From a virus: a stretch of DNA of 64,000 nt. The stretch is from the IMG/VR virus record IMGVR_UViG_3300044732_000643, positions 1-64,000 of that record. One strand, written 5' to 3'. Under the pieces are notes generated by a model. The model was not told the origin of the DNA. It did not search any database and saw only the letters and a program-made list of their open reading frames with translations. This document shows positions 1 to 64,000 of this stretch, one piece after another (position 1 is the first letter of the stretch; every line of letters begins with the position of its first letter). The translations under genes and the position numbers were made by a program.

Positions 1-149
1 AATGTGCTGTACCCGGAACACAACCATGTTGTGGATTATGTGGATGTTCTTTAACATTTAAACTCAGAGCCTTATCAACTGAATGCCCAGATGGTAGATG
101 GTTTGCACTACTATCAGAAGAAGATGAGGATAAACTAGACGCACTATGA
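1..149 (+). CDS. C-terminal end of a cysteine-rich small protein (partial)
   Basis: An open frame enters from the left edge (first full codon at base 3) and stops with TGA at 147-149. The last 48 residues are visible. They are Cys-rich at the start (a CCGLCGC cluster), followed by a conserved-looking LRALSTECPDGRW segment and an acidic tail. The closely set cysteines suggest metal binding, perhaps a small zinc-knuckle protein, but no catalytic signature is visible. The TGA overlaps the ATG of the next gene by four bases (ATGA), so the two are probably translationally coupled. The function is unknown. The start lies outside the window, so the total length cannot be given. Confidence 0.6.
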   Translation, partial: CAVPGTQPCCGLCGCSLTFKLRALSTECPDGRWFALLSEEDEDKLDAL

Positions 150-976
150 GTATTATATTTAATGCTGCAGATCATAGCTACAAGAGCATTGAGGCAGAAG
201 GTATAGACTGGATAAGTGTAACATCACTCTTGTCTAACTTTAAGAAACCGTTTGATGCTGAGAAAGTAGCTGCCAGTGTAACCAAGAAGACTAGGTCTAA
301 ATGGTATGGTATTCCACCAGAAAAGATTCTTGAACTATGGAAAGCAGAAGCTGACCGTGCTACCACACTGGGAACATTCTATCACAACCAGAGAGAAACA
401 GATATATGTTCTTTATCTTCTATAGAGTTAGAAGGTATACCTATTCCAATCTATAAACCTATTGAGGAAAACTCTCAGAAAAAAGCGCCTGAACAAAAGC
501 TTACAGATGGGATCTACCCAGAGCACATGGTTTACATTAAGTCTGCGGGCATATGTGGTCAATCTGACTTAGTTGAAGTAGTCAATAGTAAAGTAAACAT
601 TATTGACTATAAGACTAATAAGGAGATTAAGACAGAATCATTTAAGAACTGGGAAGGGACATCAGATAAAATGTCCCATCCAGTAAGTCATTTAGATGAT
701 TGTAACTTTAACCACTATGCTCTACAGCTGAGTATTTATATGTATATTATACTGAAGCATAACCGTAAACTTAAGCCAGGAAAGATATACATTCACCATG
801 TGCTTTTTGAAATAGAGGGAACAGATGAATACGGCTATCCTATTACCAGGTATTCATCAAATGGAGATCCCGTAATTAAAGAAGTTATACAAATGGAAGT
901 ACCATATCTAGCAGATGAAGTTATCTCCATCATTAACTGGCTATATGATAACAGAGACCAAATTAAAAAGAAATGA
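146..976 (+). CDS. RecB/Cas4-like PD-(D/E)XK nuclease
   Basis: A 276-residue protein with the ordered motifs of the RecB-type PD-(D/E)XK nucleases. There is a GTFYH segment with His80 (motif I). Asp141 lies in GICGQSDLVE. Asp154-Tyr-Lys156 in IIDYKT is the metal-binding D...DxK core. A Gln-x-x-x-Tyr element follows near residues 208-212 (LQLSIYMY). Such enzymes cut or resect DNA with Mg2+ and are common in phages. Sitting directly upstream of the packaging genes and overlapping both neighbours by four bases, it could act in processing replicated DNA before packaging. That role is inference. The start is fixed by the ATGA junction with the preceding gene. The nuclease fold is well supported; the substrate is unknown. 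Confidence 0.8.
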   Translation: MSIIFNAADHSYKSIEAEGIDWISVTSLLSNFKKPFDAEKVAASVTKKTRSKWYGIPPEKILELWKAEADRATTLGTFYHNQRETDICSLSSIELEGIPIPIYKPIEENSQKKAPEQKLTDGIYPEHMVYIKSAGICGQSDLVEVVNSKVNIIDYKTNKEIKTESFKNWEGTSDKMSHPVSHLDDCNFNHYALQLSIYMYIILKHNRKLKPGKIYIHHVLFEIEGTDEYGYPITRYSSNGDPVIKEVIQMEVPYLADEVISIINWLYDNRDQIKKK

Positions 977-1488
977 TAGTAAGATTATTTGACGTGCAAA
1001 ATGGGGTAGTTGTACCTACTGAGCATTGTTTTACAATGAAAGCACTTAAAGATATCATGGATAATTATCCTAATGACTATCTAAAGATCTACCTGTACCT
1101 GTTCTATATGACATGTCCTAATCCTGATTTAAATATATTCTTTCATACTCCGGCAATGGATAAAGAAGACTTGATCTTAGATCAGATAGAGGCAGAGTTT
1201 TCCCCGGAAGATAAAGACATCTATACAGCCCTGCAGTTCTGTGCAAGATTATATGAGACACCAACCTCCCGCGCGTATGATGGTATGCAGAAAGCTCTAG
1301 ATAGAATAGCAAGGTACTTAGCTACTACTCAGATTACTGATGGTAAAGATGGTAACATAGCACAGATTAGAGCTGTAGCAAAAGACTTTGATGCCATTAG
1401 ACAATCATTTAAGGGTGTATATAAAGACCTACAAGATGAGCAACAGAGTAAAGTAAGAGGTGGTCAGGGATTAGCTTATGACTCATAA
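973..1488 (+). CDS. small protein upstream of terminase; terminase small-subunit candidate
   Basis: A 171-residue soluble protein that I do not recognise. It appears mostly helical, with an acidic centre (residues 60-85) and a basic, Gln-rich C-terminus. It starts within the ATGA stop/start overlap of the nuclease gene and ends in a TAATG junction with the terminase large subunit. A terminase small subunit often occupies this position and has about this size. There is no clear helix-turn-helix to confirm it, so the small-subunit label rests only on location. It could equally be a regulator of the adjacent nuclease or a minor head protein. Confidence 0.45.
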   Translation: MIVRLFDVQNGVVVPTEHCFTMKALKDIMDNYPNDYLKIYLYLFYMTCPNPDLNIFFHTPAMDKEDLILDQIEAEFSPEDKDIYTALQFCARLYETPTSRAYDGMQKALDRIARYLATTQITDGKDGNIAQIRAVAKDFDAIRQSFKGVYKDLQDEQQSKVRGGQGLAYDS

Positions 1489-3689
1489 TGGAATTCTGGA
1501 ACGATATACCTACCTGGGATAATGGAACCTGGACTACTACCAACTTTGAAAGCAGAGATGAGTTCAGAGTTTTTATATTCAGCATATTCAGAGAGCCCGG
1601 TCAGTACAACTTTAATGAGGATAGTAGTAAGATCTTTAATGAGCAGTGTAGAGTGTTTAATGAAAACAAGATATACTGTACTGCCCCATATAAGTCTAAG
1701 GACTTTATTAATTACTGGGATGACCAGAAAGAGAAATGCCGTAAAGGTGTTATTGTAAAGTCTGGTAAAGAGATATGGTTCTTAGCCCGGGAGTATTACA
1801 TGTGGCTTAACTTCTTACCAATCTTTAATAAGGAGATTCAAGCCTTTGGGTTTGCTGATATACGGGATGCTCAGTATCACATGGCTCTCTATGAACTGTT
1901 AGCTGAGTTACACTATAAGCATTCAGCTATTCTTAAGAAACGTCAGATTGCTTCTTCTTATTATCATGCCGGTAAGTTACTTAATCAACAGTGGTTTGAA
2001 GCAGGGGTTACACTTAAGATGGGTGCATCTCTTAAAGATTACATCAATGAGAAAGGTACTTGGAAGTTCTTATCTGAGTATGCAGCTTTCTTGAATGAAC
2101 ATACTGCATGGTATAGACCTATGTCACCAGACAAGGTAATGATGTGGCAGCAGAAGATTGAAGTAAGAAAAGGAGATAGAAAGACTGAAGTAGGTCTCAA
2201 AGGTACTATTCAAGGTATGTCATTTGAAAAAGATCCTACAAATGGTGTAGGGGGTCCAGTAAAATACTTCTTTCATGAAGAGGCTGGGATTGCACCTAAG
2301 ATGAATACTACCTTTGGATACATCAAGCCAGCGCTTAAGTCAGGTATGATAACTACAGGTATGTTCATTGCTGCGGGATCTGTGGGAGACTTAGACCAGT
2401 GTGAGCCGTTGAAGGAAATGATCCTTAATCCGGAGGGTACTGATATCTATGCTGTAGATACTGATCTCATAGATAGTAAAGGTACTATAGGTGTATCAGG
2501 TTTGTTTATTCCAGAGCAGTGGTCGATGCCACCGTATATAGACGCTTACGGTAACTCATTAGTAGAAGAAGCGCTGCAGGCACTAGATGATTACTTTGAG
2601 GAGTGTAAGAAAAAGATGTCACCGGAAGCATATCAGCTTGAAGTATCACAGCATCCAAGAAACATTGAAGAAGCCTTTAAACATAGAAAGGTATCTATAT
2701 TCCCACAACACTTAGTAGGAGCTCAGCTTAGAAGAATAGAAGACAAAGAATACTCTTATGAGTTCTTAGAAATCTACAGAGATGAGCAAGGTATACCCAA
2801 GGTTAGAGAGACTAATAAACTTCCTATATCTGAATTTCCTATATCTAAGAAGACAGAAGATAAAACAGGAACTCTGATTGTATATGAAAGACCTGTAAAA
2901 GATCCAACCTTTGGTATGTATTATGCATCTATTGACCCCGTATCTGAAGGTAAAACAAATACATCTGACTCATTGTGTTCTATCTATGTGATGAAAGCTC
3001 CTGTAGAAGTAACTAAGATTAGTGGCGTAGATGTAGAAAACTTTATAGAGCAGGATAAGATAGTAGCTGCATGGTGTGGTAGATTTGATGATATCAAGAA
3101 AACACATGAGAGACTGGAGTTAATCATTGAATGGTACAATGCCTGGACGGTGATAGAGAACAACATCTCATTGTTTATCCAGTACATGATATCAAGAAAG
3201 AAACAAAGATATCTAGTACCTAGAACACAGATCATGTTTCTCAAAGATTTAGGTGCTAATGCTAACGTGTTCCAGGAGTATGGATGGAAGAATACAGGGA
3301 TACTATTCAAGACTCACCTTCTAAGTTATGTCATAGAATATACCAGAGAAGAATTAGATACCGTTACCAAAGAAGATGGTACTATAGTAAAGACTACTTA
3401 TGGCATAGAACGTATTCCTGATCCTATGTTGCTTAAAGAAATGCAAGCTTATACAGAAGGGCTCAACGTGGATAGGCTAGTAGCCTTCTCTGCACTAGTT
3501 GCTTTTATGAGAATTCAACAATCAAATAGAGGATATCAGAAGCGTGTCATCATGGATGATGCAGCCAAAAACTTGCAAAAGTCAGATAATTTGTTTAAAT
3601 TACCTCATAGCCCTTTCCGGCACATGGGGAATGGTATGCGAAGTGGCGGCAAAGTAATTAAAAGATCACCATTTAAAAACTTTAAATAA
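1488..3689 (+). CDS. terL: terminase large subunit (packaging ATPase/nuclease)
   Basis: A 733-residue DNA-packaging motor protein. The N-terminal ATPase has a Walker A that departs from GxxxxGK[ST]: KKRQIASS at residues 150-157, which places Lys at the start and Ser at the end, the spacing of the deviant Walker A in phage lambda gpA. Walker B is VKYFFHEEAG at 258-267, with Glu265 as the likely catalytic acid. The C-terminal RNase H-like nuclease shows Asp483 (YASIDP), Glu557 (TVIENN) and Asp662 (DRLVAF), in the usual order of terminase nuclease acids. The start is set by a one-base overlap (TAATG) with the preceding gene, and the portal gene follows after five bases. Gene order and the ATPase-plus-nuclease layout make the call strong. 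Confidence 0.9.
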   Translation: MEFWNDIPTWDNGTWTTTNFESRDEFRVFIFSIFREPGQYNFNEDSSKIFNEQCRVFNENKIYCTAPYKSKDFINYWDDQKEKCRKGVIVKSGKEIWFLAREYYMWLNFLPIFNKEIQAFGFADIRDAQYHMALYELLAELHYKHSAILKKRQIASSYYHAGKLLNQQWFEAGVTLKMGASLKDYINEKGTWKFLSEYAAFLNEHTAWYRPMSPDKVMMWQQKIEVRKGDRKTEVGLKGTIQGMSFEKDPTNGVGGPVKYFFHEEAGIAPKMNTTFGYIKPALKSGMITTGMFIAAGSVGDLDQCEPLKEMILNPEGTDIYAVDTDLIDSKGTIGVSGLFIPEQWSMPPYIDAYGNSLVEEALQALDDYFEECKKKMSPEAYQLEVSQHPRNIEEAFKHRKVSIFPQHLVGAQLRRIEDKEYSYEFLEIYRDEQGIPKVRETNKLPISEFPISKKTEDKTGTLIVYERPVKDPTFGMYYASIDPVSEGKTNTSDSLCSIYVMKAPVEVTKISGVDVENFIEQDKIVAAWCGRFDDIKKTHERLELIIEWYNAWTVIENNISLFIQYMISRKKQRYLVPRTQIMFLKDLGANANVFQEYGWKNTGILFKTHLLSYVIEYTREELDTVTKEDGTIVKTTYGIERIPDPMLLKEMQAYTEGLNVDRLVAFSALVAFMRIQQSNRGYQKRVIMDDAAKNLQKSDNLFKLPHSPFRHMGNGMRSGGKVIKRSPFKNFK

Positions 3690-3694
3690 AAGGT

Positions 3695-6427
3695 ATGGAA
3701 ATATATAATGCAATGCAGCTCAAAAAAGGAGCTAAAGCGCAACATAATAGAATGGGTAGTATTACCCAACCTTTACAATTTATCCCCAAGAAAGATAAAG
3801 ACCAGGAGTGGGCAGCCTGGAACTTAGACTGGTTAGAGTGGAACGGGTTAAAACAAATCCGCAGAAATGCTCGCAGGTTCATGAAGAACTATAAGCTTGC
3901 TAAGGGTATTATAGACAAGACTGACTATATCATAGAAGAAGACAATGAGATGAGAGATATTGTAGAGACTCTTACAAAAGAAGATTACTCTGCTCTTGAA
4001 CTTAAGTTCTACCCAATTATACCTAATGTTATTAATGTTCTTGTAGCTGAGTTTGCTAAGAGGTCAACTAAACTTACTTACCGGGCAGTAGATGAGTTCT
4101 CTTACAATGAGATGATGGAACAGAAACGTGCCGCTGTAGAAGAGGTACTAATGTCAGATGCTCAAATGAAAATTCAAGGAGCTCTTCTTAAACAAGGATT
4201 AGATCCGCAGTCTGAAGAAGCACAACAACAAATGTCACCAGACAACATTAAATCACTTCCTGAGATTGAAATGTTTTTCAAGAAAGATTACAGATCCATG
4301 ATAGAACAATGGGCATCTCACCAACACAAGGTAGATGTTGAACGTTTTAGAATTGATGAATTAGAAGAAAGAGGTTTTAGAGATATGCTTATTACAGACC
4401 GTGAGTTCTGGCATATGCGTATGATGGAAGATGACTATGAAGTAGAACTCTGGAATCCGGTTCTTTGTTTTTATCACAAGTCACCAGATGCTAGATATAT
4501 TTCTCAAGCTAACTGGGTAGGCAAAACAGATATGTTTACTGTAGCTGATGTAATTGACAAGTATGGGTATATGATGACAGAAGATCAGATGGAGGCCTTA
4601 GAAGCTATCTATCCTATCAGATCAGCTGGATATAACATTACTGGACAACAGAATGATGGTTCATTCTATGATGCTACTAAGACGCATGAGTGGAATACCA
4701 ATATGCCGTCACTTGCCTATAGACAATATACATCTATGGTTGCCGGTAATATCACTGATGCAGGTGATGTAATTACACAGATCCTATCAGAAGGTGAAGA
4801 CTTTAATGTAGCCGGTACAGCATACTTACTACGTGTAACTACAGGATACTGGAAGTCACAACGTAGAGTAGGACATCTTACCAAAGTAATGGACAATGGT
4901 GAAGTAGTCACTGAGATTATTACTGAAGACTATAAAGTAACAGACAATCCTATTTATGATACTAGACTCTTTAAAAATAAGACTAAGGATAATCTAGTAT
5001 TTGGTGAACACATTGACTGGATCTGGATCAATGAAGTATGGGGAGGCATTAAGATTGGGCCAAATATTCCTTCATTCTGGGGTATGAATAACCCTGGTGG
5101 ATTCTCACCTATCTATCTTGGAGCTGACAGAAACCATATTGGGCCGGTAAAATTCCAGTTCAAAGGAGACAACTCATTATATGGATGTAAGCTTCCTGTA
5201 GAGGGTGCTGTATTCTCAGATAGAAATACTAAGTCTACTGCACTCATTGATTTGATGAAGCCATACCAGATTGGATACAACATTGTAAACAATCAGATAG
5301 CGGATATCTTAGTGGATGAACTAGGTACTGTAATCCTCTTAGATCAGAATGCTCTACCAAGACACTCTGCTGGAGAAGACTGGGGTAAGAACAATCTAGC
5401 TAAAGCATATGTGGCAATGAAGAATTTCCAGATGTTACCGCTAGATACATCTATCACAAACACAGAGAATGCAATTAACTTCCAGCATTTCCAAAAGCTA
5501 GACCTGGAACAAACAAATAGATTAATGTCAAGGATTCAGCTTGCCAACTATTTCAAGCAGCAAGCATATGAAGTAATTGGTGTGAATCCTCAGCGTATGG
5601 GACAACAACTTGCACAGACTACCGCAACAGGTGTAGAGCAGGCTGTAGCTGCCTCATATGCGCAGACAGAAACTTACTTTATCCAGCACTGTGACTATCT
5701 GATGCCTAGAGTACACCAGATGCGTACAGACTTAGCTCAGTACTATCATTCTACTAAACCTTCTCTTAGACTTCAGTATATGACCACTGCAGATGAGAGA
5801 GTAAACTTTGAGATCAACGGTACTGATTTACTTATGCGGGATCTAAACATCTTTGCTAGCACAACAGCAAATCACCGGGCCATTCTAGAACAACTTAAGT
5901 CTATGTCCCTAAACAATAATACTACAGGAGCTAGTATATATGACTTAGGTAGAGTAATTCAATCTGACTCTATTGCAGAACTTAATTCAGTTCTTAAAAC
6001 ATCTGAAGAGAAAACTAATCAAGTCAAACAACAAGAACAACAGGCTCAACAGCAAATGCAAGAACAACAACTCAAAGCAAATGCTGAACAAGAGAAACTT
6101 AAAATTGATCATGAAGCTGCTGAGGCTGAGAAAAACAGACAGCGTGATATTCTTGTTGCTGAAATTAGAGCAGCTGGTATGGGTGCTATGACAGACACTA
6201 ATCAAAACCAGATGTCTGACTATGAAGATTCAATGAAAGAGATCCGCGCAACTGAACAGTATCAGCATCAAACTTCTTTGGAAAGAGAAAGAGATACTAA
6301 TAGAAATATGCTAGCCTCTGAGAAGAATCAAATAGAAAGAGAGAAGCTTCAAGTACAAAGAGAACTTGCTGATAAACAACTGCAAATTGCAAGAGAAAAT
6401 AAGAATAAATATGACAAAGGAAAATAA
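3695..6427 (+). CDS. portal protein
   Basis: A 910-residue protein immediately after the terminase. It has the composition of a large portal: a Trp-rich, basic N-terminal region (residues 30-70), a long mixed alpha/beta body, then a Gln/Glu/Lys-rich coiled coil covering roughly residues 766-905. Portals form the dodecameric ring through which DNA is packaged and to which the tail attaches. The identification rests on position (terminase, portal, scaffold-like, capsid), length and the Gln-rich helical C-terminus. No short motif is diagnostic. The N-terminus carries LKKGAKAQ, a version of the Lys/Gln/Gly motif found in many proteins of this window. An AT-rich non-coding gap with a hairpin follows. 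Confidence 0.75.
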   Translation: MEIYNAMQLKKGAKAQHNRMGSITQPLQFIPKKDKDQEWAAWNLDWLEWNGLKQIRRNARRFMKNYKLAKGIIDKTDYIIEEDNEMRDIVETLTKEDYSALELKFYPIIPNVINVLVAEFAKRSTKLTYRAVDEFSYNEMMEQKRAAVEEVLMSDAQMKIQGALLKQGLDPQSEEAQQQMSPDNIKSLPEIEMFFKKDYRSMIEQWASHQHKVDVERFRIDELEERGFRDMLITDREFWHMRMMEDDYEVELWNPVLCFYHKSPDARYISQANWVGKTDMFTVADVIDKYGYMMTEDQMEALEAIYPIRSAGYNITGQQNDGSFYDATKTHEWNTNMPSLAYRQYTSMVAGNITDAGDVITQILSEGEDFNVAGTAYLLRVTTGYWKSQRRVGHLTKVMDNGEVVTEIITEDYKVTDNPIYDTRLFKNKTKDNLVFGEHIDWIWINEVWGGIKIGPNIPSFWGMNNPGGFSPIYLGADRNHIGPVKFQFKGDNSLYGCKLPVEGAVFSDRNTKSTALIDLMKPYQIGYNIVNNQIADILVDELGTVILLDQNALPRHSAGEDWGKNNLAKAYVAMKNFQMLPLDTSITNTENAINFQHFQKLDLEQTNRLMSRIQLANYFKQQAYEVIGVNPQRMGQQLAQTTATGVEQAVAASYAQTETYFIQHCDYLMPRVHQMRTDLAQYYHSTKPSLRLQYMTTADERVNFEINGTDLLMRDLNIFASTTANHRAILEQLKSMSLNNNTTGASIYDLGRVIQSDSIAELNSVLKTSEEKTNQVKQQEQQAQQQMQEQQLKANAEQEKLKIDHEAAEAEKNRQRDILVAEIRAAGMGAMTDTNQNQMSDYEDSMKEIRATEQYQHQTSLERERDTNRNMLASEKNQIEREKLQVQRELADKQLQIARENKNKYDKGK

Positions 6428-6433
6428 GAGTTA

Positions 6434-6453
6434 TGCATTAGCTATATAATGCA
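6434..6453 (+). terminator. hairpin after portal gene, possible weak terminator
   Basis: A perfect 7-bp inverted repeat, TGCATTA / TAATGCA, with a 6-base loop begins seven bases after the portal stop codon. Five A residues and AT-rich DNA follow. There is no clean T run directly after the stem, so it may be a weak terminator, an RNA-processing site or a regulatory hairpin. Confidence 0.35.
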
Positions 6454-6487
6454 AAAATTCATATTTCTGTTTTAAATTTCATAAGTT

Positions 6488-6539
6488 TATTTTTACAATT
6501 TTGCTTATATTAAATTAATAACCAACAAAACCAACACAG
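6488..6539 (+). promoter_or_regulatory. putative promoter and A-rich leader of the scaffold-like gene
   Basis: This AT-rich gap contains TATTTTTACAAT (6488-6499), repeated exactly at 44057-44068 before another late gene. It also has TATATTAAA at 6506-6514, close to motifs before other late genes. The leader holds two ACCAAC units just before the ATG and no Shine-Dalgarno sequence. Repetition in independent gaps suggests a promoter, possibly for a phage polymerase; this is inference. Confidence 0.4.
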
Positions 6540-7790
6540 ATGTCAATAGAAAAAAATGATGTGCAATTGCTTAATAGTACAACGGTATCACAAGCAGATG
6601 TAAACATTGATGAAATCTTTGGAATGCCGGGGGCTGAGAATATCATGCTACCGGGAGAAGAAGATGAAAAACCCAAGTCTATCTTCTCAAAAGAGAATGT
6701 AGACACCACGTTCCTTGACAATAGGTCTTCTCCTAGCAGTAGTAATAAAGCTACAGTAGAGGAGAAACAAGAAGTAGAAGAAACTATTGCTGAACTTGAT
6801 GTACTCATTTCACAAGAAGAGGATGCTGGAAATAAAGGAAGACCAAAGATTGATAAATCAGGTCTTGCTGAACTAGCATCTAAAATGATTGAAGAAGGAA
6901 CTCTAGTAGGTTTTGATGATGATAAGCCCTTAGAGGAATACACAACAAAAGATTTTAGAGAACTTTTTGAAGCTAACTTCCAAGAGCGTGAGAATCAAAT
7001 TAGAGAAAACACTCCAAGAGAATTCTTTGCTGCACTTCCAGAAGAACTTCAGTATGCTGCAAAGTATGTAGCGGATGGTGGCCAAGATCTTAAAGGTCTG
7101 TTCAGAACTTTAGCTCATGTTGAGGAAATGCGTCAACTAGATCCAACTGATCAATATGATCAAGAAGAGATTGCAAGACAATATCTACATGCTACAAGAT
7201 TTGGTACACCTGAAGAGATTGAATCTGAGATAGAAGATTGGAGAGATCTTGATAGACTTGAGCAGAAAGCTAATCAACTTAAGCCAAAGCTAGATAAAAT
7301 GCAAGATGAAATCATTGCAAGACAACTAGCTGAGCAAGAAGTAAAGAAAGAGCAACAAGAAAAAGCAGCAAAAGCTTACACAGATAATGTGTATAACACA
7401 CTTTCTACAGGTGAGATTGGTGGAGTAAAGCTTGATAAGAAATTGCAAAGCATGCTTTACTCAGGATTGGTTCAACCAAACTACCCATCTATCTCTGGAA
7501 AACCTACAAACCTGCTTGGACACTTGCTTGAGAAGTATCAGTTTGTAGAACCAAGACATGATCTTATTGCAGAAGCACTTTGGTTATTGGCTTCTCCTGA
7601 AACTTACAAAGCTAAGATTCAAGAGCAAGGTGGTAAAGCAGCTACTGAGAAAACAGTAAGAGCACTTAAAACAGAACAACAAAGAAAGATCAGCTCTTCT
7701 GTACAACATGAAGAAGAAGATAAACCAAGAACAGGTACAAAAAGTTCAAAGACACTTTCAAGAAGTAACAATATATTTAGACGCTTTTAA
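6540..7790 (+). CDS. scaffold-like / head assembly protein
   Basis: A 416-residue acidic protein between portal and capsid genes. The N-terminal third (residues 1-130) is rich in Glu, Asp and Ser and looks disordered. The centre (residues 130-280) is strongly helical, with a Glu/Lys/Gln-rich probable coiled coil near 230-280. The last 40 residues are basic and Ser-rich. Disordered acidic protein with helices and a basic C-terminus, located just before the major capsid gene, fits a scaffolding or prohead-core protein that is lost or cleaved during maturation. No sequence motif proves this. Its A-rich leader and upstream AT-rich gap suggest separate expression from the portal. Confidence 0.5.
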   Translation: MSIEKNDVQLLNSTTVSQADVNIDEIFGMPGAENIMLPGEEDEKPKSIFSKENVDTTFLDNRSSPSSSNKATVEEKQEVEETIAELDVLISQEEDAGNKGRPKIDKSGLAELASKMIEEGTLVGFDDDKPLEEYTTKDFRELFEANFQERENQIRENTPREFFAALPEELQYAAKYVADGGQDLKGLFRTLAHVEEMRQLDPTDQYDQEEIARQYLHATRFGTPEEIESEIEDWRDLDRLEQKANQLKPKLDKMQDEIIARQLAEQEVKKEQQEKAAKAYTDNVYNTLSTGEIGGVKLDKKLQSMLYSGLVQPNYPSISGKPTNLLGHLLEKYQFVEPRHDLIAEALWLLASPETYKAKIQEQGGKAATEKTVRALKTEQQRKISSSVQHEEEDKPRTGTKSSKTLSRSNNIFRRF

Positions 7791-7818
7791 CTAGTAACAA
7801 TTAACAAACAAATACAAA

Positions 7819-9435
7819 ATGGCAACTCCAGTTTTAAACAATGGTATATTCCTGCGTGACACGGCATACAATGCATCGTCCCACGTAGATTCATACCACC
7901 TCACAAACATGTTGAAAGACGCAGAACCTATGGATCTGGGTCCAGTAGACCTTTGGGCAATGGCTCAAAAAGTAGAAATGCCCCTTTATCAAATGTCATC
8001 ATTTGGAGGGAAGAATGTAATCATGGTAGACAATGCTCGTGGAGAGTACAAATGGCAGACTCCGGTCTCTATTGACCTACCTTACGTTGTTGAAGATATT
8101 GAGCCACTCAATGACTTCAAAGGCGTAGATGGTAACACATTCAAAATTAAACTTAACAGACGTGAGTTTGGTCATGGTGATATCCTTACCTATGACAAGT
8201 ACAACGGTGTTGAGATGTACGTAACACAGGATGACATCCTTCCTATTGGAGACGGATTCATCTATACCGTACAGTTGGTAAACAATGACAACTACAAGTA
8301 TCTTGACAACAAGTATCTTGCTAGCGGTACTAAGATCTTCCGTAAAGGTTCTGCAAGAGGTGAGTATGGTGAAAGATTCTCTGACATCATTACTAACGCT
8401 GGATTCCGTGAATTCTACAACTACGTAGGAGGAGCTGAAGCTCACGTTCACTACTCTATTTCTTCACGTGCAGACTTGATGATCAAAGGTGGTATGAATG
8501 CAGATGGTACAGTTCCTGTAACTGAGATCTGGAGAACATTCAACAAGAACATTGATCCAGCAATCACGTCTTTGGAAGACATGGTTAAAGTTATGGGTAA
8601 AGATTCTGTAAAGAAAGCTTTTGATAACGGAGACCTTTCAAGAACATTCTTGACAAACATGGAAGCAGCTCACCTTTCTAAAGTTGCATCTGACATTGAG
8701 ACTTACTTGATGTGGGGACAAGGAGGTAGAGTACGCCAAGATGGTCCGGATGATGTTAGATTGTCTGTGGGTCTTTGGAAACAGTTGGATAACTCTTTCA
8801 AGAGAATCTACAACAAGAATAACTTTAACCTTGATTTGTTCCGTGGAGAAATCTACAACTTCTTCAATGGTAAGGTTGAGTTCCAAGGTCCAGATCCTAA
8901 GCGTTCCCTAGTAGTTCAAACTGGTATGGGTGGTATGCGTATGGTGAATGATGCTATCCGTAGAGAAGCAATTGCATCTGGTCTTTTGATTCAGGCTGCT
9001 GATATCGGTGCAATCACTGGTAAAGGAATGGACTTGAACTTTGGATTTGCTTACACTTCTTATGTTATTCCATTCTTGGCTAACGTTAAGTTTGTGTTGA
9101 ACCCAGCATTTGACAACGTTCATACAAATGATATTGAGAACCCAATCATTGATGGTTTCCCATTGTCATCTTATTCATTCATTATCTTTGATATCACTGA
9201 TAATACAAATGATAACATCTACCTATTGAAGTTGTCTTGGGATAACCAATTGAAGTGGTGGTATCAAAATGGTACAATGGACTACATGGGCCGTACACAA
9301 GGGTTCCAGTCTTCTGGCCAATTCAATGGTTACCGCGTAATGATGTCTCAAACAATGCCAGCTATCTGGGTTAAGGATCCAACTAAAGTCCTTAAGATTG
9401 TTATGAGAAATCCAATTACTGGTGGATCATTCTAA
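7819..9435 (+). CDS. major capsid protein
   Basis: A 538-residue soluble protein without Cys clusters, transmembrane segments or low-complexity tails. It follows the portal and scaffold-like genes and is followed directly by the best intrinsic terminator of the window. A long, well-ordered protein in this position is expected to be the HK97-fold shell protein. Recurring features include aromatic and Gly-rich segments such as MGGMRMVND near residue 373 and a C-terminal MRNPITGGSF. The A-rich leader (AACAAACAAATACAAA) before the ATG suits high-level translation in Bacteroidetes. The assignment comes mainly from gene order, size and the flanking expression signals rather than a motif. Confidence 0.75.
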   Translation: MATPVLNNGIFLRDTAYNASSHVDSYHLTNMLKDAEPMDLGPVDLWAMAQKVEMPLYQMSSFGGKNVIMVDNARGEYKWQTPVSIDLPYVVEDIEPLNDFKGVDGNTFKIKLNRREFGHGDILTYDKYNGVEMYVTQDDILPIGDGFIYTVQLVNNDNYKYLDNKYLASGTKIFRKGSARGEYGERFSDIITNAGFREFYNYVGGAEAHVHYSISSRADLMIKGGMNADGTVPVTEIWRTFNKNIDPAITSLEDMVKVMGKDSVKKAFDNGDLSRTFLTNMEAAHLSKVASDIETYLMWGQGGRVRQDGPDDVRLSVGLWKQLDNSFKRIYNKNNFNLDLFRGEIYNFFNGKVEFQGPDPKRSLVVQTGMGGMRMVNDAIRREAIASGLLIQAADIGAITGKGMDLNFGFAYTSYVIPFLANVKFVLNPAFDNVHTNDIENPIIDGFPLSSYSFIIFDITDNTNDNIYLLKLSWDNQLKWWYQNGTMDYMGRTQGFQSSGQFNGYRVMMSQTMPAIWVKDPTKVLKIVMRNPITGGSF

Positions 9436-9452
9436 TATATAATCAGAAACAC

Positions 9453-9487
9453 AGAGGAGGGTGTAAAAGCCCTCCTCTCCCTGTTTT
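9453..9487 (+). terminator. strong intrinsic terminator after the capsid gene
   Basis: A perfect 9-bp stem, AGAGGAGGG (9453-9461) pairing with CCCTCCTCT (9470-9478), closes an 8-base loop. It is followed within six bases by TTTT. It lies 18 bases after the capsid stop codon, so capsid transcripts would end here. Confidence 0.8.
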
Positions 9488-9490
9488 AAC

Positions 9491-9525
9491 AAACCAACAA
9501 TTTAAACCAACAAACCAACAACAAA
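9491..9525 (+). promoter_or_regulatory. A-rich leader with three CCAACAA units
   Basis: The leader before the ATG at 9526 holds three CCAACAA-type units and no purine-rich Shine-Dalgarno sequence. The same unit precedes the genes at 6540 and 18934. It probably acts in translation initiation, since Bacteroidetes ribosomes favour A-rich upstream sequence; no -7/-33 promoter is evident inside it. Confidence 0.45.
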
Positions 9526-10545
9526 ATGGAAAATTCAACATTCACAATGGTAGAAACAAGAGATACCAAAACTTCAAATATCTCTGTTAAACCTTATTTT
9601 GACAATTCAGTATCTAACATGGGTCTAGAACAATATGGTCTATCCCTATTTGACGGTGTAACACACACTGAGCAATTAGCATGTTTAGAAAAAAATGGAG
9701 TAATTCAGTATATCACAGGACTAAATGAATTTGCACCAGAGATTAAATTGATTAAAGATCCACAAGAAAGAGAAGCAAAGATTAAAGAGATTAGAGTAAT
9801 GGTAGCTGACTTAGAAAGAGACTTGGCAGCTAACGTACTTGAGATTGATGACCCACAGTTCTGGACTAAAGTAAAATTACTAAGACCGGACAATGCAGAG
9901 TTCTGGAATAAGATTTACTTATCATGCGGTAATGATCCCGTATTCTTGGATAATAAGGACCCATTTGATAGAATTAAACTTCAGGCTATTGAAGCTGGAG
10001 GTTTCTCTCTTGTATCAAGAAGCTATGATGAAGCAAGATCAAGAGCTATTCCACCAAAGTTTTATTTAGATAAAGCTCAAGAAACTGCAGGAGCTAGAAC
10101 TGAATACAAGAAGCTGCGTAACAAAGCACTTGCTGAACTTCAGAAATTATTTGATAAGAACAGCACTAAGCTATTCTACATTGCTAAGGCCGTAGATACA
10201 GCTAGTGTACAATATAAAAAGTATACTCCAAATGATGTTATCTATGACAATATGGATAGACATATCAACGGTGAAGGCTCAGAAGGTAATAAGGAAAGAT
10301 CTGCTAAAGGCTTCCTAGATGCTGCCGCTTTAGATATGGAAACATTAAAAATTAAAGCAATTGTCAAAGATTCAATATTTTTTAAGTATATTATTAATAA
10401 GCCGGATGGTTATATCTATCATACTCAGTCAGGAGCAATGTTAGGTAGAAATACATCTGATGTTATTGAGTACTTGAGAAACCCTTTAAATGAAGATGTT
10501 CTTAAGGATCTCAATATGAAGATTGAAAAACTTTGGAATTCTTAA
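9526..10545 (+). CDS. conserved-position structural protein, function unknown
   Basis: A 339-residue, mostly helical soluble protein that I do not recognise. Residues 80-110 and 185-215 are rich in Lys/Glu and could form coiled coils. No catalytic motif, Cys cluster or membrane segment is visible. It directly follows the capsid terminator and starts after a leader with three CCAACAA units, so it is probably well translated. Location between the capsid gene and the basic-protein cluster suggests a head component, such as a head-completion or auxiliary capsid protein. That is inference from position only. Confidence 0.5.
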   Translation: MENSTFTMVETRDTKTSNISVKPYFDNSVSNMGLEQYGLSLFDGVTHTEQLACLEKNGVIQYITGLNEFAPEIKLIKDPQEREAKIKEIRVMVADLERDLAANVLEIDDPQFWTKVKLLRPDNAEFWNKIYLSCGNDPVFLDNKDPFDRIKLQAIEAGGFSLVSRSYDEARSRAIPPKFYLDKAQETAGARTEYKKLRNKALAELQKLFDKNSTKLFYIAKAVDTASVQYKKYTPNDVIYDNMDRHINGEGSEGNKERSAKGFLDAAALDMETLKIKAIVKDSIFFKYIINKPDGYIYHTQSGAMLGRNTSDVIEYLRNPLNEDVLKDLNMKIEKLWNS

Positions 10546-10572
10546 TTTATAAATAATTTAATAAATAGTACC

Positions 10573-11571
10573 ATGCCTAATAATCCAAGAAAAGAAGCCC
10601 GTGTTGCAAAACGTGAGGCCCGTCAAGATGAAAAAAGAACTGTCAATCAGAAAAAAAAATATGACAGTTTTGTTAAACAAGGAGATAAGGAAAAAATGAA
10701 ACTTGAGAAAAAGTATTCACCTACTCAAATTAGACAAATCATAGATGAGACTCCTGCGGGAATGAGAACTCCTTGGATGAATAGTTATAAGGCACCTGCT
10801 ACAATGAAAAAAGGAGGAGTTGCTAAATATCAAACGGGTGGTACTGCTAAAGCTGGTTTAGGTTCACCAAAAGCTAAAATTGCAGCTGCATCAAAAGCAA
10901 TGAAGGGTATGAAGCCCGCTGCATCTAAAGTTGGTAAAACAGGTGCCGGTGCTGCTAAGTATAAAATGGGTGGTGCTAAGAAGTATCAAACCGGAGGAGG
11001 AACAGATCCGTATGCTTATAAAAAGAAAATGACTGATACTGCAAAGTATTGGGGTTCACAACCAAATGGTGAGTTTGATGACTTAGCCTATACTAGAGAT
11101 AACCTCTCTGATATGGAAAACACAAATGCGATGGACAGATCTTTTTATGACAGTTTAGGTCCTGTTGCACCAGGAAGAGCTAGAGCAGAATATGCACCTA
11201 GTTTTTCTCCAAGTAGAATAGCGTATACTAAAAGTAAATTAGCAGATTTAGAAACACCAAAACAAAAAAGAGGAGGTGCTGCTAAAGCTACTTACAAAAC
11301 AGGTGGTATGGTAAATCCTAATGCTAAAGTTTCTGCACTTAAGAAAGCTGGATCTAAAGGAGTTAAGTCTGGAGTTAATCCTAAAGCAACTGCTGCTAAG
11401 CGTGCAACGGGTAGAGTAGGTGGTACATCTACGGCTCCTAAGAAGGCAATGCCAAAAGCTCAAATGGGCGGTAGTAAAACACCATACATGAAGCCAACAC
11501 CAATTGATTCTACCCTTACTAAAAAGGATGTGAAAAAAGTATTTAAGACTATTAAGAAAAGAAAAAACTAA
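10573..11571 (+). CDS. Lys/Gly-rich basic protein with repeated GG motifs
   Basis: A 332-residue, strongly basic, low-complexity protein. Residues 1-65 are a highly charged helical segment. From residue 75 onward short Lys/Gln/Gly-Gly motifs recur: MKKGGVAKYQTGG, KYKMGG, KKYQTGGG, YKTGG and KAQMGG. Residues about 246-297 form a module (NPNAKV ... GRVGGTS ... PKKA) that is repeated as almost the whole of the next gene product. The protein is likely flexible and nucleic-acid or capsid binding. It is the first of ten small, mostly basic genes transcribed together. No enzyme motif is present and the exact role is unknown. Confidence 0.6.
   Translation: MPNNPRKEARVAKREARQDEKRTVNQKKKYDSFVKQGDKEKMKLEKKYSPTQIRQIIDETPAGMRTPWMNSYKAPATMKKGGVAKYQTGGTAKAGLGSPKAKIAAASKAMKGMKPAASKVGKTGAGAAKYKMGGAKKYQTGGGTDPYAYKKKMTDTAKYWGSQPNGEFDDLAYTRDNLSDMENTNAMDRSFYDSLGPVAPGRARAEYAPSFSPSRIAYTKSKLADLETPKQKRGGAAKATYKTGGMVNPNAKVSALKKAGSKGVKSGVNPKATAAKRATGRVGGTSTAPKKAMPKAQMGGSKTPYMKPTPIDSTLTKKDVKKVFKTIKKRKN
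11308..11460 (+). repeat. NPNA...GRVGGTS module, copy 1
   Basis: This part of the 332-residue protein encodes NPNAKV, a GSKG element, NPKAT and GRVGGTS followed by APKKA. The same order of elements occurs at 11592-11757 in the next gene, so the two stretches are likely products of duplication. Confidence 0.7.
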
Positions 11572-11576
11572 ATAAG

Positions 11577-11765
11577 ATGGAAAACTATACAACAGGGAAA
11601 CTTAAGAACCCAAATGCAAGTGTACAAGTACAAACAGTTCCGGGAAGCAAAGGGACCTTTGTTGGTCTTAATCCAGCAGCTACTGTTCAGACAGTTGCTA
11701 AAGGTAGAGTAGGAGGAACTAGTGTTGCTCCAAAAAATGCTGAGCCATCTAAAGAATTGAGATAA
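11577..11765 (+). CDS. 62-residue basic protein, duplicate of the preceding C-terminal module
   Basis: A 62-residue protein that shares NPNA, GSKG, NP-AT, GRVGGTS and the AP-x-x-A-x-P ending with residues about 246-300 of the upstream protein. This suggests a stand-alone copy of that module. It begins five bases after the preceding stop and its own TAA overlaps the next ATG (TAATG), so it lies inside a coupled operon. It lacks the long charged N-terminus and GG-motif region of the larger protein. The function is unknown; a small capsid- or DNA-associated protein is the simplest idea. Confidence 0.65.
   Translation: MENYTTGKLKNPNASVQVQTVPGSKGTFVGLNPAATVQTVAKGRVGGTSVAPKNAEPSKELR
11592..11757 (+). 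repeat. NPNA...GRVGGTS module, copy 2
   Basis: Second copy of the module at 11308-11460. The protein elements NPNA, GSKG, NP-AT and GRVGGTS keep the same order, while the bases between them have diverged. Confidence 0.7.
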
Positions 11766-11917
11766 TGGCTAAGCAAATGCTTAAAAGAAAAGACGGTAGT
11801 TATTCCCAGAGAGGTCTCTGGGATAACATCCGTGCTGCTAAAGGTTCTGGAAAGAAACCTACTCAAGCAATGATTAAGCAAGAGAAAAAGATTAGAGCTA
11901 CTACTAAAAAGAAATAG
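11765..11917 (+). CDS. 50-residue basic protein (DGSYSQRGLWDNIRA family)
   Basis: A 50-residue open frame beginning in the TAATG overlap with the previous gene and ending in TAG. The sequence contains DGSYSQRGLWDNIRA, then GSGKKPT, and a Lys-rich helical end. I recognise this pattern as a small protein that recurs in tailed phages of Bacteroidetes, without a known function. It has no Cys and no membrane segment, and about a third of its residues are Lys or Arg. It is probably a minor virion or DNA-binding protein. The coupling to neighbours and the well-formed conserved-looking core support it as a real gene despite its length. Confidence 0.65.
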   Translation: MAKQMLKRKDGSYSQRGLWDNIRAAKGSGKKPTQAMIKQEKKIRATTKKK

Positions 11918-11919
11918 TC

Positions 11920-12072
11920 ATGGCAACAGCTAAGAAGAAAGATAAGAACTGGATTCAGAAAGCAGTTAATCCTGCTCACAAAGGCTATTGTACTCCAATG
12001 ACAAAACCGACTTGTACACCAAAGCGTAAAGCTTTGGCTAAGACATTTAAAGCAATGGCTAAAAAAAGATAA
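11920..12072 (+). CDS. 50-residue basic protein with two cysteines
   Basis: A 50-residue open frame starting two bases after the previous stop. It has a Lys-rich N-terminus, then WIQKAVNPAHKGYCTPMTK and a second Cys nine residues after the first (TCTP), and ends in a basic helix (KALAKTFKAMAKKR). The two Cys with the nearby His could bind metal or form a disulfide. It resembles small proteins that accompany structural genes in other Bacteroidetes phages. The function is unknown. Tight packing between two coding genes supports it as expressed. Confidence 0.6.
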   Translation: MATAKKKDKNWIQKAVNPAHKGYCTPMTKPTCTPKRKALAKTFKAMAKKR

Positions 12073-12073
12073 G

Positions 12074-12580
12074 ATGAAAACACAAAAATTAAAAAAGGCG
12101 GGTCTTGGCACTATTGTTAAATCACTTCGTGGTGCTGTAAAAGGAGCTAAGCAAGGATACAAAACAGCAAAGACACTAAGTAAGGCTAATCCTCAAGGAT
12201 ATAGTAATAGAGTATTTGATAATGAGTTTGCTAAAAACGTTTCTGAAAGTGTTAAGAAATCCAGTACGGTACAGAAGAAGGATGCTGTTAAAAATATCAA
12301 AAAAGGATATGGTGACAAGGGTCGGTATGAGAGACTGGACGATATGAAGAGAAGTGAGTTCTATAGAGATAGACGTAATGCTGGTAAATCAATGCCTGGT
12401 AGTAGTAGTGATGCTGCTAAAACTAAACTTAAAGCAATGGGTCTTGGTCTAGGTGTTCTTGGTACAGGTATGTTAGCTGAAGCTGCCTTTGGTTCAAAAA
12501 AGAAAAAGCCTACCACTAAAAAAACCACTGCTAAAAAACCTACAGCTGTTAAAAAACCTACAGCTATTAAAAAGAAATAA
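12074..12580 (+). CDS. basic protein with Gly-rich hydrophobic segment and Lys/Thr tail
   Basis: A 168-residue very basic protein. Residues 1-120 are charged and helical. Residues about 122-141 form a Gly-rich hydrophobic stretch (MGLGLGVLGTGMLAEAAFG), long enough to enter or cross a membrane. A histone-H1-like tail of repeated KKPTA units runs to the end. The layout of hydrophobic Gly-rich segment plus polybasic C-terminus recurs in the products of 12583-12864 and 14710-15444. It could be a membrane-active minor virion protein or a DNA-condensing protein. Neither is proved by sequence. Confidence 0.55.
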   Translation: MKTQKLKKAGLGTIVKSLRGAVKGAKQGYKTAKTLSKANPQGYSNRVFDNEFAKNVSESVKKSSTVQKKDAVKNIKKGYGDKGRYERLDDMKRSEFYRDRRNAGKSMPGSSSDAAKTKLKAMGLGLGVLGTGMLAEAAFGSKKKKPTTKKTTAKKPTAVKKPTAIKKK

Positions 12581-12582
12581 TT

Positions 12583-12864
12583 ATGAAAGCGCAAAAGAAA
12601 ACAAATCCTCTTACACATTTTAATAATGTTAAAGAAGCTCAATTAAAGAAAGCTAGCAAAGGAGCTATTATAGGTAATATGAATTCACTACCTGAAGCGC
12701 AACGCGGAGGATGTAATTTTAGCCGTGCCCAGAAAAAGAATAAAAGAGCTAGAGCTTGGAGTAACTTTAAAGAAAAAGGAGCTGGTGTAGTAGGTGGTAT
12801 TCTTGGAGCAGGAGCTGCGGGAGCAGGTGGTTACTTTGCTGTTAAAAAACTTAAGAAACAATAA
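12583..12864 (+). CDS. small basic protein with C-terminal Gly/Ala membrane segment
   Basis: A 93-residue protein. The N-terminal half is basic (NPLTHFNNVKEAQLKKA). A basic stretch, SRAQKKNKRARAW, follows. Residues about 66-86 form a Gly/Ala-rich hydrophobic segment with GxxxG spacing, ending in KKLKKQ. GxxxG spacing favours helix packing in membranes. One predicted transmembrane span and a short charged tail are also compatible with a holin-like protein. The location inside the virion cluster and the shared layout with neighbours make a structural role more likely. It starts two bases after the previous gene. Confidence 0.55.
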   Translation: MKAQKKTNPLTHFNNVKEAQLKKASKGAIIGNMNSLPEAQRGGCNFSRAQKKNKRARAWSNFKEKGAGVVGGILGAGAAGAGGYFAVKKLKKQ

Positions 12865-12866
12865 CA

Positions 12867-13427
12867 ATGCCTGTAGGTAAACTCAAAAGAAACAGAGAAG
12901 TTACCAAGTCAAGTGGCGGTAAACACATTGAGATTAGTAAATATAATCCAATGACTGGGACTGGCGTTTTTAAAGAGAAGGATGTTGAGTACAAAACTAA
13001 GGGTAGTCCTAGAGTTAAGTATGTAGAGAAGCAAGTAGTAAAGAGAGATAATGATCTCAACTGGAAATCATCTAAGGAATCAAGAAAGTTGGTGATAGGT
13101 GGTAAGAAAGTAAAGTCTACTTCTGACTTTCAAAAATACAAAACCGGAGGAAGCACCGCAGCTTGGACACGCAAAGAAGGTAAGAATCCTACAGGAGGTC
13201 TTAACGCTAAAGGTGTAGCAAGCTATAGAGCAGCTAATCCTGGTAGTAAACTTAAGACAGCTGTAACTACTAAACCTTCAAAGATTAAACCTGGAAGCGC
13301 AGCAGCAGGTAGACGCAAGTCTTTCTGTAGTAGAATGTCAGGAATGAAGAAAAAACTAACAAGTGCAAAGACAGCAAATGATCCTAACTCAAGAATCAAT
13401 AAGTCTTTGAGAAAGTGGAATTGTTAA
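12867..13427 (+). CDS. basic virion-associated protein with conserved RRKSFC...KWNC C-terminus
   Basis: A 186-residue basic protein. Its C-terminal 80 residues hold the series GGLNAKG, SYRAANPG, RRKSFCSRM, SGMKKKL and a final LRKWNC. I recognise this as an uncharacterised small-protein family found in many tailed phages, including marine ones. The two Cys (in SFC and the final residue) are part of the conserved pattern. Residues 85-95 have a YKTGG motif like those of neighbouring proteins. Its occurrence beside head genes suggests a virion or DNA-binding role. This is from memory of the family; no activity is known. Confidence 0.6.
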   Translation: MPVGKLKRNREVTKSSGGKHIEISKYNPMTGTGVFKEKDVEYKTKGSPRVKYVEKQVVKRDNDLNWKSSKESRKLVIGGKKVKSTSDFQKYKTGGSTAAWTRKEGKNPTGGLNAKGVASYRAANPGSKLKTAVTTKPSKIKPGSAAAGRRKSFCSRMSGMKKKLTSAKTANDPNSRINKSLRKWNC

Positions 13428-13437
13428 AATATATATA

Positions 13438-13995
13438 ATGGGAGATTTTACAGCAGAAAGAAAAAGTAATGAGCAAATCATTTCTGAAAGAAAAACTGCA
13501 CGCGGAAAAAAGATTTATAATAAGGTTTTTGAGGGAGGTAAAAAACCTGCTGCTAAAAAGACTACTAATAAACCTGCTGCTAAGAAACCGACTTATAGTC
13601 ATAAGTATTGGGATGTCAAAAGATCAGAAGGTGAAACAGACTTGCATAATAGAACATACTTTGCTAATAAAAAAGGAGTTGTAAGAAGTACAAGCCACGG
13701 TTTAGTACATACTAGAAATGTTGGTGGAGATAGAGTTGTTTCCTTACCAAGTAAGTATACTTCTATTGATACTACTGGTTACTCAAAAGGTAAAAAAGAA
13801 TTTACCATAAAGCAGAAAAAAACAGATCCTTCAGATGGAGTAGGAGATAGAGGAAGAGGCATGAGAAGCTATACATCTTGGACTATACCTAGAAGCAAAG
13901 TTAAATCAACTTTGGCAACTATGAAAAAAGGTACAGGTATGAAACAAAAAGAAGCTGCTCAAAAAAAGAAAAAAACAACTAGTAAAAAGAAATAA
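13438..13995 (+). CDS. Lys-rich basic protein, function unknown
   Basis: A 185-residue protein framed by lysine-rich ends: a charged N-terminus with PAAKKTTNKPAAKK, and a KKKKTTSKKK C-terminus. The middle (residues 55-150) is better ordered, with Tyr, Trp and Val that could form a beta-rich domain (SHKYWDVKRS, then SLPSKYTSIDTTGY). It is preceded by an AT-only decamer (AAAATATATATA) directly before the ATG. Histone-like tails suggest DNA or capsid binding. I do not recognise the central domain. Confidence 0.5.
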   Translation: MGDFTAERKSNEQIISERKTARGKKIYNKVFEGGKKPAAKKTTNKPAAKKPTYSHKYWDVKRSEGETDLHNRTYFANKKGVVRSTSHGLVHTRNVGGDRVVSLPSKYTSIDTTGYSKGKKEFTIKQKKTDPSDGVGDRGRGMRSYTSWTIPRSKVKSTLATMKKGTGMKQKEAAQKKKKTTSKKK

Positions 13996-13997
13996 TC

Positions 13998-14702
13998 ATG
14001 GCAAAGATGGCATGCGCTCAATGTGGTGGCGCAAAAAGAATGAAAGCTGGTGGTACCTCTACTGAAGATCCTGTTTCTAAAAAAACAATTAGACAGGGTA
14101 TGAGAGCTGAAAGAAAAATGGACCGCCAGGATAAAAGGTGGGACAGAAAATATGAAAAACAAAAAGCTGAAGAACTTATGAAATCTAAAAGATTCAAAGA
14201 AGGTGGTATGACCGGAATTATTGGTATGCCTAAATATGGTAATAATCCAAGAACACAAGAAGGACGCATGCTTAAGAAAGGCGGATCACTTCCTGCTAAT
14301 ACAACTGGTGTAAAAAAGACATATGCTAAAGGTGGAGTAACTGGATCATTTGCTCCTAACCGTGCGGTAATGGCATCATGTAAAAATGGTAGTGTAAGAG
14401 ATGCTAGTGGTAGATGTGTTATGGAACGTAAGATGGCACTTGGTGGTGTTGCTAAAAAACAAAATGGTGGTCCTAAAATGGTTAGTTGGATGAAAGATGG
14501 ATTAAGTAAATCAACTGGTAAAAGAAGAATCATTGATAGTAAAGTACCAATGACAGGTCCTGATGCACCAATGGGAAAGACACCAATGGCGCGAAAAGGT
14601 GGTGCAACTAAAGCTACAAAGTTTGCTGCACTAGCTCCACCATATGACAAAGCTACAGCTGCTGATAGAATTGCAGGAGCTAAGAAGAACAAGAAAAAAT
14701 AA
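13998..14702 (+). CDS. basic protein with CxxCGG motif and repeated GG elements
   Basis: A 234-residue basic protein. The start MACAQCGGAKRMKAGG contains CxxC followed by Gly-Gly, and a second Cys pair lies near residues 130-140 (SCKNGSVRDASGRC). GG elements recur through the chain (FKEGG, LKKGG, YAKGG, MALGG, KKQNGG, ARKGG), matching the motif seen in several larger virion proteins here. Residues 35-65 are highly charged and helical. The four cysteines might bind one zinc. The role is unknown; the shared motifs suggest it assembles with, or is processed like, the other GG-motif proteins. Confidence 0.5.
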   Translation: MAKMACAQCGGAKRMKAGGTSTEDPVSKKTIRQGMRAERKMDRQDKRWDRKYEKQKAEELMKSKRFKEGGMTGIIGMPKYGNNPRTQEGRMLKKGGSLPANTTGVKKTYAKGGVTGSFAPNRAVMASCKNGSVRDASGRCVMERKMALGGVAKKQNGGPKMVSWMKDGLSKSTGKRRIIDSKVPMTGPDAPMGKTPMARKGGATKATKFAALAPPYDKATAADRIAGAKKNKKK

Positions 14703-14709
14703 TTGAGTC

Positions 14710-15444
14710 ATGAAAAGTTCATTACCTAAAGCCAACAAAGGAAAGATAGTAAAGACAGTTGCATCAACTGTTAAAGCTGCTACCGCTGCTAAGCCTGTAG
14801 TAAGAGGTGTTAAAGCTGCAACCACAACTGCTAAAGTAGCAACTGCTGTTAAGAAAACTAGTCCTGCAAAAATGGCTACAACAGCTATTGCGAAAACTAA
14901 AAAAGCAACAACTGTAAAAAAAGCTCCTGCAGCCAAAGTAGCAAAACCTACGGAAATTCCAAAAGCTACAACCGCTCCTAAGACAACTACGGCTGCTAAA
15001 CCTAAAACTACCGCACCTAAAGTCACAGCACCTAAATCTACAACAGCAAAGCCAAAAACTTCTAAACGTGTAAATATTCCTAATTTTACAGATGATGAGT
15101 TCCGTTTAGCATTTGAAAGAATGGAACGCACACGTTTAAAAGAAAAGTTAAAAGCTGAGGATGCTAAAGCTGCAGCTGGAAAACCTGCAACACCTAAGAA
15201 AAAAACTACTACGGCTAAACCTGCATCTACAACAACTACTAAGAAAAAGACTACGGCTAAAAAGAAACCTGCAGAAAAGAAGTCAAAAGAAAAACCAATG
15301 ACTAGAGAAGAGATCAAAGACAACGCTGCAAAGTGGAAAAAAAGACTTGGTCTTAGTGTAGGGATTGCCGGTGGTCTTGGACTTTGGGCAGCATCTAAAA
15401 GTAAAGCAAAGAAAAAAGAAGGATGGAATCCACCTTATAAATAA
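14710..15444 (+). CDS. histone-H1-like Ala/Lys/Thr/Pro-rich protein with C-terminal hydrophobic segment
   Basis: A 244-residue protein whose first 120 residues and residues 155-195 are Ala/Lys/Thr/Pro repeats of the histone H1 or bacterial Hc1/AlgP type. A short ordered island near residues 118-150 (VNIPNFTDDEFRLAFERM) interrupts them. A Gly-rich hydrophobic stretch, LGLSVGIAGGLGLWAA, lies near residue 214 before a basic end. It probably binds DNA non-specifically, possibly inside the head or during ejection. The membrane-like C-terminal segment is shared in layout with two neighbours. Confidence 0.5.
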   Translation: MKSSLPKANKGKIVKTVASTVKAATAAKPVVRGVKAATTTAKVATAVKKTSPAKMATTAIAKTKKATTVKKAPAAKVAKPTEIPKATTAPKTTTAAKPKTTAPKVTAPKSTTAKPKTSKRVNIPNFTDDEFRLAFERMERTRLKEKLKAEDAKAAAGKPATPKKKTTTAKPASTTTTKKKTTAKKKPAEKKSKEKPMTREEIKDNAAKWKKRLGLSVGIAGGLGLWAASKSKAKKKEGWNPPYK

Positions 15445-15449
15445 TTGAG

Positions 15450-16148
15450 ATGCTAAATAGTGTATTAACCATAAAGATTAAACAACGTCTGAATAAGTTA
15501 GATTCTCAGGACTATGACAACATTGAATGTTGGCAGATAGTTGAGGCATTTAATAAAGCTCAGGTAGAGTGGTCCAGAAGACAGCTTCATGGTTTAAATA
15601 TAGTTAAGGAAGGTGATGAAGAGTCAACAAGAAGAATTGATGACCTTCAAGCCTTGCTTATTACATCTGAATTAGGATCTACTGATGAACAGATTGCTTT
15701 CTCTATTGGTGTTCCAGAAGATTATTTCCAATGGAAAAGAGTAGATGCTTATGCTTCAAACCCATGCTGTGCTGATAGACGTATGGTAGTTTACTTAGCA
15801 GAAGAAGCTAACTTAAGTCAGTTACTTAGAGATGATGCTAAGAAGCCTAGCTTTGAATGGGCAGAGACTTTTGCTACTATTAAAAATAATAGAATCTATG
15901 TTTATACTAATGGTGAATTCAATGTATCATCAATGGCACTGACTTATTACAGACAACCAAGAAAGATTCAAGTTGAGGGTTGTGTGGATCCGTACACGGG
16001 ATTACAATCTGTTACAAATGTACAGTGTGAATTTAAAGATGATATAATTGAAGTATTAATTGATGAGGCAGCTAGTATACTTGCTGGAGATATAGAATCA
16101 GGAAACCAATTCTCCAGAGGTTCTGAGACTGCAGAACGTAACAACTAA
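15450..16148 (+). CDS. head-tail connector / ring protein candidate
   Basis: A 232-residue protein with a helical N-terminus (residues 1-65), a beta-rich middle ending in ALTYYRQPRKIQVEG near residue 170, and a helical C-terminus with DDIIEVLIDEAASILAGDIES. A helix bundle with a beta region and a final helix containing acidic residues is typical of small adaptor proteins that stack below the portal. The following context (Dps-like gene, then major virion proteins) agrees with a head-tail junction role. No decisive motif is present, so the call is moderate. Confidence 0.5.
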   Translation: MLNSVLTIKIKQRLNKLDSQDYDNIECWQIVEAFNKAQVEWSRRQLHGLNIVKEGDEESTRRIDDLQALLITSELGSTDEQIAFSIGVPEDYFQWKRVDAYASNPCCADRRMVVYLAEEANLSQLLRDDAKKPSFEWAETFATIKNNRIYVYTNGEFNVSSMALTYYRQPRKIQVEGCVDPYTGLQSVTNVQCEFKDDIIEVLIDEAASILAGDIESGNQFSRGSETAERNN

Positions 16149-16151
16149 AAA

Positions 16152-16601
16152 ATGGACAAACCTAGAATGTTAAAAAGAGACTCTGCTCCCACAGCAAGTT
16201 ATTCAGCACCGGCAGGAGGATCAATTGATTCTATGACAGCAGCATGTGTATCAGAGTTAATGAATGCTGCAACAAGCTTTCACAAACTACACCTTAAAGT
16301 AACTGGTACAGGATCATTTGCTGCACACACAGCATTGAATGATTTATATGATGCATTACCTGGACATGCTGATGCTTTGGCTGAAGGATATCAAGGAGCT
16401 TCTGAGAAGTTACTTAGTTACACAGATGCATCACCAAGATCACTTTCATCCGTAGAAGATGGTATCAGTTATCTAAGAGACATGTATGCAATGGTAACTA
16501 CCTTACAAGGTAAGATGCCTTATTCAGAACTTGTAAATAGCTTAGATACTTTGAAAGACAGTATCAACACAGCTAAGTACAAACTTATTTTCTTAAAATA
16601 A
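16152..16601 (+). CDS. Dps/ferritin-like protein with intact ferroxidase signature
   Basis: A 149-residue, mostly helical protein of Dps length. It holds His47 (HLKVTG), His59 (AAHTALND), Asp74 and Glu78 (HADALAEGY). Spacings of 12, 15 and 4 residues equal those of the Dps intersubunit ferroxidase site (H, H, D, E; for example 51, 63, 78 and 82 in E. coli Dps). Dps proteins oxidise and store iron with peroxide and can coat DNA. Here the canonical AER is changed to AEG and the N-terminus is Ser/Ala-rich. It lies within the structural operon, three bases after the connector candidate, so it may be packaged or made late to protect DNA. Function in the phage is inference. Confidence 0.75.
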   Translation: MDKPRMLKRDSAPTASYSAPAGGSIDSMTAACVSELMNAATSFHKLHLKVTGTGSFAAHTALNDLYDALPGHADALAEGYQGASEKLLSYTDASPRSLSSVEDGISYLRDMYAMVTTLQGKMPYSELVNSLDTLKDSINTAKYKLIFLK

Positions 16602-16604
16602 TTT

Positions 16605-16645
16605 GGAAATCTAAAAGAGATTACCTATATTATAGTGTATATATT
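16605..16645 (+). promoter_or_regulatory. weak hairpin and TATATTATAG promoter-like motif
   Basis: An imperfect inverted repeat (GGAAATCT 16605-16612 / AGATTACC 16618-16625) runs straight into TATATTATAGTGTATATAT (16626-16644). The latter resembles the TATATTTAGTATAT motif at 23660 and 38409. It lies about 40 bases before an abundant-type virion gene, so promoter activity is plausible. Confidence 0.4.
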
Positions 16646-16666
16646 TATTAACTAAAAACAAAAACA

Positions 16667-18295
16667 ATGGCTTATTTTAATCACGCCTTTAACAAAACGT
16701 TCTTGGGAACAGGTGCCACAGCATCCGGTGTTGTGTTACCTGCAGGACTTGTTACTACCGATGAAGGTTATGTAACAACACAGTATTCAATTCCTACATA
16801 TGGATTGAATCAATTGCATACATCAGCAATGCAAACTGAATCACCATATGAGACTGGTTATTTTGGAGCATTCTACGCTACAGGCGCTAATGCTAACAAA
16901 TCTTGGACATCTACTGATAACTGTTGCAGCATTTTCTTTGCTGGTTCAGCTATCTATGCTAATGACAAGATTGGTCCATTTGCTGGAGGTTACCAAGAGA
17001 CTAACAAGTCTAAAATGGTTAACCCTAGGTATGTATCAAGATTCTACCGTGCAGATGCTTGTGAACCGTCTAATAATGTTATTCACATTGGTAACACACC
17101 ATATACTGATGACCGTGTACTTTCATTAGAAATTACTAATGATGGTGCAGGTCTAGTTGATGGAGTTTATACCGACATTCCATTAGTGTTAACGGCACCA
17201 GGATTTGGTTCAGGTGTTATTGTTACAATTACTGTATCTGGCAACCAAGTAACATTTGTTCAAGTTACAAATGGTGGAACAGGATATACAAACGGAGCAT
17301 CATTAACTACATCAGTTACTGAGCCAATCCCTGAACTTACTGGAGATGATTTTGGTATTCAACCTATATTCAAGTTAACTTCTGGAATTAGTGCAAACTG
17401 TTGCAAAGAGTTCTTGTGTGGTGAAACTTACACTTTACGTGTAGACATCAAAGGTTCTCCAGCACTACGTTTGTTAAATCACAATGCTTATATCCTTGCT
17501 GATTTCTACACAGGATGTTGTCCTGTAGGATCTATCGCTCCAACACCAGTAGATTCTACATTGGTTATGATTGGATGGGCTGAAAGAATTGTTAACTACC
17601 CTGTAGTTTCTCCATTCCTTCTTCCTATTGTAATTGACCAAGATGGAGATGCATGGTACAAGCCAGGAACATTAGATATATTTGGACAACCGGTAGGAAA
17701 CACTTGGGATAAGTATATATCTCCAGGATACCAAGATGGCGACTGTGCAGGTTTGATCCTTAACGGAGCTTATGTTGATACTAAGTTTGGTGATTGTACT
17801 TTCCAAGTGTCTGATTTCTATGAAAAAGAGCCTGTACGTTTGTACGCTTCTGAAGTAGATTTGAATGGTGATCCTTGTACATTTGATGGAATCTGTGTTA
17901 TTACAGAATGTGAGCCAAGACAAGCAAATGGATTTGGTGAGACAGTTCTACGTGACTTGATTCTTTCTGAGAAATACCGTCAGAACTTCTTCTCTAGTGA
18001 CTTCCGTATCAGAGAGATCACTCAAGGAAACCAGATTGTAAATGTTATTGACCGTAATGCATTGTATACTAAGTACTACTTGTTACACAATGTTCCACGT
18101 TTCAACAACCCATCTGGAACATTTGATAATGATCAGTACTTGCTTGAGTTCATTACTCTTACAGACATTGTATCATTTGAAGATGACATTATTAATTGGT
18201 TAGATACATGTGGTACTCTTTGTGAGTTTGAAGTATACGACTGCCCACGCGCATGTGAGCCAATTGTACCAGTTGTACCAGGCGGCTTGTTGTAA
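16667..18295 (+). CDS. probable abundant virion protein with inserted beta domain
   Basis: A 542-residue beta-rich protein with scattered Cys pairs (DNCCS, NCCKEFLCG, TGCCP, C-terminal CPRAC). Residues about 150-235 contain ITVSGNQVTFVQVTNGGTGY, the pattern of a small beta-repeat domain known from phage tail and fibre proteins. It looks inserted between two parts of the main fold. The gene has its own promoter-like motif and A-rich leader upstream and a strong terminator downstream, as the capsid gene does. That arrangement suggests high, independent expression. It could be a tail tube, auxiliary capsid or decoration protein; I cannot decide between them. Confidence 0.55.
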   Translation: MAYFNHAFNKTFLGTGATASGVVLPAGLVTTDEGYVTTQYSIPTYGLNQLHTSAMQTESPYETGYFGAFYATGANANKSWTSTDNCCSIFFAGSAIYANDKIGPFAGGYQETNKSKMVNPRYVSRFYRADACEPSNNVIHIGNTPYTDDRVLSLEITNDGAGLVDGVYTDIPLVLTAPGFGSGVIVTITVSGNQVTFVQVTNGGTGYTNGASLTTSVTEPIPELTGDDFGIQPIFKLTSGISANCCKEFLCGETYTLRVDIKGSPALRLLNHNAYILADFYTGCCPVGSIAPTPVDSTLVMIGWAERIVNYPVVSPFLLPIVIDQDGDAWYKPGTLDIFGQPVGNTWDKYISPGYQDGDCAGLILNGAYVDTKFGDCTFQVSDFYEKEPVRLYASEVDLNGDPCTFDGICVITECEPRQANGFGETVLRDLILSEKYRQNFFSSDFRIREITQGNQIVNVIDRNALYTKYYLLHNVPRFNNPSGTFDNDQYLLEFITLTDIVSFEDDIINWLDTCGTLCEFEVYDCPRACEPIVPVVPGGLL

Positions 18296-18320
18296 ATTAA
18301 TTTTATCATAAACTAGAATC

Positions 18321-18361
18321 GGGAGAGTGAGAGTTCCAAACTCTTCTCTCCCTTTCTTTTT
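18321..18361 (+). terminator. intrinsic terminator after the 542-residue virion protein gene
   Basis: GGGAGAG (18321-18327) pairs with CTCTCCC (18346-18352), and AGAGTT pairs with AACTCT inside, with a small asymmetric bulge. The run TTTCTTTTT follows. It lies 25 bases after the stop codon. Confidence 0.8.
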
Positions 18362-18372
18362 ATATCATACCC

Positions 18373-18915
18373 ATGGCAAATCATGTATTAAGTTTAGAGG
18401 TACCTACGGTAATGAATAACTGTATCTTATCAATTAATGATACAAGTGTTTACGCTACTCTAGTTCCTGTTGTCTGCGCTACACTAAATGTAACAGTTCC
18501 AGGTTTTGCTTATTCTAATCAGATTGATGTAACTCCTGGATTTAACCAGATTCTTACAGCATGTGATTTAGGATTACAATCTACAGGATGTGGAACAACC
18601 TATGTACCATTAGCAGATGGTATTTATATCATTAAGTACAGTGTGTCTCCAAATGATGTAGTGTATGTAGAGTACAATCATTTGAGAATTACACAAGCTC
18701 TTATTAGATACAACAAAGCATTATGTGCTCTGGATCTAGCAGCATGTGAGCCACCGGCTAAAGTTCAGGAGAAACTAGAAAGACTGAGAATGATCAAAAT
18801 GTATTTGGACGCTGCTAAAGCTAAAGTAGAATTTTGTCATGAGCCACAAAAAGGCATGAGCTTATATAACTATGCAATCAAACTTTTGAATAAATTTGAT
18901 TGTAAAAATTGTTAA
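18373..18915 (+). CDS. structural protein with beta N-terminus and helical C-terminus
   Basis: A 180-residue protein. The first 110 residues are beta-rich, with GIYIIKYSVSPNDVVYVEYNHL at about 75-100. The rest is helical, with several Cys (CALDLAACEPP, CHEP, final CKNC). It follows the terminator of the preceding gene and begins a run of Cys-containing fibre-like genes up to 23589. A small beta sandwich followed by helices fits a tail or fibre attachment protein. The function is not established and I know no named family for it. Confidence 0.5.
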   Translation: MANHVLSLEVPTVMNNCILSINDTSVYATLVPVVCATLNVTVPGFAYSNQIDVTPGFNQILTACDLGLQSTGCGTTYVPLADGIYIIKYSVSPNDVVYVEYNHLRITQALIRYNKALCALDLAACEPPAKVQEKLERLRMIKMYLDAAKAKVEFCHEPQKGMSLYNYAIKLLNKFDCKNC

Positions 18916-18933
18916 TCATCAAAAACCAACAAA

Positions 18934-19137
18934 ATGTCAAAATGTTCAAACTGTGGAGCAACCTTAAGTTGTGGATGTCAGAAGAGAAAAGCATCTAATG
19001 GAACTTCAGCATGTGCTAATTGTATTGGAAAAATTGAAGCCGGTGCAATACAAAAAACTATTAAGCCTTTGGCTAAGCCATTGATCAATGCTCCTCAGCA
19101 TAGCGCATGGGGACCAAATAGATATAAGAAAACCTAA
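18934..19137 (+). CDS. 67-residue zinc-knuckle-like protein
   Basis: A 67-residue protein with CSNCGATLSCGC at the start and a later CANC, giving a set of Cys suited to one zinc ion. The end, NAPQHSAWGPNRYKK, is polar. The same CxxCG...CGC opening occurs in the 303-residue fibre gene at 22678, which suggests a shared small metal-binding module. An A-rich leader with CCAACAAA precedes the ATG. The function is unknown; an assembly cofactor or plug for fibres is possible. Confidence 0.55.
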   Translation: MSKCSNCGATLSCGCQKRKASNGTSACANCIGKIEAGAIQKTIKPLAKPLINAPQHSAWGPNRYKKT

Positions 19138-19142
19138 GTAAA

Positions 19143-20969
19143 ATGTCATACGCATATTACCCAGTCATACCATGTGGACAACAATCAGCCATTGCTTTTA
19201 TAAGTAATGATGCTCCTAGTTATCCTGGTTTCTTTATAAGATTCCTATCAGGAGTTCCTGCTGAGTTTCTGGGAGTATGTTTTCACGTTGATCCAGGAGC
19301 AGTAGGTACTGAGAATGTAGCTATTGATTGGACTCCAGTCACTGGGGCACAATATGAAACATTCACAACATGTGAAGCTTGTGGTATAGCACCACCTCCA
19401 CCTCCTCCAGATTATGTTACATATCAGTTTGATGCTTGTTGTGGGGGAACCCCGTTGATCTATAGTATTGATTCTAATACTATTGTTGATGGTGATGTAT
19501 ACTTATATACAGGTCCTTCTGTAGGTCCATTAGTTCCAGGTTGTTATACACTTACACGTTTAGGAAGCACGGTAGCATTTCCTTTTGTAGATCCATTTGA
19601 TCTTGCAGAAATAAATAGTTGTGCTGATCCTATATGTCAATCTTATTGTAGCCCTTGTCAGTGTTATGCTTTTACTTCTAAAGCACCAGGAGGTTCAGTA
19701 GATGCTCTAGATTGTAATGGTGATCTTGTTACAATCATAGTAGCTCCTAACAGTACTTCTGATAAATATTGCTTATCTAAAATAATAAGTCTCAGCGGTG
19801 TAGTTCCTATATCATACGGCCTATGTGCTTTTATTAATGGGGAACATACGTGTGCAGATTGTTATACGCTATTAGATTGTGAAGGTATACTTGATCCAAT
19901 AACTTCAACTAATCCTGCATTAGCACAGTATGCAGGTACAGGGCAGAGTATTCAAATAGAAGGTTCGGATACATGCTGGAATGTTATATTTGATGATAAG
20001 GAATTCTGTGATTGTGCTGTAAATACAACTGTACAGTTTGTGTATCAATCATGTTTAGAATGTAATTATCCACAAGCTTACAAAGTTACTGAGTGTAATA
20101 CAGGTGCTGTAATTTATACAACATCTGATTTATCAACTTATGTAAACACAGGCGCTACTCTTAGTTTAGATTGTGGAGGTTGTTGGTTTATAGAAGAGAT
20201 AGAAGGTATTCCTCCATCTGATCAACCTGTAACTGTAATTGATAGTTATACTGATTGTGTAAAATGTAATACAACTTACTATACACTCATTAAGTGTGGT
20301 GATAGTTCAGATAGAATTTATACAATAACTGATTTATCTACTCTTGTTGGTCAAGTTATTACTCTGCAGTTTTGTCCAGGTGAATGCTGGCAAGTAATAG
20401 AAGGAGGAGAAGAAGGTGGTATAGTATTACCTGAGAATTCTTATGATACTTGTTCTGAATGTATGTTGGCTAATAATACATGTCAATGTCAAACAGTAAC
20501 AAACAATGTAGGAGCAGGACTTAGGTTTAATTATTATGACTGTAGTGGTGTACTACGTATTACTCCATCATTAGCTTTAGGGGCAACTACAGCTAAGACA
20601 TGTATGTTAGCGTTTACTAATGCTGACCCAGCTGATGTTACTAATTATGGTGACTGTACACTTAATGTATGTCCACCAGAACCGTCACCTATTCTATACA
20701 GAGCTGTAACACCGGGTTATGGAACTGCAGTATGTAGTACGGAATACTATGAGACAGTAGTATGTGCATTCTCTGAATGGATGTATAAAGATGTATTAGA
20801 ACAAAGATATGGAATTGCAAACTGTTGCCCAGATGAACTCATGAGATGGGAAATCAAGCATGAGATGTTAATGCTTGATATACTAGTTAATCCAAACTAT
20901 GTATGCCAAGGAGTAAGTGGATGTGGTTGTAATGAAACGCATACTCCACCACGTCCTTGCAATTCTTGA
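19143..20969 (+). CDS. Cys-rich repeat protein, adhesin/fibre candidate
   Basis: A 608-residue, Cys-rich, beta-rich protein. The N-terminal domain ends in a run of prolines near residue 92. Several modules of 65-75 residues follow, each with the pattern Y-x-L/V-x-x-C at the start and C-W near the end (for example YKVTEC ... GGCWFI and YTLIKC ... GECWQV). A compact C-terminus (MYKDVLEQRYGIANCC) closes the chain. Tandem Cys-bearing beta modules suit receptor-binding or decorated surface fibres. Disulfides or metals could stabilise it. The location among fibre-type genes supports a host-recognition role, which is inference. Confidence 0.55.
   Translation: MSYAYYPVIPCGQQSAIAFISNDAPSYPGFFIRFLSGVPAEFLGVCFHVDPGAVGTENVAIDWTPVTGAQYETFTTCEACGIAPPPPPPDYVTYQFDACCGGTPLIYSIDSNTIVDGDVYLYTGPSVGPLVPGCYTLTRLGSTVAFPFVDPFDLAEINSCADPICQSYCSPCQCYAFTSKAPGGSVDALDCNGDLVTIIVAPNSTSDKYCLSKIISLSGVVPISYGLCAFINGEHTCADCYTLLDCEGILDPITSTNPALAQYAGTGQSIQIEGSDTCWNVIFDDKEFCDCAVNTTVQFVYQSCLECNYPQAYKVTECNTGAVIYTTSDLSTYVNTGATLSLDCGGCWFIEEIEGIPPSDQPVTVIDSYTDCVKCNTTYYTLIKCGDSSDRIYTITDLSTLVGQVITLQFCPGECWQVIEGGEEGGIVLPENSYDTCSECMLANNTCQCQTVTNNVGAGLRFNYYDCSGVLRITPSLALGATTAKTCMLAFTNADPADVTNYGDCTLNVCPPEPSPILYRAVTPGYGTAVCSTEYYETVVCAFSEWMYKDVLEQRYGIANCCPDELMRWEIKHEMLMLDILVNPNYVCQGVSGCGCNETHTPPRPCNS
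19863..20415 (+). repeat. three tandem YxLxxC...CW modules
   Basis: Within the 608-residue protein, units beginning at about 19863, 20079 and 20280 each open with Tyr and a Cys five residues later. Each has a Leu/Tyr-rich middle and ends with Cys-Trp. They are diverged copies of one module. Confidence 0.65.
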
Positions 20970-20979
20970 GAATAATTTG

Positions 20980-20988
20980 TATATTATA
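20980..20988 (+). promoter_or_regulatory. TATATTATA motif before the 554-residue fibre gene
   Basis: TATATTATA lies 23 bases upstream of the ATG at 21003, matching the core of motifs at 16626 and, less closely, 23697. The gap is only 33 bases and AT-rich, so chance occurrence is possible. Confidence 0.3.
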
Positions 20989-21002
20989 AATATATGTAAA
21001 GT

Positions 21003-22667
21003 ATGAGACCGTTAAATTTAGATAACTCACCATGTACACCAACCGCAAGTAATTGCGTGATTTGGTCTGGGCCCAATATTCCTTGTATCAAACTATGTAC
21101 TGGTGATACAATTTCTGACGTAGTATTTAAGTTGGCTACAGAGTTGTGTACTCTTCTTGATCAGACTAATGTTACTACTTATGATCTTGCATGCTTTAAC
21201 TTAGCAGCCTGTCCTCCAACTACATTTGATCAGTTGATTCAATTGTTGATTGACAAGATTTGTGCACTAGAAAATATTGATCTTACAACTACGACTACAA
21301 CAACCAGTACAACTTCCCCAGGCAAAAGCACAACCTCAAGCGCACTGGTATCTGATTACTTGCTTACGGCTGCACCTTGTCTGGGTGGTGGTACTATTGG
21401 ATTGGTAGACTATGTGAATTTGATTGCTACAAGACTTTGTGAAATTGTAACAGAGATTACTGTAATTAATGCTGCAATTAACTCATTAGACATTAGAGTT
21501 ATTGCTCTTGAGTCAGCACCAGTACCAGTATTTGTATTACCAACGTTTACACTTCAATGTGCAATTAGTACTTTGCCAGCATTGTCTGTTCAAGCAATTG
21601 ATACTGTATTGGAAGCATTCATTAATGATGAGTGGTGTCCATACAAAGCAACGTTTGGAACTTATAGCAATTTGTCTACAGCAGTAACCAGTCAATGTGT
21701 TTCTGCTCTTGATGATGCATTAGCTGCTCAATATAGTTCTCCGGGAACTACAATGCTTGGACAGTATCCAGCTTACATTGGAACACCCACTACAGTAGCG
21801 GATGCAATAAACAATATTTGGATTGCTCTATGTGATGCACGTAATGCAGGAAAAGCAGATACTACAGTAACAGCTGGAGATAATGTAACTGTTACACCTA
21901 CAGTAACAGTAGTAGGTGCTAATCAAACAACAGACTATTTAATTGATGGAAAAGATACTGTAGTTGCGGCAGGAGATAACATTACTATTACGCCAGCTGG
22001 ACCAGTTGCAGGAGTCACTACTTATACAGTAGATGGATTAAGTACAGTAGTAACTGGAGCTGATGATATTGTAGTAACACCAACAGGACCGGTAGCGGGA
22101 GTTACAACTTATGCAATCTCAAGACCTAAACAAAACTTTTTTGATCAAGTAGTAGGGTGGGCTGATGTACAATTTGATCCAGGACCAGCAACTTACCATT
22201 TTCCATTAGGTTATTCAGGTTTAACTTATACAAATGCTACTGGAGCAACTAAGACGTTTGCAGTTCATGTGAATTATGATACAAGTTTAACAGGTCCTGG
22301 TACAACATTGAATAACAACATTAACTTGATTAACTGGTTAGACGGTGCTATCATTAAAACTGTTGTCGGTGTTGATACTGTACAGTATGAAAGCTTTGCC
22401 GGAAGATTGGATATCAGTGGTTCATTATTTAACGGAATCTTAGCAACAGATATTGTAAACTTGACTAGTACAGAAACTGTAGTAACTACACCTGGCAATT
22501 ATCCTGTTGAGTTTAGATTTTTGAATGGTGAGATACAAAGAAACATTGCTTTCTTCTCTATGGTAACTTTGAATAATGGAGAATCAGTTAGTCTTAAGTT
22601 TAAGGCAAAGGATGCGCTGACACCTGCACTCCTTGGTAGAGCTCAGATTCTTGTAACAGAATTATAA
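21003..22667 (+). CDS. fibre protein with Thr-rich linker and beta repeats
   Basis: A 554-residue protein. A Cys-containing N-terminal domain (NCVIWSGPNIPCIKLC near residues 17-32) is followed by a helical part and a Thr/Ser linker at about 97-115. A mid region follows, then three repeats with GDNVTVTP-type beta strands (residues about 286-372), and a C-terminal beta domain of about 170 residues. The N-terminal element resembles CVVYTGPDLQC in the neighbouring 303-residue protein, so the two probably attach in the same way. The modular shape fits a trimeric head or tail fibre. Receptor specificity cannot be inferred. Confidence 0.6.
   Translation: MRPLNLDNSPCTPTASNCVIWSGPNIPCIKLCTGDTISDVVFKLATELCTLLDQTNVTTYDLACFNLAACPPTTFDQLIQLLIDKICALENIDLTTTTTTTSTTSPGKSTTSSALVSDYLLTAAPCLGGGTIGLVDYVNLIATRLCEIVTEITVINAAINSLDIRVIALESAPVPVFVLPTFTLQCAISTLPALSVQAIDTVLEAFINDEWCPYKATFGTYSNLSTAVTSQCVSALDDALAAQYSSPGTTMLGQYPAYIGTPTTVADAINNIWIALCDARNAGKADTTVTAGDNVTVTPTVTVVGANQTTDYLIDGKDTVVAAGDNITITPAGPVAGVTTYTVDGLSTVVTGADDIVVTPTGPVAGVTTYAISRPKQNFFDQVVGWADVQFDPGPATYHFPLGYSGLTYTNATGATKTFAVHVNYDTSLTGPGTTLNNNINLINWLDGAIIKTVVGVDTVQYESFAGRLDISGSLFNGILATDIVNLTSTETVVTTPGNYPVEFRFLNGEIQRNIAFFSMVTLNNGESVSLKFKAKDALTPALLGRAQILVTEL
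21858..22118 (+). repeat. three beta repeats of the V-x-A/T-G-x-(D/N)-x-(I/V)-x-(I/V)-T-P type
   Basis: Units at about 21858, 21954 and 22042 each encode a T-V-x-x-G-(D)-N/D-I/V-x-V/I-T-P strand pair. The last two share GPVAGVTTY almost exactly. They likely form a repeating fibre shaft. Confidence 0.65.
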
Positions 22668-22677
22668 TATTTAAAAG

Positions 22678-23589
22678 ATGGCAACTAATTGCACAAACTG
22701 CGGATGCAGTAATATTAATTGTGGATGTAAAGATTCATTTCTAACTACACCACCACCTTGTCCAACTCCTGAAGGTTGTCCAGATAGACAACCCTGTTCA
22801 GAAATATTTGATGCACAGTGTGTAGTTTATACTGGACCTGATTTACAGTGTGGATTAGATGATGTTGTACTAACTAACACTCCACTTAATCTTGCTTTAG
22901 AAGATATCATTGGTTACTTCTGTGAAAACACAACGGTAAGTCAAAATCTAATTTGTGGATCAGATACAGTTGTAACAGCAGGTACTCCTATTGTTCAAGC
23001 TATAAGTGACGTAGTAGAATATTTTTGTGAAAACCTTGGTGGAGGCACGGTAATAGTTGATGGAGGTAATGGTGTTAATGTTACATCAAATACTGTTGGT
23101 GATATAACAACGTATACAATAGAGACACTGGGTGCTTTTTTAGCACAAAGTTTTCCAGAACCGCTACCTAACCAAGTTCCCGCGGCAGGCTTAAATCTGT
23201 ATAGCGGTGTTACTCAAAACATGGCTGAGCAATATGATGATGACAATGCATATAGTCAAGTTACTGGTCTTTGGACATGTCCTGCAGATGGAAGATATAA
23301 CTTAAGCTTTTATGTACATCTATCAAATGAAACTATTTCAGTTGTAACAGGTTTTGCAAGTGGAATGGTTGTAGCAGGTATAGTTAACGAAGGTACTGTA
23401 GGTTACTATGCAATAAACACAATGGCAGTAAATCAAATTGTTAGGCATATTGATATTACAGGACAAGCACTTGGGATAGAGTTAACTGCTGGAACACAAC
23501 TAAAATTTAATATACTCAACTTAACAAATGTTAACTATTCATTCTGGGCAGGTGATGTAGCTAGATGGGGAGTTCAAAGAGTTGGATAA
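22678..23589 (+). CDS. fibre protein with C1q/TNF-like C-terminal domain
   Basis: A 303-residue protein. The N-terminus (CTNCGCSNINCGC) is a dense Cys cluster like that of the 67-residue protein. A CVVYTGPDLQC attachment-like element follows near residue 48. A short beta shaft contains VDGGNGVNVTSN. The C-terminal 140 residues include GLWTCPADGRYNLSFYVHL and end in WGVQRVG, the pattern of C1q/TNF-like jelly-roll domains that trimerise at fibre tips. It probably works with the 554-residue fibre in host adsorption. A strong terminator follows, closing this transcription block. Confidence 0.65.
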   Translation: MATNCTNCGCSNINCGCKDSFLTTPPPCPTPEGCPDRQPCSEIFDAQCVVYTGPDLQCGLDDVVLTNTPLNLALEDIIGYFCENTTVSQNLICGSDTVVTAGTPIVQAISDVVEYFCENLGGGTVIVDGGNGVNVTSNTVGDITTYTIETLGAFLAQSFPEPLPNQVPAAGLNLYSGVTQNMAEQYDDDNAYSQVTGLWTCPADGRYNLSFYVHLSNETISVVTGFASGMVVAGIVNEGTVGYYAINTMAVNQIVRHIDITGQALGIELTAGTQLKFNILNLTNVNYSFWAGDVARWGVQRVG

Positions 23590-23630
23590 GATATGTCGCG
23601 GTTAGTTGGTTTCTGTGACTGACAAGTGGG

Positions 23631-23660
23631 AACCCCGGGCAAATGAGCCTGGGGTTTTCT
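23631..23660 (+). terminator. intrinsic terminator after the fibre block
   Basis: AACCCCGGGC (23631-23640) pairs with GCCTGGGGTT (23647-23656) around a 6-base loop, with one G-U pair, and a T-rich tail follows. It separates the fibre genes from the connector and tail operon. Confidence 0.8.
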
Positions 23661-23705
23661 ATATTTAGTATATTTGCTTAACTTGATTATTTTTCGTATA
23701 TTAAA
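23660..23705 (+). promoter_or_regulatory. late promoter-like motifs before the connector operon
   Basis: TATATTTAGTATAT at 23660-23673 occurs exactly again at 38409-38422. Overlapping it, TATATTTG (23669-23676) fits the Bacteroidetes -7 element TAnnTTTG, although no good -33 TTTG is seen at the usual distance. TATATTAAA follows at 23697-23705, 10-18 bases before the ATG. Coming directly after a terminator, this is a likely start of a new transcript. Confidence 0.45.
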
Positions 23706-23714
23706 TAGTATAGA

Positions 23715-24299
23715 ATGGCTAGAGAATTTAGAGTACCAGATGTCAAAGCTCCAAGGTTTAGACAAGATGCAGTGAATGTAATAGACAAAGAGTTCTTTGC
23801 AAGGTTTAAGGAGAAACATCCAAAACACAAAAACATCAGTGAAGCTCAGATAAGAGAATTAATTAAAAGCTTCAATGAAACACTTTGGGAAACTGTAATT
23901 GAAACAAGAGATGGTGTACAGTTACCAGAGGGACTAGGTATGATATTTATTGCTACCTGTCAAAGTAGTGGCGGTAGAAATATAGACTATGCTAAGTCTA
24001 GAAAGTATGGTATAGCTGTTAGCAATAACAATTGGGAAACAGATGGTAAGCTAGCTAAGATATTTTATACAAGTTATGCAAGTAAGTACAAGTTTGCCTT
24101 CAGAGAATGTTGGAGCTTTACTGCATGCAGGAATTTTAAAAGAGCTGTAGCTAAAGCGTATCCTGAGAACTGGAACATGTATGTTCAGGTTGATGCAACA
24201 AAGAAACTCAGGAAACTATACACAGCTATTACTTTAAAAAACATGAACATAAAAGAGCAAAATGCTCAGTTGAATACATATAATGAATTTGATCTATGA
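23715..24299 (+). CDS. IHF/HU-like protein candidate
   Basis: A 194-residue basic protein. Residues about 40-80 (ISEAQIRELIKSFNETLWETVIE, then GVQLPEGLGMIFIATC) follow the order of HU/IHF proteins: two helices, then a beta strand with a Gly-containing turn. The remainder adds a basic helical region. HU/IHF-type proteins bend DNA, and IHF-like genes have been reported beside structural genes in crAss-like phages. The match is by pattern only and lacks an obvious DNA-intercalating Pro arm. It overlaps the next gene by four bases (ATGA) and starts after promoter-like motifs. A connector protein is the alternative. Confidence 0.4.
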   Translation: MAREFRVPDVKAPRFRQDAVNVIDKEFFARFKEKHPKHKNISEAQIRELIKSFNETLWETVIETRDGVQLPEGLGMIFIATCQSSGGRNIDYAKSRKYGIAVSNNNWETDGKLAKIFYTSYASKYKFAFRECWSFTACRNFKRAVAKAYPENWNMYVQVDATKKLRKLYTAITLKNMNIKEQNAQLNTYNEFDL

Positions 24300-24967
24300 C
24301 AACTGTTGGAGAAGCAATAACAAGAGTCAGAGCCGCACTTAAAGCTGTAAAGGAGGATGCCTTCCTAACTGATAGGAATATCTACTTTGCTATAAGTAAA
24401 TACGGAAAGACTCTTCTTAAGAGAGAAGACAACCAATACAGATTGATGAAGATCAGTTCATTGTTTTCTGTATTACCCTATGTAGAGCTTATAGATGTTG
24501 ATAAAGTAGAAGCAGGTTGTACTGGGGTTTATTCTGGATGTTATTTCAAAAGAAGTAAAGAAAAGTTGCCCACTTTGTTTGATGGAGCTATGGGTCCTGT
24601 TATACGCTTGGTAAGTTCTATAGATGGAACTACACAGTTGTTCAAGACAGAGAGACCTACCTTTGCATCTATGGCAAAGACCACAACATTCAAATATAAT
24701 AAGAGACCGTACTTCTGGTACTTAGATGGGTACTTGTATGTACCTAATGTAGATTGGGATGCTGTAAGAATAGAAGCTATCTTTGAAGGAAACACTTCTG
24801 ATTTTCTTTGCCCTTCACCACAGTCTTGCGATCTTAAACAAACTTTACCATTGCCATTTCCTGACTATATTTTTTCAGAGATTGAGCAGTATGTAATTAA
24901 AGAATTTACAATTACCATGGGAATACCAGTTGATGGTTCTGATGATAATCAAAACATACTTAGATAA
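24296..24967 (+). CDS. head-tail connector / tail adaptor candidate
   Basis: A 223-residue protein with a helical N-terminus (residues 1-50), a beta-rich middle and a helical C-terminus that includes IFSEIEQYVIKEFTITMG. The layout parallels the protein at 15450-16148 and that of small portal-bound adaptors. It overlaps the preceding gene by ATGA and the next by TAATG, so all three are coupled. No catalytic motif is visible. The connector role is inferred from shape and order. Confidence 0.5.
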   Translation: MTTVGEAITRVRAALKAVKEDAFLTDRNIYFAISKYGKTLLKREDNQYRLMKISSLFSVLPYVELIDVDKVEAGCTGVYSGCYFKRSKEKLPTLFDGAMGPVIRLVSSIDGTTQLFKTERPTFASMAKTTTFKYNKRPYFWYLDGYLYVPNVDWDAVRIEAIFEGNTSDFLCPSPQSCDLKQTLPLPFPDYIFSEIEQYVIKEFTITMGIPVDGSDDNQNILR

Positions 24968-26007
24968 TGGACTTTAACTACACATTCAAATACAGAACAT
25001 TTGATGAGTTACTCAATGATGTTCTTGTAGACTTTCAGGTATTCTCATTGGAGAACATGATTGATCCGCAAACCCTTATTAAAGTTGCTAGAAGACTTAA
25101 CTATGATTTGGGCTTAAGAATCAATCAAACCAAAGAAGTGATATTAGATGTAGAACATGGTAAAGTAAAACTACCAGATGACTTCTATACATTTAATTAT
25201 GCATTAGTGTGTGGAGAATATTCAGTTGCTGTAGGCAATGATATGGGCGGAACTAACATTCAAGAGGTTCCTTACAGAGAGGTTCCTGCAAATCCTGATG
25301 TTTGTGCAGCACCTACAGTAAACTGTTCTACTTGTAATGCTAATCCCTGTAATCATACAGCGGCTTGTTCTGGTGCCGTAAGACCACCAGACAATTATCT
25401 TCCGGGAGAGTATGACCCTAATAGTCCTTTTGGTAATACATGTATAAGACCACGCGTGTTTATGAACTGTAAAGGTGACCAGTATGAGTTAATCCAAGTT
25501 GTAAAGCCTGGAGTAACTCGTACATTTAGGGTGCTTATCCCTTTAAGAATGAAGCCTAGTCAGAATATAGATTGTCAGTGTCCTAATCTTTACTGGAATG
25601 CTCCAAATGAAGGTTGGCTTAAAAATGGTTTTCTATTCACTACATTTCAAACAGGGAAAGTATATCTAAACTTTCAAGGCCAGATGGAAGATGATGATGG
25701 TAACTTAATGGTTCCAGATCATGATCTTCTTAATGATTACTATGAGTATGCTTTGAAACAAAGAATACTAGAGAACCTCTTCATGAATGGTGAAGATGTG
25801 TCACAAAGAATTCAGCTTATAGAGCCTAGAGTAAGGGCAGCAAGAAATCAAGCGCTTACTTTAGTGAATACTCCAAACTTTGAAGAAATGAAAAGGCTGT
25901 GGTGGGCTAACCGTAAAGCACAATATGGTAAGTACTATGACATGTTTAAGAGTCATCCTATTGACCCAGCTTATTTTAGATATTATACAGGATCAAGAGT
26001 AATATGA
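24967..26007 (+). CDS. tail connector / stopper protein candidate with Cys insertion
   Basis: A 346-residue protein. The N-terminus is helical, with a KLPDDFYTFNYALVCGE segment near residue 59-75. A Cys-rich insertion (CSTCNANPCNHTAAC, about residues 120-134) could bind zinc. A C-terminal segment with NDYYEYALKQRILENLF near 258 is helical. The KLPDDF strand followed by helices is common in phage connector and tail-tube proteins. It lies between a connector candidate and the tail hub candidate, and its ATG overlaps the previous stop (TAATG). Confidence 0.5.
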   Translation: MDFNYTFKYRTFDELLNDVLVDFQVFSLENMIDPQTLIKVARRLNYDLGLRINQTKEVILDVEHGKVKLPDDFYTFNYALVCGEYSVAVGNDMGGTNIQEVPYREVPANPDVCAAPTVNCSTCNANPCNHTAACSGAVRPPDNYLPGEYDPNSPFGNTCIRPRVFMNCKGDQYELIQVVKPGVTRTFRVLIPLRMKPSQNIDCQCPNLYWNAPNEGWLKNGFLFTTFQTGKVYLNFQGQMEDDDGNLMVPDHDLLNDYYEYALKQRILENLFMNGEDVSQRIQLIEPRVRAARNQALTLVNTPNFEEMKRLWWANRKAQYGKYYDMFKSHPIDPAYFRYYTGSRVI

Positions 26008-26008
26008 T

Positions 26009-29000
26009 ATGGCTAAAGAATCACAAGGTATTGATCAGAATCAATTAAACACTTTTGTTAAAGGTCTCAATAAAGATCTTGATCCGTCATTTGTAGCAGA
26101 AGGTATGTGGACGCATGCGCGTAACGCTACTAACAACACAAGAGAAGGTGATGCCGGCAGTTTATCTAATGAACCCGGAAATGTTTATTGTACAGAAGCA
26201 GGTGCTACATTAACAGGAATTAAGTACATCATAGGTACTATACATTTATTTAGTGATAAGTGGATTCTATTTACTGTAGTTTATCAGAGTGAAGCCTCTA
26301 ACCTTATAACGGGATGTGAGATTGGTTTACTTGAAGAATCAAGTTGTAATTATAGAATAATTGTACAAGACACTTGTTTAGCATTTAGCAAATGGAACTT
26401 GATTACGGGAGCAGCAAGAAAAGTAAATGATTGTTCTTGGCAAGTGTATTGGGCGGATGGAAAAAATCCAGACCGCTATATGAATATTGGTGACCCACAA
26501 ACTTGGCCAACTAATGACTATCAATGGGTAGGTAATAATCAATACTCTAATGGACCAAGCACAATTCAATGGCCTGGTGTTGCATGGAAACAACTATGCC
26601 ATACAGATAATGGTTGTCAACAAACAGAACCTGATGTATGGCCTATAGGCTGCCCAGGACTTTATGATTGTATTACATGTGTAGATACTTCTGCATTAGA
26701 CTGTGATGAGCTTAGACTATCACGTCTAATGCAGACACCTTGTATACAAGTATCCCCAGGAAAAGCTGGAGGTAATTTAAGAAATGGTTCTTACATGGCT
26801 TTAATAGCCTATGCTATTCAAGGAACTAAAGTAACAGACTTCTTCTCACCCAGCAACGTACAGCCAATTTGGTATAACAATGAAACTACAGGTGCCCTAG
26901 AGATTGACATACAAGCAGATCAAGTACACTTTGATGAGTTCATACTAATCATAGTAGCTACAGTGAATCAAGCTGCTGTTGCAAAACAGGTAGGTATATA
27001 TTCTACTAGTACTACAAAGATCTATTTAGATCAAATCAAAGAAGATATTCCAGCATACCCGCTTGAGCAGTTACCTATACAAACACCGGTATATGAAACA
27101 TCAGATCAAATCCTTGAAGTAAACAATTACTTATTAAAAGTAGGACCTACTACAAAGTTTGATTTTAACTACCAGCCGTTAGCTAACCTGATTAAAACTA
27201 ATTGGGTATCTGTAGAATATCCCTCTGACTATTATACTAAAGGAGGATACAAGCCAAGTTACTTACGCGATGAGGTATATGCATTCTTTATTAGATGGGT
27301 CTATAACACCGGAGATAAATCTGCAGCATATCATATTCCAGGTAGAGCGCCAAAAAAAGATTATATTGTTCCATGTACTGGACAAGAAGTGGCTGAGACA
27401 GATCTTGCCACAGGACCAAATACTTTGTTTGATCCTGAAAGAATCTTTGAAGTATATAACACAGCTTCAATAACATCACAACCTCCAGCATTTGGACCAG
27501 GAGCTGAGTTTTTACCAGACGGTGGTCAAGTTGTTGCAAGAGGTCAAATGGGTTATTGGGAATCTACTGAAAGATATCCTGACAAACAACCTAATATCTG
27601 GAACTCAACTGTACATTGCTGGACAAATGAAACTAATATAGACTATGATCTATGTGGTAAACCAATCAGACATCACAAGTTTCCAGATACAGGTGTAGGT
27701 AATGCTGGACAAGCGGCAGCACTTTCTCACTTTAGAAAGAATACATCAAACGGGGATACCTACATCAGAATCATGGGTGTAGAGTTTAATGGTATCATTT
27801 GCCCAAAAGATAATAATGGTCAAGACATCCCCAATATTGTAGGGTATGAAATCTTAAGAGGTTCAAGAGAAGGTAACAAAAGTATAGTAGCTAAGGGAAT
27901 GTTGAATAACATGCGCCCTTATAACATTAATGGACAGGATACAAACAACTCAAGTAGAAGAAGAGGTCTTTATCCTAACCATCCATTTAATACAATCAAA
28001 CCTCCAAATCCACAGAATAGCCAGGAATATGGAGTACTTAATCCGGGTAACCAGATTAATGATCCTTACATAAGAGTAGTGGATGATGAAGGTGAACGCG
28101 TGAATGTGAAACTGAATGATATGCCTAAAAACATCATGACGTTTCATTCACCAGATACTAACTTTAAGAATCCTTATATATCTACTCCAGAGTTAAAGAT
28201 ATACGGTAATATCAGAGGCACTGCTACACAGAGTTTTGTACAACCTGAGAAACATCCACAGAATAAACTTATAAGTAACTATGCTGCTTATCTATCATTT
28301 ATGGGTGGTGCTGTGGAAGCTCTCATATCTTTACTTGGTCAAAGACATACAACAAATTCTGGACCTGGATACACAAGAAAGTTTGGACCAGACTATGAAC
28401 AAGAAGAAATTGGAGGAGGTAGTGGTGACATGAGCTTTAACTTCTTTGGTGCCTGGAGTCCTATATTTGGTTCACAAACTGGATCTGGTAGTGGTGACTG
28501 GTCAGACTTAGAAGGTAATGCTGGAGTTACTGAAGAAGATGAATACACAGAGAATGGTACAGATGATAATACTGATGACTTTGTAGGGACAGAAGGTGAT
28601 CCTACTGCAAACCCACCTACTCCAGCATCAGGGCCATTAGCAGTTTATAATGAGGCTTGGTCTAATTACTGGAATGATGGAGGCTCATGGGATGAAGCAT
28701 TTGATCCTGATGGTACATCCTTGTCAGATATCTACGATAACTTTAATGATGAGGGCGGTTTTTTCCGTGGAGGTTACTATACGCCACCAAGTCAAACTTC
28801 AGATGTATCAAAGTTTCAGTACTTCAAAGGTTCACCTTTACAAACAGCTTTATCTCTAGTAGGTGTATTAAATCCTTTGTTGTATTATTTCTCTGAAGGG
28901 GCTAGTATTACATTAGATATTATCTATGCACTACTTCCATTTAGACAATATGCTCTGCAACTACAGGCGCATGGGTTCTATGATACTTTTGTAGCCCAAG

Positions 29001-31651
29001 CTTGTAACTCAGATTTCCGTTTTAAAATAGAAGATTCATTTTACTTAAAGGATTCAATTCAGGATGCAAAACCGTATTTTGACGGGGAACAGAAGTATTA
29101 TAGAATCAACAACCTTAAAAGACAAACAACTTTTGTAATACGTACAGTAGATGGTGATGACAATGATACGGGCCCTGATTATATTACTGACTCAACTTCT
29201 GTGTCAGGTTATGCAGATACATCTTTAGTAACTATAGGAACTGCAATTAATAATCAATTGGCTCCTGCACCATCCTTACCGGCAGGTGGAAACCTATTTG
29301 ATGACAAACATAATAATGAAAGTTTTAATACAAATATAGCAAGTCACTATGCAGGATTAAAGTATAGAATTCAAAACCAGTATGGTCAACTAGATTCAAT
29401 TAAGTTAATCCCAATTACACCTTGTGAACAAGATATTCCAGATGTAGATATTACTGTAACTAGTACTTTCTGTACAGGATACAATTACTATAATGAACCT
29501 TTCCAATACCAGCTTAAATTAAAAGTACTGCCTCCTACTATATCTTTGTTCAATGGTGATACTTATATCAATAGATACACAGAAAAGAACACAATGTTCT
29601 TCTTCTATGATTGGTTGTATGGCCAGCCAGATGGTGTAGAGTTTAATTATTTAAACCGTCAGATGCTTCCTGAACCTAGATTCTGGATGAACTCTGCACG
29701 GTATGAAGTAAGTACTTTGTTTACAGATCCTACTACATGGCTTACTAACGTCAATGGTATTATGCCGGGTACTGGAGTCTTACCAAGAGGCTTCTATAAT
29801 TTAGATCATGCTCCACCAGCAACAACAGCATGGTTGGCAGGTTTACTTCCACCACAGGGATACAATTATTCTAATGACAACTCTGGAGATACACCAGGTA
29901 TATGCGGAGTAAAAGAATCTTACTTCTATTTAGCTACTTCATCTGTCAGAGACTTCTTTGTTGAGAGTGATGTAATAGTAGACTTTAGAATAGCAGGGGA
30001 TGAACAGTGGCAGAAGTTTTACAATCCATATGAGTTTACGGATCTAAAGACTTTATTTAACATGAACCCTGATATTATTCAGAGAGGTAACTACTATAGA
30101 TATGATTACTCATTGAGTATATCAAAACTATTTACTCAGTACTTCTCACAGGGTAACTTACAGTCAAGGTATTACAACCCAGCAGTAGCTAAGCTTTGCT
30201 ACACCTATTATCCAAATAGAATCTTGTATTCTTTACCACAGAATGAGGAGGCTTCAATAGATACATGGTCATTATTCCTTACTAATAACTATAAGGATTT
30301 CACCGATAATATATCAGGAGTAAAGAACTTTGCAAAGACGGGTGTCTTCATAACATTTAAGAACTCTAGCCCATTAGTATTCCAGGGTAATGATCAACTT
30401 GAAACAATGTCTGGTACTAAAGTAACTTTGGGAGACGGTGTAGTGTTTGCACAAACACCACAGGCTATTGTAATAGCGGATAAACCATATGAGTATGGTT
30501 CATCACAAAGTAGCAGAAGTGTAATATCCACACCAGCCGGTTTATTCTATATGTCACAAAACCAAGGTAAGGTCTTTACTTATGCTGATGGATTGAATGA
30601 GATATCACAGAATGGTCTTAAGTGGTGGTTTACTATTTTCATGCCTTACAAGCTTACAGAAGACTTTCCAGACTATCCGCATCTAAACAATCCGGTAGCC
30701 GGAATAGGATGTCAATCAATCTATGACAGTCAAAACTCTATTGTCTATTTCTGTAAGAAAGATTACAGACTTAAAGAGCAGTTTAGAGGTCAGATAACAT
30801 ATGATGAACTGTTTAATACATTTAGAATAGGTAAGGTTCCAATTCAAGTGGGTCACCCTGATTTCTTTGATGATGCATCTTGGACAGTAAGTTATGATCC
30901 AAAGTCTCAGTTCTTTATTTCATTCCATGACTGGCACCCGGATTTACTTATACCAACAAAGACAAACTTTTTAAGTACGCAGAAGGGAACCTTGTGGACA
31001 CATAATCAATCATGTACATCATACTGTACATACTATGGGGAGGACAAACCTTTTGAAATAGAGTTTCCTATTATTACAGGACAGACTGTAGTTACTAAGA
31101 GAAGTATAGAATATATTTTAGAATGCTATAAACGTTCTGACTATAACTGTGTTGACCAGTTTCAGGTACTTGACTTTAACTTTGACGGAGCCGTAGTATT
31201 TAATGCAGAACAAGTTTCAGGATATCTTAATCTTAATATCTTCCCTAAGAACAATGTGACACTAAGTCTGCAGTATCCACAGGTTAATCTTAACTCTATA
31301 GATATCTTATTCTCTAAAGAAGAGAACAAGTATAGATTTAATCAGTTCTGGGACATTACAAGAGACCGTGGTGAATTCCCTACAGGATCTAACTATCCTC
31401 CAACAGGACCAGTTATTCCAGGTACTACTGTTTTACAAGGACCCTACACTGAAGAGTTCCTATGGTTAACAGAACCTAACGGATATATCAAGTCATTAAA
31501 TCCGGCAAATCTGGATTACTTAAAGCCTGAACTACAAAGAAAAAAGTTCAGACATTATATTAATTTCTTAAATTTATCCAGATCTGTCTCAGGTAATACG
31601 AACATGGTACTCAAGATAGTAAACAGTAAGAACATAATATCACCAAGATAA
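26009..31651 (+). CDS. large tail hub / tubular protein
   Basis: A 1880-residue, beta-rich, aromatic-rich protein. The start, FVKGLNKDLDPSFVAEGMWTHARNA near residue 12, is the kind of opening seen in podovirus tail tubular or nozzle proteins of crAss-like phages (analogous to P22 gp10 and T7 gp12). The body has many Tyr, Trp and Asn residues and Gly turns consistent with beta-propeller-like repeats. A Gly/Asp/Ser-rich low-complexity stretch lies near residues 800-920. The last part contains YSLPQNEE and SSRSVISTPAG segments. It is coupled to the connector upstream (one-base gap) and to the next gene (TAATG). It probably forms the tail tube or nozzle through which cargo proteins pass. Confidence 0.65.
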   Translation: MAKESQGIDQNQLNTFVKGLNKDLDPSFVAEGMWTHARNATNNTREGDAGSLSNEPGNVYCTEAGATLTGIKYIIGTIHLFSDKWILFTVVYQSEASNLITGCEIGLLEESSCNYRIIVQDTCLAFSKWNLITGAARKVNDCSWQVYWADGKNPDRYMNIGDPQTWPTNDYQWVGNNQYSNGPSTIQWPGVAWKQLCHTDNGCQQTEPDVWPIGCPGLYDCITCVDTSALDCDELRLSRLMQTPCIQVSPGKAGGNLRNGSYMALIAYAIQGTKVTDFFSPSNVQPIWYNNETTGALEIDIQADQVHFDEFILIIVATVNQAAVAKQVGIYSTSTTKIYLDQIKEDIPAYPLEQLPIQTPVYETSDQILEVNNYLLKVGPTTKFDFNYQPLANLIKTNWVSVEYPSDYYTKGGYKPSYLRDEVYAFFIRWVYNTGDKSAAYHIPGRAPKKDYIVPCTGQEVAETDLATGPNTLFDPERIFEVYNTASITSQPPAFGPGAEFLPDGGQVVARGQMGYWESTERYPDKQPNIWNSTVHCWTNETNIDYDLCGKPIRHHKFPDTGVGNAGQAAALSHFRKNTSNGDTYIRIMGVEFNGIICPKDNNGQDIPNIVGYEILRGSREGNKSIVAKGMLNNMRPYNINGQDTNNSSRRRGLYPNHPFNTIKPPNPQNSQEYGVLNPGNQINDPYIRVVDDEGERVNVKLNDMPKNIMTFHSPDTNFKNPYISTPELKIYGNIRGTATQSFVQPEKHPQNKLISNYAAYLSFMGGAVEALISLLGQRHTTNSGPGYTRKFGPDYEQEEIGGGSGDMSFNFFGAWSPIFGSQTGSGSGDWSDLEGNAGVTEEDEYTENGTDDNTDDFVGTEGDPTANPPTPASGPLAVYNEAWSNYWNDGGSWDEAFDPDGTSLSDIYDNFNDEGGFFRGGYYTPPSQTSDVSKFQYFKGSPLQTALSLVGVLNPLLYYFSEGASITLDIIYALLPFRQYALQLQAHGFYDTFVAQACNSDFRFKIEDSFYLKDSIQDAKPYFDGEQKYYRINNLKRQTTFVIRTVDGDDNDTGPDYITDSTSVSGYADTSLVTIGTAINNQLAPAPSLPAGGNLFDDKHNNESFNTNIASHYAGLKYRIQNQYGQLDSIKLIPITPCEQDIPDVDITVTSTFCTGYNYYNEPFQYQLKLKVLPPTISLFNGDTYINRYTEKNTMFFFYDWLYGQPDGVEFNYLNRQMLPEPRFWMNSARYEVSTLFTDPTTWLTNVNGIMPGTGVLPRGFYNLDHAPPATTAWLAGLLPPQGYNYSNDNSGDTPGICGVKESYFYLATSSVRDFFVESDVIVDFRIAGDEQWQKFYNPYEFTDLKTLFNMNPDIIQRGNYYRYDYSLSISKLFTQYFSQGNLQSRYYNPAVAKLCYTYYPNRILYSLPQNEEASIDTWSLFLTNNYKDFTDNISGVKNFAKTGVFITFKNSSPLVFQGNDQLETMSGTKVTLGDGVVFAQTPQAIVIADKPYEYGSSQSSRSVISTPAGLFYMSQNQGKVFTYADGLNEISQNGLKWWFTIFMPYKLTEDFPDYPHLNNPVAGIGCQSIYDSQNSIVYFCKKDYRLKEQFRGQITYDELFNTFRIGKVPIQVGHPDFFDDASWTVSYDPKSQFFISFHDWHPDLLIPTKTNFLSTQKGTLWTHNQSCTSYCTYYGEDKPFEIEFPIITGQTVVTKRSIEYILECYKRSDYNCVDQFQVLDFNFDGAVVFNAEQVSGYLNLNIFPKNNVTLSLQYPQVNLNSIDILFSKEENKYRFNQFWDITRDRGEFPTGSNYPPTGPVIPGTTVLQGPYTEEFLWLTEPNGYIKSLNPANLDYLKPELQRKKFRHYINFLNLSRSVSGNTNMVLKIVNSKNIISPR

Positions 31652-34569
31652 TGTATAATAAGCGCTCCTTATCTAAAGATACTAAAGCTTCTAAAGCTCC
31701 TAAGAGTATATCTAAACCAAAAGATATTATACTAGACCCTATGGGTCAATGGAAATACCCTGGACAGAACACGAGAATCCCGGGGAATGATATTACTATG
31801 CAGGGAGTAAACTATCCTGTACTGGGTGTAGGTTCTAATGGTCAACAGCAAATGATGTACCCTGGCCAAGACTATAAGTTTCAAGGTGCAGAATATGTAG
31901 ATGAATATCCGCAGATGAAAAAAGGAGGTGGCTTAAAATCTAAGAAGTATTCAAGAGACTTAGAAGCTACTAACTATCTGTTTCATGAGTCACCTTTATT
32001 TAAGAAACCTAAGTCTAAGAAGAAAAAGATCTATCATCCAAAGGCTAAACATTATCAAGAAGGCGGAACACCGTATAACTACAACCCATATGTTTCTAAT
32101 GAACCAGAAGTAGAGGAAACACCAAGAGAATTTAATCCAATAAGAACTGAAAATGATCCGGAAGACTATCAGCAGTTCTTAGATTATTCTAATACAGCTC
32201 CTGAAAATAGAAGACCGGGTGAAAACTATACTTACGGTAACTCTAATGATTATGACCATTATGGTATGTGGGATGCATTGGGTAAACCACAGAACTTTAA
32301 TCAAGCATTAGAAACAAACCCATGGTGGCAACCTGATGAGTATGACCAAATGTACCACGGCTTTAGTGTTAATCCTAACACAGGAGTATTTCTTAAGTCA
32401 GGTAAACCTGGAATGAAACCCGGGGATACTACATGGATGGAAGTAAAAGACCATTACCTTAGTGATAGATCTAACTCAAGCAACCTTACATTTAATCCTG
32501 ACATCAATAGATTCCAGTACACACCTAATGAGAACTATATAGAAACAGAACTTACACCAGAAGAAATACAGCAGTATAAAGATGGTGGGTACATAGTAGA
32601 AGAGTTGAATGACTATAAAGCAGGTGGTGCTTTACTTACTAAGAAAGTAACATGTAAAAAGTGTGGTTGGAAATGGGATGCTGCAGATGGTGGTGATGAT
32701 GTTACTACATGTCATAAGTGTGGTGGTCAAGGATTAATACATGCTCAGAGAGGAATAACTGTTAGCTCTCTTAATGATCCAAGACTATTGGCTTATAATG
32801 ATAGCTTACAAATATTCAATGCTTCAAATAAAGGTTTGAACACTATTGCTAGAGGTGCTTATCCTGAAGATGTTTATGGTAATTTTATACACACTTTTAA
32901 AAGAGATAATTCTACATCAGATGATGATTATATTGGTCCAAGATCAAGAATAAGAATGGAACCAAGTGGCTATGCAGGAGGAGATTATGCTTTCCCAATG
33001 TTTGATAAACCTAAAGTTAAAGTAACTTATCAAGAACCTATACCAGAATTAAAAGTTAGACCACTTGACTCTGGAATTCCTGCATCAGCTAACGAGATTA
33101 CTCCATTGAACTTAGGTATGCCAGTAAATAAGCCTACAACAATTGAGGCAGAAGACATAAGTAGTAAAATACCTATCTACAAGGAAGTAGTAGACTATGG
33201 ATATTATTCTGATGGAACACCTTATATAAAAGGACGTAAACAAGTAATTGTAGGTTATGAAAATGTAGGTGGTAAGAATTACAAACGTGTACCTCTTGAT
33301 CAAAAATCAATGAGAGGTTATAAAAAAGGTGGGCTTGTTAAAGCTCAGAATGGTAAATCATTTGGTGTGACTCAAGGTAACTATGGTAATACTTACTATG
33401 TCCATCCTGATAGACCTAATAGTATATATGTTAAAGAGGATGGTAAGTGGCTTATTAAAAATAGCAGCACAGGTTTTTATTTTGAACCAATTAAAGATCC
33501 AAAAGGAGAAAGAACAAAGAACTTAAACAAAAATGCAGTTAAGGCAACTCCCTTTCAAGTTGCTAGATTGGATAATTTAAGCCCTTATGAAAATCAAAGA
33601 CAAAGTCAACATGTAGCAAATGTTGCAGGTGGTATGGATCCTAAGAAGTCTGAAAAACAACTTAGGAGTTCTATGGAAAAAGCAACATTTGACTACTGGT
33701 TTGAAACAGATGATTCTCAAATGCAAGGTAATGATGTTGCTAACGCAAAACAACTTTATGATAAAGGACTAAGTTTTCATGAAGGTTGGATGAATTCTCC
33801 AATGTATAAAAAAATGTTAGCTAATTCTATAAGCAAAGATGAATCTAAAATAGGTGAACAAAGAATAAAGAATTTTAATACAATTCCAAATCTACTTTTT
33901 GAAAAACAACCTGAAGATGAACCCCGTACTGGGGGTTTCTCAATGAGCAATAATGGACAAATTGTTATTCTTCCATATGGAGCGGGTGTAGCAGATTTAT
34001 CGGGTCATGAACTAAGTCATTCAATTGATAGACCTGATTACACTACAAGTGTAAATAGATTAATTCCTCAAGCTGATATAAATTATATTCAAAATGCTAC
34101 ACCAACTCTTAATAACACTCCTAGGTGGAAAGATTATTCTCCTGATTGGCAACAACTAATTCTCAAGGATTCAGGATATCTACAAAAAGAACAGGATTGG
34201 ATAGACTATGTATCAGAGCCAACTGAGGTCAGGGCCCGTCTTAATGCCATCAGAGCTACGGCAAAAGAGTCAGGTACATATGATCCCTTTACGCAAGAAG
34301 TAACTCCTGAGATATATGAGATGTTACAAAATATGAATTATGGTACTGAAGAAAAGGAAGGTTTCCATCCTTTAAACCAGTTAAAAGATATATACTCGGA
34401 TGAGCAAATTATGGAAATGTTAAATACCATTTCTAAGAATGATAACTCTTCTGGTGACCAATTAAACATGGCTAAACTAGGAGGTATGACTATGGGCCAG
34501 GAAGTAGACTTAACTCCAGAGCAAGAAGCTTACTTAAGAAAACTAGGATACAAACTTGAAAGAATATAA
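31651..34569 (+). CDS. virion cargo protein with zinc ribbon and HExxH metallopeptidase-like domain
   Basis: A 972-residue protein. The N-terminus contains MMYPGQDYKFQGAEY, a string common in Bacteroidetes phage virion proteins. MKKGGG (residue 89), YQEGG, YKDGG (309) and VKAQNGK elements are spread along it. A zinc ribbon has Cys335, Cys338, Cys354 and Cys357 (CKKCGW ... TCHKC). The C-terminal domain holds HELSH (His786, Glu787, His790) and a later SEPTEVRARL whose Glu could be the third zinc ligand, as in zincins. It may cleave cell-envelope or phage proteins on entry. The shared YIVEEL element links it to the next gene. Activity is inferred from the motif. Confidence 0.6.
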   Translation: MYNKRSLSKDTKASKAPKSISKPKDIILDPMGQWKYPGQNTRIPGNDITMQGVNYPVLGVGSNGQQQMMYPGQDYKFQGAEYVDEYPQMKKGGGLKSKKYSRDLEATNYLFHESPLFKKPKSKKKKIYHPKAKHYQEGGTPYNYNPYVSNEPEVEETPREFNPIRTENDPEDYQQFLDYSNTAPENRRPGENYTYGNSNDYDHYGMWDALGKPQNFNQALETNPWWQPDEYDQMYHGFSVNPNTGVFLKSGKPGMKPGDTTWMEVKDHYLSDRSNSSNLTFNPDINRFQYTPNENYIETELTPEEIQQYKDGGYIVEELNDYKAGGALLTKKVTCKKCGWKWDAADGGDDVTTCHKCGGQGLIHAQRGITVSSLNDPRLLAYNDSLQIFNASNKGLNTIARGAYPEDVYGNFIHTFKRDNSTSDDDYIGPRSRIRMEPSGYAGGDYAFPMFDKPKVKVTYQEPIPELKVRPLDSGIPASANEITPLNLGMPVNKPTTIEAEDISSKIPIYKEVVDYGYYSDGTPYIKGRKQVIVGYENVGGKNYKRVPLDQKSMRGYKKGGLVKAQNGKSFGVTQGNYGNTYYVHPDRPNSIYVKEDGKWLIKNSSTGFYFEPIKDPKGERTKNLNKNAVKATPFQVARLDNLSPYENQRQSQHVANVAGGMDPKKSEKQLRSSMEKATFDYWFETDDSQMQGNDVANAKQLYDKGLSFHEGWMNSPMYKKMLANSISKDESKIGEQRIKNFNTIPNLLFEKQPEDEPRTGGFSMSNNGQIVILPYGAGVADLSGHELSHSIDRPDYTTSVNRLIPQADINYIQNATPTLNNTPRWKDYSPDWQQLILKDSGYLQKEQDWIDYVSEPTEVRARLNAIRATAKESGTYDPFTQEVTPEIYEMLQNMNYGTEEKEGFHPLNQLKDIYSDEQIMEMLNTISKNDNSSGDQLNMAKLGGMTMGQEVDLTPEQEAYLRKLGYKLERI

Positions 34570-34571
34570 CA

Positions 34572-37500
34572 ATGGCAAAGTTCAAGATAACAGGCTTACC
34601 TAAAGCGCAATATGGTAAGAACAAGATTACATTAGAAGCATCTCCTTTTAGTCTTAATGCAAACCAAGCACAGTTAGCTAGTAGTGTTTATGGTGAATAT
34701 GATCCTGAGTTTTTAATTGGGGCAAGTAGGCCTATTGGAGGTTCAAGAGATCCACGGATTGCAAACAGTCTTTCTCTTACAGCAGGTTTACCATTAAATG
34801 GAACTGCATTACCTAGTATAAATGCTGGATATAAATTTAGATATAGACCAAGTTCAATGGGTGCGGGAGCTTTTGCTCCTACTACACAATTAGATGTGGG
34901 TGCCGGTTGGGACCCAACACAAGGTTTAAACTTTCAAGCAAAAGCAAATCCAAGATGGGAGTTTGCTAATAGAAGTGCAGATGCTTACCTAAAGCATAAC
35001 TGGCCTGTAGGAGCATGGCGCGGATATGCTGGTCCATCAGGTGGAATTAACTTAAGACAAAATTCTTTTGTTACAGGACCAGCTGCTTATGAAACTAGTG
35101 AGAAAACTGCAGGTAATCTAAATTTATTCTATGGAGCTGAGGCAGGTATTGAAGGTAGACCTTTTAAAAAAACACCGCTAAGAGTCGGGCTTGATGCAAG
35201 TTTATTAATGAACATGGCTAAGAAACAAGCTGAACAATCATTTAATCCAGATACTGATTTTAATAAGTCTGCTACTGGCTTTACACCAATGATTAAAGCT
35301 AAAGTAGTATATCCACTTGGTACTAAATTTCCTAAGAAAAAAGAAGAGTCAGAAGAAAAAATTAGATTAGATGCTATTAAAGCTAATGATAAAAACTATG
35401 TAGTTGACGCACCTGTTATAACTGGCCCTGGAGTAGACTGGGACTATAAAGAAAAACAACAACAATCTGGAACACCTAGAGGTTATTTACCAGGATATGA
35501 ACCTGAGACAGGAAATAAGCTATCTGAAGAAGAAGTAATGCGTAGATATAACTATGGTCCAACCCTTGAATATGGTGGGACTTCTGATGGTATCTATCTT
35601 GATTTAGATGATGATGAGATAGAACAATACAAGCAAGGTGGGTATATAGTAGAGGAACTTCCAAAAGCTCAGTTTGGTAAGAACAAAAGAAAGAAAGATC
35701 CAAACCAACCTATAGAGACAGCTACTTCTATTATGTCAGGTACAGAACCTGTAACTCCAAATGTGGTTCAGCCTGGAACAGATGCCTTTGATCTTAACGT
35801 AGGTACAGTAAATCATGATCCTCTTCTTACAGCTGCATGGAATAGAGCTGCAGCTTATGATAATGTCATGAATAAAGCTAATGAGCTAAGAGTTCAGAAT
35901 GAAAAGTTGAGTGAAGATATTTGGCAAAAGACATTGGCAGAAAGACAAGCAAACTTTGACAAAGCTGGTAAGCATGATAAGATAGAACCATTACAAACTA
36001 TTCCAATTTATCAATTTGAAGAAAGACAAAAAAAAGATCCTAACTATGTAAAGAGCTTAAAAGAACAAGGATATCTTATTACTACAGATAAAGAAAATGG
36101 AAAGGTAAACCTTTACCCAAAAACTGAGATTGAAACTAGGATTGTAAAGAATGGTCTTAGAACAAATGAGATAGTAAATAAACTTGGTATAGGTGACAAA
36201 AATTTAATTGATACAGAGTTTGCTGATGTTATTAAAGGTGCTGATGAACAACATGCGTATCAGACTAAACAAACTCTGCAAGATCTTATGCTTGATAAAG
36301 GTTGGAGTAAAGAAAAAGCTATTGACTATTTAGTAAACACTAAAAAGCTTGGTACCAAAGAAGGCTTAGAAAAAATCTATAACACAGACTTTAAAGACAT
36401 AGATAAGAATGTAAGAAGCTATTATGCTTATGGTGAAGATTACATACCATCATACTTAGACAAAGATGGTAATATGGTCAATGATACAAGTCTAATTGGT
36501 AAATGGAAAGACAATGATATCATTACTCTTGCTAGAGATAGACGTTTTATTGATAGTTATGGTGCCAACATTACTTCTGTATCTCCAAATGATAATGGTA
36601 GCTTAGAGTATGGAGCACAAGTTCTTCAGAAACTAAGAAGTGGTAAATGGGGATGGAATCCTAAGACTAACAGTCTTGTTAAACTTGGAGCAGATGATGC
36701 TTACAAAGATTTAGCAATAGATCCTACAGAGGAAGATGTTAATGAGATTAGCAGAATTGGCGATTACAGAAAATTAACTAATCAGCAATTCAATGATAAA
36801 TACTATGCACCACAAAGTAAAATAGAAAAAGACTGGCAGAAAGGAAAAGTGCCGGTACAAATTAGTGCTAATGAAAATTACATGGCCACCGAGCTTGGCC
36901 AAGATGAAAATGGTAATACCGTAGACTATGAATTTGGCATTGAAGTACCCGCAGGGACTGATCCAAATACTGGAGAGGTAATTACTAAAAGAGTATCTGC
37001 AAGTGAATTAGCTGGAAAGACAGTTTACATGACAGAAGAAGAAGCTGATAAATATAGAAGAGCAAGAGTTAAGTCTAACATGGGTGCTGTTTCTAGAAAT
37101 CCTTTGTGGTATGCACCAGCAATGATTGGTGCTCAGCCGTTTGCAGGAGGTGTACTTGGTGCTACACTAAATTATGCTCCTATATCATCAATGCCATGGT
37201 TAACTGCAGGAAATGCGTTAACAGCAGAAATGGCCTACACTGCACTTAAACCTCAAGGTGACTTTCATCAAGCATATAAAGACTTTAAAAAAGGTGATGT
37301 TTGGGAAGGTATAGGAAATAGTTTATGGGGAGCACTAGGAGTAGCACCTTTAGGCAAAACTGCTTTTAAAACTTTTAGAGCATTAAATGATTTAAAAAAA
37401 CCTGGTGGTATGGGTCTAATACCAACAAGATCAAACTTACAGTACTCAATTTCAGGTCAACGTGGTGCTGCTGGTAAAACTGGATTAGATCAAGCACATG

Positions 37501-38396
37501 TAGAAGACGTAAGAAAAAAGACTATTGCTAGATTGCAGTCGGAGGACTATTTAAAAAAGAGAATGGCCAATACTGGAGAAACAGCTGAACAAGTTAAAGC
37601 TGATGTGAAAAAAATAATTTCTGAAGCTGAAAATACAAAGTATAATTTGAATGCATCCCTTAGTCCAAATATTATGGGAGAACAGAGACCAAAAGGATTA
37701 CAAAACTTATGGAGATATCCTACAGTAGATATATCAAAAACTGCAGAGAATCCCATAACTACTTTGATTCATGAAAATAATCACTTGTATTCTCCTGCTG
37801 GTTATACAAGTAATATGGCACCTTTAATTAAAGGTTGGCGTAATCCAAATATTGCCTCAGTTCCTTTTGGTAAAAATAGAGGTGTATATACTAATTATCC
37901 TAAACTGGGTGTAACCGATGATATTGGTGAGTATGAAGCAAGAGAGTGGGAACAACAAGTTAGACACCTAAATGCAAGAGATCAACTTATTTCAGCAAAC
38001 AACTTAGCAGAAGATGCTAAAGTAACACCAGAAATGGTAGAAAAGTTTGGACAGGATTGGTTTAAGCGTATAAAGACTGAAGGACATGTGGCTGATGACT
38101 ATGATATTATTTGGGAATCTGAACTAAAGAATGTAAGGGAAACTCTTGCTAAAGAAAAAGGTTTTGCAAATACTACAGAACTTGAGAAAAATTTAACGCA
38201 AACAGAAAGATCTGCATTTTTAAAAGAGGTTAGAAAAAGATGGTCAGAAAAAGTTGCTGGTGTATTAAACAGTGCGTGGATGGGTGTACCAGCTGTAATA
38301 GGTGTCGGTGCATTAAGTGCAGGAGCTACAGATGCTGAGTTCAAAAAAGGTGGTTTCCCAAAGAACATAGGTAAACTTAAAAAGTTTACTAGATAA
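34572..38396 (+). CDS. cargo protein with outer-membrane-barrel-like N-terminus and HExxH domain
   Basis: A 1274-residue protein. After LPKAQYGK (residues 9-16), residues about 40-260 show alternating polar/hydrophobic strands with Gly turns and aromatic ends, closing with IKAKVVYPLG. This is the look of a bacterial outer-membrane beta barrel. A YKQGGYIVEELPKAQFGK element (about 355-373) repeats that of the preceding protein. The middle is helical. A Gly/Pro-rich hydrophobic stretch follows near 840-920. HENNH (His1067, Glu1068, His1071) with later Glu-rich helices suggests a zincin. A final hydrophobic segment precedes FKKGGFPK. It may form an ejection channel with a peptidase; this is inference. 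Confidence 0.55.
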   Translation: MAKFKITGLPKAQYGKNKITLEASPFSLNANQAQLASSVYGEYDPEFLIGASRPIGGSRDPRIANSLSLTAGLPLNGTALPSINAGYKFRYRPSSMGAGAFAPTTQLDVGAGWDPTQGLNFQAKANPRWEFANRSADAYLKHNWPVGAWRGYAGPSGGINLRQNSFVTGPAAYETSEKTAGNLNLFYGAEAGIEGRPFKKTPLRVGLDASLLMNMAKKQAEQSFNPDTDFNKSATGFTPMIKAKVVYPLGTKFPKKKEESEEKIRLDAIKANDKNYVVDAPVITGPGVDWDYKEKQQQSGTPRGYLPGYEPETGNKLSEEEVMRRYNYGPTLEYGGTSDGIYLDLDDDEIEQYKQGGYIVEELPKAQFGKNKRKKDPNQPIETATSIMSGTEPVTPNVVQPGTDAFDLNVGTVNHDPLLTAAWNRAAAYDNVMNKANELRVQNEKLSEDIWQKTLAERQANFDKAGKHDKIEPLQTIPIYQFEERQKKDPNYVKSLKEQGYLITTDKENGKVNLYPKTEIETRIVKNGLRTNEIVNKLGIGDKNLIDTEFADVIKGADEQHAYQTKQTLQDLMLDKGWSKEKAIDYLVNTKKLGTKEGLEKIYNTDFKDIDKNVRSYYAYGEDYIPSYLDKDGNMVNDTSLIGKWKDNDIITLARDRRFIDSYGANITSVSPNDNGSLEYGAQVLQKLRSGKWGWNPKTNSLVKLGADDAYKDLAIDPTEEDVNEISRIGDYRKLTNQQFNDKYYAPQSKIEKDWQKGKVPVQISANENYMATELGQDENGNTVDYEFGIEVPAGTDPNTGEVITKRVSASELAGKTVYMTEEEADKYRRARVKSNMGAVSRNPLWYAPAMIGAQPFAGGVLGATLNYAPISSMPWLTAGNALTAEMAYTALKPQGDFHQAYKDFKKGDVWEGIGNSLWGALGVAPLGKTAFKTFRALNDLKKPGGMGLIPTRSNLQYSISGQRGAAGKTGLDQAHVEDVRKKTIARLQSEDYLKKRMANTGETAEQVKADVKKIISEAENTKYNLNASLSPNIMGEQRPKGLQNLWRYPTVDISKTAENPITTLIHENNHLYSPAGYTSNMAPLIKGWRNPNIASVPFGKNRGVYTNYPKLGVTDDIGEYEAREWEQQVRHLNARDQLISANNLAEDAKVTPEMVEKFGQDWFKRIKTEGHVADDYDIIWESELKNVRETLAKEKGFANTTELEKNLTQTERSAFLKEVRKRWSEKVAGVLNSAWMGVPAVIGVGALSAGATDAEFKKGGFPKNIGKLKKFTR

Positions 38397-38408
38397 ATTT
38401 AAAATAAG

Positions 38409-38432
38409 TATATTTAGTATATAGCATGCTAT
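38409..38432 (+). promoter_or_regulatory. TATATTTAGTATAT promoter-like motif overlapping a 12-bp palindrome
   Basis: TATATTTAGTATAT (38409-38422) is identical to 23660-23673. It overlaps the perfect palindrome ATAGCATGCTAT (38421-38432), which ends one base before the ATG at 38434. The motif may be a late promoter; the palindrome may be an operator or a hairpin near the start codon. Confidence 0.45.
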
Positions 38433-38433
38433 T

Positions 38434-41400
38434 ATGAAAAGAAGAGTAAGAGTTTACAAAGCAGAAGACGGACAAGGTCAATACCATAACCAAATGTCTC
38501 AGTTCTTAAAGAAAGCCCAGATGGGTATGGAACAACAACAAGCTCAACAGCCAGACATGCAACAAGTTGTAATGCAAGTTGCAGGATTAATCATGCCCCC
38601 ACCAGAAGGTCAAGGGCAAGATCCTCAGCAGATATACCAATCTCTTGTTCAGTCTTATGGTGAGGAAGCGGCAGCACAGATTATTAATGCTGCTGTAAGC
38701 ATGGCTCAACCTGAAGAAGCTGTACCTACAGATGAAGAATTAGCACAATCACTACCTCCGGTAGATGATTTGACAATGCAGGAGCAGTTGATTCAAGAAG
38801 AAGAAGAACGTCAACAGCAGTTAAGAGATGATGAGTATGTTATAGAAGATGAAGAGTTCATGAATGATCTTCTGTATGGTGATGATACACAAACAGAAGA
38901 AGAACAACCTGAAGCTAAATATGGTGGTGCTCAACATAGAAGTTTTGTAAAGAAAGCTTTAAAGCTTGCTAAGAAACAAATGGGTGATGCCGGAAATGGT
39001 CAAGGTAAGAACACTGCTGATATATATGACGGTGCGCTTAAGAGATCTGAGGACTTTACAACTAACCTTAAGAATGAAGCTACCTTATCTTTATTAGAGC
39101 AGCAGTTTAAGAACATGTCTCAAGCATCACCAACAATGCAAGGACAACAACCTTTTGCATATGGGGGATCACAGTTTGGTGGTATGACTGGTTATGACTT
39201 AAATAAGTTTATCAATGGTGGTTATGACCCTTCTATACCTGAGTTAACTAAAGCACAGTATGGCTATCAGTTTAATAAATTATTAGAAGACCTTAATACA
39301 GATAAGAGGGGTGTTACTAGTTTTAGCCGAGGTGCTGATATGGCACAAAAGGCAGAAGATACAGAGAATCCAGACAACAAAGAATTGTATGAGCATCTGA
39401 AAGCATTAGGTGTCAATGTAGGTGAATACCGTGAAGGTATGAACTACAAAGAAGTAGCTGATAAAATAAAAGGTGGAAAAGGTAGTGGTAATAATACAAA
39501 CTATAACTATCAACCCTACTCTACTAATAATGTATGGGATGCCTTGATTCCTAACAATGCAATCTTTGGTAAGAAGTATACTATGTCAGGTCCTATGAAT
39601 TATTTAGGAAATGCATTTAAGGGATCTTTTGACCCAAGTAAAATGTCAGGCTTTGATGTAGAAAAAGAAAGATTAGGTTTTGGTCACAAGCGTTATACGT
39701 TTACTCCTAAACTTAATGGTGCTTCAGGTACTGGGGCAGGTGTAGGTGCAGGTAAAGTTGGGAGTCCAGGTAGTGCAGTAGATGCATTAGGTAGACCAGT
39801 TACTTCTCAGAAACAACTTGAGATGTCATATTTAAATCCAGCATACTTACGTCAGTCAGGCAAGGAGTTAAAAGATCTTAATCTTAATCCTTATAGCAAA
39901 CAAGAAATGAGAAATGCTAGACAGGACTTAAGACAGTACGATAGAGCTGGCAGAAAAACGGATAGAAAAAATGATTGGGCTCAAGATAAATTTGGAAATA
40001 ATAGTCAAAAACAAAAGGGTGACTTTTGGCCTAAAGTAGCAGGATTCTTTTCTTCAGCACAAAAAAGAGCTGAATATGGTTTACAAACATACCAAGGTAA
40101 CGTAAATGGATCTTCTGTAAATAATCAAGAACCACCTATTGAATTTAAACCAAAGACTGCAAAAGAAGTTTGGGATAAATATGAACCAGAATTAAGAGAA
40201 CAATGGGGTAGCAAAGTTGGTCAAGAGGATCAACTTGAACAAGGTGATCCACGTTTTCAAGTAGATGAAGAAAAGTACTTTAATGGTACTAACTTTTTGA
40301 ATGCAGCTAATCCAATGTTAAAAGGACTTACTGCTGGACTTGAAAGAAAGAATCTAAAGAATTTCTATGGATACCAGAACCAGACTTCTGATGATTTGAA
40401 TATGGCACAAGCCCAGAGAAAGCATGGTAACTACAATCCTAACTCTGGTTTATTTCAAGAAGACTTAGAGGGACAGAACTGGCAAAGTAAATACGGTGGT
40501 GTACCTCACATGAAGATGGGAGGACCAAAAGGTAAAACAGGACAACAGGTAGATTACTCTTTGGGTATTTTCCCAACAGCTATGGGTGGATCAGATATCA
40601 ATCAATACATTGGCAGAAAGAAACCTGAGATAGCAGATACACTTAAACCTGTACCAAGAGATGAAGCTAATCTAGAAGCTGAAAAAGGTGAAACGGCATA
40701 TGGAGATCTTAATGGAGATGGCTTTCCAGAACACTATGAGATTGGTGGCAAGCGTCATTATGAAGGTGGTACTCCACTTAATCTTCCAGATGATACGTTT
40801 ATCTTTAGTGATACTAAATCTATGAGAATTAGTGATCCTAAGATTCTTAAGATGTTCAATAAAAAACCTAAGAAGGGTGGTTATACTCCGGCTGAGTTAG
40901 CTAAGCAGTATGACATTAATGAATACCGCAAGATTCTTGAAGATCCAGATTCAGATGTAGTAAGTAGAAAGACTGCAGAACAAATGATTAAGAACTTCAA
41001 CATTAAACTTGGAGCTCTAGCATTAGCACAAGAATCTAAAAAAGGATTCCCGCAAGGTATCCCTGTAGCAGCTAAACCATATATGGAAGCTATGGGTATC
41101 AAAGAAGAAGATATCATACCTAAAGAAGAAGAGACTCAGCAGATGGCTCAACAAGTTATGGGTCAGCAAGGAATGCCACCACAAGGAATGGCACAACCAG
41201 GTATGATGCCAGAACAACAAATGGCTATGGCTTCTCAAGAAGGTATGATGGCTAGCCCAGAAGAAATGGGAATGAGTCCTGAAGGAATGATGAGATATGG
41301 TGGTATGCGTAGATTGAGAAGAGCTCAAGAAGGTGTTAATACTTATGACCCATATAATAGACCACAAGAAGAACTTGATGCAGCTAATCAAGCATTCTAT

Positions 41401-44022
41401 GAAAGAACAAAAGATATTGATGCTTCTAAGTATTTTAATAACAATTCAAATCCAGATCTTAGAGACTATAGTAATGATATGAATCATGCTGTTAAACATG
41501 GCTACGCTAATGAGCCTTGGTTTAATATGGGATTGAGTGAAAACCAATTGCTTAATTTTTATAAACAAAGTGATGGTAGAATAGCATTACCTGTAACTAG
41601 TAATAGTAATTCACCAGCTTGGGTAAGAGGATTAAGAAGAGAGGGCGGTTTGGCTAAAGCACAGGAAGGTGGTGTTGATCAAATGCAACAAGTAATGCAA
41701 CAGGTAGAACAAGCTCTTCAACAAGGAGCTCAACCTGAAGAAGTAGCTGCACAGTTAATTCAAAGTCAAATACAGCCAGAAGCTGTAATGCAAATCTTCA
41801 TGCAGTTAGGTGTACCTCAAGAAGAAGCTGCCGGTATAGTGCAATCAGTAATGCAACAAATGCAAGGTGCTCAACAACAAGGAATGAGTAAACAAATGCC
41901 AATGGCTCAGAATGGAATAATACAAAGATCTGATCCAGCTATGGAGGAGTACATTAAAACAATGAATAAGTACTATAACAGAAAAGGTGAAGACAATGAA
42001 TTCCTTCCTTCTGGAGCTGGTCCAATGACTGAAGAGCAGATGTATAACTGGAATGATATACAAGATGTTCTTCAACCTGGTAGTATTCCTCAAAAAAGTC
42101 AGTATACTCCTGAAGAAAAACTGCAACGTATGCAAAAATCAACAGAAAATTGTCCATGTATGAAAGATGCTATTGTACAAGGAAGACTTCAGAAAGTTTG
42201 TACACCATGTGAACAAATGCCAATGGCTGCCTATGGTATGCAGATGGGAGGCTATGATATGCCTTTTAGCTACAGCCATCCTTATCAGATGGCTTATGGG
42301 GGATTTCTTGACAGATACCAAACCAAAGGTGAAGTAAAACAAAGAATCTATACTGAAGATCAATTACCAGAAGATGCCCGTATAGTAGAGAAATTTACCA
42401 GAGGTAAAAAACCGGGAGACTTTGAATTACAAGAAGACGGTACTTATAGAAAGGTAACTAAGTATGATCTTAAACCCTCTGCTTCTAGTGCAACTAAACA
42501 GCAAACTGCAGCAGATTTTGCATCACAGTCTGAAGAGAATAAGAAACTACTAGAACAAGCTAATGCAATTATTGCAAGAGAAATTGATAATGGGACAATT
42601 GAAGGTGACCCAGCTGGTGGTCCAATTAAACTACTAGGTAATCTTAGCTTACCATTCAATGAAAGAATTATCTTAAGTAAAGCACTTAACTCTAACAAAG
42701 ATTTTGGTACTGATAAATACAAGGTAACTAAGCAAAGTGCAACAATAGGTTACTCTAAAAAAGATGCGTCAGGAAAACTAACAGGTACCGGGTCATTTGT
42801 AGCAGGGTTTACTCCAGAAGACTATGAGAAGCGTTACCTATATGAGCAATTGAAAGGTATGGGTGCAGATGATGAAAGAGCATTTGCTGAAATAGAAAAG
42901 ATATATAATGACCCAACTCAAAAAGCTAGTGTAAGAAGAGAGTATTTAAACTTCTTAGGTGTTGCAGCACCAGCAGATGATGCTGAATTACTAGATGCTA
43001 ATTTCTATAAGACACGTTACAAAGATGTGACAACTGCTATGGAGAGGTTAGATGAAGGTACATTCAGAACTCCTGAAGCAGGTGGTAATGACTTGATATC
43101 AGGGTTTGATCACTTTGATGCAATGGGCTTTGAATATAATCCAGAGTATGAAGCTGAACAACAAGAACAGGAAGAGGAAACTACTGACACTGAAACAGAA
43201 GAAGATGTAAATGTACCTGTTCCTCAGTATGCTCCATGGTGGTTACAAGATACTATCAAGACAGCAGGAGCATTTGGTGATCTTATGGGTGTTAAGAAGT
43301 ATTATCCTTGGGCACCTAAGTATAATCCTATGATGCCGGAGCCTACATTCTTAGATCCAACAAGAGCTATAGCTGCACAATCAGAGCAAGCTAGAATTCT
43401 TGGGGATACTATGGCTAAGCTATCTCCTAACTCTTCACTAGCTGCTTCTAGATTAAGTGGTCTTCAAGGAGAGTTAGCTAAAGGAGCTTCTGATACAGCT
43501 AATCAATATGACAAAGCTAACGTAGAGATAGCTAACCAATTTGCACCAATGCAAGCTGATGTAGCTAATAAAGCTCAAGAGTATAACCTTGGTCAGACTA
43601 AAGGTCTATATGATGCTAATACAATTATGAATCAACAGTATGACAATAGTAAGCGTGCTCTAAGAGGTAACCTTCTTAACCAGTACACTAACGCTATTAC
43701 TAACCGTTGGAAGACTGATGCTCTCAATCAATTGTATCCACAGTACGCTGTTGATCCATCAATTGGGGGTAGACTTAATTTCAAAAAAGGTAAAGAACAA
43801 GATCCTACAGTTGCTAAGAAATATGGTGATTACTATGATGAAGCTTTTAAAGCTACGGGTGATGCAGATGCTGCTGCTAAGTATGCATTACTAGCATGGA
43901 AACAATCTCAAGGTATGTCTGCTAATGATCCGTCAGAAGCAATAATGTCTCATTATGATAATATGGCACGTGGTGGAATATTTGTAATGGGTCCAAGTTT
44001 AATGCCCCCACTGATCATGTAA
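38434..44022 (+). CDS. very large Gln/Met-rich virion cargo protein
   Basis: A 1862-residue protein. The N-terminus (RVYKAEDG, FLKKAQMG at about 25-32) leads into acidic, Gln/Met-rich stretches with repeated short helical units. Residues about 750-890 hold the string GDLNGDGF, GGKRHYEGGTPLNLP and FIFSDT, followed by a helical part rich in AEQMIKN. I recognise this domain from many Bacteroidetes phages, without known function. KAQ-x-G and GG elements recur (LTKAQYG, RRAQEG, AKAQEGG, MAQNG). The C-terminal 350 residues are helical. It lies at the head of the cargo block, behind a promoter-like motif, and is probably a packaged internal protein ejected with DNA. Confidence 0.6.
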   Translation: MKRRVRVYKAEDGQGQYHNQMSQFLKKAQMGMEQQQAQQPDMQQVVMQVAGLIMPPPEGQGQDPQQIYQSLVQSYGEEAAAQIINAAVSMAQPEEAVPTDEELAQSLPPVDDLTMQEQLIQEEEERQQQLRDDEYVIEDEEFMNDLLYGDDTQTEEEQPEAKYGGAQHRSFVKKALKLAKKQMGDAGNGQGKNTADIYDGALKRSEDFTTNLKNEATLSLLEQQFKNMSQASPTMQGQQPFAYGGSQFGGMTGYDLNKFINGGYDPSIPELTKAQYGYQFNKLLEDLNTDKRGVTSFSRGADMAQKAEDTENPDNKELYEHLKALGVNVGEYREGMNYKEVADKIKGGKGSGNNTNYNYQPYSTNNVWDALIPNNAIFGKKYTMSGPMNYLGNAFKGSFDPSKMSGFDVEKERLGFGHKRYTFTPKLNGASGTGAGVGAGKVGSPGSAVDALGRPVTSQKQLEMSYLNPAYLRQSGKELKDLNLNPYSKQEMRNARQDLRQYDRAGRKTDRKNDWAQDKFGNNSQKQKGDFWPKVAGFFSSAQKRAEYGLQTYQGNVNGSSVNNQEPPIEFKPKTAKEVWDKYEPELREQWGSKVGQEDQLEQGDPRFQVDEEKYFNGTNFLNAANPMLKGLTAGLERKNLKNFYGYQNQTSDDLNMAQAQRKHGNYNPNSGLFQEDLEGQNWQSKYGGVPHMKMGGPKGKTGQQVDYSLGIFPTAMGGSDINQYIGRKKPEIADTLKPVPRDEANLEAEKGETAYGDLNGDGFPEHYEIGGKRHYEGGTPLNLPDDTFIFSDTKSMRISDPKILKMFNKKPKKGGYTPAELAKQYDINEYRKILEDPDSDVVSRKTAEQMIKNFNIKLGALALAQESKKGFPQGIPVAAKPYMEAMGIKEEDIIPKEEETQQMAQQVMGQQGMPPQGMAQPGMMPEQQMAMASQEGMMASPEEMGMSPEGMMRYGGMRRLRRAQEGVNTYDPYNRPQEELDAANQAFYERTKDIDASKYFNNNSNPDLRDYSNDMNHAVKHGYANEPWFNMGLSENQLLNFYKQSDGRIALPVTSNSNSPAWVRGLRREGGLAKAQEGGVDQMQQVMQQVEQALQQGAQPEEVAAQLIQSQIQPEAVMQIFMQLGVPQEEAAGIVQSVMQQMQGAQQQGMSKQMPMAQNGIIQRSDPAMEEYIKTMNKYYNRKGEDNEFLPSGAGPMTEEQMYNWNDIQDVLQPGSIPQKSQYTPEEKLQRMQKSTENCPCMKDAIVQGRLQKVCTPCEQMPMAAYGMQMGGYDMPFSYSHPYQMAYGGFLDRYQTKGEVKQRIYTEDQLPEDARIVEKFTRGKKPGDFELQEDGTYRKVTKYDLKPSASSATKQQTAADFASQSEENKKLLEQANAIIAREIDNGTIEGDPAGGPIKLLGNLSLPFNERIILSKALNSNKDFGTDKYKVTKQSATIGYSKKDASGKLTGTGSFVAGFTPEDYEKRYLYEQLKGMGADDERAFAEIEKIYNDPTQKASVRREYLNFLGVAAPADDAELLDANFYKTRYKDVTTAMERLDEGTFRTPEAGGNDLISGFDHFDAMGFEYNPEYEAEQQEQEEETTDTETEEDVNVPVPQYAPWWLQDTIKTAGAFGDLMGVKKYYPWAPKYNPMMPEPTFLDPTRAIAAQSEQARILGDTMAKLSPNSSLAASRLSGLQGELAKGASDTANQYDKANVEIANQFAPMQADVANKAQEYNLGQTKGLYDANTIMNQQYDNSKRALRGNLLNQYTNAITNRWKTDALNQLYPQYAVDPSIGGRLNFKKGKEQDPTVAKKYGDYYDEAFKATGDADAAAKYALLAWKQSQGMSANDPSEAIMSHYDNMARGGIFVMGPSLMPPLIM

Positions 44023-44056
44023 ACTTCTTAGGTTTATTAAACTTATAAAATTTTGA

Positions 44057-44068
44057 TATTTTTACAAT
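44057..44068 (+). promoter_or_regulatory. TATTTTTACAAT motif before the 1136-residue cargo gene
   Basis: This 12-mer, 18 bases upstream of the ATG at 44086, is identical to 6488-6499 before the scaffold-like gene. The same gap carries TAAAATTTTG (44046-44055), similar to TACAATTTTG at 6494. The repeated pair suggests a second promoter class; chance in AT-rich DNA is not excluded. Confidence 0.35.
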
Positions 44069-44085
44069 ACAAAGAATACTAAAGC

Positions 44086-47000
44086 ATGGCAACGTATTTA
44101 CAAGGCGTCACAGATTATATACCAGAGTTTCAACCCTTTCAACCGGACTTGAACTTTTATGGTAATGTTCTCCAGACAAAGCAAACTCAGTATGATTCTA
44201 ACTGGAAAGCAATAAACAATATTTATGGTCAGTATTTCTATGCTGACTTGACCCGTGAGAATAACATTGAAAAGAAAGATGAGTTATTGAAACAGATAGA
44301 CTTTAATTTAAAAAGAGTATCTGGATTAGACTTGTCACTTGACCAAAATGTACAACAAGCTACGCAAGTATTCAAGCCTTTCTACACTGATGATCTTCTT
44401 ATGAAAGACATGGCGTGGACCAAGAATTACGTTACAGATAGACAACGGGGACTTGCTCTTAAAAATTCTAAAAATAAAGAAGACCAGGGAATGTACTGGG
44501 ATACTGGTATCCGGTATATGGATTACATGAGAGAAGACTTTAAGAAAGTATCTGATGAAGAATCTTTAACTTTTGGTAATGCGACTTATACACCTTATGT
44601 AAACTCAATGAAAGAGTTTCAGAAGCTTGCAAAAGATTACGGTGATATAACTACGGAACATATGTCTGATGACGGTAGATACTTAATCAGAGAAAAGAAT
44701 GGTCAGGTTCTAGTGGCACCACTTACTTCTTTGTTTGAAGCCAGTGTAGCAAATGATCCAAGAATGGCTGATGTATATAGAGTACAAGCTATTGTAAATA
44801 GAAAGGACTATGTTGCCTCTACAAGAGATAGTGAGTTTAAAGGTGATGAAGGTGCTGCTGAAAGAGCATATCTTAATCAACAGAATAAAACTATTCAAGA
44901 GTATGTCCGTAGAAAAAAAGATCAGGCAACTGAAAAAGTAACTGTTACTAGCAATAACATAGCGGATGGTAAAATAGCTACTCAAACAGGTAATGATAAT
45001 CCAATGACCTTTGATTATCTAGCTCAGTTACAGAAAGCACAAGGCATTTATCAAGCTGTTGAAAGCAGAGCTGATGATATAGAAACACAAGTTTCTAATG
45101 GCTCATCTACAATGACTACTTCAGGATATACACCTGATGACCAATTAGATATTGAGTCTCTCAGATCTAAGGTAGATGTAGGAACAGCGGCTATATTAAT
45201 GGATCAAGATATTATAGAATCAGCTAATCTCTTTGCCTACATGGGTCATGAAACAAAGATGACTGCAGATCAATTTGCTTTAGAGAGTGTAAGACAAGCT
45301 AATAGACAATCACTACAGAAAAAGCAACAAGAGATTGACTATAATAAGATGGCCATTGAAGAAGGTCTAAAGACTCAGTACTACCTTTTTGATAATGAAA
45401 CTGGAACAATTATAAAAAATCCTAAGTATCAACAAACAAGTGTTAAACGTGGTGCGGGTGCATCCGGTGGTACTACAGATCCTACTTCAGCTCCTGAAGA
45501 AAATGCAAGAGTTGAAGAAGAACAAGCAATGGATTATGGTTCATCTTGGTTAAATACAGTAGCTCAAATCTTAAGTGATAGTGAATCTACAAGTAAAATA
45601 ACAAAAGAGAGAATGGCTAATATCCTTACTCCGTTCTCATGGGATACAGATGCTTCATTTAAAAATGTACATATTGATCCTGAAACTAAACAAGTTGTTT
45701 CTGACAGGACGTCTACTGAGCCTTGGTTTAATGCCATGGTTGATTATAACAAACGTAAGTTAGGTGTATTAGGAAGCTCATTGGAGATATCAAAGAGAAA
45801 AACAACAGAAGCTGCTTTAAAGTTATGGAAAGAAAATCCTGCAGCATATGTAGCTAGTTTAGATTCAAAGTCTTTGAAAGCTGTTAAAGCTAAAGCTGAT
45901 GCATTTCTTTTGGAAAGACATGCCCTTGGTGACCAGAATGCAACAAATCTTTTAGTGAGTCCAGAAAACGTAAATATGGATATTTTGATTATGGGTAAAG
46001 AAAGTGATGAACTTATAGAATCCCATAATAAAAACATACTCACACAAGCTATGAGCGGTAGTTTACCGTTTACTGATAAAAATAGTAAGAGTTTAATTAA
46101 CCTATACTACAATAATGGTAATCCCTTGAGTGAAAATCTATTTAAGACTTTTGCTAGAAACATTGTTCAGGGTCCTGAACGTGAGATATGGGTTGAGGCA
46201 AGAGATTATTCTGTTAGAGGTTTTGGTGATATGTTTGAATCTAGAGATTCAGAACAGAAAGGAACTTTCTCTAACAACCAAAAGTATAATATCAATACAA
46301 TGTTTCAAGCTGGAGCTTTAACTCCTACTAACATTGATGTCTTTATGAAGAGAGACTTAATGCATAACATGCCTAAAGAACAGTATGTAGCATTAAGAAA
46401 AGAAATCTTAGCCACACAAGAAGAAGCTAAACGTATTAATAAAAAACGTGAGTCTGGGGAAAAGCTATCATCTGAAGAACGGTATGGAGCTGGTACAAAA
46501 AAAGATATAAACTCTGTAATTAAAAGCTTTACCTATAATCAAAACAACTGGGATGATGTATTAACTCAGACTTATCAAACCATATCAAGTTCTTTATCAA
46601 AAGACATTGTTTCAACAAAGATGTTATCTAAGAGTAATCTTATTGACTTTGGTTCAGAAGGTAGTAAGTATTCATTAGCTGCAACTGACTATTCAGGTCA
46701 AGAAGTAAATACAGATGTCATAGGTACTTTTGGTTACAATGCATTTCAACAAATGATGAACCAGGATCTAGGTAAATCTAACTGGCTTTACAATCAAGAG
46801 ATGTTTAGAGTTTCTTGGGATGGTACTACAAGATCTGGATTTGAACCTGAATCAGATAGTGATGATGGAGAAAATCCAAAATTTAGAGCACAGGTTACTG
46901 ACATGATATTAAGAGGTTTACAATCTCAAATTGGAAAAGGAAAGGGGACTGACTTTGGGTTGTATCAAGCTCAGATTGCCAATGAACACAGGGGAACTGG

Positions 47001-47496
47001 TGCAATGATTGTTTACCCTACATATGAGACTCTTAAAGCAATGGATCTTATTGGAACTGACAAAGCACCAAAGATGATATCAGAGTCTCAAGCTAGAAGA
47101 ATTGTGACTAACGGTTTAGCAATTGCAGGACCAAGAACAGCATGGAAGAATGATTTGTTTATGGATAACAAAACAAGTCCGGCTGAAGGTGTACTTAATG
47201 CACTTGGAAAGATTGAATATGAAGATCCAATGGGTGGTGGTGGATACATAGTTAAAAAAACTAAAGGAGGTCCTGCCGACTACAGTATTACATTTAGTAC
47301 AGTTACTTATGATGATTATACTGGTGAAAAGTATGTTGAGGAAAAGACAATGGACTATAGACAGTTTGGTAAAAACCTTGATGAGGCTTTGGTAAAAATG
47401 CGTTTTATGTTGAGTCAAAGATCTCAGACTAATATGAATGACTGGAGGATGAATCCAACTATCAGGAATAAGAACCAATCTATGTTTAATAGGTAA
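44086..47496 (+). CDS. large helical virion cargo protein
   Basis: A 1136-residue protein. The start, MATYLQGVTDYIPEFQPFQP and then DLNFYGNVLQTKQTQYDSNW, matches a string that I associate with internal virion proteins of crAss-like phages. The remainder is helical and charged, with DQATEKVTVTSNN near residue 285 and long stretches without motifs. There is no Cys cluster, membrane segment or catalytic signature. It sits between the Gln-rich cargo gene and the 2650-residue nuclease-containing protein, so it is likely packaged with them and passes through the tail. The exact role is unknown. Confidence 0.55.
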   Translation: MATYLQGVTDYIPEFQPFQPDLNFYGNVLQTKQTQYDSNWKAINNIYGQYFYADLTRENNIEKKDELLKQIDFNLKRVSGLDLSLDQNVQQATQVFKPFYTDDLLMKDMAWTKNYVTDRQRGLALKNSKNKEDQGMYWDTGIRYMDYMREDFKKVSDEESLTFGNATYTPYVNSMKEFQKLAKDYGDITTEHMSDDGRYLIREKNGQVLVAPLTSLFEASVANDPRMADVYRVQAIVNRKDYVASTRDSEFKGDEGAAERAYLNQQNKTIQEYVRRKKDQATEKVTVTSNNIADGKIATQTGNDNPMTFDYLAQLQKAQGIYQAVESRADDIETQVSNGSSTMTTSGYTPDDQLDIESLRSKVDVGTAAILMDQDIIESANLFAYMGHETKMTADQFALESVRQANRQSLQKKQQEIDYNKMAIEEGLKTQYYLFDNETGTIIKNPKYQQTSVKRGAGASGGTTDPTSAPEENARVEEEQAMDYGSSWLNTVAQILSDSESTSKITKERMANILTPFSWDTDASFKNVHIDPETKQVVSDRTSTEPWFNAMVDYNKRKLGVLGSSLEISKRKTTEAALKLWKENPAAYVASLDSKSLKAVKAKADAFLLERHALGDQNATNLLVSPENVNMDILIMGKESDELIESHNKNILTQAMSGSLPFTDKNSKSLINLYYNNGNPLSENLFKTFARNIVQGPEREIWVEARDYSVRGFGDMFESRDSEQKGTFSNNQKYNINTMFQAGALTPTNIDVFMKRDLMHNMPKEQYVALRKEILATQEEAKRINKKRESGEKLSSEERYGAGTKKDINSVIKSFTYNQNNWDDVLTQTYQTISSSLSKDIVSTKMLSKSNLIDFGSEGSKYSLAATDYSGQEVNTDVIGTFGYNAFQQMMNQDLGKSNWLYNQEMFRVSWDGTTRSGFEPESDSDDGENPKFRAQVTDMILRGLQSQIGKGKGTDFGLYQAQIANEHRGTGAMIVYPTYETLKAMDLIGTDKAPKMISESQARRIVTNGLAIAGPRTAWKNDLFMDNKTSPAEGVLNALGKIEYEDPMGGGGYIVKKTKGGPADYSITFSTVTYDDYTGEKYVEEKTMDYRQFGKNLDEALVKMRFMLSQRSQTNMNDWRMNPTIRNKNQSMFNR

Positions 47497-47508
47497 TACA
47501 AAACTATA

Positions 47509-50500
47509 ATGGCTGAAAATCAAACACCAGAACCAGAAGATATTTCTGGAGGTGCTCAAATGATTAATCAAGGTAGCACTGATATTGATAATTTCTTACC
47601 ATTTGGAGGTAAAAATCCTATGGGTAATGTTACACCTGTATACAAATCTTCTCCTTTAAGACAGGCATATCCAGAAGTAAAGAGTCTTGATAACTCAACT
47701 TATCCTATTAAAGATAATATAACAGGATTAGCACCTTATACTAACAAACCTAATCAAACAGGTTTAATGTCAGCAAAAGAGAAAGCTAATGCTGACTTTG
47801 CAAGTATTAATAAAAGTTTACAGTCTTTTGAAGATAACAACGCATATGCTAAAATTCAAGCATATGATTCTTCTGCGGCAGGAGCACATAGAGCTAGATA
47901 TAAAGCCTATGGTCAAGAGACGTTTGATAGAATTGGATTTAACCCTGAGATAAATAATGAAGCACTGTTTAATGCTGGAACAACAGGACTTGATGACACA
48001 GCAAGATGGTTGACATCAGCTGCATGGCCGTTGTTCTCTAGAGGTTTTATTGCTAACCCTAAAAGTTATGGAGGTATATTTACCGGGGACTTTGGACAAG
48101 ACATTGAAGAAGCTAAAGCATATGAAGAATACAATGCTATAGGATACTCAAGTAAAGGTGGTATAGGTTCTTTCATCACAAATACACTTAACAGCTTTTC
48201 ATATACAGCCGGTATTATTTTAGAAGCAATTACTGAAGAAGCTATTATTGGTGGGGTGATTGGTGCCGCAGGTGGACCACAAGGAGCAGCTGGAGGTTCA
48301 TTTGTAGGAGGTGCAATAGGAGCTATTAAAGGACTTGCTGCTGTACCAAAAGCTTTATTTCAAATGGGTAGACAAGGGGCTACTCTTGCGGCTAATCTTA
48401 GAAGATTAGATGAGATGAGTGAAGCCAGAAGATTATATAATGAAGCTTCTAAAACAGTAGGTAACTTCTTTAACCCGTTTGATAATACTACCAATGCTGT
48501 ATCAGCAGCTTTAAACAATGCAAACAACATAACAAGACTAGCTAGAGCTACAAATACATTTGGTGGATTCTACAATGATGTGAAGAACATCAACATGGCG
48601 CTTTCTGAAGGAAGACTGGAAGGTGGGTTTGTAGAAAATAACACATACAAAGAAATGTATGATGCTCACTATGCTAAGTTTGGAGTAGCACCTGATGATC
48701 AAAAGCAAAGAGAGTTTAGGGATGTAGCTAGAAAAGCTGGTTCAGATGCTACTCTATATAACACTATGTTGATTAACTACTCTAACAAGTTGGTTATTCC
48801 TAATGTAATGAGAGGTGGTGTGTTCCGTGGATTGGCTGGTTATACAGATGATATTGCTGACTTTGGTACTCACAGTATTCTACTTAACCCTAAGAAAGGT
48901 TTTGAATTAGTTAAAAACAGTTTTGTCAATTCTCTCAAGGCTTTAAAAAGCCCAGGAACCTATGGCAAGTTTGCAATGAGCTATTTCAAAAGAAACGTTA
49001 CAGAGGGTGTTCAGGAAAATGCACAAGATGTTATATCGGAGTATCTACAGAAGTCTTATATAGCTGCCTATAATGACCCTTCTAAAGCTAACTTTGATTA
49101 CTCTAAGGCTATTCTTAAAACTGCAATAGGTAAACAGTTTAGTGCTCAAGGTTTTGAAACTTTTGCTTCTGGTTTTGTAATGGGTTCTCTAGCAGGACCT
49201 TTGAATGCTCTACCTAAATACATGCAGATTGGATACAATAAATACTACAAATATGCCGGTGAGTATGATAAGTATGTAGAGGGTAGAGGTCAGTCAGGAA
49301 AAGAACTTGTTGATACTCTTAATACTATTTACAAAGACCCTAAAGAGTTTTTTAAACATAGATACTTTAACTATGGTACTCAATCATTAGCGGCTAAGGT
49401 AGCTGATGATAAGACTAGTACTTCTGCTGAATATATGGATCAGAGAGATGCTGCTTTTATTACTCAAATGCAGACAGTCTTGAGTACAGGAACAATGAAA
49501 TATTTTGTAGATCAAATTAAGAGCTACCAACAGATGGCTCCGAAAGATGTAGAAGATGCACTTGGTCTTGCAGATGGAGAAGGTGTAAAAGCTATTCAAC
49601 GTGTAGATACTATTGTAGGTAGAGCCAAGAGAATGGAGAGACGCTACAATTATATTAATAAAAAACTAGGAAAGAACCCTATAGATCTTAATCTATTTGA
49701 CAAAGACTCTGATGACTATAACAAAGCTGCCTTATTACATAGTGCTTGGGAAGTGGGTGTTAATGCTCAATTATTCATGGGAGAGTCATTTGACAGAAAC
49801 CTAGAAAGAATTGCAGCTATCACAGATACTTTTGGACAGATTAGTCAGTTCTCCAATATACCTACTTCTGCAATCATGCCATTGCTTGACAAGCAACGTT
49901 TAGCAAATGAGTTTGAGTTGCTTCAGAGTGAAATTAAAGTACTTGAGGGTAGCGGAGATAAAGCATCTAAAGAACTAAACCAGAAGAAGCAACAACTTGA
50001 AGACCTTACTAATTTCCAAAAAGCCCTTAGCGCTGTACAGATTACTGTAATTGAAAAGCAAGGAATTCAAATGCGTAAGCAAGAGCTAATGGATAGTGGT
50101 CTACCTGAAGACCAAGCTCGGGTTGAGTCAGTAAAAAGATTTGAAGAAGAGTTTGATGTACTTGCAACTGATTTGATTAATGACCTAAAAGAAGTAACTA
50201 CACAGTACTTACTTAATCTATCTGGTTCCAATGTAGAGTTTACAAAACTCATGAATAAACTTCAGGAAGAAGGAGAGATAGATGGTATTGACTATGCAAT
50301 AACTCAGTTGATTGACTTGCATAAGTTAGATCATGAGAATCAAGCATTGGTAAAATACATCAATGTACTTCAAGATCCTGTAGAATTTGCTATACATGTC
50401 AACAGAAATCTTTCCTGGATGACTGAGATGTATAACAATAAGACTGAGTATTTCAAAGACATGGTGAATAACACCATAGAGCAGAAAGAATACAATGACC

Positions 50501-53500
50501 TATTACAAGCATTAGCGGATAAAGGCATCTATGTAGACCTTAATGAGTTTGCAGACTGGATAGAAGACAAAACAAACCTTCCCACTCAGTTTGAAGATGT
50601 TGTAAATAAGAGAGTAGTCAAACAAGGAAGTGTGATGTATCAGCAGTATGCTGAGTTATTCTTGAAGCTAGCAGATATCCAATCTAGAAAACCTGCCGGA
50701 AACAAAGCTACTGTAGATGAACAACTCAAAGAAGAGTTAGATAAAGCTGAAGAAGAGAAAGCTGGTAAACTAGCTAAAGCTAAGGTTGACTATGATGATA
50801 AGCTTAAAGCAGCTATTGGTTATACAGAAGCAGAATATGCGGCCCTTAAAAAGGATGAAGCTACACCTGAAGTATCACCTGAATTACAAGAAAGACTTGA
50901 TACTCTTACTAACTTAAAGGAACGCTTAGATGACAATGCTGTAAAAACAGATGAAGACATAGACAATCTGTTAGAAACTATAGCAACAGAACTTAAAGAT
51001 CTTGAGCTATTAGAAGTATACAACATAAACGTACTAGCTCTTTCCAAAGACAGAGCTGGAAAGAAAAAAGCCAAAGAATACAATAAAGAAACTCCACAAG
51101 AATTCTTTGATGAGAAGACTAAGTCTGGTGATGTACAAGAAAAGAACAATTTCTATACTGCATACTATGGACGTTATGTAGCAAGCACTCTATTAGCTAA
51201 AGAAATCAAAGCTATTCAGGATGAGATTGGTGAAACTACACCAGAAGGAGATACTACAGAAGATATAGTAATTAAAGAACAACCAGTTTATATAGAGTAT
51301 CAAGAGATTGTAGCTAAGATCAATGCAGACTATGAAAAGATCTTTGCAGAAATTCTTGAGAAGTACAAAGAGAAAGGTGCTAAAGCTACCTCTGTAACTG
51401 ATGCTAGAACTGGTCAACCAGCTAAGCCTGCTATTACAGTAGACACACCATGGGACAGTCTTCCTAAAGAACTACAAGATGAACTGCAACCTTTGTTTGA
51501 TACCTATGCTAAAAAGAGAAAGTATGCTGGTGAAGATGCAGCTACTAAAGCAAAAATCAGAGAGAATTGGTTAAAGACTCCTGAAGCTCAAGCTGTAGTA
51601 AAAGAATATGCTAATTCTCAAATAGGTGCTGAAGAAGAAGTAGAGTTTATTCTTGAAGAGGCTCCTACTCTTAGAATGAACAAGCGTACACCAGAAGAAC
51701 TTTCTGAGTCCACATTTGAACAACTTCAAATAGATGTAGATGCTCTTCAAATACTTGTAAATAAGAAAACAAGGACTGACCCTAAAACAAACAAAGAGGT
51801 AACACTTACAAAAAAAGAAGTAGCTTTTGCAATTGAAGACCTTAAAAACCTCAGAGGTTACTTAGCCTTTAGAAGATCCATTACTCCTATTAAACCAGAA
51901 GCTGAAAGAGTTGCTCAGGTTCTTAAGAGAAATGTACTTGACCGTCAGGGTGAAGTCACTGTTTATAGAGACAGTGCAGGTAATACAATAGGTAGAAGAT
52001 TAGAAGGTATTGACTATGAAGATGGTGAATATGCTGCAAGAGTAACTCAAGAGCTTTATGAAGTTCTTAAAGAGATTAATCCTGACTATGAAGAGTATCT
52101 TTATAATGGAATGAAGCCTATAGTAAATAAACAAACTGGTAGAATTCAATCTAGTCCAATTGATAGTTTGCTTACTGAACTGGATTTATATATTAAAGAT
52201 GGTGATGAAAAAACTCTAGAGCAAAAAGTTACTAAGCTTACGGACTTACTGCAGAACTACTATAAGCAAAAAACAATTGACAGATTTGGTAGTGAGAAGA
52301 AGTTGCAAATGCTTAGAGAAGTATTTATTCCTGTACAAAAAGGTAAGAAAAAAGCCACTGGTAAAGAGTTTACAACCGCCAATATCAAAGCTGCTATAAA
52401 TGAATTAGCTAATATAGGTAGTGCAATAGCAGGAACAACAGTAGATAAACTTGGACGTGATTTTTTCATGGGTGAGAAAATTACTAAACCTGCTAACATG
52501 TCTCCTGAAGCATTCAAGTCTTTATTAGATATCTTAAACCGCTTTGCTAATCAGATACGTGATAACAACATGGTTGTCATTTCTGAGAACATGCTTGTCT
52601 TTGATAAAGACTATGTGACTAAAGATGGTAAAAAACGTGGTATTGTAGGTGAGATGGACTTACTTGGATTCAAGGTTGATGGTAAGTTTATTATCATTGA
52701 CATGAAGACGGGTACTACAAATCGTTGGAAAAACTTTAATCCTAAAGCAGATACTGAGGTAGACTTACTTGCTAAAGGAACTGACAGTAAAGGCATCTCT
52801 ATCAGCAAAGATATTATTGACTGGAAGAAAACAGGATTTGATAGCTTTGAGGATGCTGATGAAAGAATGGATGGAATAGAGGGTATTACTATTAAAGAAA
52901 CTTACGGAGCTTCAAAAAGAGGTGTGGTTACTGGATTGGTTACAATTGATGGTCCTAATGAATCAAGAGATGTTGAAGTTGTTTTCAATACTGATAAGTA
53001 TACAGCTAAAGGTTCTCAAGATAGATATAGTAAGAGACCAGACTATAGTATTCAACAGACCTTCTATAGGAATGCCTTTAACAATATGTCAGGAGAGATG
53101 CCTGAAGGTATCTTCCTACTACCATTTGAAGTAGTACTAGATGGAGAGGATGGTTATATCAAGTCACTTAAGCTACCACCAATTGCTGATAAAGAAACAA
53201 TGCTTATTGAACTTGAGCCAGTAGAAGAAGTAAACAACTATCTACCACTTAAGACTATGGCACCTGCTGAAGGTGGTGAAGGTACAGCTAAAACAAAGAA
53301 AAGTAAAAAGAAAAAGACAACTACTGATGCTGCAGTAGACATAGAAGCTAGAAGGGCTGAAGGAACAAATGCTAGAGGTACCACTTATAAAGGAGAAACT
53401 ACTGAAAAAGATGAATTAAAAGTTACTAAATATTCTGAGTTTTCTCCTGATGGAAAAAGAATTACTAAAGGAGGTAGGATAATGACACCTGCTGAATTTA

Positions 53501-55461
53501 TAGAAGAATATGCTATAACTGACCAAGATCATTTAGAAAATCTTGAAGGAGCCACAGAAATAAGAGTATATGAAGTAAAAGTTGGTAAAAATGGAAAATC
53601 AGGAATAGACATAAAAGTCAGTTATCCAGATTTGGACCTAGAAATAACTGTTGGGGGACAAGAACTAGCCGCTTTAGGGGAGACTGAAGAGGAAGAACAA
53701 GAGCCTACTGATATTGTAGAGTACAAACCTAAGTCAGCATTGCTCAAAGACAATGTAGGTAAGCAAGTACTCTTTAATGGTATACTTGGTTCACTAGTTA
53801 CTTTCCCGCATCAAGGTGGTGACTTTGCTGTTGAAACAGAAAATAGTGTATACCCTATCAATGCTAATAGTGATCAGACTCTTAATGATGGAGGTGTATC
53901 AACTGTTAGAGTTAAGGGTAGTGATGTCTTTGGTGACCCAGTAGTAGCTGGTCAGATCTATGAAATTGAGTTTGTCAATGAAGGTAAAACAGAAGCCCTA
54001 ATAAACGGTGTCCCTTATAGAATTTCTAGAAACACTAAGGGTGGAGTTAAGTCTTTAACTTATAGAGTTAATGATAAAGCTCTTTCTGATATTTCTAAAC
54101 AAATTAATGATCTTGAAAAAGACCTTGCTAAGTTAGAAAAACAAGCAGACAAGCTTGCAAAAACAGATCCTGAAAACATTCAAATGACTCCATTGATAAC
54201 CAAAGCAATGGGTCTTAGAAATAAGATTGAGCTTCTTAATGGTAGAAGAGATGATCTGCAGGATACTAACAAAGATGTAAACACAAGAGATAAGAATCTT
54301 ATTCAAGCTTTACAAAGTATGTCAAGTACATTTGACAATTCTAAAGGTAAAGATGAGGAAGATGCTGATCTTGAAAAGATGAAACTACTAGAAGGTGAAG
54401 TACTACAAGCTATGAATGATATCCTTGATGAAGGATATCCTGAGAAGTTTGACATGCTTATCTCTGACCCATCATCTTTGAAGAGAGAAGACACAGATAG
54501 ATTCACAGCTTATGTTCAAAAGGCTAAAGAAGCATTTGAAACATTGAAAATACAATATGCAGCAGAATCAAAACTTACAACACCAATAGAAAAGGGTGTT
54601 GCTCAATTGGGAATTGTGTTAAATTATATTAAGAACCTAGAATACACTCAGAATGGAAAAGTCAAGAAGCAACAGCCAGCAGAAACCAAAGAGCTCCAAA
54701 GAGAGTTACAAGAAAATGAAGATGAATCTATTATTCAGGACGCTATCAGAAGACAACCAGGGGAAGTTCCTGGAGCAAAAGCTGCACCAGGAAGAAAAGC
54801 CAAAGATGTAGATGATCTTAAGAAAGCTGTAACACGTGGACTAACAGGTAAGACTACTCAAGAGTTAAATGACATACTAGATGAAGAGAATGAAGGCATC
54901 AGTATTGTAGACATAGAAGAAGCATTTGAGAATGCTACAGCTGAAACAATTGATGAGATCTATGCAGATTTCTTAACTCAAATTCAAGATGGACTAATAT
55001 CAATAGGAGATCCTAATATACTTACTGAACTACGTGATAAACGTAAGCTTGAATTAGGGGCCAAAATTGAGAAAAATACTATTGAAGTGGGTACTTATCT
55101 TATAGGTAAAAGAGGTAAATTTACAGAGATAGTAGAGGTAACTAACATCAATGAAGGAGAGTACACTATAGTACCTCTAGGTTCAGAAGAGGAAAAGGTA
55201 GTCTCATTGAAAACTTTACAAAAGAACTACAAAATGTACAGTGAAAACATGGATGAAGAGCAAGGAGATGTTGATATTACTGATGAAACTGAAGAGTCAG
55301 CACAAGAGACGCCAGAAACAATTGCTGATGTACTTAATGATGAGACTGTGATAAATAATGCCATTGGGGAAACTAGTAAAATGACTAGAGAAGAACGTAG
55401 AGCTCAGATGGCAGAGGAAAATAAAAAATGTAAATTAAAAGGTTCTCAAGATGGCTTGTAA
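47509..55461 (+). CDS. giant cargo protein with PD-(D/E)XK nuclease domain
   Basis: A 2650-residue protein. Residues about 218-284 are a long Gly-rich hydrophobic region that could enter a membrane. The centre (about 780-1400) is coiled-coil rich. Around 1650-1840 is a PD-(D/E)XK nuclease: an AGTTVDKLGRDFF element, then Glu1715 and Asp1717 (GEMDLLGF), then Asp1731 and Lys1733 (IIIDMKTG), and a later Gln-rich IQQTFYRNAF resembling the Q-x-x-x-Y helix. Another coiled coil lies near 2190-2250. The end overlaps the start of the polymerase gene by 11 bases, so both are likely made and packaged together. The nuclease may act on host or phage DNA at entry; the target is unknown. Confidence 0.6.
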   Translation: MAENQTPEPEDISGGAQMINQGSTDIDNFLPFGGKNPMGNVTPVYKSSPLRQAYPEVKSLDNSTYPIKDNITGLAPYTNKPNQTGLMSAKEKANADFASINKSLQSFEDNNAYAKIQAYDSSAAGAHRARYKAYGQETFDRIGFNPEINNEALFNAGTTGLDDTARWLTSAAWPLFSRGFIANPKSYGGIFTGDFGQDIEEAKAYEEYNAIGYSSKGGIGSFITNTLNSFSYTAGIILEAITEEAIIGGVIGAAGGPQGAAGGSFVGGAIGAIKGLAAVPKALFQMGRQGATLAANLRRLDEMSEARRLYNEASKTVGNFFNPFDNTTNAVSAALNNANNITRLARATNTFGGFYNDVKNINMALSEGRLEGGFVENNTYKEMYDAHYAKFGVAPDDQKQREFRDVARKAGSDATLYNTMLINYSNKLVIPNVMRGGVFRGLAGYTDDIADFGTHSILLNPKKGFELVKNSFVNSLKALKSPGTYGKFAMSYFKRNVTEGVQENAQDVISEYLQKSYIAAYNDPSKANFDYSKAILKTAIGKQFSAQGFETFASGFVMGSLAGPLNALPKYMQIGYNKYYKYAGEYDKYVEGRGQSGKELVDTLNTIYKDPKEFFKHRYFNYGTQSLAAKVADDKTSTSAEYMDQRDAAFITQMQTVLSTGTMKYFVDQIKSYQQMAPKDVEDALGLADGEGVKAIQRVDTIVGRAKRMERRYNYINKKLGKNPIDLNLFDKDSDDYNKAALLHSAWEVGVNAQLFMGESFDRNLERIAAITDTFGQISQFSNIPTSAIMPLLDKQRLANEFELLQSEIKVLEGSGDKASKELNQKKQQLEDLTNFQKALSAVQITVIEKQGIQMRKQELMDSGLPEDQARVESVKRFEEEFDVLATDLINDLKEVTTQYLLNLSGSNVEFTKLMNKLQEEGEIDGIDYAITQLIDLHKLDHENQALVKYINVLQDPVEFAIHVNRNLSWMTEMYNNKTEYFKDMVNNTIEQKEYNDLLQALADKGIYVDLNEFADWIEDKTNLPTQFEDVVNKRVVKQGSVMYQQYAELFLKLADIQSRKPAGNKATVDEQLKEELDKAEEEKAGKLAKAKVDYDDKLKAAIGYTEAEYAALKKDEATPEVSPELQERLDTLTNLKERLDDNAVKTDEDIDNLLETIATELKDLELLEVYNINVLALSKDRAGKKKAKEYNKETPQEFFDEKTKSGDVQEKNNFYTAYYGRYVASTLLAKEIKAIQDEIGETTPEGDTTEDIVIKEQPVYIEYQEIVAKINADYEKIFAEILEKYKEKGAKATSVTDARTGQPAKPAITVDTPWDSLPKELQDELQPLFDTYAKKRKYAGEDAATKAKIRENWLKTPEAQAVVKEYANSQIGAEEEVEFILEEAPTLRMNKRTPEELSESTFEQLQIDVDALQILVNKKTRTDPKTNKEVTLTKKEVAFAIEDLKNLRGYLAFRRSITPIKPEAERVAQVLKRNVLDRQGEVTVYRDSAGNTIGRRLEGIDYEDGEYAARVTQELYEVLKEINPDYEEYLYNGMKPIVNKQTGRIQSSPIDSLLTELDLYIKDGDEKTLEQKVTKLTDLLQNYYKQKTIDRFGSEKKLQMLREVFIPVQKGKKKATGKEFTTANIKAAINELANIGSAIAGTTVDKLGRDFFMGEKITKPANMSPEAFKSLLDILNRFANQIRDNNMVVISENMLVFDKDYVTKDGKKRGIVGEMDLLGFKVDGKFIIIDMKTGTTNRWKNFNPKADTEVDLLAKGTDSKGISISKDIIDWKKTGFDSFEDADERMDGIEGITIKETYGASKRGVVTGLVTIDGPNESRDVEVVFNTDKYTAKGSQDRYSKRPDYSIQQTFYRNAFNNMSGEMPEGIFLLPFEVVLDGEDGYIKSLKLPPIADKETMLIELEPVEEVNNYLPLKTMAPAEGGEGTAKTKKSKKKKTTTDAAVDIEARRAEGTNARGTTYKGETTEKDELKVTKYSEFSPDGKRITKGGRIMTPAEFIEEYAITDQDHLENLEGATEIRVYEVKVGKNGKSGIDIKVSYPDLDLEITVGGQELAALGETEEEEQEPTDIVEYKPKSALLKDNVGKQVLFNGILGSLVTFPHQGGDFAVETENSVYPINANSDQTLNDGGVSTVRVKGSDVFGDPVVAGQIYEIEFVNEGKTEALINGVPYRISRNTKGGVKSLTYRVNDKALSDISKQINDLEKDLAKLEKQADKLAKTDPENIQMTPLITKAMGLRNKIELLNGRRDDLQDTNKDVNTRDKNLIQALQSMSSTFDNSKGKDEEDADLEKMKLLEGEVLQAMNDILDEGYPEKFDMLISDPSSLKREDTDRFTAYVQKAKEAFETLKIQYAAESKLTTPIEKGVAQLGIVLNYIKNLEYTQNGKVKKQQPAETKELQRELQENEDESIIQDAIRRQPGEVPGAKAAPGRKAKDVDDLKKAVTRGLTGKTTQELNDILDEENEGISIVDIEEAFENATAETIDEIYADFLTQIQDGLISIGDPNILTELRDKRKLELGAKIEKNTIEVGTYLIGKRGKFTEIVEVTNINEGEYTIVPLGSEEEKVVSLKTLQKNYKMYSENMDEEQGDVDITDETEESAQETPETIADVLNDETVINNAIGETSKMTREERRAQMAEENKKCKLKGSQDGL

Positions 55462-58400
55462 AATAACTGAAAAGCAGGTACTCAATATATATACTGATAT
55501 CTATGAGGAATTAAAAGTAGGAATGGACAACCCGTCTGTCCCTGCTTTTGACATATCATCATACATGAAAGATCTTTATGATGATATGGTAGACACTTCT
55601 GACCCAGATTCAGTACAGAAAACAATACTTACTATACAAGCTGTTCCTGATATCTATCTACAGGTAGCTTTAAGAGAGGATGTTAAAAGTTATATTCTTA
55701 AGACTCGTAAATTAAAGGAGTCCCATATGGATATCATGCAGATGTCTAAGGATTTTGAAGATACCAATACAGTATCCAAATTTCTTACAACAGCTAAGGT
55801 ATCTAAGAAATATGTAGAGGCTGCCATCAAGGTTTCCAATATGGCTAAAGGTCGTATGAAGGTTATTAATGACATTGCCATGATCATTAATGAAGTATTG
55901 ATGTGGAGTGCCGCAACTGGTAGAAGAAAACCTATATCTGCATGGACACTTACTGGTCAAGAGTTTATTCCTATCAATCCAGAAGGTGCTACAGATGAAG
56001 AGAGAAATGCTATAATTGATGAGTCTCAAGTGATGGCTTATAAAGTTATCCGTGAGATTGTTGCTGCTGTACAAAGCGGTACATCAAAAGGTGATGAAGT
56101 ACTTTACCGTGGTATTCCTATAATGATTCAAGCTATTCCAAGTGAGGATATTGACATCCAATACTTTGATGACTCTACTCAAAAGAACTATGCTGAGAAT
56201 AAGATTATTAATGGTGTTCCCTTTAGAAGATTACATGCTGAGGGTGTTAATGCTGTAATGTCTGATACTGAAGGTAATATACTTTACTTTGATGAAGAGG
56301 GTAATATTACTGACCAAGAGTCAGGAGGAAGACCAGTACTTCAAGGATTTAGAAAAGTTACTGTAGATAAGAAAACAGGAAAGCTTCTGTTAACTAACAA
56401 AGATAATTATGCCACAGTACTTGTGTCTCCTAAAGAGATTGCTGACAGGGCCAAAGCAGACGCTGAAGCTAAAGGTATTGAATTTACTCAATCTCAGTAT
56501 GACTATATAGTAAAAAGGCAAGAAGAAAGAATAGAAAAGGAAGTGAATGATCTCTATCTTCTTAGAGAAAAAACTCTAAGCCGTACAGGTGAACCTATAC
56601 TACTACCTATTACAGGAGGAACCTTTGGTATTGTTGAGGCTAAATTTATAGATATGTCAGAGACTTCAATTAAGTCAGAAGACATAGGTGAAATGCATAC
56701 AGATAATATCAAGGGTGAAGGTGCGGGTTTGACTTACATTACTTTAAAGAATGGGAATCCTTCTGACCGTGTATATCTGCAAAGAGCAAACATGCCTGAA
56801 GATCTTATTGATAAGATTGTGAATGTACTTTTTACAGATGCCAAGCTTAAAGGAGGTAAGACATTAAGTGCAAAACAAAGAAGAGACTTTGCTAAGATAT
56901 TCTTAGGACCAAATCCTACATTAGGAGCGGGATATAAGGTCACTCCAGTCTATATAAATCTTCCTATAATTGATGGTATAGAAACTTTAGAGATTAGTAT
57001 AAACGGTATGTATCTAGATCTTGAAGAAGAAGGTTCAGATGAAATACTAAGAGAAGCTCTTAAGGAACAGATTAAAGGAACAAGAGATACATTCAGTGCA
57101 CCTTTAAATTACTCTTCAGACTATGTAAATAAAGATTTCATAGACTATGAGATTAATGGAGATAAGATAACAACAAAAGAAGTTGACTACTTTACTTTTA
57201 TTAAACCCTTTATTAAAATTCTATACACTCAAGAGTCTGCTCCATATATACAAGCCCGCAATGCTTATTTGAGTTATGCTATTCCAACTGATGTTCTTTC
57301 TGATATAGAGATAGAAGAGAAGGAAGAAGAAGCACCGGCAGTGAAAGGTAAGATTACAAAGACTGCTGAAAAGGATACAACAGAAGAGGAAGATGTAACG
57401 GAAAACATTGGAAAGATTACTTTCTCAGAGCACAAGACTGCAGGATATGCTCCAGTAAAGCAAGCTGTAATTGCTATGGCAGACTTAGTGCTAGCATTCA
57501 ATCCTGCAAATGTTACAGGTGGTTCTAATACAGTTACACAGAATGCAGTAGATAGCACTGGTAAACCATACTTTCCTCAAACCTTTAGTAAACGTGGTGG
57601 GAAGCTTGAATTAACACCAGCTGCTATTAATAATCTAGTAATTCAAATTAATGCATCCCCAGGCGGAGTGCTTACTATTACAGGTGGAGATATTACTGCA
57701 CTAAAAGGTTATACTCAAGATGTACTAGATAATTTTATGTACAATACTCTTAAAGCTGTTGTAGAATCTAGTAATCTTAAATTAGAAATTACAAATGTTA
57801 TTACCACAGGTCAGACAGGTATTGAAGAAGCTGCTACAAAAGCTGCTGCTAGATTAGGTCTTGAGACTAAAGTAGTAGCACCAAAAGATTGGTGGACTAA
57901 AGAAATGTCTAAGCCTGTAAATAAGTTTGCTAAAGGTAAAAAGGCTGCCCCAGATAGACGTTCAAAGGAAACTAAGTTCAAGGCTAGATTTAAGACTAAA
58001 GCAACTCCATCAAAAACTGCAGCTAAAACGGTTGCTAAAACAAAAGAAGTTCTTTCAGAGGAAGACAGAAAAATATTAAGTGAGAGTGCTATTAATTTCA
58101 GTGGCTTTAATAGATCAATGAGTGTAGCATCTTTCTTTGATAAATACTTTGTTACTGAAGCGGATAAAAAGAGAGCTGACAACTGGTGGAGTAATTCCCC
58201 TTTGTCTACAGCAAAAGATAAAGAGGGTAACCTGCTTATTCCTGTTACTGTAATTACTGAGATACTAAACTCTGATGCATTTGCAACATGGTCACGTGCA
58301 GGTATTACATTAAATCAAGCTGATGGTGGTACATCTGTTGACCTTTATCACGAAGCATGGCATGCATTCTCTCAGTTGTACTTGAGTATAGATGAGAAGA

Positions 58401-61400
58401 CGGCACTATATGAAGCAATGAGAAAGTCTCCTAAGTGGGCTAATGCAGAATTCATAGATATAGAAGAAGCAATAGCGGAAGACTTCAGAGACTTCATGCT
58501 TGGTAAGACTAAGCCTAAAGGTATCATTGGAAGAATCTTTGATAGAATTGCAAGAGCCATAAGATTACTATTTGGTAAGCTTACAAAGAGAGACCTCACT
58601 AGACCAAGAGACATAGCTGAAGTAAAAGGATACTTTGATGCATTGTACAAAGGTGACATCAACCATCTTACTCCGGCTATAGAAAATGTAATGCCTGAGT
58701 TCAATGTACTCAACAGATCTAAAGCTATTGAAGTTATAAAATCTGAAAGTAAAAACTACAGTCCATTTACCATTGATGACTCTAAGAGAGCCGTAGATGC
58801 AATGGATAGTATCATGGCGGATGTTTTCTTAGACTATAACGCGTATTTTAAAACAACAGCTGGTGTTTCAAGAATTTTGAATGATGGTTTAAATAGAGAA
58901 AAAACTTATGCAAAAATACTTGAAAGGCTAATACTTAAAAGAGACATAGCTCAAAGAGAACTCAAAGAACTAGCTTCTGAGAATAGACAAAGTGATACTC
59001 CAGATCTAGATACTCAAGCTGTACTTTCTGATAATGTCTTGCTCTTAAGCAAAATGGTAGACAATTTTGGAGACATAGATATTTCTCTAAAAGGTAAAGA
59101 AAAGAAAGGTCTTGTTGCTTACCATATTAATAACACAAGATTTAATGTATTAAAAGATACCTATGTAGAAGTAGATGAAGATGAAGCTGCTATAGATTCT
59201 GTAGGTCAGATTATCCCATCTACAGAAGGTAATACTAAATCATCTAAAGAACTAGCTTCAGAAGATACCCTAATGCTTATCTCAAGTATCTTCAAAGTAG
59301 ACAAAAATAAAGACGGTACCTTTACTAGAGTACAGGATAAACTAGGTTTTGATATCCTTGAGTCTAAAGATATCATGTGGAATAAGCTAGCAAGAACACT
59401 TGCCGGTTCACTCACTGATGAGGAAATCTATGTTAAGCTGATGGAATATTCAAAAAACTATCCAGAGTTTAACCAACTGATGGAGATGTTACATAATCCT
59501 CTATCAAGCGAATCCTATAAAAGTACAGCTGAGTTCAATACTACAACAAGATTTTGGCAAGATTTTAAAAAGCCAAGAATCCCATATGTACAATTGAACA
59601 TTACTAAAAGACAAGTAGCTTCATTAGAGGAAGGTATCCCTGATAAAACAGAGTTCTCATCTAGTATAGTAAATGCAAACTTTGATGTTTATGCTGTATT
59701 CAAAGTATGGTCTGCTAACTTCCAACTAGCTGACCCTTCTCCTAATAATTTTATCACCAAGGATAAGTTATCAAACATATTAGACATTGATTTGATTATT
59801 TCTGAATTTAGTAAAGGTGATAAATTTGATTTTAAAAGATCATTTGAGTTTCTTGAAGCTCTTGGAATTACCTTAGATAGAACAAGTGCTGAGATCAGCG
59901 CTATGATGGAAAAGTCTGGTTTTGCAAAAGTGTATGGAGTAGATTATATCTTCAGCTTGCTCAAGATGATCAACAAAGCTGCTAAGTCAGATGATCTTAA
60001 AAAAGTAGCAGCTGCTAAAGAGTTCAGCCGTAATCCTATTAAGTACTTGATGGATGGTTTACCTGAAGACTTAAGAGAGAGTGCTGAGAATGCAGAGGAT
60101 GTAAGAACAAGACTAAGAGAATTAGCTGAGATAAACATTAAGTTCTCTGATAACTATGCTAACTTTAGTGTACTTAGTCCTGAGAGAAACCGTGTTTGGG
60201 AACACTTCTTAGACAGTACACTTACCCGTACAATGGGTGCCCTAAACAAGGCAAAAAGCTTTAAGTATCTGATTGATGAAGATGAGCAAGAGTTTGATGT
60301 AGATGGTGACTTCAGACACATGCGTTGGTTGAGAGATTCAAACAATCCACATATCAAGCATAGTGTTAATATGAACTCTATCTTCTATATGGATCCAATG
60401 AATAGCAAGTTTGGAGAGAGAAGAAGAGTAAGTGATGAAGGATTTAATGAGCTAGAAGTAATCAACGTAGCGGGTACTCAGGTATTAGAAGAAGGTAGCT
60501 TAACTCCAGAAGATGGTGTATCTACAAGTTCTGCTGATGCAACTACTAAGTTCCTACAAGAAATGAATACTATGTTGTTACGTGGTGTTCAGGAGTTCAT
60601 GCGTCACGCATCTAAGTCTATGGCTCAAGGTATCAGAGCTAGAAAAGTAGACACTGCTAACTTTGATAATCCAGGAAAAGAAACAGACTATCTTTATGTA
60701 GACATTGCTGATTTCCGTCCTGCCCGTAGAGGTGAGGGTGAACTAGAAGCATTTGATATTATCAAAGGTTATGTAGCTGGTGAGCTTGAAAGAATCCAGA
60801 GATTTAAAGCTAATCTCAAAGATGATAGTATCACAGATACAGAATTGCAGATGAAGAACTGGGCTGGTTACAATAGAAAAGTCAGAAAGAAAGACGGGAC
60901 TATTGTAATGGCAGGTGAAGTATTTACAGCATTTGATGATGTTCTTACTGAAGACACTAAAGAAATGCTTTATGATATAGATGGAGATTTACTTGAGGCT
61001 TTAGATGAAAATGATGATCTGTATCAAGCTTTAAAAAATGATGTAGATAACTATTTTGACAAGCAAACTAAAATCAATCTAGATGTTTTAAGTAAAGCTA
61101 GATATGTTGATCCAGCTTTGACTGAGGTTGCTACACAAGAAGGTTTGACAAGAAAGCAAGTTGATGAAATCTTAATTAAAGCCTATACATACAACTCTTG
61201 GATTCATAACTATGAGTCAGTGATTCTTACTTACGGAGACTTAGCTCAGTATAACCATGAGAAAGAAGAGTTCCATAAGCGTAATGCAGGTATGACAGCT
61301 CCAGGAAGAGGTTTTAGAGCTGACCAAAGAGCAAGAGACTATATCAACAGCTCACTCTTCCCTAGACTTTATGCTCAGAAGAAAGGGTATAACATTAGAA

Positions 61401-64000
61401 ACTATGATGGTAGAATACACACAGCTATCATTAAAGAGAAAACGCTTAACTCAATCATGTATGATGAGTACAAAGAAACTCTTTATCAAGATATCTTAAC
61501 CCGTCTTAAGGATAACAAGACTATTAAGAACAAAAAAGACTATGCTAAGAAGCTTTCAGAAACTGAAGCTAAGGCATACTTAGGCATGGAAGAAGGTGAT
61601 GGTCAGGGACATGTTACTCTAGAGTCTTACCGCATGCTTAAGACTTTGGAGGGTAACTGGACTGATGAACAAGAAGAGCTATATAAAAGAATTGTAAACG
61701 GTGATAAGCTATCAGTAGAAGATATCATTGAATACTTCCCACCTTATAAGTTACAGTACTTTGGAAACATAGACACAAAAGGTTTGTCTGTTACATCATT
61801 CCATAAGTTCTCATTAGCCCCACTTATTCCTTCTGTAACAGGATCAGCAAAACTATCTGCGCTACATGACAAGATGATGAAGGACAATGTAGACTATGTA
61901 GTCTTTCAGTCAGGTTCTAAAGTAGGACACATTGCACCAGACGGAAAGGGTGATACTATCTTTGATGAAAATGGTGATCTAATTAAAGACTCTAAGTTTA
62001 CAGTAAATAAAGTATTCTCTGAGTTCTTGAAGAATCAGACAGAACTTAACAGTACATATAAAGAGAAGTCTATCTTCTCTACTCAGTTACGTAAGTTGAT
62101 CCTTGAGGGTCTTTATGAGAGAGGTGTAATACAGTCTACTGATGAGACTCAGATTACTAGTGATAAAGTAAAGCGCTACATTGATAATGTCTTTGAGTAC
62201 ACTAATATTCTTAAAGTAGAATTACTAGAGAAGATTGGTTATGATGAGAAGACCGTAGATGGTAAACTTGTCTATACACCTAGAGATAAAAAGAGCACAG
62301 AAAAACTAGCTGAACTTATTCGCCAGGAACTTGAGAGAGATGACACATTGGGTGACCACTTGATTGAAGGCTTTATAGATGTAACTGAAGATGGTTCATT
62401 GAGAAATGACTTATCACTACACCCTGAAGCACCGAAGATTGAGAAGTTGTTACTATCTGTAATCAACAAGAAAATCATCAAGCAGAAAGTAAAAGGTGAG
62501 CCATTGGTTCAGGTATCTGCTGCTATGTATGAAGGAGTGTTTGGAAGTCCTATTGCTGATCTTACTAATGCTACAGAAGCACAGAAGAAAAAATACAAAG
62601 GGTCTAACTTCCTGCCAACATACCATAGAAAAATTATTGACCTTGATGCATTATACAAAAATGCAAGTAAGGAAAGTCTAAAGGCAGCTTTAAAAACTAA
62701 AGAAAGGATACAAGAGGAACAGTCAGCTTATTGGACTCCTACCCATCAACAAGCTCTTAGAGATGAGATACAGTATCTAAAAGATGTCATTGCAGGTAGA
62801 AAACCAAAAGTTACTACAACAACAGACGGTACTACAGCAGCTATGAAAGTTATGGTTGCCTTACAAGGTGACTTTAACTATCTGTTGAACCTAGAGCATA
62901 ATGATGGAGAAGAGATTGGTACTATTGACCGTCTCAATGAAATGATTAAAGAAGACTCTTGGTTAGATAAAGGTACTAACAGACAAGCAGTAACTATGGC
63001 TGCTGTGAGAATTCCAGTACAGGGTCTTAACTCTATGGAATTTATGGAGGTGTATCACTTCCTTCCACCAGAAGCCGGGAATATTATTATACCACCATCT
63101 GAGATTGTTGCTAAATCAGGAGCTGACTTTGATATTGATAAGTTGACTACGTTTATGCCCAACATATCTGAGGACGGTACTGTAAAAGGTAGACTACTTA
63201 AAAAAGGTAAAACTAAAGAAGAGAGCATTCAGATTCTAAAAGATGCCGTAGCTGAAGCTAGAAAGAATAAAGAGTCTCACACTGAGATTATCAAAGCTCA
63301 GAAAGCTGCATTAGAGAATGAACTCATAGAAGACATCAAAAACATTCTTGAGCTTCCACAGAACTACCCTTCATTGATTAGACCAAACGGTACTTATATT
63401 CTAAAGCCAATTGCAGATGAGCTTGCTCAATATGTGATGGAGTATGACCCTTATAAGAACATGTCTTCTGATTCACCAAACTACAAAAACGTAGATGAGA
63501 ATGGGGTAAAGACAGTTAAAAAGGTCATTAGTCCTACGCGTGTTCTAGAATCTGGATACAACATATACAAGCATGAGTCTAATGAGATTGGTAAGAAAAC
63601 CCTTGGTCTTGGAGCTATAGAAAACACATTTAATGTAATCATGAATTCATTAGATGCTAAGATGCCGGCTACATACCTGCAGGGTAAAAGTAAGACACCA
63701 AGAAAGATGGAGTTACTCCTTAGACACCACACTACAATTAATAAAGATGGTGATGAAGTAATATCAATAGCTAGTAGATATGATGTAGATAATGTACACA
63801 AAGTAGCTGACTTGTTCTCCCAGTCTATCAATGGATGGGTGGATGTTGAGAAAGATGCATGGATCTTCTTTATCCAAGGAAACTATGAGCTTGCTTCAAC
63901 AACGCTATACCTAATTAAAGCTGGGGTACCTGTAAAAGAAGCTATCTTCTTTGTTTCACAACCACTAGTTAGAGAGTATGTAAAAGAACAAAGACAAGGT
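55451..64000 (+). CDS. giant virion RNA polymerase with GQTG and HEAWH domains (partial, 3' end outside)
   Basis: An open frame of at least 2850 codons runs to the window edge. Its C-terminal part has two-barrel RNA polymerase signatures: Lys2157 in FQSGSKVG within a SLAPLIPS ... SALHDKMM region, then RIPVQGLNSM and the catalytic ADFDIDK (Asp2559, 2561 and 2563). This is the crAss-like (phi14:2 gp66-type) virion polymerase, related to eukaryotic RNA-directed polymerases. Upstream, ITTGQTGIEEAA (GQTG at 787-790) resembles the SGGQTG loop of SLOG or molybdenum-carrier-like Rossmann domains. HEAWH (967-971), with later IEEAIAEDF, resembles a zincin. No stop was found in this frame at the points I translated. 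The start overlaps the previous gene by 11 bases. Confidence 0.8.
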   Translation, partial: MACKITEKQVLNIYTDIYEELKVGMDNPSVPAFDISSYMKDLYDDMVDTSDPDSVQKTILTIQAVPDIYLQVALREDVKSYILKTRKLKESHMDIMQMSKDFEDTNTVSKFLTTAKVSKKYVEAAIKVSNMAKGRMKVINDIAMIINEVLMWSAATGRRKPISAWTLTGQEFIPINPEGATDEERNAIIDESQVMAYKVIREIVAAVQSGTSKGDEVLYRGIPIMIQAIPSEDIDIQYFDDSTQKNYAENKIINGVPFRRLHAEGVNAVMSDTEGNILYFDEEGNITDQESGGRPVLQGFRKVTVDKKTGKLLLTNKDNYATVLVSPKEIADRAKADAEAKGIEFTQSQYDYIVKRQEERIEKEVNDLYLLREKTLSRTGEPILLPITGGTFGIVEAKFIDMSETSIKSEDIGEMHTDNIKGEGAGLTYITLKNGNPSDRVYLQRANMPEDLIDKIVNVLFTDAKLKGGKTLSAKQRRDFAKIFLGPNPTLGAGYKVTPVYINLPIIDGIETLEISINGMYLDLEEEGSDEILREALKEQIKGTRDTFSAPLNYSSDYVNKDFIDYEINGDKITTKEVDYFTFIKPFIKILYTQESAPYIQARNAYLSYAIPTDVLSDIEIEEKEEEAPAVKGKITKTAEKDTTEEEDVTENIGKITFSEHKTAGYAPVKQAVIAMADLVLAFNPANVTGGSNTVTQNAVDSTGKPYFPQTFSKRGGKLELTPAAINNLVIQINASPGGVLTITGGDITALKGYTQDVLDNFMYNTLKAVVESSNLKLEITNVITTGQTGIEEAATKAAARLGLETKVVAPKDWWTKEMSKPVNKFAKGKKAAPDRRSKETKFKARFKTKATPSKTAAKTVAKTKEVLSEEDRKILSESAINFSGFNRSMSVASFFDKYFVTEADKKRADNWWSNSPLSTAKDKEGNLLIPVTVITEILNSDAFATWSRAGITLNQADGGTSVDLYHEAWHAFSQLYLSIDEKTALYEAMRKSPKWANAEFIDIEEAIAEDFRDFMLGKTKPKGIIGRIFDRIARAIRLLFGKLTKRDLTRPRDIAEVKGYFDALYKGDINHLTPAIENVMPEFNVLNRSKAIEVIKSESKNYSPFTIDDSKRAVDAMDSIMADVFLDYNAYFKTTAGVSRILNDGLNREKTYAKILERLILKRDIAQRELKELASENRQSDTPDLDTQAVLSDNVLLLSKMVDNFGDIDISLKGKEKKGLVAYHINNTRFNVLKDTYVEVDEDEAAIDSVGQIIPSTEGNTKSSKELASEDTLMLISSIFKVDKNKDGTFTRVQDKLGFDILESKDIMWNKLARTLAGSLTDEEIYVKLMEYSKNYPEFNQLMEMLHNPLSSESYKSTAEFNTTTRFWQDFKKPRIPYVQLNITKRQVASLEEGIPDKTEFSSSIVNANFDVYAVFKVWSANFQLADPSPNNFITKDKLSNILDIDLIISEFSKGDKFDFKRSFEFLEALGITLDRTSAEISAMMEKSGFAKVYGVDYIFSLLKMINKAAKSDDLKKVAAAKEFSRNPIKYLMDGLPEDLRESAENAEDVRTRLRELAEINIKFSDNYANFSVLSPERNRVWEHFLDSTLTRTMGALNKAKSFKYLIDEDEQEFDVDGDFRHMRWLRDSNNPHIKHSVNMNSIFYMDPMNSKFGERRRVSDEGFNELEVINVAGTQVLEEGSLTPEDGVSTSSADATTKFLQEMNTMLLRGVQEFMRHASKSMAQGIRARKVDTANFDNPGKETDYLYVDIADFRPARRGEGELEAFDIIKGYVAGELERIQRFKANLKDDSITDTELQMKNWAGYNRKVRKKDGTIVMAGEVFTAFDDVLTEDTKEMLYDIDGDLLEALDENDDLYQALKNDVDNYFDKQTKINLDVLSKARYVDPALTEVATQEGLTRKQVDEILIKAYTYNSWIHNYESVILTYGDLAQYNHEKEEFHKRNAGMTAPGRGFRADQRARDYINSSLFPRLYAQKKGYNIRNYDGRIHTAIIKEKTLNSIMYDEYKETLYQDILTRLKDNKTIKNKKDYAKKLSETEAKAYLGMEEGDGQGHVTLESYRMLKTLEGNWTDEQEELYKRIVNGDKLSVEDIIEYFPPYKLQYFGNIDTKGLSVTSFHKFSLAPLIPSVTGSAKLSALHDKMMKDNVDYVVFQSGSKVGHIAPDGKGDTIFDENGDLIKDSKFTVNKVFSEFLKNQTELNSTYKEKSIFSTQLRKLILEGLYERGVIQSTDETQITSDKVKRYIDNVFEYTNILKVELLEKIGYDEKTVDGKLVYTPRDKKSTEKLAELIRQELERDDTLGDHLIEGFIDVTEDGSLRNDLSLHPEAPKIEKLLLSVINKKIIKQKVKGEPLVQVSAAMYEGVFGSPIADLTNATEAQKKKYKGSNFLPTYHRKIIDLDALYKNASKESLKAALKTKERIQEEQSAYWTPTHQQALRDEIQYLKDVIAGRKPKVTTTTDGTTAAMKVMVALQGDFNYLLNLEHNDGEEIGTIDRLNEMIKEDSWLDKGTNRQAVTMAAVRIPVQGLNSMEFMEVYHFLPPEAGNIIIPPSEIVAKSGADFDIDKLTTFMPNISEDGTVKGRLLKKGKTKEESIQILKDAVAEARKNKESHTEIIKAQKAALENELIEDIKNILELPQNYPSLIRPNGTYILKPIADELAQYVMEYDPYKNMSSDSPNYKNVDENGVKTVKKVISPTRVLESGYNIYKHESNEIGKKTLGLGAIENTFNVIMNSLDAKMPATYLQGKSKTPRKMELLLRHHTTINKDGDEVISIASRYDVDNVHKVADLFSQSINGWVDVEKDAWIFFIQGNYELASTTLYLIKAGVPVKEAIFFVSQPLVREYVKEQRQG

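Follow-up and report, generated by a model that had tools for sequence, protein, structure and literature searches.

A giant phage gene for a probable crAss-type virion RNA polymerase, with zincin-like and SLOG-like domains and an exchangeable C-terminal site in relatives

The window, which is the whole 64,000-nucleotide stretch analysed here (positions 1 to 64,000 of virus record IMGVR_UViG_3300044732_000643), ends within a giant open reading frame (ORF) on the plus strand that encodes a probable virion-type RNA polymerase. The frame starts at 55451 and, as the initial annotation stated, stays open to the window end at 64000; the stop it looked for lies at position 66358 of the 70,725-base virus record, giving a protein of 3635 aa. 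The peptides singled out earlier are all found in this frame: SALHDKMM (61856-61879), FQSGSKVG (61904-61927), RIPVQGLNSM (63008-63037) and ADFDIDK (63122-63142). Ahead of the polymerase part the chain contains a SLOG-like domain followed by a zincin-like domain. The enzyme had been described as fused behind about 2100 residues of other domains; the fusion stands, but the length was set slightly too high and is roughly 1690, because the part that was modelled, beginning at residue 1688, aligns with gp66 of phage phi14:2 from residue 615 of the latter.

The region modelled as the polymerase part (60512..64000, plus strand, residues 1688-2880, ending at record position 64090) shows homology to the gp66 type (PDB 6vr4) in both sequence and fold, spanning the two barrel regions of one chain. 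Comparison with gp66 by sequence search gives a phmmer E of 1.2e-21 and a profile E of 7e-30, with about 23-37% identity within aligned pieces. Fold prediction matches 6vr4 with a Foldseek E of 1.1e-26 and a VIA-align Z of 19.7 over 912 residues (rmsd 4.2), these being scores for the region as a whole rather than for the strands of each barrel. Both comparisons support the earlier proposal of a two-barrel RNA polymerase in this frame. The first, beta-like barrel region (61568..62320, plus strand, residues 2040-2290) aligns to 6vr4 966-1204, the second, beta-prime-like one (62978..63250, plus strand, residues 2510-2600) to 1326-1409, and a third block common to gp66 (63797..64000, plus strand, residues 2783-2850) to 1611-1678. 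After 6vr4, the VIA-align rows are maize RDR2 (Z 7.3) and QDE-1 (Z 6.6), then mostly phage or cellular two-barrel polymerase subunits, including P74 gp62, the non-virion cousin of P23-45 gp96, at Z 6.0; gp96 itself is absent among the fold rows listed. All rows other than 6vr4 fall below Z 8, a range that VIA-align calls common, and short unrelated rows also appear (a cyanophage ejectosome protein at Z 6.2 over 57 residues and a clostridial toxin at Z 5.5 over 46). Searched in full against Pfam and PHROGs, the giant protein returns two PHROGs, both of unknown function, and no RNA polymerase family; this is not counted against the polymerase identity because 6vr4 is matched directly. The polymerase is one more divergent member of a family known from structure and virion proteomics.

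Conservation was assessed in 81 loci, comprising the window's own copy and the best 80 of 88 relatives, several of them identical, which were found with peptide patterns that do not include the DxDxD motif. The motif, DFDID (63125..63139, plus strand; D2559, D2561 and D2563), aligns with DFDID at residue 1361 of phi14:2 gp66. A bare DxDxD string carries no weight, since about 1.5 are expected in the giant protein from its Asp content and three are present. However, the triad is kept in 81/81 loci, while the decoy strings at residues 1616 and 1842 are kept in only 3/76 and 7/78, which is far from chance and bears out the metal site named in the initial annotation. Two lysines of the first barrel, K2119 and K2157, are invariant in the 79 loci covering them and each lies opposite a lysine of 6vr4, in line with the two first-barrel lysines of gp66-type polymerases. 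That the triad sits on one loop, away from the surface, is read from the 6vr4 alignment, because the structure model gives this loop a pLDDT below 50. Compared with relative L004, the giant ORF has a dN/dS of 0.157 over 3597 codons, and purifying selection holds in every segment tested, with dN/dS values of 0.10-0.19. A scan of genome contigs returned a single relative, a contig of 3.5 kb that was binned under the name Bifidobacterium breve but is most likely of viral origin and misplaced there.

The zincin-like domain (58148..58840, plus strand, residues 900-1130) carries HEAWH at 58349-58363, and this HExxH is kept in all 72 of the 81 loci that cover the region. Downstream, E1005, E1006 and E1010, which are candidate metal ligands, are kept in 71/72. 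A Pfam zincin family is absent among the matches listed for the region, a profile of the SLOG-zincin region has no PDB sequence match, and the fold rows scarcely cover this part. Three further crAss-like phages have large proteins with homologous HExxH regions; the region lies in a separate gene in cr128_1 and in the same chain as the first barrel in cr108_1. A conserved domain of this kind within the polymerase chain looks new, and it probably trims or frees ejected proteins. It is conceivable, though we hold it to be doubtful, that the product is a true polyprotein, the term used in the initial annotation, which the zincin-like domain cuts into separate proteins so that only the released polymerase piece works. 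Such processing would fit the invariant HExxH and the separate or fused state of the domain in cr128_1 and cr108_1. It would also fit the metallopeptidase domains to which N4-type virion polymerases are "always" or "almost always" fused in statements of PMC5512222, and the metallopeptidase in the P23-45 tape-measure polymerase chain as described in part of PMC10770324. Against it, no cleavage site came to light, short of a systematic search, and the domain could just as well cut a host or ejection protein; the purifying selection seen everywhere tested does not decide.

In front of the zincin-like domain, the first variable site is occupied by a SLOG-like (cpYpsA-like) domain (57410..57895, plus strand, residues 654-815), which matches phrog_10774, of unknown function, with E 5.7e-5 and is found at this site in 22/81 loci. 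Pfam cpYpsA matches the window copy with E 0.035 and the best of 35 relatives with 4.3e-4, all under the Pfam cut-off; as the window copy reaches 14.3 bits where the curated PF12694 cut-off is 26.2, the domain is named SLOG-like only. Homologous copies at the C-terminus in four relatives (L021, L061, L062, L064) exceed that cut-off. The model is mostly at pLDDT 84-97, and its best VIA-align row is 3imk, presumably a member of the PF12694 family (Z 8.5 over 110 residues at rmsd 2.6, with the following row at 6.0), while Foldseek's top rows are dehydrogenases.

The neighbourhood bears on where the polymerase acts. The upstream giant gene (47509..55461, plus strand, 2650 aa) is the positional counterpart of phi14:2 gp67, a link that is weak and indirect in sequence, since it passes through a crAssE-Sib protein which matches gp67 and to which the product of this gene is weakly similar. 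The other neighbouring giant gene matches gp65 (31% over 102 residues, E 2e-7; 28% over 86, E 8e-4 in the reverse search), so that the polymerase lies between gp67-like and gp65-like giant genes in an order resembling gp67-gp66-gp65, all three of which are annotated in phi14:2 from virion MS/MS proteomics. A two-barrel polymerase that is made and acts in the infected cell instead of being packaged is improbable: packaging is not readable from sequence, and in P23-45 a two-barrel polymerase of the virion type coexists with a non-virion one (according to passages of PMC10770324), but the gene, in a genome record that is incomplete, adjoins counterparts of proteins annotated together with gp66 from the same proteomics. 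The window also encodes a terminase and a portal of crAss-like kind, both with matches in many records of such phages, which speaks for a crAss-type polymerase. The capsid matches only 10 records, the best being that of Leptolyngbya phage Lbo-JY46, a phage that its own record does not assign to Crassvirales; by portal and capsid together, Lbo-JY46 and crAssE-Sib are the nearest relatives. A polymerase match was not found in Lbo-JY46 45000-125312 or crAssE-Sib 20000-118000. The crAssE-Sib authors report a polymerase by HHpred at E 3e-3 (in a section of PMC11054128), and an Epsilon group without the transcription block is described in part of PMC7886860.

In the window's phage the second site, near the C-terminus, is empty. 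In relatives this site holds AlkB, NADAR, SLOG, kinase-like, DUF7831 or helicase domains, which lie in frame within the ORF in 17/81 loci. Matching DNA resumes ahead of the ORF end in the 10 loci checked; L036 and L073 were not among these, and the ORF of L042 continues past the end of its contig. Given that the contigs are metagenomic and that the ORF of L047 is split between the two barrels (which could reflect a genuine two-subunit form or a single-base error), assembly artefacts or read-through of separate genes might be suspected, but the in-frame position, the return of matching DNA before the ORF end and the use of the same site in many contigs make this highly improbable. The domains are exchanged, as core and AlkB identities are discordant: AlkB domains only 38% identical sit on polymerase cores 96% identical, and AlkB domains 88% identical on cores only 44% identical. 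On a FastTree tree AlkB undergoes 7 changes, an approximate count because of long-branch warnings and because L034, L047 and L060 were left out. The paired comparisons are independent of the tree, and for them 11 pairs of contigs and 15 pairs of domains were selected by hand rather than at random; among the contig pairs, L008 and L009 differ beyond the ORF, and no cassette is seen in L016 and L017, as L017 breaks off first. Of 27 tails submitted to Pfam, picked mostly for length and not including L066, 14 have a domain above the curated cut-off (4/7, 7/10 and 3/10). The AlkB copies of L025, L042, L045 and L064 fall under it, and L046, counted as empty, retains a SLOG fragment; on paper, L021 and L046 come close to differing in the cassette alone. 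The local HMMs derive from copies that Pfam had detected, so that their matches on the seed loci are circular.

Several known systems share parts of this architecture. With phi14:2 gp66 there is homology across the two barrels and the block after them, and the DxDxD motif, the two lysines and the gene order are shared; however, gp66 has 2180 aa against 3635 here, and the present chain carries zincin-like and SLOG-like domains in front, whereas gp66 has no HExxH. No Pfam domain was found at E 0.001 in the four polymerase polypeptides scanned (gp66, two of cr108_1 and one of cr128_1). The transcription blocks of cr108_1, cr128_1 and cr273_1 have homologous polymerase and zincin-like regions in very large or fused proteins, and PDDEXK domains are mentioned for some large proteins of such blocks in part of PMC7886860. 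N4-type virion polymerases and polyvalent proteins likewise combine polymerase, metallopeptidase and variable effector domains in a giant packaged chain (as set out in parts of PMC5512222, in whose main text the terms "nadar", "slog" and "alkb" are absent), but the polymerase of N4 belongs to the T7-like kind rather than the two-barrel one. P23-45 gp96 also joins a two-barrel polymerase and a metallopeptidase in one giant virion chain, but there the polymerase is fused to a tape measure, the phage being long-tailed, and has no clamp (from passages of PMC10770324). The new-looking part is the rest of the chain, with its zincin-like, SLOG-like and exchangeable C-terminal domains.

Given the homology, the matching fold, the conserved site, the gene order and the purifying selection, we consider it very likely that this is a crAss-type virion polymerase that is packaged, ejected and transcribes the first phage genes while also carrying exchangeable and presumably early-acting accessory domains at two sites. 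Packaging and early transcription, which the initial annotation had suggested, we infer from the homologues; for phi14:2 both are reported as experimentally validated, beyond proposal (in part of PMC7886860). The polymerase would most likely be packed in the virion alongside the two neighbouring giant proteins and ejected into the host ahead of, or together with, the DNA. It would then transcribe the first phage genes, with D2559, D2561 and D2563 presumably holding the catalytic metal opposite K2119 and K2157, and the zincin-like domain of the same chain probably acts on ejected proteins. Accessory domains would travel at the two sites, SLOG-like before the zincin here and a repeatedly swapped set near the C-terminus in relatives.

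Because the accessory domains are swapped into the polymerase gene, they would be carried into the cell as a covalent part of the polymerase chain. The chances are about even that the virion polymerase serves as a delivery chassis with two sockets, whose recombination-swapped enzymes protect or clean the incoming genome before expression of the first phage gene. On that same evenly weighed reading, its AlkB, NADAR, SLOG, polynucleotide-kinase-like and helicase domains would undo nucleic-acid damage or intercept ADP-ribose signals.

The metallopeptidase-like domain is common to three kinds of virion polymerase chain (gp66-like here, N4 type and P23-45), and therefore points to a common, testable step in ejection or release. 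The exchangeable sites outweigh the polymerase itself in importance. Their existence suggests that protective enzymes, which no later-expressed phage gene could replace, are delivered on a protein injected at the very start of infection, and that the carried enzymes can turn over faster than the carrier polymerase, as expected in an arms race. Each resident domain is therefore a candidate pointer to a host action on incoming DNA: NADAR to ADP-ribosylation, AlkB to alkylation, the kinase-like domain to end damage and SLOG to nucleotide signals.

The frame opening at position 55451 carries the two-barrel peptides where the initial annotation had placed them and, as was also reported there, stays open past the end of the window; the gene end sought beyond that point lies in the source record of 70,725 bases, whose positions 1-64000 make up the window, with a stop at 66358 and a full length of 3635 aa. 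The proposal that this protein is a two-barrel RNA polymerase is supported by both sequence and fold. In a single-sequence search with the whole protein, the sole PDB match at E <=1 was 6vr4, the structure of the phi14:2 virion RNA polymerase gp66 (E 1.2e-21). The alignment comprises three collinear segments, at residues 2040-2285, 2510-2593 and 2783-2850, of which the last is weak by itself. A profile of 35 relatives reached gp66 at E 7e-30, its two further matches standing at E 0.45. With tblastn, 21 of 50,697 phage records gave matches (18 'uncultured phage cr...', two phi14:2 and one 'Bacteriophage sp.'), and the three cr records inspected were all Crassvirales.

An AlphaFold model of residues 1688-2880, built from 35 sequences, has a mean pLDDT of 80.3 and a pTM of 0.76. 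Foldseek returned 6vr4 as the sole match below 0.001 (E 1.1e-26), and VIA-align placed it at Z 19.7 (912 residues aligned, rmsd 4.2), followed by maize RDR2 (7.3), QDE-1 (6.6), AR9 (6.3), P74 gp62 (6.0) and phiKZ (5.8), with cellular beta-prime subunits at Z <=5.5 and two short unrelated matches, a cyanophage ejectosome (6.2, 57 residues) and a clostridial toxin (5.5, 46 residues). Since Z values below 8 are common among unrelated folds, 6vr4 alone is decisive. The fold comparison thus favours the initial annotation, but the DxDxD loop (model residues 871-876) falls at pLDDT <50, which counts against this reading.

Conservation was followed in 81 loci, comprising the window's copy and the best 80 of 88 IMG/VR relatives, some contigs being identical (68 different sequences among 78 rows for the polymerase core). 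D2559, D2561 and D2563 are kept in all 81 (DFDID in 52, DFDVD in 22, DYDVD in 7), whereas two other DxDxD strings in the giant protein, at residues 1616 and 1842, are kept in only 3/76 and 7/78. K2119 and K2157 are present in 79/79 loci covering these residues, and dN/dS between the window protein and L004, one of the relatives, is 0.157 overall and 0.10-0.19 in each segment tested. The polymerase site is under selection. In one relative (L047:4280-14649) the giant ORF is broken into two, which overlap by four bases (start/stop) between the barrel regions; either the polymerase naturally has two subunits here or a one-base error is responsible. The polymerase is also encoded, at 54% identity, on a 3.5 kb contig (L090) from a genome bin named Bifidobacterium breve, probably a stray viral contig.

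The polymerase itself is already known, and the candidate novelty lies in its fusions. Residues of about 900-1130 form a zincin-like part with HEAWH and conserved glutamates, HExxH being kept in 72/72 loci covering it. This region also occurs, each time with HExxH, in cr108_1 (same chain as the first barrel), in cr273_1 (inside a single annotated gene also holding polymerase matches) and in cr128_1 (a separate gene), and so belongs more widely to the crAss transcription block, sometimes fused; in phi14:2, gp65 has one HExxH and neither gp66 nor gp67 has any. Ahead of the zincin-like part, residues 654-815 are a confidently modelled SLOG-like domain (best structural match 3imk, Z 8.5), which a local profile links to C-terminal domains above the Pfam cpYpsA cut-off. 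It is found at this site in 22 of the 81 loci (the 5' end is present in 67 of the 81), and because it changes just twice on the core tree it is here mostly inherited rather than swapped.

A second site lies near the C-terminus, where 14/35 aligned full-length proteins carry insertions of at least 100 residues at reference positions of about 3430-3500. Pfam names there are AlkB-type 2OG-Fe(II) oxygenase, NADAR, cpYpsA SLOG, AAA_33 kinase, AAA_30 helicase and DUF7831, 13 of the 27 tails searched having no Pfam domain above cut-off. Local profiles found at least one domain in 17/81 loci (AlkB 10, SLOG 5 plus fragments in 2, NADAR 3, DUF7831 3, kinase 2, helicase 2), and AlkB copies keep H-x-D and the distal H in 8/8 seeds. 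The window's own protein has no accessory domain at this site by Pfam, alignment insertions or local profiles.

Sequence comparison indicates that these accessory domains and the polymerase have moved independently. L021 and L046 share 98-99% identity to either side of a SLOG domain that is complete in L021 but only a fragment in L046, and L016 has a kinase where L025 has AlkB and DUF7831, with 97% identity on both sides. L070/L036 and L043/L073 differ at the same site between flanks 96% and 93%, and 79% and 80%, identical, respectively; the right-hand match starts within the ORF in 10/10 loci checked. Domain identity exceeds core identity for the kinase of L016/L068 (97% vs 65%) and for AlkB in L038/L054 (97% vs 67%) and L025/L064 (88% vs 44%), and falls below it for AlkB in L042/L045 (38% vs 96%) and SLOG in L062/L064 (55% vs 97%). 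Among the 15 pairs compared, some do not show independent movement: six are consistent with plain descent, namely helicase L036/L070 (90 vs 93), NADAR L043/L061 (54 vs 53), DUF7831 L005/L038 (45 vs 43) and SLOG L021/L061 (48 vs 44), L021/L062 (46 vs 44) and L061/L064 (70 vs 73).

The phi14:2 genes run gp67 (1797 aa), gp66 (2180) and gp65 (1421), with MS/MS proteomics behind the annotation of all three; the window's phage has, in this order, giant genes of 2650, 3635 and >1456 aa. The third begins at 66358 and is open to the record's end (66358-70725, or L001:11358-15725 in the record's own locus); at its start it aligns with gp65 at 31% over 102 residues (E 2e-7, or 8e-4 in the reverse direction). 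For the first gene, the link to gp67 runs only through a crAssE-Sib protein. Large ORFs flank the gene on both sides in all eight of the 80 relatives with neighbours listed, the upstream one being cut off by the locus edge. A separate HEFSH motif lies at residue 567 of the third protein, within a segment resembling the giant protein of Lbo-JY46 (28% over 102 residues). The upstream protein (47509-55461) has a weak PDDEXK match (E 0.023, residues 1677-1739), a domain type that PMC7886860 reports for large transcription proteins in some of the crAss-like phages.

The window's terminase and portal match crAss-like phages. The portal (3695-6427) and capsid (7819-9435) are nearest to the cyanobacterial Leptolyngbya phage Lbo-JY46 (31.6% and 29.2% identity), with the Epsilon crAss-like crAssE-Sib next, so this group of phages may form an early lineage of its own. 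The polymerase was not found within the stretches searched of Lbo-JY46 or crAssE-Sib, so its loss or gain may have occurred close to this point.

Among the literature matches listed, titles and the starts of abstracts describe no polymerase-accessory domain fusions, although figures might show some of the domains. The NADAR and SLOG roles proposed here draw on PMC9503650, in which they are predictions and phage examples are described as typically standalone, and on PMC11125620, in which guanine ADP-ribosylation is reported to be reversed by NADARs. Close experimental precedent extends only to packaging, ejection and early transcription, which are stated for phi14:2 (PMC7886860); RNA polymerase-associated proteins are reported in phiCrAss001 virions (PMC10172136). 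Most likely, the giant chain would be packaged in the virion, ejected and then transcribe early genes, while the zincin-like part would trim or free ejected proteins. The accessory domains would work on nucleic acids or ADP-ribose signals immediately upon entry. DUF7831, a domain of unknown function (L005:13817-15304, L025:13724-16225 and L038:4442-6769, by Pfam), shares its exchange site with AlkB and the kinase, a hint that it may have a related early function.
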